This document shows, piece after piece, positions 1 to 47,957 of a DNA stretch of 47,957 nt. The notes under the pieces are model-generated. The model had not been told where the DNA came from, ran no database searches, and saw nothing but the letters and a program-made list of their open reading frames with translations. Both the position numbers and the translations under genes were made by a program. Origin of the DNA: Elainella saxicola E1 (GTDB taxonomy: Bacteria; Cyanobacteriota; Cyanobacteriia; Elainellales; Elainellaceae); assembly GCA_002796835.1 (NCBI GenBank), contig LUGL01000101.1, forward strand, positions 1-47,957, given 5' to 3'. Position 1 is the stretch's first letter, and the number at the start of each line of letters is the position of its first letter.

Positions 1-350
1 ATCCCTGTCATTTCTCCTAAACGAGTGTACAGATAACAGCACAACAGCATCAGGCTCCAAGGCATCAACTCTACAAAACGGTTGTAGCTCACCAAGTTGG
101 GAAAGGCTCCTCGCCAGTGCGGCAACACTTGCAGGGTATAGAAATCCTTGAAGGTGCGGTAGCCAGAGCCATGAAAGGCGATGACAATCGTCATCACTTC
201 GCTGAGGTGCAGTCTGGAGCGACTGCGTTTCTCTCCTAGCATCGAGGGCAGCTGGATTTGTTGCTGCCAAAGTCGTTCAAACTCTTGGTAGAAGTCATCT
301 ACATCGCAAAAGATTTGGGTCACATCCAGGTGCGATACGATCGGTTTCAT
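1..350 (-). CDS. IS982-type transposase, N-terminal part (runs off window)
   Basis: An open reading frame starts at the ATG at 350 on the minus strand and stays open to the window edge (116 codons). It begins MKPIVSHLDVTQIFCDVDDF and continues with a segment containing SRLHLSEVMTIVIAFHGSGY and the pattern HWRGAFPNLVSYNRFVELMP. I recognise this as the N-terminal part of IS982-family DDE transposases, which cut and paste their insertion sequence; the catalytic core should lie beyond the left edge. I could not place the inverted repeat that should end the insertion sequence, expected between 350 and about 540. The gene lies at the flank of the tRNA-Glu element, so the IS may have inserted into or next to it. 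Family assignment is by eye, from memory of the family. Confidence 0.75.
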   Translation of the reverse strand, partial: MKPIVSHLDVTQIFCDVDDFYQEFERLWQQQIQLPSMLGEKRSRSRLHLSEVMTIVIAFHGSGYRTFKDFYTLQVLPHWRGAFPNLVSYNRFVELMPWSLMLLCCYLYTRLGEMTG

Positions 351-436
351 CGCTGAGGCTTTATGTACTTCATTTCCAGTCTCAGCTTTCCTTTGGCCTT
401 TTGTCACTCCGTCGAACTCACGTTAATTTAGATCAG

Positions 437-535
437 GTGGCGGATAGCTGGCGGGTGAAGTGGCGGATAGCTGGCGGGTGAAGTGGCGGGTAGCCTCTGA
501 GAGCGAGTTCTAGAACCCGCCGTTTTATCCGCCAG
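437..535. repeat. 23-bp direct repeats with an inverted degenerate copy
   Basis: Two identical 23-bp units (GTGGCGGATAGCTGGCGGGT plus GAA) stand head to tail at 437-459 and 460-482, followed by a partial third unit at 483-494. At about 512-534 the opposite strand carries a related sequence (TGGCGGATAAAACGGCGGGT), so the block also has inverted symmetry. It lies between the IS982-type transposase and the last gene of the minus-strand operon. Such repeats can be iterons, integrase or regulator binding sites, or part of an IS end; the sequence alone does not decide. Confidence 0.7.
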
Positions 536-541
536 TAGAAT

Positions 542-1159
542 TCAGACTACTAACAATAACCGCCATTCCTTGTAGTCTAAATTGCGAAATTCGCCCACTT
601 CTAGTTCAGTTAATTTTTGAAGCAAACTCAGGAAGGTTTCAGCCTTATAGCCGCGATACTCACCCCAGTTTTTACGAAGCTGACGAACATTGATCCATCC
701 ATTGTCATCACTGATCGATTCAGCTCTCCCATCCCAGAGATAGTCAATCAATTCGATCGCATTCTCGCCACAATGCTCTAATACTTTTGCGAGCTTTTCT
801 CCGGCATTCTGTAAAGATGCTTCAGTGCCAGGAAGAGGAGCAGATAGAACTGGTTCTGTTGCAGGTTTAAGCATTCTAAATTCCTGCTGCACTTGCTGCA
901 CTTCATAGCCTTCAGCCGCTTCAAATCTCGCAGCCGTTACCATATCTCGTTTCATTTGGTTTTGTCGCTTCAGCTTGCCCTCATAGGCAGCATCTGGCGA
1001 GATGCTCAAGACTGAAGCAAAGCTCATACCAGATGCGATATAGCAAAGAACTTGAGTAAATCGATCCACTTTCAGAGATAGCGGCGCAATGAATAGGACA
1101 AAGCCAGCGATGCAAAGCCCAATTGATTTTTGAGTTGCAGTTAAGCCATCAATACCCAC
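542..1159 (-). CDS. Hypothetical membrane-anchored protein
   Basis: I do not recognise this 205-residue protein. Residues about 10-30 and 34-54 are hydrophobic and look like two membrane helices. The rest is soluble, charged and largely helical, ending in a C-terminal block with WINVRQLRKNWGEYRGYKAE that could form a small helical DNA- or protein-binding domain. The start is a GTG at 1159, with AGGGGTAGG just upstream and a 19-nt overlap with the preceding 90-residue gene, so translation is probably coupled. It is the last gene of a three-gene minus-strand operon (1925 to 542) in the element next to tRNA-Glu. The function is unknown, but the membrane location and position suggest an accessory function of the element. 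Confidence 0.7.
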   Translation of the reverse strand: MGIDGLTATQKSIGLCIAGFVLFIAPLSLKVDRFTQVLCYIASGMSFASVLSISPDAAYEGKLKRQNQMKRDMVTAARFEAAEGYEVQQVQQEFRMLKPATEPVLSAPLPGTEASLQNAGEKLAKVLEHCGENAIELIDYLWDGRAESISDDNGWINVRQLRKNWGEYRGYKAETFLSLLQKLTELEVGEFRNLDYKEWRLLLVV

Positions 1160-1413
1160 GTCAAACCTACCCCTATAATTACGGTGAGAACGTACCAGAC
1201 CAAAAGACCGTAGTAGATTGAAGGTTTGACGGAAAAAATCTTCATGACGCTACGGTCAAACAGTAGACAAAGAGTCCACATCACAAAAGTCAGAGCGTAA
1301 AGCCCTCGGATGATGAGAGAGGCTTTAGGGGAGAGCTGCCCAACCCAGAATAAAGCTGAGTGGGCAACTACCCCAAGGCCAAAAAAGGCCATGATTGCAG
1401 TTGCCCTCGCCAT
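1141..1413 (-). CDS. Small hydrophobic protein, three predicted membrane helices
   Basis: This 90-residue protein is mostly hydrophobic, with three likely membrane segments (about residues 5-25, 33-52 and 66-88). A short charged loop near residues 53-62 (DRSVMKIFSVKPS) separates the second and third. I see no recognisable motif. The ATG at 1413 is two nucleotides after the stop of the upstream 169-residue gene, and its own end overlaps the start of the next gene by 19 nt. This tight packing supports it being a real gene. Small multi-span proteins in such elements can be pores, superinfection-exclusion proteins or holins, but nothing here selects one. Confidence 0.65.
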   Translation of the reverse strand: MARATAIMAFFGLGVVAHSALFWVGQLSPKASLIIRGLYALTFVMWTLCLLFDRSVMKIFSVKPSIYYGLLVWYVLTVIIGVGLTWVLMA

Positions 1414-1415
1414 AG

Positions 1416-1925
1416 TTACGCCCCTAAATATTTGTACCGAGTTGTTGATACCTGGCTATCAGTTTGAGCGATGGTACGCTCTACCCCATAGCCCAATTCA
1501 GCCCAAGATTGACGCTGATTGAGTAAGTGTTTGGCTAGTTTGCCGTTTGCTTTAGCCTTCAGCAGTGCGGCATTGGCATTAACAGCCTGATAAGCTCTGA
1601 AGCCAGTTTGCAATTTTGCTTCAGCCATTCGGACTTTAGAGGCTGCCTTCAATCGTCGGATGCCGTTCTGAACATCAATCTCCAAACGATCGGCTGTTTC
1701 CTCCGCTTCATCAGCTTCAGTGATAGAGCACTTTTCAGCCCTGACAATACCGCGATCAAGAACCACATTTTGGAATGTGTGATCAGCGATATTAAAAGGG
1801 GTGACGGCTGTAGGCTCAAAGTCTACAACATCTGCAACGCTGATATTGTGACCTCCATGATTGATTTTGTTGGGCGTTGCGTCTTTATCATCGCCAGGTG
1901 GGAAGATGAGATCTTGAATTGCCAT
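1416..1925 (-). CDS. Hypothetical soluble helical protein
   Basis: The 169-residue product has no membrane segment or signal peptide. Residues about 60-150 are rich in Ala, Lys, Glu and Arg and look continuously helical, possibly a coiled coil; the N-terminal 50 residues look less ordered. The ATG at 1925 has TAGGAG about 9 nt upstream, a clear ribosome binding site. It is the first gene of the three-gene unit that ends at 542, and a terminator at 1967-2003 separates it from the 102-residue gene before it. I recognise no family. The helical character and the two membrane proteins that follow are compatible with a small membrane-associated complex, which is inference only. Confidence 0.65.
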   Translation of the reverse strand: MAIQDLIFPPGDDKDATPNKINHGGHNISVADVVDFEPTAVTPFNIADHTFQNVVLDRGIVRAEKCSITEADEAEETADRLEIDVQNGIRRLKAASKVRMAEAKLQTGFRAYQAVNANAALLKAKANGKLAKHLLNQRQSWAELGYGVERTIAQTDSQVSTTRYKYLGA

Positions 1926-1966
1926 CAGGAAAACTCCTAAGTGAATAAAGAGTGAACGTTGAAAGT

Positions 1967-2003
1967 AAAACCCGATCGACCACTGGGAATGGTGGCGATC
2001 GGG
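1967..2003 (-). terminator. Rho-independent terminator
   Basis: Left arm CCCGATCG-A-CCAC (1971-1983) pairs with right arm GTGG-CGATCGGG (1992-2003). Read on the minus strand, the stem is followed directly by TTTTAC. It lies just downstream of the 102-residue gene and separates it from the next minus-strand gene. Confidence 0.75.
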
Positions 2004-2018
2004 CGCGTGATGTGATGT

Positions 2019-2327
2019 TCATTCTTTTTTACTGCAACCGAACAGACCGCATTGAACAATTACAGGTTTTTCAATGACGATTGGCTTCTCTTGAGTGATA
2101 ACGGTATCGGGCTTCATCCCAGTCATCACTAGAGCGGCTGCCCCAATCAGAAAGGCGGCAATGCCGCAAATCACGAGAGTGTTTGAGCTGTTGGCATTGG
2201 CAACCAAGCGATTGTAATCACCTTTGTCTACCAACACATAGCGATCGTCCGTTTGTGCGATCGGTGCTGATTCTTTGCGGATAGGCGAGATTTGAGAGGT
2301 GACGTTAGGTTTTGTTTCATTCATCAT
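2019..2327 (-). CDS. Hypothetical single-pass membrane protein
   Basis: The 102-residue protein has a polar N-terminus (about residues 1-45), one strong membrane helix near residues 49-70 and a short tail with two cysteines ending CGLFGCSKKE. The topology suggests a bitopic protein with a small tail across the membrane. The first of two adjacent ATG codons (2327) has AGGGTA upstream. The gene sits alone between two terminators, at 1967-2003 and 2355-2392. No family is recognised; its place beside other small membrane proteins suggests an accessory role of the integrated element. Confidence 0.6.
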   Translation of the reverse strand: MMNETKPNVTSQISPIRKESAPIAQTDDRYVLVDKGDYNRLVANANSSNTLVICGIAAFLIGAAALVMTGMKPDTVITQEKPIVIEKPVIVQCGLFGCSKKE

Positions 2328-2354
2328 GGTTTTGTACCCTTTAAAGAAAGCAAT

Positions 2355-2392
2355 CCCCTCAGTAGCTTTGGTAGAGTGGCTGAGGGGTTTTT
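2355..2392. terminator. Terminator hairpin, probably bidirectional
   Basis: CCCCTCAG (2355-2362) and CTGAGGGG (2380-2387) form a perfect 8-bp stem. On the plus strand it is followed by TTTTT (2388-2392); on the minus strand it is followed by a weaker T-rich stretch. It sits between the end of the 73-residue gene and the start of the 102-residue gene, both minus strand. Confidence 0.65.
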
Positions 2393-2398
2393 AGATTC

Positions 2399-2620
2399 CT
2401 ACTTTTTGAAGCCTGCGGTAGTCACCGCCGTAATTGTGGCAGAAGCAATTAGGGTAAAGCTGATTTGCACTACCCATTGAATAGCCTGCTGATAGTTAGA
2501 AATTTTTTTGTGGCAGCGTTCTTGCTCTTGCTTGAGCTGCTCAAGACTGACTGTTTGTTCTTCCACCAGTGCCAGAACTTGATTGAGGAAGCCTCGATCG
2601 TCTGGCTCGGAATTCGTCAT
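2399..2620 (-). CDS. Small coiled-coil protein with C-terminal membrane anchor
   Basis: The 73-residue protein has a charged, heptad-like N-terminal part (about residues 12-45, rich in Leu, Gln and Glu) and a hydrophobic segment at about residues 49-70. This is the layout of a tail-anchored or spanin/holin-associated type of small protein, but I see no diagnostic motif. The ATG at 2620 has GGAGGT nine nucleotides upstream, which strongly supports the start. A terminator follows at 2355-2392. It is the first minus-strand gene after the XRE repressor. Confidence 0.6.
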   Translation of the reverse strand: MTNSEPDDRGFLNQVLALVEEQTVSLEQLKQEQERCHKKISNYQQAIQWVVQISFTLIASATITAVTTAGFKK

Positions 2621-2703
2621 GATCTAAGTACCTCCATTGTTGAAAGAGAACTTTGGGGGAAAATCCAGGGCTGTTGTCAGCAGCTCTGGTAAAGGTTTTA
2701 GTT

Positions 2704-2940
2704 TTAGTCACCTCCTTGCACAGGACCAAAATCATCAGGTAGCTCATCTAAGGTGCAATTGAGAAGCTGACACAGTTTCTTTACCTGTCTAATGGTCAGG
2801 CGCGGTTCAGCTCTCCCTTTCTCCCAGTTACGAATAGTGTGATCGGTAACCCCTAAAGCAAGCGCTACAGCTTCTTGAGTGAGTCCTACTTTTTCTCTGA
2901 GCTTCACAAGTTTTGAAGTCCTTATCTCGTCATTTAACAT
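2704..2940 (-). CDS. XRE-family transcriptional repressor
   Basis: The 78-residue protein is essentially one helix-turn-helix domain of the Cro/CI (XRE) type. Residues about 10-65 include LREKVGLTQEAVALALGV followed by the recognition-helix region TDHTIRNWEKGRAEPRL. I chose the ATG at 2940 rather than an upstream in-frame start because the homology begins there and an upstream start would place the operators inside the coding region. Three 16-bp operator-like repeats lie directly upstream (2946-3013). The divergent neighbour at 3126 starts the plus-strand early and replication genes. By analogy with phage and satellite repressors, it probably represses the rightward genes and itself. Confidence 0.88.
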   Translation of the reverse strand: MLNDEIRTSKLVKLREKVGLTQEAVALALGVTDHTIRNWEKGRAEPRLTIRQVKKLCQLLNCTLDELPDDFGPVQGGD

Positions 2941-2945
2941 ATTAC

Positions 2946-3013
2946 CGTAAAACGCTTTACCCGTAAAACGATTTACGCTAAGCTCAGATGAGTAGGTCGT
3001 AAAACGTCTTACG
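2946..3013. promoter_or_regulatory. Three 16-bp repressor operators
   Basis: The imperfect palindrome CGTAAAACGNTTTACG occurs three times: 2946-2961 (CGTAAAACGCTTTACC), 2962-2977 (CGTAAAACGATTTACG) and 2998-3013 (CGTAAAACGTCTTACG). The first two abut exactly, and the third is 20 bp away. They lie between the XRE repressor and the divergent plus-strand genes; the nearest copy ends 5 bp before the repressor start codon. This is the arrangement expected of a Cro/CI-type switch with autoregulation. Confidence 0.85.
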
Positions 3014-3125
3014 GCTGAACCTGTGCAGGGTGCATCCGACTCGGCAAAAGAAGGTTGAGCGCCCTGCACATCAAACGATCAACGATTGAAATTGCGTTTT
3101 CGTCAACAAAACAGAGGTACTAGAT

Positions 3126-3377
3126 ATGACACACCCAGCGCATCCGGCATTTAGCGCAACGATTTTTCATAATGAAACGCCTGTTTCATGCTGGGAAGGG
3201 CTAAGCAAGCGTGAGTTTTTTGCAGCTCTGGCACTGCAAGGGCTATTAGCTTCAACATCCTGGAGGCTTGATGAAGAACTCCGCTTTTTTGAACATCAAG
3301 CGCCATCCTCTCAATCCCTTGCAGAGATAGCTCTAGAGCAAGCTGACGAGCTGATTAGGCAGCTCAACAACCAATAA
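3126..3377 (+). CDS. Small hypothetical protein, first gene of the plus-strand set
   Basis: The 83-residue acidic protein is unrecognised. It has no membrane segment; the second half (about residues 30-80) looks helical. The ATG at 3126 has AGAGG nine nucleotides upstream. It is the first gene transcribed rightward from the operator region, so it is probably controlled by the XRE repressor. Directly after its stop, AGCTGC (3381-3386) and GCAGCT (3397-3402) form a stem. Its T-run (opposite 3375-3380) would serve minus-strand transcription rather than this gene. Confidence 0.6.
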   Translation: MTHPAHPAFSATIFHNETPVSCWEGLSKREFFAALALQGLLASTSWRLDEELRFFEHQAPSSQSLAEIALEQADELIRQLNNQ

Positions 3378-3443
3378 AAAAGCTGCTCTGGCAGGGGCAG
3401 CTCTTGTGAACCAATTCAAATACCTAGTAGAGGAACATTAACG

Positions 3444-3722
3444 ATGATTCAACTGAAAAACCGCGTCATCTCTCTTGAAGCTGTCAACTATGCCTCTATC
3501 TCTTTTCCAGATGAGAACACCGATAACGATTGGATTGAACTGGTCTTGATAGTAAATGGTCATCCGGTTGTCTTAAGTGGTGATGATGCCTTAGTTCTAT
3601 GGCAACATCTCACCAAAAATATCACATTGCTCGCACCGTCTCCCGGCATTTTAGAGGACAAAATTGACGGCTATGCTCTGGATTATGAGATTACCGCTCC
3701 CTATGGACAACCAACGGCTTAG
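3444..3722 (+). CDS. Small hypothetical protein
   Basis: The 92-residue acidic protein starts MIQLKNRVISLEAVNYASIS and alternates short hydrophobic strands with acidic loops, suggesting a small beta-rich fold. It includes DWIELVLIVNGHPVVLSGDD. No family is recognised. A good ribosome binding site (AGAGGA) precedes the ATG at 3444. It lies in the rightward early cluster, 66 nt after the preceding gene and 13 nt before the next, so the three small genes are probably co-transcribed. Confidence 0.6.
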   Translation: MIQLKNRVISLEAVNYASISFPDENTDNDWIELVLIVNGHPVVLSGDDALVLWQHLTKNITLLAPSPGILEDKIDGYALDYEITAPYGQPTA

Positions 3723-3735
3723 GAGAGCGGAAAAG

Positions 3736-3933
3736 ATGACTAATTCAGAAGGAGACGAACTGCTTAGAAAACAGGTTCAGCGACTTGAGAACCAGATGCA
3801 GGCAGTGATACACCTCACCAAATCAGCCCTCAGTCTGCTGAAACGCCTATCAATGGGTGAGCATATCCCAATCGAGCAAATCGAATCACTTGAGAAGGCG
3901 ATCGATACGCTCAGCCCCCGCAGCAAACGATAA
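3736..3933 (+). CDS. Small coiled-coil protein
   Basis: The 65-residue protein starts at the ATG at 3736 (MTNSEGDELLRKQVQRLENQ), with TAGGAG upstream. An in-frame start further upstream would overlap the preceding gene deeply and has no ribosome binding site. Residues about 8-58 form a likely coiled coil with leucines at heptad spacing. The function is unknown; short coiled-coil proteins in this place of phage-like elements are often regulators or partners of the replication protein. A strong terminator (3947-3972) follows. Confidence 0.55.
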   Translation: MTNSEGDELLRKQVQRLENQMQAVIHLTKSALSLLKRLSMGEHIPIEQIESLEKAIDTLSPRSKR

Positions 3934-3946
3934 AGCATTGCTCTCT

Positions 3947-3972
3947 GGGCAGCAATTGAGCTGCCCTTTTTT
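3947..3972 (+). terminator. Strong Rho-independent terminator
   Basis: GGGCAGC (3947-3953), loop AATTGA and GCTGCCC (3960-3966) form a perfect GC-rich stem, followed by TTTTTT (3967-3972). It ends the three-gene early unit and lies 45 nt before the start of the large replication gene. That gene must therefore have its own promoter, or be reached by read-through or antitermination. Confidence 0.9.
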
Positions 3973-4017
3973 GCTGCGAATTTCCCTGTTTTTGCTAAGT
4001 ACCGGAGATTAAAAAAC

Positions 4018-6333
4018 ATGGACACAGCACACCTGCAAGGGCTTGTGATTGACCCAAAGCACTTCAAGGAGTGGTTTGACTCAGGTGTTGATGCTGGCAT
4101 CATTGAGCGCAATATTCGGACCATTACAGACGCTCGCGATGTGGATCACCTGCTGAACCGCAACACCGATCGACGATGGAAGCACTCAGACGATTTAGTA
4201 CCAGGCTGGGCAGTCTCAGGCGTTGATCCCAAAACTGGCGAGAAAACTTTCAAAGGGGCACAATTCAAGCCAGACAACCCACCGATCGATCCTGAAACCC
4301 AAAAAGCTCGCAAATACTTCAGCCCATCGCGGCAAAGTCTTTCCCCACTATTCCTAGATGTTCCCGATCCGGAATTCTGGCAGAAGCTTTTGCTAGACTT
4401 CACCACGCCGATTGTGCTTACTGAAGGAGCAAAAAAGGCCGGAGCCGTCCTGAGTAGAGGGTTGCCCTGTATCTCTATTCCTGGCGTGTCTACTGGTGGC
4501 AAGTTAGGAAGATTACGTCCTGAACTAGAGCAATTCTGTCGATATGGCCGCCGCATTTATCTGGCGTTCGATCGCGATATCGTCACTAAGAAACAGGTTC
4601 AGCAAGCGCTGCACAATCTAGGCCGGATGATTGCCAGTCATGGCGCGATGGTTTATGTGTTGGAGTGGCCCAATCAGCGGAAGGGCATTGATGATCATCT
4701 CGTTGCAGGTGGAGACATTCAGCAGCTGCTCTACGAAGCGAAAACGCTAGAAGAATGGCGCGATGATTTAGAACAGGCTCCACAAGATTTGCTGGAGATC
4801 GAGAAATGCCGTCTGGCTCTCCGCTATCAGATGGTCTCCGATCGGCTTAAGGGCCGCCTCCGTTGGAACGATTTAAAAGGGGAGATCGAATTGGATGGGC
4901 AAACTGCCGATCTAGATGAGCTAAGGCTCTATCTGGCTTTGAAGCACAATATTGACATCCCAATGGAAGACTGTGCCCAAATAGTCAGCTATCTGGCGAG
5001 ACAGCAGAAATTTCATCCAGTTGCTGAATACCTACACCAATGCGCTAAAACCTATGAGCCTGATAGCGATTTACTCAATAGCATTGCTGAAACCTATCTA
5101 GGAGCCGATTCAGAGCTTCATCGGGTATTCATCCGCAAGACTCTGATCGCAGCTGTCGCCAGGGCGCTATCACCCGGTTGCAAAGTCGATTCAGTTTGCA
5201 TCCTTAGTGGTCCCCAGGGCGCGGGCAAGTCGTCATTTTGGCGAGTGCTTGCAGGTGATTGGTTTGATGACTCGGTTGGGAGTGTTTCAGACAAAGATGA
5301 ACGGCTGAAATTGCACCAATCTTGGTTTGTGGAGTGGGCAGAATTAGAGGCTGTATTCAAGCGCAAAGACATCAGCGCTGTAAAAGCCTTCATTACTTCC
5401 CAGGTTGACCAAATCAGGCCGCCGTATGGTCGCACGGTCAAGGAATTTCCACGGCCTAGCATCATCGTTGGAACAACCAACTTTGATGAATTCCTTGCAG
5501 ATCCAACAGGGAACCGCCGCTTTTGGGTTGTTCCTATCACAAAGGATTTCATCCCGCTGGGGCAACTCGTTGAAGAACGTGATCGAATTTGGGCGGCTGC
5601 AACTCATGCATTCATGCAAGGTGAGCAATGGGCGTTGCCGGATGAGTTGAAGCAGGCCGCTTATGAAGCAGGCCGCGAATTCGAACTTTCAGATCCTTGG
5701 GAAAAACCAGTGATGGATTATGTAGCCGAACGAGATGAGGTTACTGCAAACCAGATTTTGGATGAAGCACTGCATCTTGATATCGAGCGGCAGGATAGAG
5801 CGTCTCAAATGAGAGTGACCAACCTCTTAAAGGCAAATGGTTGGGCTAGTTCTAGGCGGATTGTCCATAACAGAAGGGTCAGAATCTGGAAATCTCCCTT
5901 TTTTAATGGTTCTGATTGTCCAGGTCGGTCTATAAGCGATGAAAACCAGATAGCAGTAGAGGGACAACCTATAGCCCAACCTGTTGACCAACCTATAGCC
6001 CAACCCCAGATTTTTGACGATCTAAATGTCGCACCAAGTGAATTGCCCAACCTGCCCGACCAACCCAACCAATTTCCTAAGAGGGAAAATATTCAAGATA
6101 ATTCTCTAGAGTCACCATCAGGTTTCATAGATAAAACTCTAGAGAAAGGATCAGTGGTTCAAGTTCTACTGGATAAGCAATGGGTGAAAGGGCGGATTGT
6201 TAGAGAAGCCCAGTCTATGAAGCTCAGCCCTCTCAGTAGAGCTTTGGAAATCGCCTATATGGTCAATGTTGGGCGCAAAAGAGAAACTGTGACGGTTGAC
6301 TGCATCCGGAGGTGTGACAATGCCGATGGATAG
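4018..6333 (+). CDS. Replication protein: DUF3854/Toprim-like domain plus VirE-type (VapE) ATPase
   Basis: The 771-residue protein has two recognisable parts. Residues about 130-235 resemble the Toprim-like DUF3854 domain, with the acidic motif TEGAKKA (E136) and the FDRD pair (D185, D187). Residues about 370-540 are a P-loop ATPase of the virulence-associated E (VirE/VapE) type: Walker A GPQGAGKS (398-405), an acidic Walker B-like region in SWFVEWAELE, and GNRRFW near 500. The tail has a Pro/Gln-rich linker (about 645-700) and a final small beta domain. Related proteins act as primase-helicases that start replication of phage satellites and plasmids. The ATG at 4018 follows CGGAG. Its end overlaps the HNH gene by 14 nt. 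This is probably the replication initiator of the tRNA-Glu element. Confidence 0.85.
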   Translation: MDTAHLQGLVIDPKHFKEWFDSGVDAGIIERNIRTITDARDVDHLLNRNTDRRWKHSDDLVPGWAVSGVDPKTGEKTFKGAQFKPDNPPIDPETQKARKYFSPSRQSLSPLFLDVPDPEFWQKLLLDFTTPIVLTEGAKKAGAVLSRGLPCISIPGVSTGGKLGRLRPELEQFCRYGRRIYLAFDRDIVTKKQVQQALHNLGRMIASHGAMVYVLEWPNQRKGIDDHLVAGGDIQQLLYEAKTLEEWRDDLEQAPQDLLEIEKCRLALRYQMVSDRLKGRLRWNDLKGEIELDGQTADLDELRLYLALKHNIDIPMEDCAQIVSYLARQQKFHPVAEYLHQCAKTYEPDSDLLNSIAETYLGADSELHRVFIRKTLIAAVARALSPGCKVDSVCILSGPQGAGKSSFWRVLAGDWFDDSVGSVSDKDERLKLHQSWFVEWAELEAVFKRKDISAVKAFITSQVDQIRPPYGRTVKEFPRPSIIVGTTNFDEFLADPTGNRRFWVVPITKDFIPLGQLVEERDRIWAAATHAFMQGEQWALPDELKQAAYEAGREFELSDPWEKPVMDYVAERDEVTANQILDEALHLDIERQDRASQMRVTNLLKANGWASSRRIVHNRRVRIWKSPFFNGSDCPGRSISDENQIAVEGQPIAQPVDQPIAQPQIFDDLNVAPSELPNLPDQPNQFPKRENIQDNSLESPSGFIDKTLEKGSVVQVLLDKQWVKGRIVREAQSMKLSPLSRALEIAYMVNVGRKRETVTVDCIRRCDNADG

Positions 6334-6730
6334 AAGCCTCTACCCGGAGAATTGGGAGGCGATCGCATTCTCGATTAAGCAGGCCGCTGGATGGTGCTGT
6401 CAGCAGTGTTCCCGTCCATGCCGTCAACCCGGTGAGAGCGATAGCGATCTCTACAATCGACTCTCTGGTTCAATTTGGGCACCTGATATGTTTGTTGGCG
6501 TTGAAACTGAAGAGTTTGGCTTGATTGAAGTTCCTAAGGCTGGTCGATTCATTCTCACCGTTGCGCATCTCAATCACATTCCCTCTGATTGCAGGCCGGA
6601 GAATTTGAAAGCCCTCTGCTCTGTCTGTCACTTGCGTTATGACAATTCTCAACGCGCCACAAAACGACGATTGAAGCGAGAGCGGTTAGGACAGCTCACT
6701 ATTCCGCTAGGAGGTGAGACCACTGCCTAG
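6320..6730 (+). CDS. HNH endonuclease-like protein
   Basis: I start this gene at the ATG at 6320, which has a textbook GGAGGT six nucleotides upstream; an in-frame TTG at 6296 is less likely. The 136-residue product has a zinc-ribbon-like N-terminal CCQQC pattern (C26, C27, C30). Its C-terminal HNH-type core has AHLNH (H83, H86), ENLKALC (N95, C100) and CSVCH (C100, C103, H104). HNH proteins nick or cut DNA; in phages they serve packaging, recombination or homing, and in some cases restriction. It is translationally coupled to the replication gene before it and the integrase after it, so it belongs to the mobility block of the element. Confidence 0.75.
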   Translation: MPMDRSLYPENWEAIAFSIKQAAGWCCQQCSRPCRQPGESDSDLYNRLSGSIWAPDMFVGVETEEFGLIEVPKAGRFILTVAHLNHIPSDCRPENLKALCSVCHLRYDNSQRATKRRLKRERLGQLTIPLGGETTA

Positions 6731-7547
6731 AACTTGTCGCTATTGGATTGATCGGTTCAAGGAAGACTTTTTTCAACGAGGCCGATCGTTAACTACCTGG
6801 AATACGGATTACTGGAAAGTTCTTAAGCAACTTTCACCCGATGCCCCGCTCACCGCAGCTCTGTTGCATGGACTGGTTCTCTCCACTCAGCCCAACACGA
6901 AATCAAGGAGGCGTGTTTGTATGGTGACTCAGCAGCTAGCAAAATTTGCAAAGGTCGATTACAACCCAAAGCCCTATCAAGGCAAATACAGCCCTAAAAA
7001 ACCTCAACCCAGACAAATCCCTAGTGATGCCGATATCGTTGCTTATTGGCTCACCTTGGAGAATCCTGGCTGGCGTTTTGTGCTTGGGCTAATTGCAACC
7101 TATGGACTCAGACCGCATGAGGCATTTGTGGTGGATTACGATCGGCTGAAGGGAGGCGATCGCATTCTCTGGGTGCTGAAAGGTAAAACTGGAGAGCGCA
7201 GAGTTTGGGCATTTCACCCAGAATGGTTCGACCAATTCAGGTTGCATGACCCAATCTTGCCCGGAGTCAATTTAGACCGCAGTAATGACAAGATAGGCCA
7301 TTCTGCAACGCGGCATTTTTGGGAAATTGGGTGCCCATTCAAACTCTATGATTTGCGTCATGCATGGGCAATTAGAGCACTGGAGTATGGCTTAGAAGAT
7401 GCGCTTGCAGCAAAGCAAATGGGGCATTCCGTTGATGTCCATACTGAAACCTACCAGTTATGGATTGATGCGGTCGTTCATCAACGCGCTTATGAGAGGG
7501 TGCTGGCCCGTAACGATCGGCCTAAACCCCCAAGTTCACAAAAATAA
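6714..7547 (+). CDS. int: Tyrosine recombinase (integrase)
   Basis: The 277-residue protein carries the tyrosine-recombinase catalytic set: R133 (YGLRPHE), K158 (LKGKTGERR), R215 with H216 in LYDLRHAW, H238 in MGHS, and the nucleophile Y247 in HTETY. Position 212, usually His, is Tyr, a change seen in some family members. The N-terminal 100 residues would be the arm/core-binding domain, rather short. The start is uncertain: the GTG at 6714 overlaps the end of the HNH gene and is very close to its GGAGG, so a slightly later non-ATG start is possible. The gene ends 50 bp from the 3' end of tRNA-Glu, the usual arrangement for an integrase that uses that tRNA as its attachment site. Confidence 0.9.
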   Translation: MRPLPRTCRYWIDRFKEDFFQRGRSLTTWNTDYWKVLKQLSPDAPLTAALLHGLVLSTQPNTKSRRRVCMVTQQLAKFAKVDYNPKPYQGKYSPKKPQPRQIPSDADIVAYWLTLENPGWRFVLGLIATYGLRPHEAFVVDYDRLKGGDRILWVLKGKTGERRVWAFHPEWFDQFRLHDPILPGVNLDRSNDKIGHSATRHFWEIGCPFKLYDLRHAWAIRALEYGLEDALAAKQMGHSVDVHTETYQLWIDAVVHQRAYERVLARNDRPKPPSSQK

Positions 7548-7557
7548 ATATGCAAAT

Positions 7558-7582
7558 TGGGAGAAGTGAAACCCTTCTCCCA
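7558..7582 (-). terminator. Terminator behind tRNA-Glu
   Basis: TGGGAGAAG (7558-7566) and CTTCTCCCA (7574-7582) form a perfect 9-bp stem with a 7-nt loop. On the minus strand it lies just 3' of tRNA-Glu and is followed by a T-rich stretch, so it probably ends the tRNA transcript. It may also stop the integrase transcript coming from the left. Confidence 0.7.
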
Positions 7583-7597
7583 CAAGAATTTGAGGCA

Positions 7598-7670
7598 TAC
7601 CCCCAGGGGAATTCGAATCCCCGTCGCCTCCGTGAAAGGGAGGTGTCCTAGGCCTCTAGACGATGGGGGC
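7598..7670 (-). tRNA. tRNA-Glu (TTC)
   Basis: The minus strand reads as a complete 73-nt tRNA. The acceptor stem is GCCCCCA/TGGGGGT with discriminator A, and the anticodon stem is CCTCC/GGAGG around CTTTCAC with anticodon TTC (opposite 7634-7636). A standard T arm contains GGTTCGAAT-like sequence (here GATTCGAAT). CCA is not encoded. The integrase gene ends next to its 3' side, which marks this tRNA as the attachment site of the element to the left. Confidence 0.95.
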
Positions 7671-7726
7671 TTGTGCCTTTCTCGCTCTTTCGGTCGCTCG
7701 CGTTTGTTTCGCTCGCCTTATACAAG

Positions 7727-8524
7727 TTAACCAATCCTCACAGAAGTGTCAAGACCTGAATTCGGTTCAGATTGATTAGGAGGGTACTGAAAATATTGCT
7801 GAATATTGCCGTTGTGGAGGATCAGCCAGATCAAATAACCTGCGATCGCCAATCCAGCCGCAGCAAGCACCAGCGAGATTAAATCAGGCAACCAATCGGG
7901 GGTTGAGATGGCACCACGGCTTCCCTTGACCTTAAACGAGTTGTCTGTAACGCGGGTTGGTGAGGTGCGTTGATAGTTTTGATTAATCATCGTGGAGCCG
8001 GTTGGTTGAGTACCAGCTGCCGCGCGAAATTGCTGTAGCTTCTGGCTAACTGGAATCGGTCGCTGCCCAGTACGGCTCCACTGCAACAAATTTTCTACCG
8101 TGATGCCGCACAGATTCACCACCGGAATCTCATAGAGGCGCTGGAGCAGCGATCGATCTTTCGTGACCAGGACGACTAAACTGCCAGGGGCATTCTCGGC
8201 CAAACCAAAGGCACAACGCCCCACCGCTAACGAAACGCGGCTACGACGGGTTAGGGCTTGTCCAGAGCCTACTTTCAGTGAAGGATGGTGTCCATTGACA
8301 TCAGTAATGCGCCAACCGCTGCTGGCATAAAAACGGTTAAAAGCTTTAGCAATTCTTTCGAGATCGGGGTCAGGAGAGCGATCGAACTTCAGCTTCATTT
8401 CCTCATAGACCACCTGGGGCACATAGCAACTCCCGACCCGCGAAAACTCTCGCCACTCGCTAGGAGTCGCTGCTGAGAGCGCGCTAATGTCAAATACCAA
8501 CATAATGGGTGGAACAGCAACCAT
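7727..8524 (-). CDS. PIN-domain protein with C-terminal membrane helix
   Basis: The 265-residue protein opens with a PIN-type nuclease fold: MLVFDISAL with the first acidic residue (D12), a conserved Glu in YVPQVVYEEMKLKF, and the later acidic site VTKDRSLL. PIN domains are metal-dependent ribonucleases. A polar linker (about 155-210) leads to a single membrane helix (about 214-237) and a short tail, so the domain is probably tethered at the membrane. I keep the ATG at 8524, which has GAGG six nucleotides upstream. No antitoxin gene is adjacent, so it does not look like a VapC toxin but like a conserved cyanobacterial housekeeping protein. It is followed on the opposite flank by tRNA-Glu, outside the mobile element. 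Confidence 0.7.
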   Translation of the reverse strand: MVAVPPIMLVFDISALSAATPSEWREFSRVGSCYVPQVVYEEMKLKFDRSPDPDLERIAKAFNRFYASSGWRITDVNGHHPSLKVGSGQALTRRSRVSLAVGRCAFGLAENAPGSLVVLVTKDRSLLQRLYEIPVVNLCGITVENLLQWSRTGQRPIPVSQKLQQFRAAAGTQPTGSTMINQNYQRTSPTRVTDNSFKVKGSRGAISTPDWLPDLISLVLAAAGLAIAGYLIWLILHNGNIQQYFQYPPNQSEPNSGLDTSVRIG

Positions 8525-8539
8525 GGTTCACCTCGATCG

Positions 8540-10066
8540 TTAACTGCCGATGCCTAAACGTCCAGCCAGACTTGGTGTTAAGGGTAGCAAAGTTGCTGCC
8601 ATTAAAAACAAAATTAGTAACCCTAGTGCTGCCCTTGCATCATCAGGTTCAGTCAACTCATTCAGGGCCGGTCGTTCCAGGTCACGCTGTAAAAATAGGA
8701 TCAGGATGGCCCAGTAGAGAGAGAGTGGATTTACTAATGCGGCCAAGCCCAATACGATCAGCGTGGCGACAGTGGCACGTCCGGCTGTTTTGCGCCCGTA
8801 GATCGCCTGCACAATGCGTCCGCCATCAAGCTGGCCAGCAGGCATTACATTAATCGCTGTAATGACTAACCCTAACCAGCCTAGAATCACCAGAGGATGC
8901 ACGGCGACCAGCTCAGTTTGCAGGGAATTGCCCAACACGATGCGAGCCAGCGTTCCTACTAAGATTGAGCTTTGCAGCAGTTCGATCGGGATTTGGAATA
9001 GACTGCCGGGATGGGAAAGGACGAGGCCGACGACCAGCATCAAAAAGGCGACTAATCCCCCTATAGCTGGACCGGCAAAGGCGATATCAAACAATGCGGT
9101 GCGATTCGGCAAAATCGATTCAATTCGCATCAAGCTGCCAAAGGAACCCAATTGCCAGGTGGGAATAAAGAAAGGGGGGCTCAGTCGCACTTGATAACGG
9201 CGAGCCACAACGCGATGGCCAATTTCATGAGCGACTAATACCGCTAAAATTCCGATGGCAAGGGGCAGAACTTCCAGAACTCGATCGGGCGCGGAAGACA
9301 GGTCAAAGCCAAGCATGATGCCCGCCGCTTCTAGACTGGTTCCCAGAGTGGCGATCGCCAATATTGCAGCAAAAATATACTGACCAACCGCAGAAGGCTT
9401 GGGATCGTTTTCGCTGGGCAACACCACAACGACCGGCTTAGCATCAGCACCTTCGACGAGAAACAAACGATAGCGATCGCCTAATCTGTCCTTCAAGATT
9501 GTCGAGAGCTGCTGATGGGTCGCTTCAGGTTCTCCGCGTAAGTTGCCTCTAAAGATCGTGCCATTTTGGTAAGGGATCGTCTCAGTGGCGAAAAAGGTAT
9601 CCACCCCAAAAATTCCTTTAACGGCCTGTAGATCTTCAGCAGGCATTTGCGGCAAATTGAGCTCCGCTGCGGCAGTGGGGGAACTGGCGATCGGGGTGGA
9701 TTCGCTGGATTGGGTGGCTGGATCAACGGCCCCTGAATCAGTTGCCCCTGAATCTGAGCTAGATGGTTCTGGCAATACCGTTGATAGAGCAGGCAGGGGT
9801 TTGGCGGCAGCTTCTGTCTTGGCAATCGATCGCAATTGCCGACCCAGCACGATGTAGAGCACGATCGACAACAGCAGCAAGAACAAGACGCCTGCCAGAT
9901 TCAGGTAAATGCCGATTGCTGCCAATCCAAAAAACAGCAGCCAGGGAGCCATCAACACCACCGACTGTAGCCAAGCTAAAATTCCCAATTTGCCAAAGGG
10001 CTGCGCTCGATAAAAACCCCAGGTGAGCAGCCCTAGCGCTGCCAACAGGATGAGTGCTGTAATCAT
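8540..10066 (-). CDS. Site-2 protease family membrane metalloprotease (EGY-like)
   Basis: The 508-residue membrane protein has the M50 catalytic motifs HEIGH (280-284) within a membrane helix and NVMPAGQLDGG near residue 410. The FRGNLRG motif (about 172-178) lies upstream, in the soluble part. GNLR plus HExxH is the signature set of the EGY (ethylene-dependent gravitropism-deficient and yellow-green) proteins of chloroplasts and their cyanobacterial relatives. An N-terminal pair of helices and a Ser/Ala-rich linker (about 95-140) precede the catalytic half. The role is regulated intramembrane proteolysis of unknown substrates. The ATG at 10066 has AAGGAGA about nine nucleotides upstream. It is the middle of three minus-strand genes (DUF3110, this, PIN). 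Confidence 0.88.
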   Translation of the reverse strand: MITALILLAALGLLTWGFYRAQPFGKLGILAWLQSVVLMAPWLLFFGLAAIGIYLNLAGVLFLLLLSIVLYIVLGRQLRSIAKTEAAAKPLPALSTVLPEPSSSDSGATDSGAVDPATQSSESTPIASSPTAAAELNLPQMPAEDLQAVKGIFGVDTFFATETIPYQNGTIFRGNLRGEPEATHQQLSTILKDRLGDRYRLFLVEGADAKPVVVVLPSENDPKPSAVGQYIFAAILAIATLGTSLEAAGIMLGFDLSSAPDRVLEVLPLAIGILAVLVAHEIGHRVVARRYQVRLSPPFFIPTWQLGSFGSLMRIESILPNRTALFDIAFAGPAIGGLVAFLMLVVGLVLSHPGSLFQIPIELLQSSILVGTLARIVLGNSLQTELVAVHPLVILGWLGLVITAINVMPAGQLDGGRIVQAIYGRKTAGRATVATLIVLGLAALVNPLSLYWAILILFLQRDLERPALNELTEPDDARAALGLLILFLMAATLLPLTPSLAGRLGIGS

Positions 10067-10085
10067 TGCATTATGTCTCCTTCAG

Positions 10086-10481
10086 TTAAAGCAGCCCCTC
10101 CAGTCTGCGGCGGATTTGATCGAGTTCTGCAGAAGAAAGTTCGTTCGCTTCTGCGTTTGGACTGGATGCCGAGGCCGAGTTGCTTTTGGCATCCGGTTGC
10201 CAATCGGTTTGGTCAACATTTGCTTCTGGAGGCAACGTCAAGGCCCCTTCGGGAACGAGTTTGCACTCATAATCGGCTCCCTGGCAAAACTCTTCGATTT
10301 CGTCTGCTTCAAATGCCTCTACAGTAGGGCTAGCAAAATCTTGAGCTTCTAGCATCAATCCATAGCGGGTTGCGTCATCTTCTGATTCAAACATCAGCAC
10401 CACGTTGCGATCGTTCACCTTCAGCGTGTGAATGCCTTCGTTGTCAGTTCGAGCATGAAACAACAAAACAAATACTCGCAT
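10086..10481 (-). CDS. DUF3110-family protein
   Basis: The 131-residue product begins MRVFVLLFHARTDNEGIHTL and continues with an alternating beta/alpha pattern ending in an acidic region. I recognise this as DUF3110, a small family of cyanobacteria and plastid-bearing organisms with no assigned function. I chose the ATG at 10481, which has AAGGAG just upstream, over an in-frame GTG at 10496. The C-terminal 35 residues are Ser/Ala/Asn-rich and probably unstructured. Nineteen bases separate it from the EGY-like protease gene, so the two are likely co-transcribed. Confidence 0.8.
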   Translation of the reverse strand: MRVFVLLFHARTDNEGIHTLKVNDRNVVLMFESEDDATRYGLMLEAQDFASPTVEAFEADEIEEFCQGADYECKLVPEGALTLPPEANVDQTDWQPDAKSNSASASSPNAEANELSSAELDQIRRRLEGLL

Positions 10482-10884
10482 TGACTCCTTCCTCACTAAC
10501 TCGCTAAAACGTCTTCATCAACAGTGCCAGTTTGCATTGCCCGTTTGTTCCAGCATTGTAAGCGATCGTCTTGACAATTTATGACGCATTATGACGCAGA
10601 TTTTGCAAGGTAAACCCCAGGGAAAACCAATCGTGGCTAGCCCTCCTTTCGGTCATTTCCTCAGCCAATGAAAAAGACTTGCCCTCTTGCTTCACTGCGG
10701 AGCCAAGTTTATTCTTCATTAGGAGCAGTTGAGTGGGCATAAGGGGATGCACCTGCATGATAGACCGACCATTGGGCAGATTGACTGCTGTCATTGTTTG
10801 CATGTTGGTTGGAAGAGGTGAAAGCTCTCTTGAAATCACAGACGGTCTGATAAAGCAACGAGGCTGATGAAGCAGTGAGATAGT
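10482..10884. other. Intergenic region between divergent genes
   Basis: About 400 bases separate the minus-strand DUF3110 gene from plus-strand tamB, so promoters for both should lie here. I see no convincing promoter or RNA gene. A 75-codon minus-strand frame (10579-10806) exists but has no ribosome binding site and no family I know. Confidence 0.5.
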
Positions 10885-13800
10885 ATGACCCATTCTCAAA
10901 ATTCGCAGCCAGACCCTGAGCGTAATCCTCAACCGCGTCGATCGCTGTGGCTACGGATTCTGTTAGTCGGGGGTGGCATTGGTCTAATTGGGTTGGCTGC
11001 AGCAGGGTGGTGGGCTTGGCGCTTTATTCAACAGCAGCTTGCGCCCTTAGTTGCAGAAAATTTAAGCAAAACATTCGATCGCCCAGTCGAAGTGGGTCCA
11101 GTGGAAGCCGTTGGACTCAGTCAACTCACGTTCGGCCAGTCTGCCATACCGGCTACGCCCACCGATCCCGATCGGGCGACTCTGGAGTCGGTCAAAGTCC
11201 GGTTCAATCTGCTAGAGCTGTTGTGGGATCGAACCCTCAGCCTGGATGTTACCTTAGTTCAACCTGAGGTTTACCTTGCTCAAGACAAAAATGGCCTCTG
11301 GATTACGACAAAAATTCAGCAGTCGGATGAAGAGGAAGGTCCAATCAAGATTGAGTTGGATACCCTGCGCATTCAAGAGGGTACAGCGCAACTGGCGGCC
11401 TATGGAGGGGTTGAAACCTCAAAGCCTGTTGAACCAGATAACCAGTCCGATCGCCCACCCAATGATGAAAATGCACCAGAAACCCTGCCGCGATCGCAAG
11501 CCCCTGATTCGATCGTCGGTTTGAACGACATCAATGGCACGGTCACATTTCGCGACAACAATCAGCGCATTGCTTATGATGTCAGAGCACAACCCGACAG
11601 CGGCGGCAATGTGCAAGTTCAGGGAGTCACTAACTTAGAGGCTTCAGAAACTACGCTGCAACTCAATAGCCACGATCTGCTGGCTTCGGAACTTAATCTA
11701 TTGGTGCCTTTGCCGCTGAAATTGCAGGAAGGCAAGCTGGCTAGCAATTTGAAGGTGGCCTTTCCGCCGAATAATCAACCCCTGCAATTCTATGGCTCAG
11801 CCCAACTCAAAAATGTGGTAGCGCTAGTCGATGGGGCTCCTAAGCCTGTGCAAGCAGATGGGAAACTGCAATTTCAGGGACAGCGGATCACGTTTCAGCA
11901 ATTTCAGGGTCGCTATGGGGCCATCCCAGCTCGAATTAGCGGCAGTTTGGATACCCAGGCAGGTTATGACTTGCAGGTTCAAGTGCCGCGTGCCAGCGTG
12001 ACCGACATTCTCAGTACGATCGACCTGAAACAATCCGATTTGCCGATCGCTGTGGATGGGGCATTCCAGGCCAAAGTGAATGTCACCGGGGGAATTAACC
12101 AACCGCTGATTAAAGGGACCGTCCAAAATCTACAGCCCGTGCAGGTCGATCGGTTGCGCTTTCGCCAAACTCAGGCTGCATTCACCGTCACACCTCAAGC
12201 GGTAGTTGTCAATCAGTTTGAAGCCTTGCCGCAGAATGGAGGTCGCATTGTTGCTAACGGGCGGGTGAAGTTTGGGAACCAGAGCGGCTTAGTCGTCGAT
12301 GTACGCGCCTCAAACCTGCCAGGAGATGCGATCGCTCGCGCCTATGGAGCCAACACAACCAATTTTGCGATCGGCAATGTTGATGCAACGGCACAGGTCT
12401 TTGGTCCACTGAACAATGTGCAGACCGTTGTGCAATGGCAAGCCCCGCAAGCCACCTATCCAGGCCGAGGTCGGATTGTGTTAGCAGGGAGCAATGCCCG
12501 CTTTGAAGATACGGCTTTGTTAGTTGCGGGTGGCATTGTACGCGGCAACGGTCAGATTAACCAGGGACGCTGGCAGGCCAACCTCAACACTTCTGGCATC
12601 AAACTCAGCCAGTTCAACCCAGATTTGCGTGGACTGTTCAGCGGCGACTTCCAGCTGGCAGGTCGGCTTGACAATCTCGATCCCTCGGCAATTCAGGCTG
12701 CGGGTCAAGTGCGTTTTTCAGAAGGATTGGCCATCATTACCGATCCCCTGGAAGCCTCAGTCCGCTGGTTAGGCGATCGACTGCAGATTGTGCAAGCCAC
12801 TGCTCGCAACTTTCGGGCGGATGGGTTTATCCTGGCTCAATTAACTGGTCCCGGTGCTCCGGCAGTTGGAGGCGTGGATGTCAATGTCGACCTGCGTAAC
12901 TATCGCCTTGCTGATTTACCAGTTGCGGTACCTTCCCAGATCCAGTTAGCCGGGACCACTGATTTCAATGGACGCATCACAGGACCCTTAGCGGCAATCA
13001 GCGTAGCCGGTCAGCTTGGATTGAACAAGTTTGCCGTCAATTCATTTGCCTTTGAGCCTCGATTAGCTGGCAATGTGCGCTACGACCTCAATCGTGGATT
13101 GGATCTCGACCTGAGGGGTCAGCAAGACCGAATTGCGGTGGTGCTGGACGATCGCAATCGACCTCGTTCTTTCTATGTGCAGCAAGGAGAAGCAGTTGCT
13201 GAAGGGAGAGGCAATGGGGATCAGCTGGTTGCCACGCTGCGCAACTTTCCCCTGTATGCGCTCAATCTTTCTCCAGCAGCCACTGTAGGCTTTGGAGCGG
13301 TAAGTGGGCATCTGAATGGCAGAATTCAAGCTAACATTGCTGATCTGAGTAACCCTGATGTGGCTGGAACGATCGCCATCGTTGATCCAGGGTTAGGCGG
13401 ACTCAATACTCGTCTTCCCAGGCCAGGGGACGAAACAACCCAGATTTGTTCTCCCACCTTTGTGCAGGCTGTTCAGTATGTCAATCCTGAATTTGTGGCC
13501 GTTCCGTCAGCCGATCGCCCCTGTCCCCGCAGTTTATTTGTGGGTCAATTCAGCTACCGAAATGGCGTTGCCAGACTGGCCGAAAATTCTCAGCTTTTGT
13601 TTGGCAGCAGTCGCTATGTGCTATCGGGCGTTTATGATCCGCAGGCTGAAACTGCATTTCAGGGCAAGGTAGTCGCTCAACCAGGCCGTATTGAAGATAT
13701 TTTTGCCCTGTTGAACTGGTCGGATGTTGCGGATTTGGGGCGGATTGGGGGTCCTCTTGATATTCCAGAAACAGCGATCGCTCCCTTTGCGGTAGATGTC

Positions 13801-16227
13801 CAAAATAAATCGCTGCTGAATCAGTTGCGCCGCTATGCCGAAATTCGATCGCTCTATCGGCAACAGGTGATTGCAAGGCAGGATAGTTCTCTGTTTCCGA
13901 CATTGGACACGTTGCAAGGAGGATTTACAGGAGAAATTGATCTAGCTTACTCCGCTCAGGCAGGCCCGACGGTCCAGTTTGACTTGGGTGGCCAAGATTG
14001 GGCCTGGGGTTCTTGTTCTACAGCCGACAATGTGCGATCTACTGCCCAAGAGACTGAAGAGACTAATTCTGCAACAACAGGCACCGATCCCAGCTCCAGT
14101 GAACCCGCCATTTCTGCTGCGGCACCCCCTGAACCATTTCTGGCTGATCAACCCCCTGAAAGCCAGCCTGAATCTGCAACGAGGCGATCAAGTGCTGCTC
14201 AAGTTGCCCAGGCAGATTTGAGTCTCGATCGGCCACCCGCAAGGTGTCAGCGGTATGACGTCGATCAGGTGATTGCCAAAGGCAGCTTTGAGGATGGCGT
14301 GTTGACGCTGCTGCCTGTCACCTTACAGGCGGGCAATTCATTGCTGACTTTTTCGGGGCAGGTCGGTGGGGCAGAGCAGTCGGGACAGCTGATTGCCCAA
14401 AATATTCCGGTGGCTGCGCTGCGTGATTTATTCCGATCGCCGATCGATATCACGGGCAACCTGAATGCGACCGCAACGTTGGGTGGCAGTGTCGATAATC
14501 CCCAGTTTGAAGGTGAAGTTAATTTAGTAGAAGGGCAGATTACGCAAGTTCGGGATGGCAACCCTGAGATTGAGACGATTCCGCCTGTGCGAGGGTTATT
14601 TGGTTACAACGATGCGCGATTGAACTTTGATACGCGCTTTGTTGCTGCTGAGCCGACTAGCAGTCCACCGGTCAGTCCGACCGAAAATCCAACTGAAAAT
14701 CGGAACAGCAATCGGGTTGCTACTGCGGCAGATGACAACTTTCAGTTCACAGGCAGCATCCCCTATAAGCTACCTTTTGCGAAGGTCGAGCCGGATAACT
14801 ATCAGCTCAGCCTGGATTTGAATTTATCGAACGATCGTCTTGCATTAATTAACCTGCTGACCGATCAGGTGTCTTGGGAAGGGGGTGAAGGGAATGTTCA
14901 GCTGCAGGTCAGAGGCAATTTACCGCCCGATCGACTTGATTTTCGAGCGCTATCGGCCAGCGGCACAGCTACTTTTGCTAATGCCCAAATTGGGGCAAAA
15001 GCGTTGCCAGAAGATCTGACCAATGTGAATGGCACTGTCTTATTTGAACGCGATCGGCTGCGGGTTTCGGAAACAGTCACCGGGCAGCTTGGCAATGGAC
15101 AGGTGACGGTTGCGGGTGTGCTACCGCTGCAAACTCCCCTCTGGTTTGAAGACTCAGATGCCGCGAATCCATTGACGGTGAATCTGGATAATTTGACTAT
15201 TGAACTCGCTGAGCTATATGACGGGGATGTTAATGGCTTTGTCCAAATTGCTGGAGCGGCTTTAGCACCGGTCATTAGGGGTGAAATTACTCTGAGCAAT
15301 GGCCGGATATTGATCCCAACTCCAACTGCAGAGGTCGCTGCAACTCCCACCGCTGCGACAGCAACTCCCTTTACCCGATCCAATAACTTCTTTAGCCCCC
15401 CTGCCTATGATGGACTGCGGGTGACCCTGGGCGATCGGTTGCGGGTCACTTATGATCCAGTCCTCAGCTTTTTGGTCAGGGGTGATTTGCAGGTGAGCGG
15501 CACCCAACCCGATCCACTGCTGGATGGCACCGTTGCTCTACGAAGTGGTCAAGTTAACTTATTCACGACCCAATTTAATCTTGAAAGAGGATATAACAAT
15601 CGGGCTGTCTTTGACGCTGCCCGTGGCTTGGATCCAATTCTGGATGTGCATCTGGTTACCTCAGTGCCAGAAGTGACACGGTTCCCAAATACCGCTACTG
15701 CGGTTTTCCCCTCTTCGGAAATTGTGGATACCCCTTCTGCGGGTGACTTTGGGGCGATTCAAACGGTACGTGTTCAGGCCATTGCCACTGGACCCGCCAG
15801 CCAGGTCTTCCAAAATTTAGAGTTGACCAGTAGCCCCCGTCGATCGGAAACTGAAATCCTGGCTTTGTTGGGAGGGATTGGCAATTTGCAAGGCAGTGCA
15901 ACGACTGCGCTGGCCAGTCTGGCAGGTTCATCTCTATTGACCGGCCTGCAAAATCTGGTGATAGACAATTTGGGACTGACCGATTTCCGGCTCTTTCCCA
16001 CAACGATTATCTCAAAAGACAATCGCACCACCAATTTGGCATTGGCTGCTGAACTTGGCTTTGACATCACGAATGATTTCTCGGTTTCAGTCTTGCAGTT
16101 GCTCACCACCCAATCTTCCCCTCAGTTCAGTTTGCGCTATCGCCTCACGGATGAGCTGCTGCTGCGTGGCTCTACCAATTTAGAAGGAGACAGTCGGGCA
16201 GTGCTGGAGTTCGAAACAAGATTCTAA
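10885..16227 (+). CDS. tamB: TamB/Tic236-type translocation and assembly protein
   Basis: The 1780-residue protein has one N-terminal membrane anchor (about residues 21-47). An enormous beta-rich region of repeated short strands follows, with the C-terminal TamB domain (DUF490; about 1350-1780) ending in the outer-membrane-like FETRF. TamB spans the periplasm as a hydrophobic groove and works with Omp85-family proteins in outer-membrane protein insertion or lipid transport; the plastid relative is Tic236. A Ser/Thr/Pro-rich insert lies near residues 1050-1120. The length fits cyanobacterial members. The ribosome binding site before the ATG at 10885 is weak. The ABC exporter gene follows after 4 nt, so the two are probably co-transcribed. 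Confidence 0.9.
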   Translation: MTHSQNSQPDPERNPQPRRSLWLRILLVGGGIGLIGLAAAGWWAWRFIQQQLAPLVAENLSKTFDRPVEVGPVEAVGLSQLTFGQSAIPATPTDPDRATLESVKVRFNLLELLWDRTLSLDVTLVQPEVYLAQDKNGLWITTKIQQSDEEEGPIKIELDTLRIQEGTAQLAAYGGVETSKPVEPDNQSDRPPNDENAPETLPRSQAPDSIVGLNDINGTVTFRDNNQRIAYDVRAQPDSGGNVQVQGVTNLEASETTLQLNSHDLLASELNLLVPLPLKLQEGKLASNLKVAFPPNNQPLQFYGSAQLKNVVALVDGAPKPVQADGKLQFQGQRITFQQFQGRYGAIPARISGSLDTQAGYDLQVQVPRASVTDILSTIDLKQSDLPIAVDGAFQAKVNVTGGINQPLIKGTVQNLQPVQVDRLRFRQTQAAFTVTPQAVVVNQFEALPQNGGRIVANGRVKFGNQSGLVVDVRASNLPGDAIARAYGANTTNFAIGNVDATAQVFGPLNNVQTVVQWQAPQATYPGRGRIVLAGSNARFEDTALLVAGGIVRGNGQINQGRWQANLNTSGIKLSQFNPDLRGLFSGDFQLAGRLDNLDPSAIQAAGQVRFSEGLAIITDPLEASVRWLGDRLQIVQATARNFRADGFILAQLTGPGAPAVGGVDVNVDLRNYRLADLPVAVPSQIQLAGTTDFNGRITGPLAAISVAGQLGLNKFAVNSFAFEPRLAGNVRYDLNRGLDLDLRGQQDRIAVVLDDRNRPRSFYVQQGEAVAEGRGNGDQLVATLRNFPLYALNLSPAATVGFGAVSGHLNGRIQANIADLSNPDVAGTIAIVDPGLGGLNTRLPRPGDETTQICSPTFVQAVQYVNPEFVAVPSADRPCPRSLFVGQFSYRNGVARLAENSQLLFGSSRYVLSGVYDPQAETAFQGKVVAQPGRIEDIFALLNWSDVADLGRIGGPLDIPETAIAPFAVDVQNKSLLNQLRRYAEIRSLYRQQVIARQDSSLFPTLDTLQGGFTGEIDLAYSAQAGPTVQFDLGGQDWAWGSCSTADNVRSTAQETEETNSATTGTDPSSSEPAISAAAPPEPFLADQPPESQPESATRRSSAAQVAQADLSLDRPPARCQRYDVDQVIAKGSFEDGVLTLLPVTLQAGNSLLTFSGQVGGAEQSGQLIAQNIPVAALRDLFRSPIDITGNLNATATLGGSVDNPQFEGEVNLVEGQITQVRDGNPEIETIPPVRGLFGYNDARLNFDTRFVAAEPTSSPPVSPTENPTENRNSNRVATAADDNFQFTGSIPYKLPFAKVEPDNYQLSLDLNLSNDRLALINLLTDQVSWEGGEGNVQLQVRGNLPPDRLDFRALSASGTATFANAQIGAKALPEDLTNVNGTVLFERDRLRVSETVTGQLGNGQVTVAGVLPLQTPLWFEDSDAANPLTVNLDNLTIELAELYDGDVNGFVQIAGAALAPVIRGEITLSNGRILIPTPTAEVAATPTAATATPFTRSNNFFSPPAYDGLRVTLGDRLRVTYDPVLSFLVRGDLQVSGTQPDPLLDGTVALRSGQVNLFTTQFNLERGYNNRAVFDAARGLDPILDVHLVTSVPEVTRFPNTATAVFPSSEIVDTPSAGDFGAIQTVRVQAIATGPASQVFQNLELTSSPRRSETEILALLGGIGNLQGSATTALASLAGSSLLTGLQNLVIDNLGLTDFRLFPTTIISKDNRTTNLALAAELGFDITNDFSVSVLQLLTTQSSPQFSLRYRLTDELLLRGSTNLEGDSRAVLEFETRF

Positions 16228-16231
16228 ACCT

Positions 16232-17956
16232 ATGAAACAGCGGTCTCGCTATTGGCTTTTGCTTCCCTATCTCCGGCCTCATTGGCGATCGATCGCAATT
16301 GCCTTAGTTTGTACGCTCATTTTCACCGCCTGTTGGCCCCTGATGGCGCGCCTTGCTGGGAACTTGCTGTCGATTTTGGTGCAGGGCAACCTGCCAGAAT
16401 TAGTGCAGCGATCGGCAGTGCTGGCAGGGGTGTTTTTAGTCCAGAAAATCGCGCAATATGGCCAGGACTCCCAGATGGCAAAAGCGGCGCTGGCGATCGT
16501 CTTGGACCTGCGGAATCGGGTTTATGCTCATTTGCAGCACCTTAGCCTCAGCTATTTTGAACGGGCAAAAACAGGCGACCTCAGCTATCGGTTAACGGAA
16601 GATATCGATCGAATTGGGGAGGTGATCAACAAGCTGTTCCACGATGCGGTGCCTTGCATTTTGCAGCTTCTCGTTGTGTTTGGCTACATGATTTACCTCA
16701 ACTGGCCGCTGACCCTGGCAAGCCTGATCGTTAGCCCGCTCATGGGTATTTTAATTAGCTGGTTTGGCAACCGCATGCTGGTCTTTTCGCGCCGTAGCCA
16801 AAATTCAATTTCCGATTTGTCTTCGCTGTTGACCGAAGTCTTTAGCGGCATTCGATTGGTAAAAGCCTTTGCGGCTGAGGAGTATGAAATTGAACGATTT
16901 CGGCAAGAAGCGGAACGCAACCGCCAAGCCAAATATGCGACAGCCTGGTTAAAAGCGGTGCAGTTTCCGGTTGTGGGATTTCTCCAGCTGCTTTGCGTGC
17001 TGCTGCTGTTACTTTTGGGCGGCTGGCAAATCTCGTCCGGTCATCTCACAGGGGAACAATTTGGCAGCTATGTGGTAGCAGCGCTGATGTTGATCGATCC
17101 GATCGCCCACCTCACCGATGACTACAACGAATTCAAGCAGGGCCAAGCCTCCGTCGATCGAATTTTTGAACTGCTGGAAATCCAGCCCGGTGTAGTTGAA
17201 AGTCCAGATGTAATCGATCTGCCTCCGGTCACCGGAAAAGTGGAATATTGCAACGTTAGTTTCAGCTATCAGCCCGATCAGCCAGTCCTGCAACGGCTCA
17301 ACTTAATGGCCCATCCGGGAGAAGCGATCGCCCTCGTCGGTGCCTCCGGAGCTGGAAAAACCACCCTCGTTAATCTGCTGCCTCGCTTTTATGATCCGCA
17401 GGAAGGGAAAATTTTGATTGATGGCGTTGATATTCGAGGAGTGACACTCCGGAGCCTGCGTCGTCAAATCGGCATTGTGCCCCAAGAAACGGTGTTGTTT
17501 TCGGGAACGATCGCTCAAAATATTGCCTTTGGTCAGAAAGACTTTGATTTGAACGCAGTTGAAGCAGCGGCTAAGGTTGCCAACGCCCACCAGTTCATCA
17601 GCCAATTTTCGCAGGGCTATCACACCTGGGTAGGGGAACGAGGCGTCAATCTTTCCGGAGGACAGCGCCAGCGAATTGCGATCGCCCGTGCCGTGCTGCT
17701 CAATTCCCGCATTCTCATCCTGGACGAAGCCACTTCTGCGCTTGATTCTGAATCAGAAACCCTGGTGCAAGAAGCCCTGGAACGACTGATGCAAAATCGC
17801 ACCGTGTTTATTATTGCTCACCGACTCGCTACAATTCGACGGGCCGATCGCATTCTCGTGTTGGAGCAAGGACAGGTGGTTGAGTCAGGTACGCATACAG
17901 AGCTATTGGCTAAGGGCGATCGCTATGCTCGCTTTTATGCCCAGCAGTTTTCCTGA
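16232..17956 (+). CDS. ABC exporter, fused permease and ATPase (MsbA/type IV exporter class)
   Basis: The 574-residue protein has six membrane helices in residues about 15-300 and a C-terminal ATPase. The ATPase shows Walker A GASGAGKTT, the Q-loop PQETVLFSG, signature LSGGQRQR, Walker B ILILDEATSALD and switch HRLAT. It would act as a homodimer exporting lipids, peptides or drugs; the substrate cannot be read from sequence. It starts 4 nt after tamB. An ATPase of the MsbA class next to tamB fits a role in envelope lipid transport, but this is inference from position. A convergent terminator follows at 17990-18016. Confidence 0.92.
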   Translation: MKQRSRYWLLLPYLRPHWRSIAIALVCTLIFTACWPLMARLAGNLLSILVQGNLPELVQRSAVLAGVFLVQKIAQYGQDSQMAKAALAIVLDLRNRVYAHLQHLSLSYFERAKTGDLSYRLTEDIDRIGEVINKLFHDAVPCILQLLVVFGYMIYLNWPLTLASLIVSPLMGILISWFGNRMLVFSRRSQNSISDLSSLLTEVFSGIRLVKAFAAEEYEIERFRQEAERNRQAKYATAWLKAVQFPVVGFLQLLCVLLLLLLGGWQISSGHLTGEQFGSYVVAALMLIDPIAHLTDDYNEFKQGQASVDRIFELLEIQPGVVESPDVIDLPPVTGKVEYCNVSFSYQPDQPVLQRLNLMAHPGEAIALVGASGAGKTTLVNLLPRFYDPQEGKILIDGVDIRGVTLRSLRRQIGIVPQETVLFSGTIAQNIAFGQKDFDLNAVEAAAKVANAHQFISQFSQGYHTWVGERGVNLSGGQRQRIAIARAVLLNSRILILDEATSALDSESETLVQEALERLMQNRTVFIIAHRLATIRRADRILVLEQGQVVESGTHTELLAKGDRYARFYAQQFS

Positions 17957-17989
17957 GCAAAATTTGTTCTGACCGTACAAAAATGCGAA

Positions 17990-18016
17990 AGAGGGTACAT
18001 TCAACTTGCACCCTCT
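17990..18016. terminator. Terminator between convergent genes
   Basis: AGAGGGT (17990-17996) and ACCCTCT (18010-18016) form a perfect stem. On the minus strand it is followed by TTTCGCATTTTT, suiting termination of the Tic22 gene; it may also serve the ABC exporter gene. Confidence 0.65.
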
Positions 18017-18057
18017 AATATTGTGTTCAATCTATATCGATATCTAAATTGCTGAAC

Positions 18058-18870
18058 CTAGCGTTGCGGCTGACTTTGCGGCTGGCCTTGGGGCTGACTT
18101 CCCTGCCCTTGATTCTGCTGAAGCGATCGAATATAGTCACGGCTCGCCTGAGAGGGCACCAGCAAAATCCGATTGAGTTCCTCGTTATTACTGTTCTGCA
18201 GGGTTTGAATCACGCCTTCCAAATTTACCACTTGCACCTGTACCCCATTCGCTAACTCAGGCTGTACTTCCTTCAAGCGATCGAGCAACGCTTGCAACTC
18301 GGTGCGATCAAAAAACATGGGGATGACCTGCTGATTATCCTGGTTGATGGTGAGGTAGCCGCCCTGATTACCGCCCGATCGCGCGACAAACAGTGGCACG
18401 CCTTGAAACTGCTCGCTATTTTGCCCACTTTGCTGTAACAAGGTTTTGGCTGCATCGATCTGCTGTTGTTCTGGAATAAACGCAAAGCGCAACTGTTCTG
18501 TTTCAGACCGACTGCGTTGCGTCACCTCATATTCATAGATTTTAGCCAACGGGATGGGAATGACCTGGATGCCTTCTGCTGTTTGTGGATCGCGTGTCTT
18601 CAAATTATTTAAAAAGGTCTGGGCATCTTCGCGGCTCATAAATACACTTGCGATCGGATTGCGGTTTTCGCCTTCCGTTGGCACTGCCAATAATGGTGAA
18701 CCTTCATTGTTAGCAAGAGTAAAAACAGGAACAGAACGGAGTCGTTCCATCACCTGTTCTTGAGTCAACGCCAACACTCGAACGCTGCTGGCCAGAAAAG
18801 TGCCCAGGACGATGCTGCTCACCAGACTGAGTTTGAGTCCCCATCGGATGACTGATTTCTGAATGCTCAT
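18058..18870 (-). CDS. Tic22-family periplasmic protein
   Basis: The 270-residue protein has an N-terminal signal sequence (hydrophobic residues about 9-32, cleavage probably near ALT). Two similar alpha/beta halves follow, with the recurring pattern of VPVFTLANNEGSPLL and GVPLFVARSGGNQG, typical of Tic22. It ends in a Gln/Pro-rich tail. Cyanobacterial Tic22 is a periplasmic or thylakoid-associated chaperone linked to Omp85-dependent outer-membrane biogenesis. I start at the ATG at 18870, which has AGGAG four nucleotides upstream; an in-frame ATG 15 nt earlier contains that site. It is convergent with the tamB-exporter pair. Confidence 0.9.
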   Translation of the reverse strand: MSIQKSVIRWGLKLSLVSSIVLGTFLASSVRVLALTQEQVMERLRSVPVFTLANNEGSPLLAVPTEGENRNPIASVFMSREDAQTFLNNLKTRDPQTAEGIQVIPIPLAKIYEYEVTQRSRSETEQLRFAFIPEQQQIDAAKTLLQQSGQNSEQFQGVPLFVARSGGNQGGYLTINQDNQQVIPMFFDRTELQALLDRLKEVQPELANGVQVQVVNLEGVIQTLQNSNNEELNRILLVPSQASRDYIRSLQQNQGQGSQPQGQPQSQPQR

Positions 18871-19592
18871 AATGCTCCTGGTCATGACACTGAATGTTTT
18901 TTTGTTGCATGAGTCGTGATGTCAACTACTCACTTTCGCTGTTTCAAGCTCTAGCCATCTCAAATCTGTCAGAACGTTTGGTTCGAATCGTCTCAATTAG
19001 TGGGTTGCTTCAAAACAAAAGCCGGACCATTAAATGCTTTCTATAAGAGAAATTCTCAATGGGAGTGCGGGCATACGAGCCGCCGCAAGCGAGACAGATC
19101 GGCAAGTCAGGCGAGCGAACGCACTTTTATCGGTATTTTGTTTGCTGGAAATTGCATTTGGTGATAACACACTACATAAGCATCATTGAAAAAGCTATGT
19201 TAAGAACTAGCTGAATAGAGTTACATACTTTGATTCGATCGGCAACCGTCAGTGGTCCGCTTCTAGAGTTGCTCTAGATACATCTGTTGCAGATGGCGAA
19301 TTCTGCTATCCCTAGTTAACCTGGAGAAACATTGCATTTGCCCATTCTCTGTCGGCTAATCATTTAGAAAAGCAATTGATTAAAGTCCTTAATCCTGACC
19401 TTCGATCCGGTTGGTGAGTTCCCTACGGTGTAAAGACAAATCATCAGTGAGAAGCAACATCATTGCCAGTTCCAGTTCGTTCTAGTTACCAACATCATCC
19501 GTAGCCCTGTGATGGTTGAGAAGTAGTGATAGGGCAAGCCTCCAACTGAGCCTCTCACACCACGATATGACGATGTAGAAACCTGTCAACTG
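18871..19592. other. Long intergenic region, no gene seen
   Basis: About 720 bases separate the divergently oriented Tic22 and substrate-binding protein genes. I see no open frame of note and no tRNA. A small hairpin with two TCTAGA arms lies near 19262-19280. Promoters for both genes should be here, but I cannot place them with confidence. Confidence 0.5.
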
Positions 19593-20948
19593 ATGAATAT
19601 TCGCAAGAGATTTTACGCTAAGTCGAATCGGCTAACATTGCTGCTGAGCTTTACCCTGGCAGGGTGTACTTCGCCTCTATCAACCCTAAATTTTCCCCAA
19701 GTCCTCTCTAGTCCAATCTTTCCGGGTTCCCAAATTAATGCATCCAGTAATTCTGCCCAATCCCCCAGTTCTGAACAGCTCAAGTTGGGAATGTTACTGT
19801 CTTTGTCCGGTGACCTGGCCAAGCAGAGCAGCTCTATGCGAGATAGCGCCCGTTTGATGATCGAAACCGTGAATGATTGCAAGGGTGTGGTTGGCCAAGC
19901 AGTTCAGTTATTCGCTGAGGATGATCAGGGAACGGCTGGAGGTGGAAAGGTAGGGATGACTCGACTGGTTGCAGATGATCGCGTTGGTGCGGTGATTGGG
20001 GCGATCGGTAGCGAAGTCTCGAATGCAGCCGTTAACATTGCCGTCGAGCAGCAAATTGTGCAAATTTCTCCGGCAAGCGCGAATTCTATTTTCACTGAAC
20101 GAGCGAAAAAAGGTGAGCTACAAGGATTCTGGTATCGGACGATGCCACCTGATATGGCTCAAGGAGAGGCAATTGCCTATCTTGCTCAACAGCGAGGCTT
20201 CAAGAAGGTCTCAATTGTGGCGATCGACAATGACTATGGCAACAGCATTACCCGTGCTTTCGAAACAAACTTTAAGCAGTTAGGTGGAACGGTGGTAGGC
20301 TCAACTATTCGCTATAGTCCTGCTGCATCTGTTGATGATGTCAACTGGATCAGTGCATTTACCTCAGAAGCGGATGCAGTGTTAATTGTGGCTGAACCCA
20401 ATTTAGGCAGTGCCATGCTGAAGTCGGCAGCGGATTTGGGCTATTGGAGTGGCAATACCAAAGTGTTGCTGACAACCAGTATGAAAACAGACACGCTGGC
20501 CTCTCAGGTTGGACAATCGATCGATGGTCGCTACATTGCATCTGGGGTGATTGGCATTACGTACAAGACAACTAGCCCTGTTTTTACTCAGTTTCGAGAC
20601 CTCTATAAAAAGCAATACGATCGCGAACCTAGCCTCTATGATGCCAATACCTGGGATGCCGCAGCGCTAGCAATGCTCGCCGCCGAAGCCGCAGGTCATA
20701 CCACCGGAACGGCGATTAAGTCTCAAATCATGAAGGTCGCCAATCCACCTGGTATTGAAGTCAGTGACATCTGTCAAGCCCTTTCTCTGGTGCGCGATGG
20801 CAAAGACATTAACTATCAGGGTGCGAGTGGCACCGTTGACCTTACCCCCGCAGGAGATGTCGTCGCTACATACGACGTTTGGACGATCGACTACATGGGT
20901 AAAATCAAGGTGGAATCGAGTATTGAAGCGGGAAGACCGCAAAAGTGA
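19593..20948 (+). CDS. Lipoprotein, branched-chain amino-acid-type substrate-binding protein
   Basis: The 451-residue protein has a lipoprotein signal with lipobox LAGC (lipidated Cys 25). A type-1 periplasmic binding protein fold follows, from about residue 70 (LKLGMLLSLSGDLAKQSSSM), with conserved turns such as GAVIGAIGSEVS and VSIVAIDNDYGNS. These are the hallmarks of the LivK/ABC branched-chain amino-acid binding family. No permease or ATPase gene is adjacent, so it either uses a transporter encoded elsewhere or is a sensor-type binding protein. Such orphan binding proteins are common in cyanobacteria. The ATG at 19593 has no strong ribosome binding site. Confidence 0.88.
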   Translation: MNIRKRFYAKSNRLTLLLSFTLAGCTSPLSTLNFPQVLSSPIFPGSQINASSNSAQSPSSEQLKLGMLLSLSGDLAKQSSSMRDSARLMIETVNDCKGVVGQAVQLFAEDDQGTAGGGKVGMTRLVADDRVGAVIGAIGSEVSNAAVNIAVEQQIVQISPASANSIFTERAKKGELQGFWYRTMPPDMAQGEAIAYLAQQRGFKKVSIVAIDNDYGNSITRAFETNFKQLGGTVVGSTIRYSPAASVDDVNWISAFTSEADAVLIVAEPNLGSAMLKSAADLGYWSGNTKVLLTTSMKTDTLASQVGQSIDGRYIASGVIGITYKTTSPVFTQFRDLYKKQYDREPSLYDANTWDAAALAMLAAEAAGHTTGTAIKSQIMKVANPPGIEVSDICQALSLVRDGKDINYQGASGTVDLTPAGDVVATYDVWTIDYMGKIKVESSIEAGRPQK

Positions 20949-21051
20949 CGGATTTTCCTCAGTGAGTTGAAAAATCTGGGTTGAAAAATCAAAAGTACGT
21001 CAAGAGCATTATTTAATGAGGTCCAATTAAGGCGAGCATCAATAAAAAGCT

Positions 21052-21071
21052 ATGGTTCGAATTGGAACCAT
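21052..21071. promoter_or_regulatory. Palindrome upstream of the STAND module
   Basis: ATGGTTC (21052-21058) and GAACCAT (21065-21071) form a perfect 7-bp inverted repeat with a 6-nt centre, about 80 bp before the small gene at 21149. It has no T-run, so an operator is more likely than a terminator. No regulator is adjacent. Confidence 0.35.
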
Positions 21072-21148
21072 TTAGGAATGGAGCCTTTGTTCCTTGTAGT
21101 GGAAGCTAGTTTGATCAAAATAATCAGCTAGCTTCAGCGGTGTATCTT

Positions 21149-21574
21149 ATGAACTCAATGCCCCCTCATCAAAATCGCTCAGTTTCGATCGGCGGTCCAG
21201 TCATCGGTGGTGCGATTGTGACAGGCGATAGCAATACTGTTTCAGTCCAGTTTCAGCCAGTATCCTTACCTGAACCCCAGCAGGTAGACATCGAAGCTGA
21301 ATTGGAGGCACTACGTCAGGTCTTGGTTACCCTATCATCGCCAGATCAGCGCAAGCTTGAAAATGCGCTTGAAGATGCTGAGGAAGAACTGAAGAAACCC
21401 GCTCCAGATAAAGATGAGGTTGGTCAAGCCCTCGATCGGGCGATCAGCTATGCCCAGAAGGCAACAGGATTTTCAGAAGCAATTGATCAATTACGTCCTC
21501 ATGTGCAAAATGCAGCAGCTTGGCTGGGCGAAAACTGGTATAAACTTTTGCCTCTGGTTAGCTTAGGCATTTGA
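21149..21574 (+). CDS. Small STAND-associated protein with N-terminal GDxN motif
   Basis: The 141-residue protein has an N-terminal strand-rich segment with GAIVTGDSNTVSVQF, which matches STIVSGDGNKVAVHY at the start of the STAND protein next door. The rest is helical and acidic (about residues 45-130) and ends in a weakly hydrophobic helix. I take the ATG at 21149; an in-frame GTG at 21140 is possible. I know this short Gly-Asp-Asn motif from cyanobacterial conflict and signalling proteins, where it heads proteins with variable effectors. I infer that it lets the two proteins associate, perhaps as a partner or effector of the STAND NTPase. No catalytic motif is visible. Confidence 0.6.
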   Translation: MNSMPPHQNRSVSIGGPVIGGAIVTGDSNTVSVQFQPVSLPEPQQVDIEAELEALRQVLVTLSSPDQRKLENALEDAEEELKKPAPDKDEVGQALDRAISYAQKATGFSEAIDQLRPHVQNAAAWLGENWYKLLPLVSLGI

Positions 21575-21670
21575 GGACCGCTCATTGCAAAATCAAAAAT
21601 TTGGGTAGGAACTGTTCCAAGCTTGGGACCGTACACATTCTATTTGTCCGGTGTTCCATCAGGTATTTTT

Positions 21671-24600
21671 ATGGTTAACACGCATCAAGATGACGATCGC
21701 CATATCGCGATTGGGGAAGGCGTAGCTGGTAGTACGATCGTTTCGGGAGATGGCAACAAGGTTGCGGTTCATTACAGTGAAACCAAAATCATTCAAAATC
21801 GGGATGAGGTCCAAAACCGTCCCTTAATCACCATCTCTCCTTATAAGGGCTTAAAAACTTTTGGCCCTGAAGACAAAGACCTGTTTTTTGGGCGACATCA
21901 GTTTGTCACAGATTTAATTCAACAGATTGAAAGAACAAACCTGATTCTATTGCTAGGAGCTAGTGGCAGTGGAAAATCTTCCGTGATTCGCGCAGGGTTA
22001 ATTCCCCAACTTGCTCAGAAATATGGCACCCGGTTTACGCACTTTATGTTTACGCCGGACCATGATCCCTACGAATCTCTATATGGTAGCCTCTTGGGGC
22101 GATACAAGCAGGCTGAAGCCCGAATGGCCCGAGAAGCTAAAGCTGAGACGCTGACTCAAGTCGTTACCACCTTGAAAACGCCGCAGGACTTTTGGTTCAT
22201 CGTTATCGATCAATTTGAAGAACTGTTTACCATTAGTGCTGAGAACAAGCGCGCTCGATTTATTGCTGGTTTAGTCAAGCTCAGCCAGCATTTAAATCAG
22301 ACTCGATCGCAGTCGGTCAAACTGGTTGCAACCATGCGAGCCGATTTTCTCGATCGTCTCAGTCCGTATCCTGCCTTTGTGAAAATCACTGAGGGTCATC
22401 GCCCGCTAATTGCAGAGATGCAAACAGAGGAGCTACGTGCCGCGATTGAATTGCCGGCAGCACGGAACGGAGTCACATTTGAGAATACTTCAGTAAATCT
22501 AGTTGATGAGATTATAAAGGATGTTAAAGGCCAAGCAGGTTGTCTACCTCTTTTGCAATACACGCTGAATTTATTGTGGGAACAAGAGGTTCAGGATGGA
22601 GGGATTCACGATCGAATGCTAAATTACAGTAGCTACTGTAGCTTGGGTGGTGTGCAGGGTGCTTTGCAGCAACATGTGGATAGTATCTATCGATCGTTTT
22701 CCGTTCTAGAACAGGCGGCTGCAAAAAAGATTTTTCTCAAGATTGTTGAGATTGGCAGTCAGGAAGCAGCCGGAACAGAATGTCAGCCCGTTCGCAGACG
22801 AGCGTCTAAAGCTGAATTTACTGATGCCATTGAGACTACTGTATTGATGCGCCTGATTGATGAAAATCTGTTAGTAAGCAGCACAGTCAGCTCAAGCCCA
22901 ATATTCAGTACAACTCAAGCGACGCAATCGACGATCGAAATAGCCCATGAGATTTTGCTGACCTCCTGGACAACGCTCAATGATTGGATCAAAGAAAACC
23001 GTGAAGCGATCGCCCTCCGTAACCGATTGAATGATGATGTGGCTCTTTGGCAACAAAAGAACAGAGCCGATAGCGAATTGTGGAGTAGAGCTAAGCTAGA
23101 ACAAGCTCTGGAACTCCGGCGGGATTCCACCTTCAATCAGATCCTGGGAGGACTGAGTCAACCTGCCAACCAGTTTATTGACGCCAGTTTGGCAGTCCGG
23201 GAACGACAGCGTCGCCGAATTGTGATCGGCCTGTCTGGTTTTTCGGCAATTACGCTGCTATTAAGTGGCTTTGCCCTCTATCAACTCCAGCAAGCGCAAC
23301 GCAAGCAGGTAGAACACCTGATTGAAACTTCAAAAAACCTGATTTCAACAGATAAAGCCGATGCAACCCTCAATGCGATCGCCGCAAAGGGGTTAAGTCG
23401 GTCATTCTTTGTCCGATTTCCTCATTATTCTGGATTGGATTCAGTCGATCATGCGATATTCAATACGCTTCAATACACTTCTGAACGCAACCGGATCTCC
23501 CTGGGCTCAAAGGTTTATGATATAGCCTTTAGTCCGGATGGCAAGCTGATTGCGAGCGGCAGTGATGATGGTAACGTTCGTCGCTGGGATGTCGTTACAA
23601 ATCAACAGGTGGGTGAACCCTTACAAGGGCATACGAATCGGGTAAACTCTGTTGCGTTTAGTCCCGATGGTAAGTGGATTGTAAGTGGCAGTGCAGATGG
23701 TACGCTTCGGCGTTGGGATGCTGTAACAGGTCAGGTAATCGGTGAACCCCTGAAGGGCCATACTGGTTGGGTTAATTCGGTTGTCTTTAGTCCAGATGGC
23801 AGGCTAATTGCGAGTGGTGGTGGAGATGGCACTGTTCGACTTTGGGATGCTGCAACAGGTCAAGCGATCGGTGAGCCCTTGCAAGGCCATACCAATTGGG
23901 TTTATTCGGTTGCGTTTAGTCCCGATGGCAAGCTGATTGCCAGCGGAAGTGGGGATGGCACTGTTCGGCTTTGGGATGCTGCAACAGGTCAAGCGATCGG
24001 TGAACCCTTGCAAGGTCACACCAATACAGCGATATCTGTGGCCTTTAGTCCAGATGGCAAACTGATTGCCAGTGGCAGTTTAGATGAAACCATCCGTTTC
24101 TGGGACACTACCCCAGGTCAATCGATCGGTGAGCCTTTACAGGGTTATACCAATGTACAGGTTGCTTCTGTGGCCTTTAGCCCAGATGGTAAGCAGATTG
24201 TCAGTGGGGGTGATGATAATGCAATTCGCCGTTGGGATGTTATGTTAGGTCAATCGATCGGTGAACCTCTGCAAGGTCACACCGGTTGGGTTAACTCGGT
24301 TGTCTTTAGTCCAGATGGCAAGCTAATTGCGAGTGGCAGTAGAGATGGTACGATCCGCCGTTGGGATGCAATCACGGGTCAAGCGATCGACGAACCCTTA
24401 CAAGGGCATACTAATTGGGTTAACTCGGTTGCCTTCAGCCCAGACAGCAAGCTGATTGTGAGTGGTAGTGGAGATGGCACGATCCGCCGCTGGGATGTCG
24501 CCACAGGTCAAGCGATCGGCGAACCCTTACAAGGCCACACCAATTGGGTTAGCTCGGTTGTTTTGAGTCCAGATGGCCATCTGATTGCGAGCGGCAGTGG

Positions 24601-25168
24601 AGATGGCACGATCCGCCGTTGGGATGCCATCACGGGTCAAGCGATTGACGAACCCTTACAAGGGCATACTAATACAGTGAACTCGATTGCCTTCAGTCGA
24701 GACAGCAGGCTGATGGTGAGCGGTAGTTCAGATGGCACGATCCGCCGCTGGGATGCCAGCACAGGTCAAGCGATTGGCGAACCCTTACAAGGGCATATCA
24801 ATTGGGTTAACTCAGTTGCAGTTAGCTCAGATGGCCATCTGATTGCCAGTGGCAGTAGTGATAGTAGCTTGCGATTGTGGAATGCGGCTACCGGTCAGCC
24901 AATTGGGGCTCCTTTGTGGCATTGGGATGCGGTTTATTCTGTGGCTTTCAGCCCAGATGGCAAGGCAGTTGCTAGCGGCAGCTCAGACTACACGGTGCGC
25001 CTATGGTCCATCTTTCAAGAGAGCTGGCTGCAAACCGCTTGTGAAAAACTGCAATATCACTCCCTGTTGCTCCAACCCACAACTGATGTTGCCAAAGAAG
25101 CTAAGCGAACTTGCGATCGCTCTGTTTACAGCACTCCTGCCTACAAATTGGAAAAGGAAGTGAGTTAG
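21671..25168 (+). CDS. STAND NTPase with 12 WD40 repeats
   Basis: From the ATG at 21671 the protein has 1165 residues. Residues 18-36 carry the GDGN motif shared with the upstream gene. The NTPase domain starts ISPYKGLKTFGPEDKDLFFG, followed by Walker A GASGSGKSS (96-104) and Walker B FIVIDQFEEL near 175. This is the novel STAND class common in cyanobacteria. A membrane helix lies near 512-533. Twelve WD40 repeats of about 43 residues then run from 23.5 to 25.0 kb, eleven of them nearly identical. STAND proteins are ligand-triggered switches in defence, cell death or signalling. A matching TPR segment continues in another frame downstream, so the reading frame is probably broken. The start lacks a strong ribosome binding site. 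Confidence 0.88.
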   Translation: MVNTHQDDDRHIAIGEGVAGSTIVSGDGNKVAVHYSETKIIQNRDEVQNRPLITISPYKGLKTFGPEDKDLFFGRHQFVTDLIQQIERTNLILLLGASGSGKSSVIRAGLIPQLAQKYGTRFTHFMFTPDHDPYESLYGSLLGRYKQAEARMAREAKAETLTQVVTTLKTPQDFWFIVIDQFEELFTISAENKRARFIAGLVKLSQHLNQTRSQSVKLVATMRADFLDRLSPYPAFVKITEGHRPLIAEMQTEELRAAIELPAARNGVTFENTSVNLVDEIIKDVKGQAGCLPLLQYTLNLLWEQEVQDGGIHDRMLNYSSYCSLGGVQGALQQHVDSIYRSFSVLEQAAAKKIFLKIVEIGSQEAAGTECQPVRRRASKAEFTDAIETTVLMRLIDENLLVSSTVSSSPIFSTTQATQSTIEIAHEILLTSWTTLNDWIKENREAIALRNRLNDDVALWQQKNRADSELWSRAKLEQALELRRDSTFNQILGGLSQPANQFIDASLAVRERQRRRIVIGLSGFSAITLLLSGFALYQLQQAQRKQVEHLIETSKNLISTDKADATLNAIAAKGLSRSFFVRFPHYSGLDSVDHAIFNTLQYTSERNRISLGSKVYDIAFSPDGKLIASGSDDGNVRRWDVVTNQQVGEPLQGHTNRVNSVAFSPDGKWIVSGSADGTLRRWDAVTGQVIGEPLKGHTGWVNSVVFSPDGRLIASGGGDGTVRLWDAATGQAIGEPLQGHTNWVYSVAFSPDGKLIASGSGDGTVRLWDAATGQAIGEPLQGHTNTAISVAFSPDGKLIASGSLDETIRFWDTTPGQSIGEPLQGYTNVQVASVAFSPDGKQIVSGGDDNAIRRWDVMLGQSIGEPLQGHTGWVNSVVFSPDGKLIASGSRDGTIRRWDAITGQAIDEPLQGHTNWVNSVAFSPDSKLIVSGSGDGTIRRWDVATGQAIGEPLQGHTNWVSSVVLSPDGHLIASGSGDGTIRRWDAITGQAIDEPLQGHTNTVNSIAFSRDSRLMVSGSSDGTIRRWDASTGQAIGEPLQGHINWVNSVAVSSDGHLIASGSSDSSLRLWNAATGQPIGAPLWHWDAVYSVAFSPDGKAVASGSSDYTVRLWSIFQESWLQTACEKLQYHSLLLQPTTDVAKEAKRTCDRSVYSTPAYKLEKEVS
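23512..25012 (+). repeat. Twelve tandem WD40-coding repeats, about 129 bp each
   Basis: The period is about 129 bp (43 codons), with the recurring SVAFSPDGKLIASGSGDGT and RRWDAxTGQAIGEPLQGHTN core. Several neighbouring copies are almost identical at DNA level, for example at 23.8-24.0 kb and 24.3-24.8 kb. This suggests recent duplication or gene conversion within the array. Confidence 0.9.
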
Positions 25169-25539
25169 CCAAGGCAGGAGAGATTGACCAAGCTGTTCGT
25201 CTCTATCAAGATGCAGACAAGAAGATAGGTATCCCAGCTAAGCAATGGAATCATCTTTGTTGGTTTGGTAGTTTATATGGGCAGGCGACAAGTGTATTAT
25301 TTGCGTGCGATCGAGCAATCTCTGCTGATAAATCCAACATATGGTTTTACAACAGTAGAGGAATTGCCAGGGCTGCAAAAGGCGATAGCCAAGGAGCAAT
25401 AGAGGATTTCAGCGTCTTCTTAAGTTCATCAGATCTGCGTCCGGAGCAGAAGAGTCAGCAACAACAGTGGGTAAGCGCATTACGAGTAGGGCATAATCCT
25501 TTTACCGATGCAGTCCTCAAAAGCTTGCTTTTATTGTAG
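25111..25539 (+). pseudogene. TPR-like C-terminal segment of the STAND protein, separated by a frameshift
   Basis: After the STAND stop at 25168, the frame shifted by one base encodes GKGSELAKAGEIDQAVRLYQ, then WNHLCWFGSLYGQATSVLFAC, NSRGIARAAKGDSQGAIEDF and a final QQWVSALRVGHNPFTDAVLK. I recognise these blocks as the C-terminal TPR-like tail that follows WD40 or caspase domains in many cyanobacterial proteins. The sensible junction is near 25145-25165, close to GGAAAAGG, and needs a one-base loss relative to an intact ancestor. The first 15 codons of this frame are not part of the homology, and its only early start is TTG. It could be translated by reinitiation, but a broken gene or a sequencing error is simpler. 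Confidence 0.7.
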
Positions 25540-25556
25540 CTTTCGCTAAAAACAAA

Positions 25557-25603
25557 TCGGGATGACAGGATTTGAACCTGCGACATCCTGCTCCCAAAGC
25601 AGG
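25557..25603 (-). pseudogene. Orphan 3' part of tRNA-Pro (TGG): probable attachment site
   Basis: The minus strand holds the anticodon arm (CCTGC-TTTGGGA-GCAGG, anticodon TGG), variable loop, T arm (with GGTTCAAATCC) and the 3' acceptor strand plus discriminator of tRNA-Pro. The D arm and 5' acceptor strand are absent, and the sequence past 25603 does not match a tRNA. A 3' half beginning at the anticodon arm is the usual duplicated core left by tyrosine-integrase insertion into a tRNA. Its orientation places the element at higher coordinates, so the intact tRNA-Pro should lie beyond the right edge. Confidence 0.85.
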
Positions 25604-25657
25604 TAACAAGACACCTGAAAGCCTTGATTTACAAGGGTTTGAATTCAGGGCCTTTAA

Positions 25658-25684
25658 TTTACCACATCGTTTACCGCATTTACC
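25658..25684. repeat. TTTACC triplet of repeats beside the attachment site
   Basis: TTTACC occurs at 25658-25663, 25670-25675 and 25679-25684, 55-80 bp inside the orphan tRNA-Pro end. Short spaced repeats next to an att core can be integrase arm sites, but three hexamers are weak evidence. Confidence 0.35.
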
Positions 25685-25939
25685 AAAGTTAACGACCGAG
25701 ATTCTGCTTCATTGTAACCCTTCTCCTGCCTGGATTGCACCTGTTTTGATAAATAATTTGGAGCCCTTGGATCCTTTTTATTTTTGAGAAGATTAAAGAC
25801 CGTTCTGGTCTTTGTCGTCTACCTTGCCTCGATAAAAAGAAACCCACGCTTTAGACCCCTCTCGATTCTTCCAGGTCCAAAGTGTCGGGACATAGTTGGC
25901 CCAATTTGCAGAATTATCAAAGAAATGGGTTTAAAACCT

Positions 25940-25954
25940 CGTCCTTCTAGGACG
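25940..25954. repeat. IS200/IS605 end hairpin
   Basis: CGTCC (25940-25944) and GGACG (25950-25954) form a small hairpin overlapping the stop codon of the tnpA remnant. IS200/IS605 elements end in such subterminal hairpins, which TnpA recognises. The other end was not found. Confidence 0.55.
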
Positions 25955-26217
25955 GCTTTAGTTGGTTTTGAATATATTGCTTAAGGACTTCAAGAGGTGC
26001 GCCACCAACACTGGAAACAAAATAGGAAGGACTCCACAGAGTCTCTTTGCCATAAGGTTTTTGGAATCCAGATTGACCGTAGCGACGACTAGAAACACCC
26101 TTGAGCGCATTTACCATCTGCATTTACCATCTGAGAGATGGAGAGTTTTGGCGGAAATGCAATAAGCGCGTGAACGTGGTCAGATTCGCCATTAAATTCA
26201 AGAATTTGAAAATCCAT
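25947..26217 (-). pseudogene. tnpA: IS200/IS605 tnpA remnant broken by a 13-bp duplication
   Basis: The minus strand encodes the C-terminal two thirds of an IS200-type Y1 transposase. It has ILEFNGESDHVHALIAFPPK with the HUH pair (HVH), then LSISQMVNALKGVSSR, WSPSYFVSSVGGAP and LKQYIQNQ with the catalytic Tyr. The 13-mer CATTTACCATCTG is present twice in tandem (26108-26120 and 26121-26133), which shifts the frame. Deleting one copy restores an 85-codon open frame ending at 25947. The usual first 50 or so residues are missing or replaced upstream of the ATG at 26217, where a hairpin (CCTCGA/TCGGGG, 26219-26235) is found. The element is inactive unless supplied with TnpA from elsewhere. Confidence 0.85.
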
Positions 26218-26369
26218 TCCTCGACTTTATCGGGGAGTATTCGGCTTGAAGGTTTCCCACTGGCAAATGCTGCTTGAGGTGGCGCTTCGTTACGCAGGGG
26301 GGGTTTAGGCGAATACGCTCGGTTTTGTTGCGCCTTCAACCGATGAGTGCGGCACTATTCATGCTAGGC

Positions 26370-26588
26370 TTAATCACTCTCTCCATTAGCGGTAAAACCT
26401 ACCTGAAAGAAGTATTCAAGAACATCAGGATTGATATCAAATCGGTCTAAAAAGTCTAGCTGTCCTGAAAAAGGTTTACGGTTGCGCTCTTGTACAATTA
26501 ATTCGGCAATGCTATCGGCGCTTGGCGGATCGTAATCCCGTATTGCGTCAGCGATCGTTTTTTGGCTTGCAGTGTTAAGTTCGGGCAT
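26370..26588 (-). CDS. Small protein with ComEA-like helix-hairpin-helix pattern
   Basis: The 72-residue protein begins MPELNTASQKTIADAIRDYD, continues SADSIAELIVQERNRKPFSG and ends with a helical DINPDVLEYFFQ. The LNTAS opening, a middle turn, A..I..R and a following FSGQLDFLDR segment match the spacing of ComEA-type helix-hairpin-helix DNA-binding domains, although the usual GIG turn is replaced by PPS. No signal peptide is present. It lies between the tnpA remnant and the terminator region of the baseplate operon, five nucleotides after a 54-codon open frame. No ribosome binding site is visible before the ATG at 26588. A DNA-binding role is a guess from the pattern. Confidence 0.45.
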   Translation of the reverse strand: MPELNTASQKTIADAIRDYDPPSADSIAELIVQERNRKPFSGQLDFLDRFDINPDVLEYFFQVGFTANGESD

Positions 26589-26593
26589 ATAAT

Positions 26594-26758
26594 TTAGACC
26601 TTTACTGATTTTATTGGCAAGTTTTCGAGCCTATTGTACAAGAATCTAGTTGTAGCGGCATCGTTGATCCCTAGCAAAATGTAATATGTGGAGGCTTCAT
26701 CGACGCAACACTGATCTCGCGCTCTTGCAGCAGCCAGATTGAGGATCGCATTCCTCAT
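26594..26758 (-). CDS. Possible short gene, unrecognised
   Basis: A 54-codon frame starts at 26758 and ends 5 nt before the 72-residue gene. The same frame continues upstream past a single TAA (26759-26761) into a stretch containing QEYHHIEGGDDL, which loosely resembles an HNH-type site. Either this is a decayed larger gene with one in-frame stop, or two short frames lie there by chance. There is no ribosome binding site and no known family. Confidence 0.25.
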   Translation of the reverse strand: MRNAILNLAAARARDQCCVDEASTYYILLGINDAATTRFLYNRLENLPIKSVKV

Positions 26759-27029
26759 TTATAGGTCATCCCCCCCCTTCAATATGGTGGTACTCCTGTC
26801 TGGTTACTACATTCTTAAAAACGGTATTACACGCCGTAAGGGGCAGGGGAGATATTATCAAAGTCAAGGTTCTTTCATGTTGTCTAGGAAGATTTAGTAG
26901 AAGCCTTGATAGAGAAATATTCCCACCCTTTCAGGGCCTCTCTTTATGGCATAATTTAGTGAAATCCTTTTAAAGAAGAAAATGACTAATAGCTTTTTCT
27001 TTATTAGCAGAAAAAGCAGGTGGTTTACC

Positions 27030-27091
27030 TATCTAGAAATAAAAAAGTCTTGAAACTATAAATTTTTCCAAGACTTTTTTATTTCTAGATA
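27030..27091. terminator. Perfect 23-bp inverted repeat, bidirectional terminator
   Basis: The arms at 27030-27052 and 27069-27091 are perfect reverse complements (23 bp) around a 16-nt loop. The inner part is A-tract, GTCTTG, loop, CAAGAC, T-tract, which reads as a Rho-independent terminator on both strands. It lies about 280 bp past the last baseplate-operon gene. Confidence 0.75.
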
Positions 27092-27330
27092 AACATTCTT
27101 TATCAAATTAGGCGAGATCGCATTTGCTGATCTACATACCAGATTCTACAGGTCGGGCAGAAGTCAGCGTCTAGTCCTGGATACTTAGAGTGGGAGCAAG
27201 GAGTTAGGACCTGATAACCTAAGTGATTGATCGAAATGAGTTCCTGTACAGGCCGCCGGATCGGAACTTCTTTAATTGCTCTTCAAGATGGCTCTCGTTC
27301 CCTTGGGATGCTGGATTGTTACTGGATGCC

Positions 27331-27366
27331 ATAATAGGAAACCCTCCTTTAAAGGCTTCCTATTAT
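27331..27366 (-). terminator. Hairpin directly after the operon's last gene
   Basis: ATAATAGGAA (27331-27340) and TTCCTATTAT (27357-27366) pair perfectly, and the loop itself contains CCTTTAAAGG. It begins 8 bp past the stop of the 69-residue gene. No T-run follows, so it may be an RNA-stabilising 3' hairpin rather than a full terminator. Confidence 0.5.
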
Positions 27367-27373
27367 ACAATGC

Positions 27374-27583
27374 TTATAGTTCAGATGTACTTTCGGCGGA
27401 AGTGGGCTGATTGAGCCCATTTTTGAGGTCCGAAATTTCTTGCTTGACACTCGCAAGTTGTTGCTTAAGTTCTAGAAGGTGCATCAGCAATTCTTCTTGA
27501 ATCGCCGCTGAGGCAGGTTTTTTAAAAGTGATAGCTCCGTCTGGAGTGTAGGCAGCGTCTGCTGGAAGTCCAAAATTATTCAT
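27374..27583 (-). CDS. Small coiled-coil protein at the end of the baseplate operon
   Basis: The 69-residue product starts MNNFGLPADAAYTPDGAITF, then has a coiled-coil stretch at about residues 28-57 (EELLMHLLELKQQLASVKQE) and a polar tail. The N-terminal part, with its alternating small and hydrophobic residues, resembles short tail-tip or chaperone-type phage proteins only in general character. Its ATG at 27583 lies 2 nt past the stop of the 961-residue gene, so translation is likely coupled. A hairpin follows immediately. It may be an assembly chaperone or trimerising segment for the large tail proteins; that is inference from position and coiled coil. Confidence 0.6.
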   Translation of the reverse strand: MNNFGLPADAAYTPDGAITFKKPASAAIQEELLMHLLELKQQLASVKQEISDLKNGLNQPTSAESTSEL

Positions 27584-27585
27584 TT

Positions 27586-30459
27586 TTAGTAAACAATAGT
27601 TGCAAGTCTTTGTATAAAAGGAACTGTATTTAAATCTTTAGTATCGAAGTCTACTCTGATCGTTAATTTTTTCCGAAGTATGATACTATTATTTCCGTTT
27701 AAATCAGAAATTTCAACGGTAGAACCTAGGACACCTTTGTAAGTTCCTGCGTACATCGGGATGTTTCCATCTACTAAGGTATCTTCATCCCTTACGTCTC
27801 CTTGTAAAGTAAGGGCTTCCCAGGTTTCCCCTTCATTAGAACTGATGAAGACTGAAATAGAAGTTCCGATCGGTTGATAGTACTTTAAAGAAACTTCTAC
27901 GGTTGAGTAGGAATAATCAAATTCAACTGTTTTACTAATCCAGGTAGAGCTAGAAAGATTAGTTTCTAAAGTAAAGAAAGTCTGAGTCAAATCGACAATT
28001 GGACTAATCGAAGAAGATCCCTGGAGGACCATCTTCATGTCTAGTACTTTGGTTCCAGTTGGAAGAGGAATTCCATTTTTAAATAGGATCCAATCTCCTG
28101 CAGTTTTATAAAATAGTTGGAACGAAGTTGATTGCGGGAGCTGTACGGAAGTACCAAACTCGACGTTATGAAAATCTTCTAATCCTTCTATTTGAAAAGT
28201 AACTTCTGATTTGATCGCGCCAGGGACGCCTTGGATTAATTCAAAGGTTAAATCGGATGAGGGAATCGTTTCCCAGATCTGACCTTTTTTGGTAACTAAC
28301 TCACCCCCTACTAGAGGCTGAATACTGGAGACTTCTGAGTTCGCTAAATTGGGTTGGCCTACTTCTGCGATGAATAATTCAGCTCCAGGAACTAAAGGAG
28401 AAATCGTTAGGGCATACTGCCCGACGGTATCAATCGCAACAGGTCGATCGAAAGTAATTTCCGTCAGCTTAGAACCATCGGCGCTAGTCTCAATATTGGA
28501 AGAAAGGATGTAGCCCATTCCGATTACTTCTTCAGTGGGGACATTAAATTTCGTCTTTGTAATTGAAACGTAGGCTGCGGATACTTGAGTTAGCGCTGGT
28601 GCTTTTCTAAAAGCAACTTTAACTCCGGTAAGAATTAAAGGAGCTGAAACTTGAAAGGTCTGACCGATCGAAGAGACTGAAGACTGAAAAGAGACCTGAC
28701 TATTAATTAGCTGGGTTGAATCCACATTGCTAAAAATAGCACTGGCCGTTGCTCTACCATTTGACAATGAAACAGCGTAAGCTTTGTGCTCCAAGTTGGA
28801 TGGAACCTTGAACTTAATCAGAACCGTTCCGTCGATCTGCGCTTTGATACTTCCGTATTCAGAACCTACGGTAGTGCCATCTAGTAATTCAAATTCAGTG
28901 ATCTGTACGTTGCCGAAAGTCAGGATTAAGTTGTCTTCTAAGGGCTTAAAGCCATAGCATTCTAAGGTGACCTCTACGCTTTTTAAAGTGAGGTTGATTT
29001 TTAGTGAGCTATTATTTGCGTCTGCAAAATTTGCAAGAGCTGGAATCTTATTGAAAGAAATAATTCCAAATTCTCTCGTGCTACTTTCAGGCACTCCACC
29101 TGGAGGAGTCAAAATCATTGCAGCTCTAGTACTTTCCTGAGTCCCCAGAGTCACCCATTGGGTAGCTCTTTTTTGAGAGATTAGATTTCTTTTAGAAAGA
29201 GAGGACGTTAGGTAAAGAGGGTTGCCGTCTTTATAGACGATCGAAGTATTAGAGGAGGAAGTGACCAAAGCATTTGAAAAATTAATAGTAGAGCTTTTAA
29301 ATCCGCTTCTTAAACTTAGTTGTCTTGGGGTGATGGCGGCTGTGTAGAGTTGGCTGGTAAAGTCGCTTCTACTTAAGTCAGCAAAAACTTCGGTAAAAAT
29401 TCCAGATAGATTTAGATTTTCATCTCTTCCTCTATCGATCATCTGCCGATCCAGGAGAATCTGTAATAACTTCGTTTCAGAAGCTTCATTCACTTCCCCC
29501 AAGAGAAGAAGATCTGAATTTAAAATGGCTCGGTTCTTAGAGTTGACCGCATGATATTTTTTTCTTAAAAGATCGATCTCGACAGTACCCAGTAGAAAAG
29601 TTCCAGAAGGAATGTTGTTACCTGCCTTTTCAGTGGCAAGCATTTCTACTTCTCCCTTTGCGGTGAGGTAGATAATATATCGGGTATTGGGATCGGTATT
29701 ACTCCGAATCTTGGGAAGCTCTAAATAAGCTGTGTAATTTTTTTCTACTTTGTAGCCTTTTAAATAGACCACGCCTGGGGAGATTGCCACATAAGTTCCG
29801 GCGCTGATGGATAGCTCAAATCCTTTTGCAATAAAATCTCCGGATTCTTCGTACCAACGCTGAGCAAGATACTCTCTGATGGCTGGAGCTAAAAACTCTT
29901 TAGAAACATTTCGACTGTAACCATTATTTTCGTAGTAAAAAACGAGGGGCGTTGTGTCGATTCCCTGGCCGTGAACAATTGCGATTGGGTAGGAATCTTC
30001 GTTTTGAGTAATTCTATAAGATAAAACGAGTCTGTCAGATCCTTCATCTCCGGAGAACCAACCTCCGGCAATTGGATCATTGAGCGAAGAATCTGCTTCA
30101 CCTTCTAGAACGGTAAATTCAGGAACGATGCCAATAAAAGTTCGCTCAGTCGGGGAAACTTCTAAAAGGGTTTCGACCGTATCGATAAAGTAAGCTCCGA
30201 CCGGAGTCTCTATATAAACCTGGCCTGCAGTCACCTTAACTTGATGAGTAGTAGGTCCCATTCTGATCGGAGTTACACTGATTGCCTTGGTGATCGAATA
30301 CTTCGAGTATAGATAAGTAAAGTTTCCGGCCTGCTGGTAATTGATTAACGATTGTAGTTCATGTAGTTCAGCTACTTGGCTTTTTCTATCCGATCTAAAT
30401 AGTATTCTCTGCCAATTTTTTTTTGGATTGAATCTATTGTTATAGTCTTGTATTTGCAT
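27586..30459 (-). CDS. DUF4815-like phage structural protein, long form
   Basis: Starting at the ATG at 30459 the protein has 957 residues; a TTG four codons earlier is possible. The N-terminal 300 residues match the start of the 858-residue protein encoded upstream: both have an AELxELQS segment, GQVYIE/GQLYVE and a DPxxGGxxxxxEGxxRLV block. I assign this to the DUF4815 type of phage structural proteins. The C-terminal 600 residues match the whole 614-residue protein, with IKAQIDGTVLIKF, FIAEVGQPN and SVFISSNEGETWEAL as shared landmarks. All are beta-rich, as expected for baseplate-periphery or fibre-attachment proteins. It is the penultimate gene of the operon. Confidence 0.7.
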   Translation of the reverse strand: MQIQDYNNRFNPKKNWQRILFRSDRKSQVAELHELQSLINYQQAGNFTYLYSKYSITKAISVTPIRMGPTTHQVKVTAGQVYIETPVGAYFIDTVETLLEVSPTERTFIGIVPEFTVLEGEADSSLNDPIAGGWFSGDEGSDRLVLSYRITQNEDSYPIAIVHGQGIDTTPLVFYYENNGYSRNVSKEFLAPAIREYLAQRWYEESGDFIAKGFELSISAGTYVAISPGVVYLKGYKVEKNYTAYLELPKIRSNTDPNTRYIIYLTAKGEVEMLATEKAGNNIPSGTFLLGTVEIDLLRKKYHAVNSKNRAILNSDLLLLGEVNEASETKLLQILLDRQMIDRGRDENLNLSGIFTEVFADLSRSDFTSQLYTAAITPRQLSLRSGFKSSTINFSNALVTSSSNTSIVYKDGNPLYLTSSLSKRNLISQKRATQWVTLGTQESTRAAMILTPPGGVPESSTREFGIISFNKIPALANFADANNSSLKINLTLKSVEVTLECYGFKPLEDNLILTFGNVQITEFELLDGTTVGSEYGSIKAQIDGTVLIKFKVPSNLEHKAYAVSLSNGRATASAIFSNVDSTQLINSQVSFQSSVSSIGQTFQVSAPLILTGVKVAFRKAPALTQVSAAYVSITKTKFNVPTEEVIGMGYILSSNIETSADGSKLTEITFDRPVAIDTVGQYALTISPLVPGAELFIAEVGQPNLANSEVSSIQPLVGGELVTKKGQIWETIPSSDLTFELIQGVPGAIKSEVTFQIEGLEDFHNVEFGTSVQLPQSTSFQLFYKTAGDWILFKNGIPLPTGTKVLDMKMVLQGSSSISPIVDLTQTFFTLETNLSSSTWISKTVEFDYSYSTVEVSLKYYQPIGTSISVFISSNEGETWEALTLQGDVRDEDTLVDGNIPMYAGTYKGVLGSTVEISDLNGNNSIILRKKLTIRVDFDTKDLNTVPFIQRLATIVY

Positions 30460-30464
30460 TTTGA

Positions 30465-32309
30465 TTACCAAACATAGCTAATTACATTTCTTACTAAAGC
30501 GTGAGTGGCGGTATCTGTGGTAGTCATTTCTACTTTGTATCTGAATTTAGTTCGTAGAACATTTAGATATGCGATCGAACTAAGGGGAGTGGCATTGGTA
30601 TATTTGGCTTCCATTAGACGAAGACCTTCATCAATATACTTAACGCTGCCTGCTTCAGTTGTTAGCTCTATCCATTCATCTCCCTGTCCCGGAAGACCCT
30701 CGTTAGAACTAATAAAGACTCTGATCGACTGATTTGCGGTCGGTTTAATATATTGAATTACCACTGCAGCATGGGTGTAAGCTTCAGGATATTTAACTTG
30801 ATTAGAAACAATGACTCCTGCAGTACTTCCCGCATAGAGTGACATGCTGCTTCCTTCTAACCAAAGAACGGGTGAGATGTTGGCAGAATTGCTGATTAAT
30901 CTAGCTCGAACTTCGACGTGATTTGTTTTTACACCCAAGCAAACTAAATTGTTTGGCTGAAACTCTTTCCAATTTGTAGAAGAGATTGAAGTCCGATACT
31001 CATAGACGATCGAAGTGTTGCTTGGAATAATATCTCTCGTGTTTAAGCAGAAGAAAGAGACGTTGGTCAGGTTATCATAAATCCCAAACTTTCCGAGCTC
31101 TACGACCTGTTCATTGGTAGAGAAGTTTGCACAAAGAATTTCATAGGTAAGATCTTCGTAATTAAAAGTATTTAGAGATCTACCATCTTCCGTAGTGTAA
31201 AGGGTGCCCTTCAAGTAAAGCTGGTCTCCGATCAGACCCTTTGTAATGACATCGGGATTTCCAATCTCTGCCGTGAAAATTTCGTACCCTTCTTGAGACG
31301 CTTCCAGCGTAATACAGTAGCTTGTTTTTGGATGAATTAGAACGGGTCTGTTTAAAGTAAAGGTGGTCCAACTACTTCCCGTGTTTGATGGAAGTAAGGT
31401 CGTTGATTCACCTTCAGCGTAATCTAACTTTGAAGGACCCAGATCATTGGCATCTCGAATGTGCAGCTTCAGTTTACCGGTGGCTCCGATCGATCTAAGC
31501 TTCAAATTAATTTGAGTGATGTAGTAGTAATCTGGTAATTCAAAAGTCTGGTTGATCGCATCATGCAGGACGGGGTATTTCTGAGACTGGGTTAACTCTT
31601 TGACCTGAACATCTGGAATAACACCAGGAGCAGTTAGTGAGTCTGCCGCTACGATCGTCGGTTCATCCGTAATATCTGGATATTGAATTGGTAAGAAATT
31701 ATTTGCTCTCGATCTGGGAGCCAGGGCATCCCAATTGGTGATCGTAGATAGAACAACCTGAGTCAGCAGATTATTATAAATTGCTAATCGAGTCTTGCAA
31801 TACCCTTCTGGAGAAACGAGTTCTACAATATGAACCCCGCAAGAAAGACCTGTAGGCAGATTAAATTTAACTCTGATCGTTCCATCGGGTCTCGCTTTAA
31901 TGGTGCCAGGGGCTTTAGGTCCCGACATTGGAGTACCCGCTAGCAAGGTGTAACCTGTTACTTCTTTGCCAGCAATATAGAGTCGATAACCTTCAGAACT
32001 TGGGACCAGCCTTTCTGCTTTGATTTCAACTGAGGTCGTTTTAGAAGTGACTTGCTGAGTGATATAACCCAAGAAACTATTGGTTTCCTGGCTAATCGAA
32101 GAAAGCGGATTACCACTGACAAAAGATTCACTCACTTTCTCTGCTGCCGCTTTAAACAGAATCTTATTTGTGTCTGATATCTGTTGAAGAATGAGCGGCT
32201 TATTTTCTGAGGTCCGACTTAGGAAGCTCGTTGTCTGGGCGATCCAGTCGCACGGAGTAATCTGCTTGAATCCTTCATTTAAAAAGAGTACAGAAGGGGT
32301 GATATACAT
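30465..32309 (-). CDS. Beta-rich tail protein related to the C-terminal part of the 957-residue protein
   Basis: The 614-residue protein is a paralogue of the last 600 residues of the gene that follows it. It shares a segment with GTIKARPDGTIRVKFNLPTG, FTAEIGNPD, ISPVLWLEG and IRVFISSNEG. It lacks the N-terminal DUF4815-like part. The predicted fold is a string of beta-sandwich modules, typical of fibre or baseplate-periphery proteins. Its start at 32309 overlaps the end of the 858-residue gene by 31 nt, and the next gene starts 5 nt after its end. Function beyond virion structure or host binding cannot be read from the sequence. Confidence 0.65.
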   Translation of the reverse strand: MYITPSVLFLNEGFKQITPCDWIAQTTSFLSRTSENKPLILQQISDTNKILFKAAAEKVSESFVSGNPLSSISQETNSFLGYITQQVTSKTTSVEIKAERLVPSSEGYRLYIAGKEVTGYTLLAGTPMSGPKAPGTIKARPDGTIRVKFNLPTGLSCGVHIVELVSPEGYCKTRLAIYNNLLTQVVLSTITNWDALAPRSRANNFLPIQYPDITDEPTIVAADSLTAPGVIPDVQVKELTQSQKYPVLHDAINQTFELPDYYYITQINLKLRSIGATGKLKLHIRDANDLGPSKLDYAEGESTTLLPSNTGSSWTTFTLNRPVLIHPKTSYCITLEASQEGYEIFTAEIGNPDVITKGLIGDQLYLKGTLYTTEDGRSLNTFNYEDLTYEILCANFSTNEQVVELGKFGIYDNLTNVSFFCLNTRDIIPSNTSIVYEYRTSISSTNWKEFQPNNLVCLGVKTNHVEVRARLISNSANISPVLWLEGSSMSLYAGSTAGVIVSNQVKYPEAYTHAAVVIQYIKPTANQSIRVFISSNEGLPGQGDEWIELTTEAGSVKYIDEGLRLMEAKYTNATPLSSIAYLNVLRTKFRYKVEMTTTDTATHALVRNVISYVW

Positions 32310-34855
32310 TGCGCCCTTCTGGTAATCGCAGTAGGCAGCGGATCGACTCTTCTAGATTTCGTTAGTCTAGACTGAGACAGGACCTTTCTATTGCTGTAGG
32401 GAAGGGTTACAAAGCTATCTCTTCCCAAGATGTTCTTACTAAGAGAGCCGCCAGAAGTGTACTTGATCGGCACATCTTTATGGACATATCCTCCGGTGGC
32501 CGCTTGAATTGAAGGTGAGATAGTTCCCGTAAACTGAGGATTCGATACAGCAAGCCGACTCAAATCTTGAAGAGTATTGGTATAGACGCCAATTGGATTG
32601 GTTCCCAGTTGACTAACGGCTTTGTTATACCCGGTGACATCTAGCTGCAGCGTCTCTAGATTGCGGCTGTTTCTTCTAACTCTTTCTGCCAGTTCATTGA
32701 TCTCTGAAAAGTTTAAAACCTTAGTATCCGTTTCAATCACTTCTACTCCATTGGCAAATAATTTAATCGTTGCTAAGGGGAGAAGAGTGTTGGCTGCTGC
32801 AGGAGGTAGGGGATTAGAGCCTGAATCGGAAAGGATGTAACCAATGTTTCCATCTCGATCCAGGGTGATTACTCCAGCCTTGGCTAAATAGTAGGAGTAG
32901 TCCACATAAAAATTACGGTTGGATGCCGGGGTGTCTCCAATAAAGGTAATTGAGTCGGTGTCTCGGTTGAGGACGAAGTCTTTATCAATCGAAAGCGGGC
33001 GAGTATAGGCAAACGACACATAGTAGGTCGTACCAGGGGCAGGCTGATGACTGGCATTCTTCCAGTGAATCTCAGACTGCTTGATTAATTCGTAGTCCGT
33101 GTCATCGTAAACGGTAGATCCTTGAGAAACTTTCGTAATTACGAAAATGCTGTCATCTCCCAACTTATCGGAAGTGCCGGGTGTTGCGCCCCGGACTAAG
33201 GGCTTCATGTTCTCTTCGACTTCAGCAGTCAGGCTGATAATATCGTCTACCGGTCTGAAGCCTAATTGAAAAGAGTTGGATCGGCCTGCGCCTGATAAAG
33301 AGGCAAAGTTCACATCGACCAGTAGCTTGATAGAGTTTCCGATGACCACCAGGCTTGCATCTCTAGATTTAATATCGATTTGAATGCCAATCTGATTGGC
33401 TGAATCTGAAATGCTGGTGGATTCAAACTTCAAGGAATCATTCGAATTTCGGCTAATGATCAGGTTGTTCTTTAACAGCGTTCTTAGCTTGGGAGCGGTT
33501 AATGCCAGTGAAGCCGAAGAGAAGGTAATTCCAGACTCTACGGCTTGGTTCTCTGTTTTATTGAATTCTCCAGCAAGTTTGTCGATCAAGCTCTCTAACG
33601 AGGTAGCTGAATATCCTTGAATATTGACAGTGACTTTTACATTGACGAATTGCTGATTGTAATACAGATTCGTAAAGTTAAAAGTGAGAAGCGTTCGATC
33701 GTCTTTAATATCCTGGTAAACGATTCCACTGCCTAGCGAGAAGGTTCTAAGTGAGGTGGCGTTTCTACCCGCGTAAGTAAAGACTGCAGAATCAACCTTT
33801 GTCGTATCTAAGTTCTTTGGAATTGTTACCGTGGCTGGCGTGCTGAGATTAACTCTGTAGCCTTCAACGTAGGCAACACCGGGAGAGATAGAGAATAAAG
33901 CTTTATCCACCAGGAGAGATTGAGCGGCGGTTAAATTAGCGGTGCCTTTTTGGTAGGTTGTTTGAGTTGTGACGACTAATCTTGCTAATTGATTGTAGTA
34001 ATCTTCTGCTTCGCTCACTCGCTGCTGTAGGTCTGCTGCAATGACTAGGTTTTGTGCAGTGGGTGAGAGACGGGCGGCTGCTTCTGCCGTAGCTAACTGC
34101 TGCTTTAAGTTTTCTAGAGTCGCTTCTGCCTGGGATGCATCCGAAAGAGCTTGTTGCGATCTCTGCTTAGAGTCATTGACTGAGTTTTGAAGCGCATTAT
34201 ATTTAGCTTTGTCTGCGACTGCCCTTTCTCCCGCTGGAAGACTGGAGACTCCTAACCCTTGAACCGCAAAGTTTCCTGATCTTTCAAAGGTATACTCCGC
34301 TAGAATCTTTTCGATATTTTTAAAGGGATTCAGCTCTTTTTGAATAATGCCACCGTCAATCACTCTACCGATCGTAAAGGCGTTGGCATTGTTCAGGGTT
34401 AAAGAGGAATTCCATACCAGTCTAGAAGCTCCTTCCATTCCATAGAGGGCTCCCCCTTTAACGGGATCCCTAAGAGAAGGGTCTTCTACTTCAGTTACGA
34501 CCTTTTCTTCTAGAAGAACTCCAATATTGTATTCCCCGATCATCGGAACTTGAAGACTGGACGCTTCAATCTCTACGACGACTCCTTCAACATAAAGTTG
34601 GCCGGAGCTAACTCCAACAAGTAGGTTTGTTTCTGAAGCAGATACTAGGCTTAACCTTAATCCCGATAGGATCGAGCCTGAAGTAAACAGGGTGTTTAAT
34701 CCTTGCGTCAGGTTGTCATGCAAGATAGACTGCATTTCAATTAATTCTGCAGTCTGAATCGGTTTCCCATGTTCTGGTAGAACTCTTACCCAGCCTTTAC
34801 TGCGAGCGTATCTGTCCGGGTAACTAGGATCGGTTGAATATTGGAAGAGGCTCAT
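32279..34855 (-). CDS. DUF4815-like phage structural protein with coiled coil
   Basis: The 858-residue protein opens with the same block as the 957-residue protein (RSKGWVRVLPEHGKPIQTAE, then GQLYVEG and DPSLRDPVKGG). A long coiled coil (about residues 215-310, rich in Ala, Gln and Glu) interrupts this domain, followed by beta-rich modules to the end. In T4-like phages this place in the gene order, after gp8, is held by gp10-type fibre-attachment proteins. A gp10-like role is therefore possible but rests on position. Its ATG overlaps the stop of the gp8-like gene (ATGA), indicating coupled translation. Confidence 0.7.
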   Translation of the reverse strand: MSLFQYSTDPSYPDRYARSKGWVRVLPEHGKPIQTAELIEMQSILHDNLTQGLNTLFTSGSILSGLRLSLVSASETNLLVGVSSGQLYVEGVVVEIEASSLQVPMIGEYNIGVLLEEKVVTEVEDPSLRDPVKGGALYGMEGASRLVWNSSLTLNNANAFTIGRVIDGGIIQKELNPFKNIEKILAEYTFERSGNFAVQGLGVSSLPAGERAVADKAKYNALQNSVNDSKQRSQQALSDASQAEATLENLKQQLATAEAAARLSPTAQNLVIAADLQQRVSEAEDYYNQLARLVVTTQTTYQKGTANLTAAQSLLVDKALFSISPGVAYVEGYRVNLSTPATVTIPKNLDTTKVDSAVFTYAGRNATSLRTFSLGSGIVYQDIKDDRTLLTFNFTNLYYNQQFVNVKVTVNIQGYSATSLESLIDKLAGEFNKTENQAVESGITFSSASLALTAPKLRTLLKNNLIISRNSNDSLKFESTSISDSANQIGIQIDIKSRDASLVVIGNSIKLLVDVNFASLSGAGRSNSFQLGFRPVDDIISLTAEVEENMKPLVRGATPGTSDKLGDDSIFVITKVSQGSTVYDDTDYELIKQSEIHWKNASHQPAPGTTYYVSFAYTRPLSIDKDFVLNRDTDSITFIGDTPASNRNFYVDYSYYLAKAGVITLDRDGNIGYILSDSGSNPLPPAAANTLLPLATIKLFANGVEVIETDTKVLNFSEINELAERVRRNSRNLETLQLDVTGYNKAVSQLGTNPIGVYTNTLQDLSRLAVSNPQFTGTISPSIQAATGGYVHKDVPIKYTSGGSLSKNILGRDSFVTLPYSNRKVLSQSRLTKSRRVDPLPTAITRRAQCISPLLYSF

Positions 34856-35427
34856 AAGCTGATAATGATTTCAAATTCTGAAACTTTATTAGGTTGTTTA
34901 TAAATCGGAGTGTTGTAGCTGGCCCAATATAGAACTCCGGGATCTTTAACGTCGTAAGCTCGGTAAGCAATTTCATCTTGAGGGGCAGACTCGTTTAGAG
35001 TGAGTCCTTTAAATAAACCGACTGATCGAAAGCTAGGTTCGATAAACTCCACTGCTTGAAGTTCAGCTTTTAAGTAAATATGTCTGGGTTTGAGAATATA
35101 GAAAAGTTCTACAGGGTTTGTTTCTATATCAACTGCCGTCCATTTTTTTCCATTGGCTTCTACTTCGGAACAGTTATTAAAAGGCATCTCTCCACAGCCG
35201 CTAGGTACGACTGGCATTGCTTTGATTGCCTTCTTATAGATGAAGGGATTGGGGATGGTTTTATCTTCTTCTTTTGGTTCTGGCGGATTGATGTCTGAGA
35301 TCCCCGCGCCCCATTCATTCGTCCATGGCGTCGATTGTCCAAAGGCAAAGAAGATATTACTCTCTTGTATAAACCTGAGTAGTCTATCTACTTTTCCAGT
35401 GCTAGTAATAACCTTATTAAATATCAT
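34852..35427 (-). CDS. gp8-like baseplate wedge protein
   Basis: The 191-residue protein contains VDRLLRFIQESNIFFAFGQS followed by TPWTNEW near the start and ends in VSEFEIIISL. T4 gp8, a baseplate wedge subunit, has the same landmarks: a short helix, IFITFGRSEPW and a C-terminal EEINILFTF. The protein here is shorter than T4 gp8 (334 residues), as is common in distant relatives. It is overlapped on both sides by ATGA junctions: with the flavoprotein gene upstream and the 858-residue gene downstream. The assignment is by motif memory and gene order rather than by full alignment. Confidence 0.7.
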   Translation of the reverse strand: MIFNKVITSTGKVDRLLRFIQESNIFFAFGQSTPWTNEWGAGISDINPPEPKEEDKTIPNPFIYKKAIKAMPVVPSGCGEMPFNNCSEVEANGKKWTAVDIETNPVELFYILKPRHIYLKAELQAVEFIEPSFRSVGLFKGLTLNESAPQDEIAYRAYDVKDPGVLYWASYNTPIYKQPNKVSEFEIIISL

Positions 35428-36539
35428 CGATCTAAAATATCCTGAATTATTTCTTGAGCAGTTATTCCAGCAGATATTAATGAGGCTTGTCTGGGTCCAT
35501 CGTAAGTAGTAGCCAAAAGCCCTGTAAAATAAACGTTAGTTTCTGGAATCTTAAAACCTTTATCTAACAAAGGAAAGTTAGGAATATAGGGATTGGTTTG
35601 TATTTCCCGATCAAAAGGAACCAAATTGATATCTGGGATATTTCCACTCAATATCACAATATGATCTAATTGCTTAAATATATCTTCAAGATTATTGCTT
35701 GATGTAGGAAATATTTGAGTAAATTTTCCCGCTACTTCTTTAAGCTTTTCTGCGATGTAAGGAGTGATAGTTGGCTGCCATTGCTTGACTTTATTGAGAT
35801 AATTAATCTGATCGTCAGAGTTCTTTAAAGTCCGGTAGTAGGGACCTAATGCAGTTAGGCTTTTCCATTCAGAATAAGGAGGGGCGGGATACTGATGCAC
35901 TCTAGTCTCATGGTTGACGCACCAGTAAACCGTATTTAGATGAGAGGCTAGTAGGTATACCACTTCTGCTGCCCCCTGCCCACTACCAACTACCGCAATT
36001 TTCTGATTAACCGGAAGATTTTCGATTAATGCCGGTAAGGGGATTATCTTATCTCTTAGTACAGTTTCGGCAATCCAGGTCGGCATTTTCTCTAGAGTAG
36101 AAGTGTAGCCGGTGGCGATGATTACCTTATCTGCTGCGATCTCTTGCGTTTCGGTTACGACGGAAGATTCTTTTATTGAGATGACTTTTTCTTGAATAAA
36201 GTTAGATCCTGCTGATACGTACTCCCAAGTATGTTGAAGATACTCACAAAACTGTCTTCTTGATACCGGAATTTCACACTGTTCAACTTCTCTTTGACTA
36301 TTAGTGTAGGGGATGTCTTTCCCTAAAAAAGAAGTCAATGAAAAGTTCTGCAATTCTTTCCGAAAGGTGACGAGATCAAAGGTCACCGGGCTGCGCATTT
36401 GAATGTCAGGAATTATATTAGGAGCTTGCCAAGTGTGGATGGGAGCTGGATCTATAATTGTAGGGCGAGCCCCTTGCCTCACAAGATCTAAAGCGATTGC
36501 AAGAGATCTAGGTCCTGCTCCTACAATAACGATATTCAT
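35424..36539 (-). CDS. FAD/NAD(P)-dependent flavoprotein, amine N-hydroxylase-like
   Basis: The 371-residue protein has a complete two-dinucleotide fold: FAD-binding GAGPRSLA (7-14), NAD(P)H-binding GSGQGAAE (185-192) and the ATGY motif (142-145). MRSPVTFDLVTFR (48-60) and VSRRQFCEYLQ match the substrate and FAD-contact region of the lysine/ornithine N-monooxygenase group (IucD, SidA, PvdA), slightly shorter than the usual 420-440. These enzymes hydroxylate side-chain amines using O2 and NADPH. The gene lies inside the baseplate operon: its stop overlaps the gp8-like start (ATGA). Upstream is a hairpin (36544-36582) and no ribosome binding site is visible. No siderophore genes are near. Its substrate and its reason for being here are unknown. 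Confidence 0.85.
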   Translation of the reverse strand: MNIVIVGAGPRSLAIALDLVRQGARPTIIDPAPIHTWQAPNIIPDIQMRSPVTFDLVTFRKELQNFSLTSFLGKDIPYTNSQREVEQCEIPVSRRQFCEYLQHTWEYVSAGSNFIQEKVISIKESSVVTETQEIAADKVIIATGYTSTLEKMPTWIAETVLRDKIIPLPALIENLPVNQKIAVVGSGQGAAEVVYLLASHLNTVYWCVNHETRVHQYPAPPYSEWKSLTALGPYYRTLKNSDDQINYLNKVKQWQPTITPYIAEKLKEVAGKFTQIFPTSSNNLEDIFKQLDHIVILSGNIPDINLVPFDREIQTNPYIPNFPLLDKGFKIPETNVYFTGLLATTYDGPRQASLISAGITAQEIIQDILDR

Positions 36540-36543
36540 ATAA

Positions 36544-36582
36544 AAATCTGCTAGCTGAGTGTTAACTATAACTAGCAGATTT
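36544..36582 (-). terminator. Terminator-like hairpin at the flavoprotein start
   Basis: AAATCTGCTAG (36544-36554) and CTAGCAGATTT (36572-36582) are a perfect 11-bp inverted repeat with a 17-nt loop. On the minus strand the stem is followed by TTTAT and then the ATG of the flavoprotein gene (36539). It could end the upstream fibre transcript, attenuate downstream genes, or hide the start codon. Confidence 0.7.
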
Positions 36583-36606
36583 CTGTAGATGAATATTGGG
36601 CTAATG

Positions 36607-38133
36607 CTAGTAACCCTTTACCACTAGTGCTGTCGTGGCTAAGTAAGAAGTTTTACTATAAATTCTTACATATCTACACCAAGCACCTACGCTATACCAG
36701 TCTAAAACTGGATTGGAATCTACTTGAAGATTTACATTATTAACCGTGTTCCAGTAAAAATTATCGGTACTTACTTGAATAATCTTACCGGTTAAGTAGG
36801 CTGCTACTCCGCCAAAACCTCCACTTAAGTTTCCAGGAGCTATTGCAATTGAGTTAACGTATCTTAAGGTCTGATTCCCATCATATAAATCTGCCATGAT
36901 CCACTGATCAGAGGCTGTAGTAGTACCCCCTCCAGTAGTTGATAGTCCGTCAGTTAAGTTAGTATAAGAGGCTGTACAGGCTGCAGATCCATTATAAATA
37001 GAGCTTTGAGATGCAGTAAAGGGCAAACTAATAATGCTAGGGAGAGTAGTGCCTGCGTTACTGTTTTGATTATACCCTTGGATATGGAGTTCTGATATGG
37101 CGATATAGGTAGCTAGAGGTTGATAGATTCTAATGTACCTTCCCCAGGCTCCGACACTAAAACCAAATAAGGAAGAAGTTCCAATACCATCTGTAACTCC
37201 GTTTATAACTGTAGAATTTCTCCAAGTTACTGCATCATCACTTATTTGGATAGTTAATCCATTAATATACTGACTAACCTGAGTACCTCCAGAGCCCCCT
37301 GAGGTTCCTCCAGGATTACCTCCTCCAATAATAACGGTACCAATATAAGAGAAAACTCCTAGATCAGCCTGAAAGTATGAAATGGTATTGGATGCCCCTA
37401 TAGAAACGGCTCCTGTATTAGCCTGCGAATCTGTTAAATTTTCAACAGTTCCTGCAATAACAACAGTGTTGGATTGAGAAAATACATAAGGTAAATTTAC
37501 GATATTTGGAATGGCTGGACCACCTGGATCGGGTTCTCCACCATATCCAGCCATTGCATCTGTAATTGCATCATGAACAAAGGCAGTCGTAGCAATTCTA
37601 GTACTGTCGTCTTCGACTGGAGGAGTGGTTGAATTGGGAGTTCCAGTTAAAGTAGGGGAATCATTCGGAGCTCTATCACTCACTTCTCCTTGAACAAATT
37701 CGGTCGTAGCAATCTTAGTGCTATTATCGTCTGCTGGTGGAGTGGGGGCGGTTGGAACTCCAGTAAAGTTAGGAGAGTTAATTGGAGCGAATTCGTCCAT
37801 TACATCCTGCACATAGGCAGTTGTAGCAACTCTCGTACTGTCATCATCAACAGCAGGAGTAGGAGCGTTAGGAGTTCCTGTAAACGTAGGAGAGTTAATT
37901 GGGGCCTTGCCCATTAATCCCGGCACTGTCGGACTCTCCGGAGTTCCTCCTAAGTCTCCAGTTAATTTGATTGTTCCAAGCTTTGTACTGGATGCCTTTA
38001 ATAGAAGTTCTTCTACAGTTGCTTGTGAAGTAATTAAAGTTCCGCCTATATCTACTACTATAGGTACGACAGAATCTCTTGTAATATCTATAGAACTGGC
38101 ATCAGGTAGTTCTGAAATCTTACGATCTGGCAT
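36607..38133 (-). CDS. Tail fibre protein with two discoidin-like domains
   Basis: The 508-residue protein starts with the phage-fibre leader KISELPDASS and has three tandem 39-residue repeats (about 77-193), each with the pattern SPTFTGTP, a Pro-rich turn, DDSTRVATTAYVQ. This repeat is typical of phage tail fibres. A Gly/Pro linker then leads to two domains (about 210-350 and 360-508) resembling F5/8 type C (discoidin) carbohydrate-binding domains. Each has a YxRIY-like strand (GRYIRIY, CRYVRIY) near its end. It probably recognises cell-surface sugars of the target. No ribosome binding site precedes the ATG at 38133, and a 67-nt gap with a hairpin separates it from the gene before. Confidence 0.8.
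   Translation of the reverse strand: MPDRKISELPDASSIDITRDSVVPIVVDIGGTLITSQATVEELLLKASSTKLGTIKLTGDLGGTPESPTVPGLMGKAPINSPTFTGTPNAPTPAVDDDSTRVATTAYVQDVMDEFAPINSPNFTGVPTAPTPPADDNSTKIATTEFVQGEVSDRAPNDSPTLTGTPNSTTPPVEDDSTRIATTAFVHDAITDAMAGYGGEPDPGGPAIPNIVNLPYVFSQSNTVVIAGTVENLTDSQANTGAVSIGASNTISYFQADLGVFSYIGTVIIGGGNPGGTSGGSGGTQVSQYINGLTIQISDDAVTWRNSTVINGVTDGIGTSSLFGFSVGAWGRYIRIYQPLATYIAISELHIQGYNQNSNAGTTLPSIISLPFTASQSSIYNGSAACTASYTNLTDGLSTTGGGTTTASDQWIMADLYDGNQTLRYVNSIAIAPGNLSGGFGGVAAYLTGKIIQVSTDNFYWNTVNNVNLQVDSNPVLDWYSVGAWCRYVRIYSKTSYLATTALVVKGY
37555..37905 (-). repeat. Three 117-bp tandem repeats in the fibre gene
   Basis: Three successive 117-bp units encode residues 77-115, 116-154 and 155-193 of the fibre. 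The shared core is SPxxTGxPxxxTP followed by STxxATTxFVQ. Such repeats let fibre length change by recombination. Confidence 0.7.
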
Positions 38134-38146
38134 ATTTAATTTTTAG

Positions 38147-38181
38147 TACTAATTCTTAGTAAGTCTTATCAAGAATCAGTA
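38147..38181. repeat. Imperfect inverted repeat before the fibre gene
   Basis: TACTAATTCTT (38147-38157) pairs with AAGAATCAGTA (38171-38181) at 10 of 11 positions, in the 67-nt gap between the 829-residue gene and the fibre gene. No T-run follows on the minus strand, so it is a weak terminator candidate or an mRNA processing hairpin. Confidence 0.35.
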
Positions 38182-38200
38182 CGGGGTATGTAGGCTACTT

Positions 38201-40690
38201 CTAGCCGTCGTTGACGAGCCTACTGCTCTCTTCTGAAAGAACTAACGCACCGTCTTCTTGGAGAATATAATTTGTTGAAGAATCATTGGCAGTAGTGTTA
38301 ACGCAAGAGAAGTTTCCTAACGACATTTCTTCTTCAAATTGAATGCGCTCTACATAGAACACTTTGATGCCTGCAGCTTTTTCTTTTTCTATTACGTCTA
38401 TTAAAGTCTTCACTATAGGCTGAGGAATTTCAACTTCTATTACAGCGGCTGAGTTTCGATTGCCATGGTAGAATCCTTTCCCTAACTCAGAAGTCATGTC
38501 TACCTTTAAGAAGGTATTGGTTGTTTGAATATTTTTATAGAGATCTCTAATAATGCTAGTGACTTCAAATTCTAGTAGCTTCGATCGGAGTCCTCTTTCG
38601 GTGATTCCCTTTTCTTGAGTCGTCAAATAACTTCCCACTCTTTCTCGAAACTCTCTCAATCCTTCTTTTCTAAATCGGGTATAGCCAAAGTCTTGAGCAT
38701 ATCTATCCAAGGAGGCCGATCTGGCTTTTGAAAGAAAGGTCCCGTCTTGAGATCTGTTTAAGAATGAGAGTGAAGCAGCCAAGCTTCTTGTGAAAGCTTT
38801 TAATAACTTTCCGAGGTTTCCATGATAGGAAAGCGCCTGCTGACTGACCCAGCTATATTCGAGAGGCCACATGCTTCTTAGTCGATCGAACAGGAAGTTA
38901 CTATGGAATAGATGCTGCTCAAACTCCTTAATGGGGAGTTCTATAATAATTCTCTCTAAATAATTGGCTTCGCTGTCGAGACAGGATGCACTAGTCAGCA
39001 AGGTGGTAATGCTTTCCGTGAAGGGTTCTGCTATAGGGAGCTGCTGCTTCGTTTCTAGATGATTTAGCGCAAAGTACTCAAGGATAGAAGTTATCCAGAA
39101 ATTAGTATTGGATGCTTCTAACGGAGATAGTCCTCCGACGGTTATTAAAGAGTACTCGTCTGGAAATCTCTCTAATCCTTGTTTGGTTAAAGGCTTTACT
39201 ACTTCATATCGATAGTCACCGTTGCTATCCAAGATGAGATCTTCGTTCTCATCTCTTAGGTAAAGTTCGATATCCTTTCCATACCTTTCCCTGAGAAGAC
39301 CTTCCATCTTATTGAGATGGGTTTCAGCCAAGTCTACTCTTCTGAATGCTGAAGTAAAAATGCCTCCATAGATTAGGGTGTCTACTGTTTCAGTTAAATT
39401 AGATAGACTGTGATAGAAGTTTTGACTCTTGTATGAGAAGAGATGATCAAAGATTCCTTCGTAGACATCTGCCGCTGCTTGGAGATATTTTAGGTCTTCC
39501 TGGATGTCGTATAGCTTAAGGCAGGAAATAGCGACCATTACTGCCGTTGAGAATTCATACTCTAGAATTTCGGTGGATTCGTTAAGGGTGTCAGCGTGAG
39601 TCCATCCAAAACTTGGTAAGCCTGTTTTGTGGTTAATCTGATTTAAGAGATAGATTCCCAGGGTTTCTAGAAGGTAGTTGTATTTGTCTTCTTTCCAGTA
39701 GTAGGAATAGAGGGAAAGAGCATAAACTACCCAGGCAATTGCTCTGGTTTGCACTTCTCTAGAGACCAGCGTAAGGTCAGATCTAACTTCAAAACATCCT
39801 TCTGTAAAGCAGCCCTCTTCAAATAATCTGACAATGCGATTGTTGTAGTGATGATCGGCCAAAGGACCATAAAGCTGAGAAGGTTCAGAATAGGTTGCAA
39901 CAAACCTAGGAATAGAGCCATATCGTTTAGTCACTGAGAGGGTATCCACCAGGCGAGATAATCGACTCAGGTTCTGCTCTACGATTTGAACCAGATCAAC
40001 ATCTGAGTCCCCTTTTAAGTAGTAGACTTTTCTTCCTTTTTTGTCATGCCGGTAGTTGGACAGCAGTAAAGAAGAGAGGCTCATTGCAATCTCTTCGATA
40101 TCGGTGGCTTGATCTATTGCAGAATAGTTAAGTGCGTAACCTGGTTTAACTCTGGTTAGTCGATCTGGAATGAGGTAGGGGCCGAAGTAGTGAGCCACCG
40201 TTTCTACGGTAGTTGCAGTCACTCTTTTCAATACTGCAACCTTTAAACCTACTGGAATTTCGACTCTCGTTTCAAACTTTCCAAAGACTGAGATTGGGAC
40301 AAAAAAGTCTTTGATCGCAAATTCTCCTGTAGGTTGACACACGGTTCCCACATCCACATACCAGATAGCCCCCTGTGCATCAGTGGTGCCTCCGACCCAG
40401 TATTGAGTTTCTCCATCCACTTCTCTAGAGATCTGGGTAGGAACTGCGGTCGTCCAAATTCCGCCGCCCTCAAAGCAGCCTACTTCAAAACAGTCATTAC
40501 TAAAGACAGAATGGGAGTCCAGGTTTACCCCAGTGACTTCTCCTTCCACATATCCTGAGTAGCCATAAGAATCTCCTGAGATTAATCGCAGGATAATTTT
40601 ACCGGTGGGAGATAGGTCAGAGCTTCGAGTACTCTCTCCCCCAGGTTGATGAAATGACAAAATGCGATTAAAACACTGAGACTTGCCCAT
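38201..40690 (-). CDS. Large baseplate/tail protein in the gp7/gpI position
   Basis: The 829-residue protein has three parts. The first (about 1-200) is beta-rich. The middle (about 230-550) is helical, with repeated Tyr- and Trp-rich helices such as AIAWVVYALSLYSYYW and the turn GLPSFGWTHADT, a pattern like six-hairpin (alpha/alpha) toroid enzymes. The C-terminal part (about 600-720), with LDRYAQDFGYTRFRKEGLRE, resembles P2 gpI-type proteins that link baseplate to fibre. The motif CFEVGCFEGG (67-76) recurs as CFTEGCFEV (294-302). It follows the baseplate J gene and precedes the fibre, the place of gpI in P2 and gp7 in T4. Any enzymatic role is inference; I see no catalytic residue pair with certainty. 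Confidence 0.65.
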   Translation of the reverse strand: MGKSQCFNRILSFHQPGGESTRSSDLSPTGKIILRLISGDSYGYSGYVEGEVTGVNLDSHSVFSNDCFEVGCFEGGGIWTTAVPTQISREVDGETQYWVGGTTDAQGAIWYVDVGTVCQPTGEFAIKDFFVPISVFGKFETRVEIPVGLKVAVLKRVTATTVETVAHYFGPYLIPDRLTRVKPGYALNYSAIDQATDIEEIAMSLSSLLLSNYRHDKKGRKVYYLKGDSDVDLVQIVEQNLSRLSRLVDTLSVTKRYGSIPRFVATYSEPSQLYGPLADHHYNNRIVRLFEEGCFTEGCFEVRSDLTLVSREVQTRAIAWVVYALSLYSYYWKEDKYNYLLETLGIYLLNQINHKTGLPSFGWTHADTLNESTEILEYEFSTAVMVAISCLKLYDIQEDLKYLQAAADVYEGIFDHLFSYKSQNFYHSLSNLTETVDTLIYGGIFTSAFRRVDLAETHLNKMEGLLRERYGKDIELYLRDENEDLILDSNGDYRYEVVKPLTKQGLERFPDEYSLITVGGLSPLEASNTNFWITSILEYFALNHLETKQQLPIAEPFTESITTLLTSASCLDSEANYLERIIIELPIKEFEQHLFHSNFLFDRLRSMWPLEYSWVSQQALSYHGNLGKLLKAFTRSLAASLSFLNRSQDGTFLSKARSASLDRYAQDFGYTRFRKEGLREFRERVGSYLTTQEKGITERGLRSKLLEFEVTSIIRDLYKNIQTTNTFLKVDMTSELGKGFYHGNRNSAAVIEVEIPQPIVKTLIDVIEKEKAAGIKVFYVERIQFEEEMSLGNFSCVNTTANDSSTNYILQEDGALVLSEESSRLVNDG

Positions 40691-40694
40691 AGTA

Positions 40695-41759
40695 CTACTG
40701 CTGAAGCGTAATGTTTAAGTTAGATAGAGTGAGAAGGCCTGCTTGTTGAACTGGCGCGATAAAAGAAGTAGGGAATAGGATTTGAGAATCTGAGATTCCC
40801 GGTATGCTGAGAACTAAAGCGTTTAAGGTTAAAGGATCTACTCCCTGCCCTAGTTGCATATCATTAAAGTAGTTGGTCAGGATGTTCCTCACCTGAGAGG
40901 TTACTCTGGCCGAATCGTTAAAGTCTTTAATCTTAAGTAAGACATTGATGTTGACTGGAGTCGTCTCGACTGACTCTACTAAAAAAGAGATGCCCGCACA
41001 TTTATTGATTTGAATTGCAATCTGCGCGGCTTCGATGATTCTAGTATCTTGGCTATTAATAAAAGCTGTAATGTATCCAGAGGCTGGATAGGACTCTTTA
41101 ATAAAAACTTTGTTGATTCCCGGAATAGCAAGTAGGGAAGCTTCTACAGAAGTGACGCTGCCTTTCCCAATAGATTGAAGATTTCTAAGAATCCGATCTT
41201 TAAATCGATCGTCATCTTCTGGATCTAACCCTCCTGTCAAAGGACCCTCGGCTCCTCTTGTTAGGTTGTTTCGATATTGTCCAACTGTAAATTTCAAAGA
41301 AGGCATGAAAGAAGAGTAGAGTCTAGTTCCCGCAGGGAGGTTAGACGTTACGCCCTTCACTAATGCTCTGATGTTTAATGTCGTTTCACTGGCCCCCACA
41401 AAACCCTCGCTGACTACTTCATACTGAAAGGCCGAGTCAGCCGTAGAGAGAATTAATCCAGCCGGAACATTGGCATTCCCAACACTAGATTCTACTAATA
41501 CGAATCCAGTCGCCAGGACGCCCTGCTTTCTGGTCAAGCCATAATCTAAGGCACGAAGGTCTAGGTCTTCACCTACTGCACTAAAGACGTAAAAAGCATC
41601 CCGATTAGTCTTAATCTTAAAATCTTGTTCTGAAATAAGAGTGGCTACCGATCTTAAGATGGCATAGATATTGCTGTATCTTGAGAAATTAGCTAAAGGG
41701 GAATTGATTCTTAGAAGAGCGTTCTTAGCGCTCAGTATAATATCGTTTACAGTTCTCAT
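40695..41759 (-). CDS. Baseplate J/gp6-like protein
   Basis: The 354-residue protein has the layout of the baseplate J / gp47 / T4 gp6 family. An N-terminal helical part includes the segment GEDLDLRALDYGLTR, a central beta domain has ANVPAGLILST and LPAGTRLYS, and the later part includes the conserved GGLDPEDDDRFKDRI and IPGINKVFIKE. These proteins form the wedge ring that joins tail tube, sheath and fibres. Its ATG overlaps the stop of the gp25-like gene (ATGA), and the 829-residue gene starts 4 nt after its stop. This is the best single marker that the operon encodes a contractile-tail baseplate. Confidence 0.9.
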   Translation of the reverse strand: MRTVNDIILSAKNALLRINSPLANFSRYSNIYAILRSVATLISEQDFKIKTNRDAFYVFSAVGEDLDLRALDYGLTRKQGVLATGFVLVESSVGNANVPAGLILSTADSAFQYEVVSEGFVGASETTLNIRALVKGVTSNLPAGTRLYSSFMPSLKFTVGQYRNNLTRGAEGPLTGGLDPEDDDRFKDRILRNLQSIGKGSVTSVEASLLAIPGINKVFIKESYPASGYITAFINSQDTRIIEAAQIAIQINKCAGISFLVESVETTPVNINVLLKIKDFNDSARVTSQVRNILTNYFNDMQLGQGVDPLTLNALVLSIPGISDSQILFPTSFIAPVQQAGLLTLSNLNITLQQ

Positions 41760-42169
41760 AGTTGAATCGGAAGAGTTACGCTTGAAGGAGTTCCATCTAT
41801 TGAATATTGGATATCGATATTAACTTTGTCAGGAAGACTGATTGTTAAAGTTACATCTTCTACGGCAGTCTTGTTATCTACATGTGTTAACGCTTGATCG
41901 ATATCCCTACTGGCTTCAGATATCCAACTTACCGTAAGCGGTTCGGATAATCTAGAGTAGATGGGATTGCCAAAATCTAAATCAATCGTGCCCAGTCCTT
42001 CTTCCTCTAAAAGATATCTTCCGATGTAGGCATAGGGCGTTTCAACGCAGCGCCTAATTAAACTATTACTAGGATCAGGATCTATCAGTAAATCATAAAA
42101 AGAACTTCCGTCTTCCGCTTCATCACTTTTTATGATGTCAAGGTCTTCATTATTGAGTTGTAAGTCCAT
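41756..42169 (-). CDS. gp25/W-like baseplate wedge protein
   Basis: I start this gene at the ATG at 42169 (MDLQLNNEDLDIIKSDEAED), four nucleotides past the stop of the gene before; a TTG further upstream would overlap that gene. The 137-residue protein has a helical centre with RRCVETPYAYIGRYLLEEEG and IDQALTHVDNKTAVEDVTLT. It ends in a beta strand, as in gp25-like/Mu gp46-type baseplate proteins. Position directly before the baseplate J gene with an ATGA overlap is where these proteins sit in most contractile systems. Sequence similarity is modest, so the call leans on gene order. Confidence 0.6.
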   Translation of the reverse strand: MDLQLNNEDLDIIKSDEAEDGSSFYDLLIDPDPSNSLIRRCVETPYAYIGRYLLEEEGLGTIDLDFGNPIYSRLSEPLTVSWISEASRDIDQALTHVDNKTAVEDVTLTISLPDKVNIDIQYSIDGTPSSVTLPIQL

Positions 42170-42173
42170 TTGG

Positions 42174-42548
42174 CTAGGCAAGATTAATGGTTGGATATAT
42201 AGAGTACGGTAGCCCAACAATCAAGTGAGGGGTAGGCTCTATTACTCCTAAACTTAGCTGGCCTCTTTTTTCTCCAGCACTTTGGACCGATCTTACCGCT
42301 ATTGTATAAAAGCCATAGGGAAGATCTCCTACGGTTTCGTAGAGAAATAGGGAGCCTTTACCCGACTGCTGCAACGTCTTAGACCATAGCTTCGCTTTGG
42401 AAGTATTGCAGGATATCCAGGAAAAAACTGGATTACTTTTGCTAAAGAAGATCTCCAGGGTGATTAAACTAAACTTTTGATCGACTGTAGGTGGAAAGTA
42501 AACTGCAATTCCATTTGAAATAATAGTTGGAGGAGCGATAGGATTCAT
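42174..42548 (-). CDS. Small beta-rich tail protein
   Basis: The 124-residue protein, taken from the ATG at 42548, begins MNPIAPPTIISNGIAVYFPP and consists of alternating beta strands with a Pro-rich lead, resembling an Ig-like or fibronectin-like sandwich. Such modules decorate tail and baseplate proteins. Its start is 1 nt after the stop of the 1152-residue gene and its stop is 4 nt before the gp25-like gene, so it is embedded in the operon. No specific family is recognised. Confidence 0.55.
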   Translation of the reverse strand: MNPIAPPTIISNGIAVYFPPTVDQKFSLITLEIFFSKSNPVFSWISCNTSKAKLWSKTLQQSGKGSLFLYETVGDLPYGFYTIAVRSVQSAGEKRGQLSLGVIEPTPHLIVGLPYSIYPTINLA

Positions 42549-42549
42549 T

Positions 42550-45500
42550 CTAAGCAAGTAGGTAAGATTCTAAGATTACAGGTGAAAGCTGAATTCCAAT
42601 AGACTGAGGGCTATATTCCAATAAGATGCCAGAAGAGTCCTCAAGAATAATCGAAGAAGAAGTGTTGCTTGAAACTGCGATTCCTTTATTACTCTCTAAG
42701 TCAAACTCGGTAATGATAAAATTATAGATAGAGGGAGTGTATTGGAAATTGGTTTGATAAGGGGTTAAGAATTCACTCTTATCTTTGAAACCCGCTACGT
42801 GGAGCTGGATCATATCCCCTACCTTAGGATAAAATCTAATCTCTCTGGTGAGCAATTCTAAGTTAGGAAAGGTGAATACTATTTTGTTATTTTTAACTTC
42901 TAATACGGTCACCATCGATTCAGCAATGGTCAGCCTCGGAACTCGATAGCAAGGATCTAGCGTGTAAGGAATTTCTAAACTAGAGATTCTCTGGATGTCG
43001 GCACTTCTTTCAAAGTCAGTGGGTGGTACCAACTTAACGCTATTGATGAGCTGCATCATTCTTGGAGCCAATTCTATAAACTTGGCGGTCTTCTTATTCC
43101 CTTTTCTATTCGCTACTCCTGAATTTTTATCTAATTCATCTTCTACATCGGGCGTGTAACCTCCCCCTTCTGGAGTTTCCTGACTATCCGCTAATCCCTT
43201 TGCTTGATCGATCAAACTCTTCACTTTATTGAATAGATCTAAGCAAGAAAGAGCATTGGCTAACTGGTTGAGAGAGGGAATCTTATACTCACCCATCATA
43301 TTCATCAGTTCAGGCACGGCTGCAAAAGCTGATGCGGTGCCCAGAGCATTCTGTAATAAAGAGAATGACTGCTGTATGACGCCTGCATTCTTGGCCCCTA
43401 GGGCCGTACTTAATAGCGACTGTAAATTCCCTCCAGTCAGAGCTGAAGTAATATTTCCAGATTGAATACCGCTGATTAAACCTTGCAGATTGCCATAAAC
43501 CTCTGTCGCTTTTTCAATTTCGTCGAGTCCGGTGACCTGGCTGAGGACTCCAGAGATTTGAGAGATCAATGCATTTGAATCAATAGCCTGACCCGTTTGT
43601 AGGTTCATGAGAATCGACTGGATTCCGCCTACAGCCCCACTTAATTCTTCAGGAAGGGATTGACTAATCTGAGAAGAGACCAGTGAACCAAATGCGGAAG
43701 TGACTTTGCTCAGATCGCCTGAGAATAGAGACTGGCTTAAGCTTTGAATATCGGTGCTGCCTAGAATACTTCCAACTGGACCTAGATCTGCATATTGGCT
43801 AATCATGTTAGTAATGCCGCCAATATTGCCGGAGCTAATTAGGTTAGGAAGATTCAGCAGTCCGGAGAACTTGTCTAATCCAGCAATATTGAAATTACTA
43901 AGAACTGAAGTAAGAATTTCAAGGAGTCCAATAGCAGGGAGAGCCGTTACCTGATCGAGAATTGTGAGTAGAGGTTGAATAGAGTTTGGATAGGCAGTAA
44001 TTAATTTGACTGCTTTATTTGCGATCTCTGGATTCGTTTCCTCACTAAAATCAGACAATAGCGGTATGTTTCCTTTGCTCAAGATGCCTTTAACAGAGTA
44101 GAGCGCTCTAAATAAGTTAGGATCATTAAACTCTCCCAGTGACTGGCTGGGGATGACTCCTGAAAGGACAGACTCCAGGAGTGCGGGTGATACATTTCCT
44201 GCCTTGGTCGCGGTAGCAACCACGCTTTCCAGGGTCTTAGGGTCTTGAAGGATGCCACTCAAACTGCTGGGAACTTCTGTGAGGGCTCTAGACAGGTTTA
44301 CTCCAGAACTCTCATCTTGTTTTTCTAGGTAGATATTCACTGAAGCGCCACTTAACCCACCCATATCTAAGGCTGCGTTTCCAGAAGCATTCGATAGCGC
44401 TTCTGACTGAGCTTTGTCTGCCTTATCTATGGCTGAAACTCCAGGAAGTTTACTTGGAGCGGCCCCAGGCGTAGAGGCTACGGTAGAGTCTTGACCGAGT
44501 TCTCTAGGGATTTGCTTCGGATTGGTCGTACTTCCTCCTTCTGGAATCAGGACTGCTGGTTCATCGTCTCCGTTTGTTGCTGAAGAGTTCTTATCTGGCT
44601 TGATATAAATGGTTTGTCCTTTATTTCCAGCGGACTTGCCCGATCCATCCTTACTAGAATCGGTACTGCTTTGATCGCTGCTAGAAGGCAGGCAACTAGA
44701 GATATCTTTGGTTGCTAACTGAGGCAGGGAAGGTAAAGAAGGGAGTTCATTAATTTCTGGAACAGTGGCCGCACTAAATAAGGCCGGGAGGGTGTTCATA
44801 AAGACCCGGCCCCCACTGACGATCATTCCAGCGTCTGGAGTTCCGATGTAGTTATAGAGATCTGAAATCGTAGCGGTTCCTAAAGAACCAGAGATAACTG
44901 CATTCGTCCCCGCTGCAATCATTGCATTGGTTGAAGAGGTCGTAAGGGCTCCAGCTTTAGATAATGAAACAGCGGCCATCCCAAGAAGAGCCCCTTTTGC
45001 AACGATGTTGATCTCGTTTGTCATCTCTACGGCTGATTCCAGCGCCTGCTCTCCCATTGCACTAACCGGAGTAGTAGGAAGGGGACTGGGGGAAGCAACG
45101 ATCGAAATACTGCCAGCCGCTCTAGTAGAAACCGAGTTATAGGCGGTTTGATTAATATCGCCACCTGAGATTCCAACCAGGGTTTCATCTGCAATAGCCG
45201 AGTTGGTTTTACCCATGCTGGTATATTGCTCGATCCCAGTGTTTCTAAGATTGGTTGAGATGTGGTCCAGGGCATCCGATGCGACAAACAGGCCCGTCTT
45301 GGCTTGGGTAACGTGAGATTCATCGACTAGAGAAACACTCTGACCGGATTGGTTGACATATAGGTCAGATACGATGATGGCAGAGTTGTTTGCCTGCACA
45401 TGATAGTCCTGAGCATTTAAGCCAAAGTGAGGGGTTCTTGCTGCAATCGTAGAATCAGAGTGAAGCTTTAACCCATTAGCGGCAATTGTCTGAGAAGCAT

Positions 45501-46008
45501 GCGTAGCAGTTAAGCTATTGCCGTGAGCCAGTTCACCGTGAGTAGCTTCTTGAATTGCAATGGTGGCGCATTTAGTTCCGGCTGCTTTTAGCTTGTCTTT
45601 TAAATTCTGATTGTTAATTTGATCTGGATTCTGCGATAGATCTGCCGATTTGTCCAATACCTCCGTGGCTTTATTGACAAAACCCTTAGCCATGGTGGAG
45701 TTGCTAGCAATCGTATTGTTTACGACGCTGTCGGGAGATATTGCTTTCAGGGGTTCGATCAGAAACTGGCTTGAGATATCTCTAGGACCGTCGGTTCCAT
45801 TCGCTTGAGCTGTCTTCATTTGAACAGACTGCAGATCCAGGTTAGTAACATACTGGCTGGTATCTTTATTGGCTTCGATACTATCTGAAATATTTTGACT
45901 AGCCTTATTTGATAAAACTCCAAAGCTAGCACTCGCTGAAATTTCGCTAAGGCTTAGCCCATTTACAAGTTCGCTAATTGTAGCTTTCGAATCTATTTTA
46001 AAAGTCAT
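42550..46008 (-). CDS. Large hub/spike-type tail protein, unrecognised
   Basis: The 1152-residue protein is low in aromatic residues and rich in Ser, Ala, Asn and Thr. Residues about 150-260 have short repeated strands (HASQTIAANGLKLHSDSTIA, TPHFGLNAQDYHVQANNSAI) that look like a beta-helix or spike segment. A Ser/Asp/Gly/Lys-rich linker (about 435-520) follows. Then comes a long Leu/Ser/Gly-rich helical part (about 560-940) and a C-terminal beta domain (about 1010-1152) with FYPKVGDMIQLHV, an OB-like pattern seen in hub proteins. It lies upstream of the wedge genes, where hub, tape measure or spike genes are found. Its start overlaps the gene before by an ATGA junction. The exact role is open. 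Confidence 0.55.
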   Translation of the reverse strand: MTFKIDSKATISELVNGLSLSEISASASFGVLSNKASQNISDSIEANKDTSQYVTNLDLQSVQMKTAQANGTDGPRDISSQFLIEPLKAISPDSVVNNTIASNSTMAKGFVNKATEVLDKSADLSQNPDQINNQNLKDKLKAAGTKCATIAIQEATHGELAHGNSLTATHASQTIAANGLKLHSDSTIAARTPHFGLNAQDYHVQANNSAIIVSDLYVNQSGQSVSLVDESHVTQAKTGLFVASDALDHISTNLRNTGIEQYTSMGKTNSAIADETLVGISGGDINQTAYNSVSTRAAGSISIVASPSPLPTTPVSAMGEQALESAVEMTNEINIVAKGALLGMAAVSLSKAGALTTSSTNAMIAAGTNAVISGSLGTATISDLYNYIGTPDAGMIVSGGRVFMNTLPALFSAATVPEINELPSLPSLPQLATKDISSCLPSSSDQSSTDSSKDGSGKSAGNKGQTIYIKPDKNSSATNGDDEPAVLIPEGGSTTNPKQIPRELGQDSTVASTPGAAPSKLPGVSAIDKADKAQSEALSNASGNAALDMGGLSGASVNIYLEKQDESSGVNLSRALTEVPSSLSGILQDPKTLESVVATATKAGNVSPALLESVLSGVIPSQSLGEFNDPNLFRALYSVKGILSKGNIPLLSDFSEETNPEIANKAVKLITAYPNSIQPLLTILDQVTALPAIGLLEILTSVLSNFNIAGLDKFSGLLNLPNLISSGNIGGITNMISQYADLGPVGSILGSTDIQSLSQSLFSGDLSKVTSAFGSLVSSQISQSLPEELSGAVGGIQSILMNLQTGQAIDSNALISQISGVLSQVTGLDEIEKATEVYGNLQGLISGIQSGNITSALTGGNLQSLLSTALGAKNAGVIQQSFSLLQNALGTASAFAAVPELMNMMGEYKIPSLNQLANALSCLDLFNKVKSLIDQAKGLADSQETPEGGGYTPDVEDELDKNSGVANRKGNKKTAKFIELAPRMMQLINSVKLVPPTDFERSADIQRISSLEIPYTLDPCYRVPRLTIAESMVTVLEVKNNKIVFTFPNLELLTREIRFYPKVGDMIQLHVAGFKDKSEFLTPYQTNFQYTPSIYNFIITEFDLESNKGIAVSSNTSSSIILEDSSGILLEYSPQSIGIQLSPVILESYLLA

Positions 46009-47333
46009 AGGGATAGATCAGTGATTCGCAATGGAGTATTATCTTCGATTAAACTTAACGTTATTAAATTAACACCCGTTAGTTGTAGGTGATCTAAGTT
46101 TGTTTTCTTTAAGCAATACCCTGCCAAATAAAGAAGTCGGTAGACTCTACCTAAGAACTGCATTAGTTCTGGAAAGCTATTCTTTAGAGGGGAGATGATG
46201 TAGTTTGAGTAAATCGTCTTACTGGGATGCGTTAGGATAAATGCTCGATTCAGCAAAGTCGCGGCCAAGCTGACTAGAAGAAGATTGTATCCGCCAGGAG
46301 CTGCTACGTTTTCTAAAATACTTTGGCTAGTGCTTCTTAATAGACCTACTTTGGTATTAATAGTAATGGCTTTTATGAATCCTGTGATTAACTCTTTCAT
46401 TTCCGTATCTTCTATATCTCCTAGGGCAGCCTTCTTTCTTAATAGAAGAAGATCATCCATTAGACTAAAGAAGACCGGGGGAATACTTTGATGTACAAAC
46501 ATGTAAGAAAGAGAATTAAAGGAAGTCTCATCCAAGCCTGCCATTAAGCAGGCTTGAGCAATCTTAGCTAACAGGGTGTAAGCATCTCCATCGGGAGTTC
46601 CCTGTTCTGGAACTTGCCTTACGCTTCCTTCTCTTGAAGCTTTGAGGTACCAGCTAATTACTTTGGGTAACCACTCTTCGTAGAAATCTAACTGCTCGAT
46701 CGATTCTCTAACGTCTGGAATTTCCTTAAGCAGTTGAGCAGCTAATTGGTAAATTTGGATATCGGTGAAAGCATCTTCCTGGCTAATCAGTCTTTCAAAA
46801 TTTGAAGGGAAATTTCTTAAAAAATCTGCTGATTTACTTTGGTTAATCAGGCTCAGGACTGAGGAATGAATTATTTGCGAGGGATGCAAGTAATGGCGGC
46901 TATTTTCCTGAAGATGTAGAAAGTAACCCAAGCTTCCATAAGAAGTCCCCCAGGTGCGAGTCGAAGCAAAGAGCATTCTTTCTAGATACTCCGAGTTAGG
47001 GCTGATAAATTGATTTTCTACCAGCAGCTTTCTTCTTTGATAATGGGGCGATAGTTCATTGAGATCTAAGCTTGCAATCGTCGTCATCTGGATGAGTAGC
47101 GAGAGATAGGACTCGATTGCAATGTTCAGGATAGAAGTTGTTACATTCTTTCCTTTGACAAGCTTAGTCATATGCTCTTGCTGCTTGCTTAAAGCATTTT
47201 CAGCCTGGTAGCAGTTAATGGCTAAGTTGAGCTGTCTTCGGTAATCTAGCGCTTCAGTCAGCGTCTTATCTGGATGGAGAAGGGCCTCGTTGATCGGGGC
47301 GGTATCTAAATAGATGAATTCTCTAGCAGCCAT
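46005..47333 (-). CDS. Hypothetical helical protein of the baseplate operon
   Basis: The 442-residue protein is almost entirely helical, with no signal peptide or membrane segment of convincing strength. A moderately hydrophobic stretch near residues 345-375 (YNLLLVSLAATLLNRAFILT) could be a buried helix. I recognise no family. Its start at 47333 overlaps the end of the preceding gene by 28 nt and its stop overlaps the next start (ATGA), so it is firmly part of the operon. Possible roles are a tail-assembly chaperone or hub component; position alone supports this. Confidence 0.55.
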   Translation of the reverse strand: MAAREFIYLDTAPINEALLHPDKTLTEALDYRRQLNLAINCYQAENALSKQQEHMTKLVKGKNVTTSILNIAIESYLSLLIQMTTIASLDLNELSPHYQRRKLLVENQFISPNSEYLERMLFASTRTWGTSYGSLGYFLHLQENSRHYLHPSQIIHSSVLSLINQSKSADFLRNFPSNFERLISQEDAFTDIQIYQLAAQLLKEIPDVRESIEQLDFYEEWLPKVISWYLKASREGSVRQVPEQGTPDGDAYTLLAKIAQACLMAGLDETSFNSLSYMFVHQSIPPVFFSLMDDLLLLRKKAALGDIEDTEMKELITGFIKAITINTKVGLLRSTSQSILENVAAPGGYNLLLVSLAATLLNRAFILTHPSKTIYSNYIISPLKNSFPELMQFLGRVYRLLYLAGYCLKKTNLDHLQLTGVNLITLSLIEDNTPLRITDLSL

Positions 47334-47957
47334 ATTTCTACTACGTTTGATATGTTTTGGATATTAGAAAAGGAATAACCTAGTTTACTGCAAATATAGC
47401 TAGAAGCTGTAAGGCGATCATTGACTATCGCTAGAGAAATCAACTCTTCTATAAACTCATTGTAGATATTGTAGGTGTTAAATAATTCTTCTAGCCTTTT
47501 TCTAAAAGGAATTTCTTTGTTAAAGATTTGAGTCTTTAACCCTAATCCAAACATTAAATCCAGTTCGTTTATATTAGTTGGGCGATTGAGAATGGATAAA
47601 ATGGTTGGCCCCATGGGAGTCTGAGTGACTGCCTGATTGATATAAATGATTTCCGCAGCGCTGGGAATGGTGCTGGTCAATTTATATCTAGTCTTAAACT
47701 GTTCGTATATCTCCTGCTCTCTTTGAACGATCATGAGAGAAAGCAGAATTTGAAGATGAGAGGGGAGAGTGAATAGCAGAGAACTTAGCGCCCGGACATC
47801 TTGAAATTGAATAAGATTCTGAGGAGACTCTGGAAGATGACCTGTAATAGAACTTCCTAATAAAAGCTTAAACAAGCTGACCTGATGCTCTGTTCCTCCT
47901 GCCTTTGCAATACAGGCCTTTAGCATGAAGGTCGTTCGATCTGAGTAGTACTCTATA
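47306..47957 (-). CDS. Hypothetical protein, N-terminus beyond the window
   Basis: The frame is open to the right edge: the residues before the first visible Met read IEYYSDRTTF without a stop, so the true start probably lies outside. The visible part (about 216 residues) is helical, with ACIAKAGGTEHQVSLFKLLL near the start. In T4-like and other contractile phages small hub-assembly proteins (for example gp26 type) occur in this place, but I see no motif to confirm it. It overlaps the next gene by 28 nt. Confidence 0.55.
   Translation of the reverse strand, partial: IEYYSDRTTFMLKACIAKAGGTEHQVSLFKLLLGSSITGHLPESPQNLIQFQDVRALSSLLFTLPSHLQILLSLMIVQREQEIYEQFKTRYKLTSTIPSAAEIIYINQAVTQTPMGPTILSILNRPTNINELDLMFGLGLKTQIFNKEIPFRKRLEELFNTYNIYNEFIEELISLAIVNDRLTASSYICSKLGYSFSNIQNISNVVEIWLLENSSI

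Follow-up and report, generated by a model that had tools for sequence, protein, structure and literature searches.

A flavoprotein with a predicted N-monooxygenase fold belongs to the baseplate cassette of Ma-LMM01-type phages and may oxidize a tail component

The window, that is, the whole stretch of DNA analyzed here, comprises 47,957 nucleotides of Elainella saxicola E1 and lies on a contig of 68,113 bases. Host-like genes (TamB, ABC transporter, Tic22) were found left of ~25.5 kb. From 27.6 kb to beyond the window extends a tail and head module of the type known from phage Ma-LMM01 (LMM01), with homologues of LMM01 gp85-gp95 in order, the sheath and the major head protein among them. Judging from its gene content, we read this module as a putative prophage cut by the contig end. 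A frameshift in the gp93 homologue was considered and not claimed, as the contig contains a run of N there (L037 near 4780). Elsewhere in the window, VapE/DUF3854 primase-helicase, HNH, and integrase-like genes beside tRNA-Glu (4018-7670) look like a separate satellite-type mobile element, and a 1181-aa nSTAND1 NTPase with WD40 repeats near the prophage end (21623-25168) is a possible defense-type gene. A promoter search gave no excess (9 found, 8.4 expected).

The genes of the tail region are listed in Table 1. BW3TFN connects baseplate wedge protein 3 (BW3) to the tail fiber network, as described in the available part of PMC10811340. The first DUF4815 protein is split into two overlapping ORFs (30465-34855); its complete relatives consist of one ORF of 1262-1472 aa. 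The tail fiber gene has a 67-nt gap on each side, each with a hairpin (-18.8 and -14.3 kcal/mol). The two hairpins were rejected as copies of one repeat, with 241 of 500 shuffles scoring as high. Since the F5/8C fiber gene is missing at that place in some relatives (L004, L013, L016, L018, and L066), it is probably an exchangeable fiber module.

Table 1. Features of the tail region of the window
Feature	Position	Strand	Basis
Second DUF4815 tail protein	27586..30471	-	PF16075 2.7e-25
DUF4815 protein, C-terminal continuation	30465..32309	-	phrog_877 positions 676-1137
DUF4815 adsorption-associated tail protein, N-terminal part	32279..34855	-	PF16075 2e-98
BW3TFN, baseplate wedge 3 - tail fiber network connector (A511 gp105 / T4 gp8 type)	34852..35427	-	PF25691 9.9e-20
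Flavoprotein, predicted N-monooxygenase fold (phrog_29209, LMM01 gp106 family)	35424..36539	-	ORF, Pfam, PHROGs, tblastn, AF2
67-nt gap, hairpin then T run (terminator/attenuator-like)	36540..36606	-	fold -18.8 kcal/mol
Tail fiber with F5/8C (discoidin) domains	36607..38133	-	Pfam + PHROGs
BW3-position baseplate protein, 829 aa, 9 Cys, CX4C at 67-72 and 294-299	38201..40690	-	
Baseplate J-like wedge protein	40695..41759	-	PF04865 5.8e-24
gp25-like wedge protein	41756..42220	-	PF04965 3.8e-06, slightly below gathering score

The flavoprotein gene starts with ATG and encodes 371 aa without an internal stop. The motifs GAGPRSLA (residues 7-14), DLVTFR (55-60), ATGY (142-145), and GSGQGAAE (185-192) were all present, in agreement with the initial annotation, which had described a complete FAD/NAD(P)H enzyme gene between a tail fiber gene and a gp8-like gene. 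The F5/8C fiber gene indeed precedes it and BW3TFN follows; the gp8-like character of the latter agrees with its PF25691 match and with the available part of PMC10811340, in which the A511 member (gp105) is similar in fold to T4 gp8. As the initial annotation had noted, the stop codon of the enzyme gene overlaps the BW3TFN start codon, here by 4 nt (ATGA). Co-transcription with the fiber gene is not assured because a hairpin and a T run lie in the 67-nt gap. The Pfam family PF13434 (Lys_Orn_oxgnase) matched the enzyme with 2.4e-15, covering only model positions 4-213 of 339 and ending at residue 203, and it matched 18 of 18 family members tested. By contrast, phrog_29209, labeled 'function unknown' in PHROGs, matched over the full length (2.4e-58, residues 3-370), and Ma-LMM01 gp106 covered 99% of the enzyme with 36% identity in tblastn. 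Conservation across the family, whose 31 proteins fall into 19 clusters at 90% identity, rules out a chance ORF.

In tblastn searches, the enzyme was detected in 10 annotated phage records, all of cyanophages and corresponding to 8 different phages (two genomes are listed twice). It was also present on 30 IMG/VR contigs, the prophage-like locus of the window included; 29 of these loci came from enzyme scans and the last, L120, from a scan for baseplate J. Family members had identities down to 29% to the window enzyme. Ten genome-length records have an LMM01-type sheath at a coverage of at least 80%, and each of them carries the enzyme; four further records with such a sheath hold the sheath gene only, and five weak sheath matches fall outside the enzyme-bearing records. 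We found no LMM01-type phage that lacks the enzyme. DUF4815 homologues occur in 629 phage records, 10 of which carry the enzyme at the tblastn cut-off. The initial annotation could name no baseplate system that carries an enzyme of this kind, but Ma-LMM01 (gp106) and MaMV-DC each carry a full-length member of the same family, annotated as putative lysine/ornithine N-monooxygenase. The enzyme is thus less new than first claimed, and a unique cargo gene was ruled out by the members in annotated phages and IMG/VR contigs. LMM01 gp106 occupies the same place, before BW3TFN and DUF4815. Unlike the copies of these two Microcystis phages, that of the window has a hairpin before it and belongs to a prophage-like locus in a genome of 8.7 Mb. 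Among the matches listed, open-licensed (CC) PMC papers gave no account of the enzyme in phage tails, and the word 'monooxygenase' was absent from the main text of PMC5780444, PMC9927357, PMC12542629, PMC9382816, and PMC10452541. The first of these, in its available part, counts only five late genes.

No cellular member was found among 98 relatives, where the only match besides the window's own copy was partial (5.7e-4), or among 388 genomes of the class, where 81 match (own copy included) and the best other match (1.9e-9) was partial. Two pattern scans of genome contigs gave 33 and 169 pattern matches, 0 of which were confirmed as cellular members; all these scans detect only what falls within their patterns and cut-offs. 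A recent pick-up from a host was rejected, there being no cellular member in the genomes searched. Near whole-length cellular relatives were observed in two uncharacterized cyanobacterial 'LRSP' FAD/NAD(P) proteins (L075, 1123-2352; L081, 1102-2331), which align over most of the length (L075, model positions 2-366) and share the RSP and SITP motifs with the phage enzyme. They differ in being cellular, in lacking GxGQ, and in standing on 3.4 kb of sequence that is free of tail genes; the gene beside them is presumably hemB.

Gene order was examined in LMM01 and My-WqHQDG (two of the 10 annotated records) and in all 30 IMG/VR loci, counting same-strand ORFs of at least 100 aa; L067 ends inside the enzyme gene. 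BW3TFN, followed by DUF4815, was next to the enzyme in 29 of 30 loci, or 30 of 31 with L120, as recognized by a BW3TFN model built from 13 of the same loci, of which 12 homologues are also matched by PF25691. Hence, the enzyme is kept with tail genes in other genomes and not in this one alone, a point on which the initial annotation had made its reading depend. The sole exception was L017, in which fiber genes follow the enzyme in place of BW3TFN; GIY-YIG-like endonuclease genes (recognized by eye) were seen among the tail fiber genes of this locus (9785-10648 and 16374-17078). With starts set at the earliest ATG/GTG/TTG, which may overstate overlaps, the enzyme and BW3TFN frames overlapped in 26 of 29 pairs. 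In reciprocal scans, DUF4815 was found on enzyme-bearing contigs in 22 of 23 loci, the remaining contig starting inside DUF4815. Of the 13 baseplate J loci, 11 had the enzyme; one of the two misses is a contig that ends too early, and the other is a distant J without other cassette genes.

The same order, baseplate J - BW3 - BW3TFN - DUF4815, was found without the enzyme in the Herelleviridae A511, P100, Twort, S25-3, 521B, and 3-521. The Herelleviridae cassette (A511 gp103-gp106, Twort, SPO1) agrees with that of the LMM01-type phages in this order but differs in having no flavoenzyme between BW3 and BW3TFN and a nearly Cys-free BW3. SPO1 is similar, although its protein in the BW3 position is shorter; in Riverwalk one extra gene precedes DUF4815, and in Eldridge tail spikes lie close by. 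Judging from the loci examined, the enzyme appears to have been inserted where BW3 borders on BW3TFN, or behind fiber genes lodged there. These results indicate that the enzyme is a fixed part of the baseplate cassette of one phage lineage and not a single odd gene.

The dN/dS values of the enzyme were 0.12-0.45 (Nei-Gojobori, 8 pairs, 7 of them within the LMM01 cluster), pointing to purifying selection. Together with the invariant motifs described below, these values ruled out a decayed gene. Distances of the enzyme and DUF4815 were correlated over 22 loci (r 0.95, Spearman 0.48) and over 16 thinned loci (r 0.80; Mantel p 1e-4). L017 was left out of both the distance and the dN/dS work. The co-divergence shows shared descent and is not by itself proof of contact.

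The AlphaFold2 model of the enzyme had a mean pLDDT of 91.2 and a pTM of 0.89. Its closest solved structures were N-hydroxylating monooxygenases. KtzI aligned with Z 30.4 over 343 residues (3.1 A, 18% identity), and KtzI, SidA, PvdA, DfoA, and DesB matched with Z 26-30 over the whole fold. The enzyme is thus predicted to have the full three-domain N-monooxygenase fold, and like these PF13434 proteins it contains the FAD motif GxGP and the NADPH motif GxGQ. The FAD-end motif GxGPR and D30 were invariant in 30 of 30 family proteins (L033 is truncated at that end), GxGQ was invariant in 31 of 31, and YPxP, IT, and DGPR were further invariant residues. A loss of FAD-contacting residues, which the initial annotation had considered, was not seen; the motifs are invariant and the predicted fold is complete. 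By contrast, Arg49 and Phe54 stand in place of the ornithine-site Gln and Lys in 31 of 31 proteins. The reference residues are Gln102 and Lys107 of SidA, which we take to have binding-site roles; the Lys position is Ala in three of the four N-monooxygenases compared, and only the Gln is common to all four. Unlike in ornithine N-monooxygenases, the signature MQxxxxKDL reads MRSPxxFDL (beginning MRSP or LRSP) in 31 of 31, the Pfam match is partial, and tail genes surround the gene. Because both ornithine-site residues are replaced, hydroxylation of lysine or ornithine appears doubtful. We therefore did not file the enzyme as a lysine/ornithine hydroxylase, although its fold and cofactor motifs are N-monooxygenase-like.

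Cysteines were counted in the tail proteins. The BW3-position protein had 1.94% Cys versus 0.1-0.5% in gp25, baseplate J, DUF4815, and the fiber; BW3TFN had 0.99% and the enzyme 0.93%. From 18 sources, 16 BW3 sequences were obtained (L021 starts after BW3, L032 gave no match, and BW3 of L015 is cut by the locus end), and in 16 of 16 phages the protein had 0.9-3.8% Cys, 6-50 Cys, and 1-15 CX3-5C pairs. Among the ORFs of the respective locus, it ranked first in Cys content in 10 of 16 cases, second in five (the window included), and fourth in one, and the excess of Cys pairs against shuffles was at or below 50 of 1000 in 12 of 16. Seven residues are invariant among 13 BW3 sequences, C72 and C796 included. 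The BW3-position protein of L120 had 49 Cys and 15 pairs and the BW3-like ORF of L017 had 19 Cys and 3 pairs; the 582-aa ORF at the BW3 place of L032 (6256-8004), not recognized as BW3, had 6 Cys and no pair. Cys pairs were present at the BW3 position in 18 of 19 enzyme-bearing loci versus 1 of 10 enzyme-less controls, which were chosen by us, were placed by position, and include SPO1 15.1 and Eldridge gp085 as uncertain BW3 assignments. These ten controls had 0-7 Cys, with no pair in nine; they come from 12 enzyme-less regions (L098-L109), from which EP_H11 (L108) and POA1180 (L109) were excluded because the cassette was not recognized.

Cysteine richness was not confined to this protein. In the window, the C-terminal part of DUF4815 (1.14%) exceeded BW3 (1.09%), and a LysM/peptidase-type gp95 homologue had 1.89% Cys without a pair. 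The sheath and head proteins of the window phage and LMM01 were cysteine-poor (sheath, 0.13% in both, a single Cys in the window phage), and their sheath, head, and hub-type proteins were mostly without pairs, the LMM01 head protein having one. BW3TFN had zero Cys in LMM01, L020, and L032. The model of the BW3-position protein had a mean pLDDT of 61.6, and its first Cys pair lies in a stretch below 50, at which the pairing geometry is unreadable. It matched phi812 baseplate chain D weakly, and at low confidence its middle part resembled the alpha/alpha-toroid of GH76/2-epimerases. The CX4C pairs may also bind metal.

We propose that the enzyme oxidizes a tail component during assembly, possibly the thiols of the Cys-rich BW3-position protein. 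This reading is tentative, and we put its probability at somewhat below 40%. We infer a phage-restricted, FAD- and NAD(P)H-dependent catalyst of the N-hydroxylating/flavin monooxygenase fold that LMM01-type phages would produce along with their baseplate cassette and that would act on tail proteins. In the version that we favor, its C4a-hydroperoxyflavin, or released H2O2, could oxidize the BW3-position thiols, and perhaps those of BW3TFN, and the resulting disulfides might help to lock the fiber-carrying rim. BW3 cysteine is the best candidate for the target, though an unproven one. The thiol version draws by analogy on yeast FMO, which helps make disulfides (available part of PMC2862711), on FMO2, which does so in a GVSG-dependent manner (available part of PMC11645147), and on phage Milano, which has a disulfide-locked tail (available part of PMC10811340). 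The Cys-rich baseplate protein may be compared with the baseplate of Milano, whose structural proteins have 2.1% Cys; according to the same part of PMC10811340, both sheath and baseplate of Milano are cross-linked, whereas the window phage has one Cys in its sheath.

Several observations count against the thiol version. The Cys pairs and the enzyme travel with one lineage, and L032 has the enzyme together with a BW3-place ORF that lacks a pair. Also to be counted here are the level of the pair excess against shuffles in 12 of 16, the placing of controls by position, the Cys contents of the DUF4815 C-terminal part and of the gp95 homologue, the Cys-free BW3TFN proteins, and possible metal binding by the CX4C pairs. 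In the Milano text (PMC10811340), 'oxidoreductase' gave 0 matches. Canonical flavin-containing monooxygenases carry the motif FxGxxxHxxx(Y/F), and this motif, the GVSG motif of FMO2 activity, and an own CxxC redox pair of the thioredoxin-reductase type were each absent from all 31 enzyme proteins. The O2 supply is also not assured in the hosts of L030-L036.

The main rival is that the fold was recruited as a resident baseplate subunit between BW3 and BW3TFN, where FAD would stabilize it or aid its folding and catalysis would be incidental. Such a structural role, which we consider rather less probable than not and would not prefer, would account for a gene placed between the BW3 and BW3TFN genes, in a cassette that encodes virion proteins (order as in A511 gp103-gp106), and fits the co-divergence with DUF4815, but invariant FAD and NAD(P)H motifs with YPxP, IT, and DGPR are more than a scaffold seems to need. 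The tail-cassette location would also suit a payload packaged in the tail and injected to act in the new host by redox shock, NADPH drain, or counter-defense, and an NADPH-consuming, H2O2-leaking enzyme could conceivably act early. Nevertheless, delivery is very unlikely, as the enzymes of the gene-order loci and L120 are 320-396 aa long without a fused spike, hub, or fiber domain, and the gene sits with peripheral wedge and fiber genes.

Cyanophages often carry metabolic genes. Several are named in the available part of PMC3037559, and the solved structures nearest to the enzyme belong to amine N-hydroxylases, mainly from siderophore pathways, so the enzyme might hydroxylate a small amine or another host metabolite during infection and merely be housed in a structural operon. 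We regard this as unlikely because both ornithine-site residues, Gln and Lys, are replaced in all 31 proteins, because the gene keeps one place in the baseplate cassette even where identity to the window enzyme falls to 29%, and because no cellular member was found in the 388 class genomes and the two contig scans, where a host-derived cargo gene might show. Least probable of all is an N-hydroxylase acting on lysine side chains of tail-fiber or baseplate proteins, even with an N-hydroxylase fold and PF13434 matches throughout the members tested. The same replaced ornithine-site residues stand against it. Moreover, gp25, BW3TFN, DUF4815a, DUF4815b, the fiber, and the BW3-position protein had no column in which Lys was kept throughout or with a single exception, which is weak evidence because BW3TFN, DUF4815, the fiber, and the BW3-position protein have few conserved columns at all. 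A single conserved Lys column was found in baseplate J. With Arg49/Phe54 in every member, the modification of fiber Lys/Arg side chains suggested in the initial annotation was weakened. The hydroxylation of an invariant tail lysine was dropped, as no such Lys column was seen outside baseplate J in the proteins compared.

Returning to oxidation of a tail component during assembly, a bolder form can be considered, although we think it improbable: LMM01-type phages would carry their own cytosolic disulfide-forming or protein-oxidizing flavoenzyme for one baseplate protein. Such a maturation oxidase would cross-link the Cys-paired BW3 rim in the reducing cytosol of the host, giving a redox-set trigger or a shear-proof attachment of the fiber network. 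To our knowledge, it is rare for a part of a phage tail to depend on a catalytic step of its own for maturation. The fixation of the enzyme in the baseplate cassette despite ~30% identity suggests that tail assembly or function in this lineage needs redox chemistry. If disulfides are formed in the cytosol, the enzyme would address how a disulfide-locked tail gets built inside a reducing cell, and if it is the cytosolic disulfide former, this would be a first function for a Ma-LMM01 gene annotated by resemblance alone.
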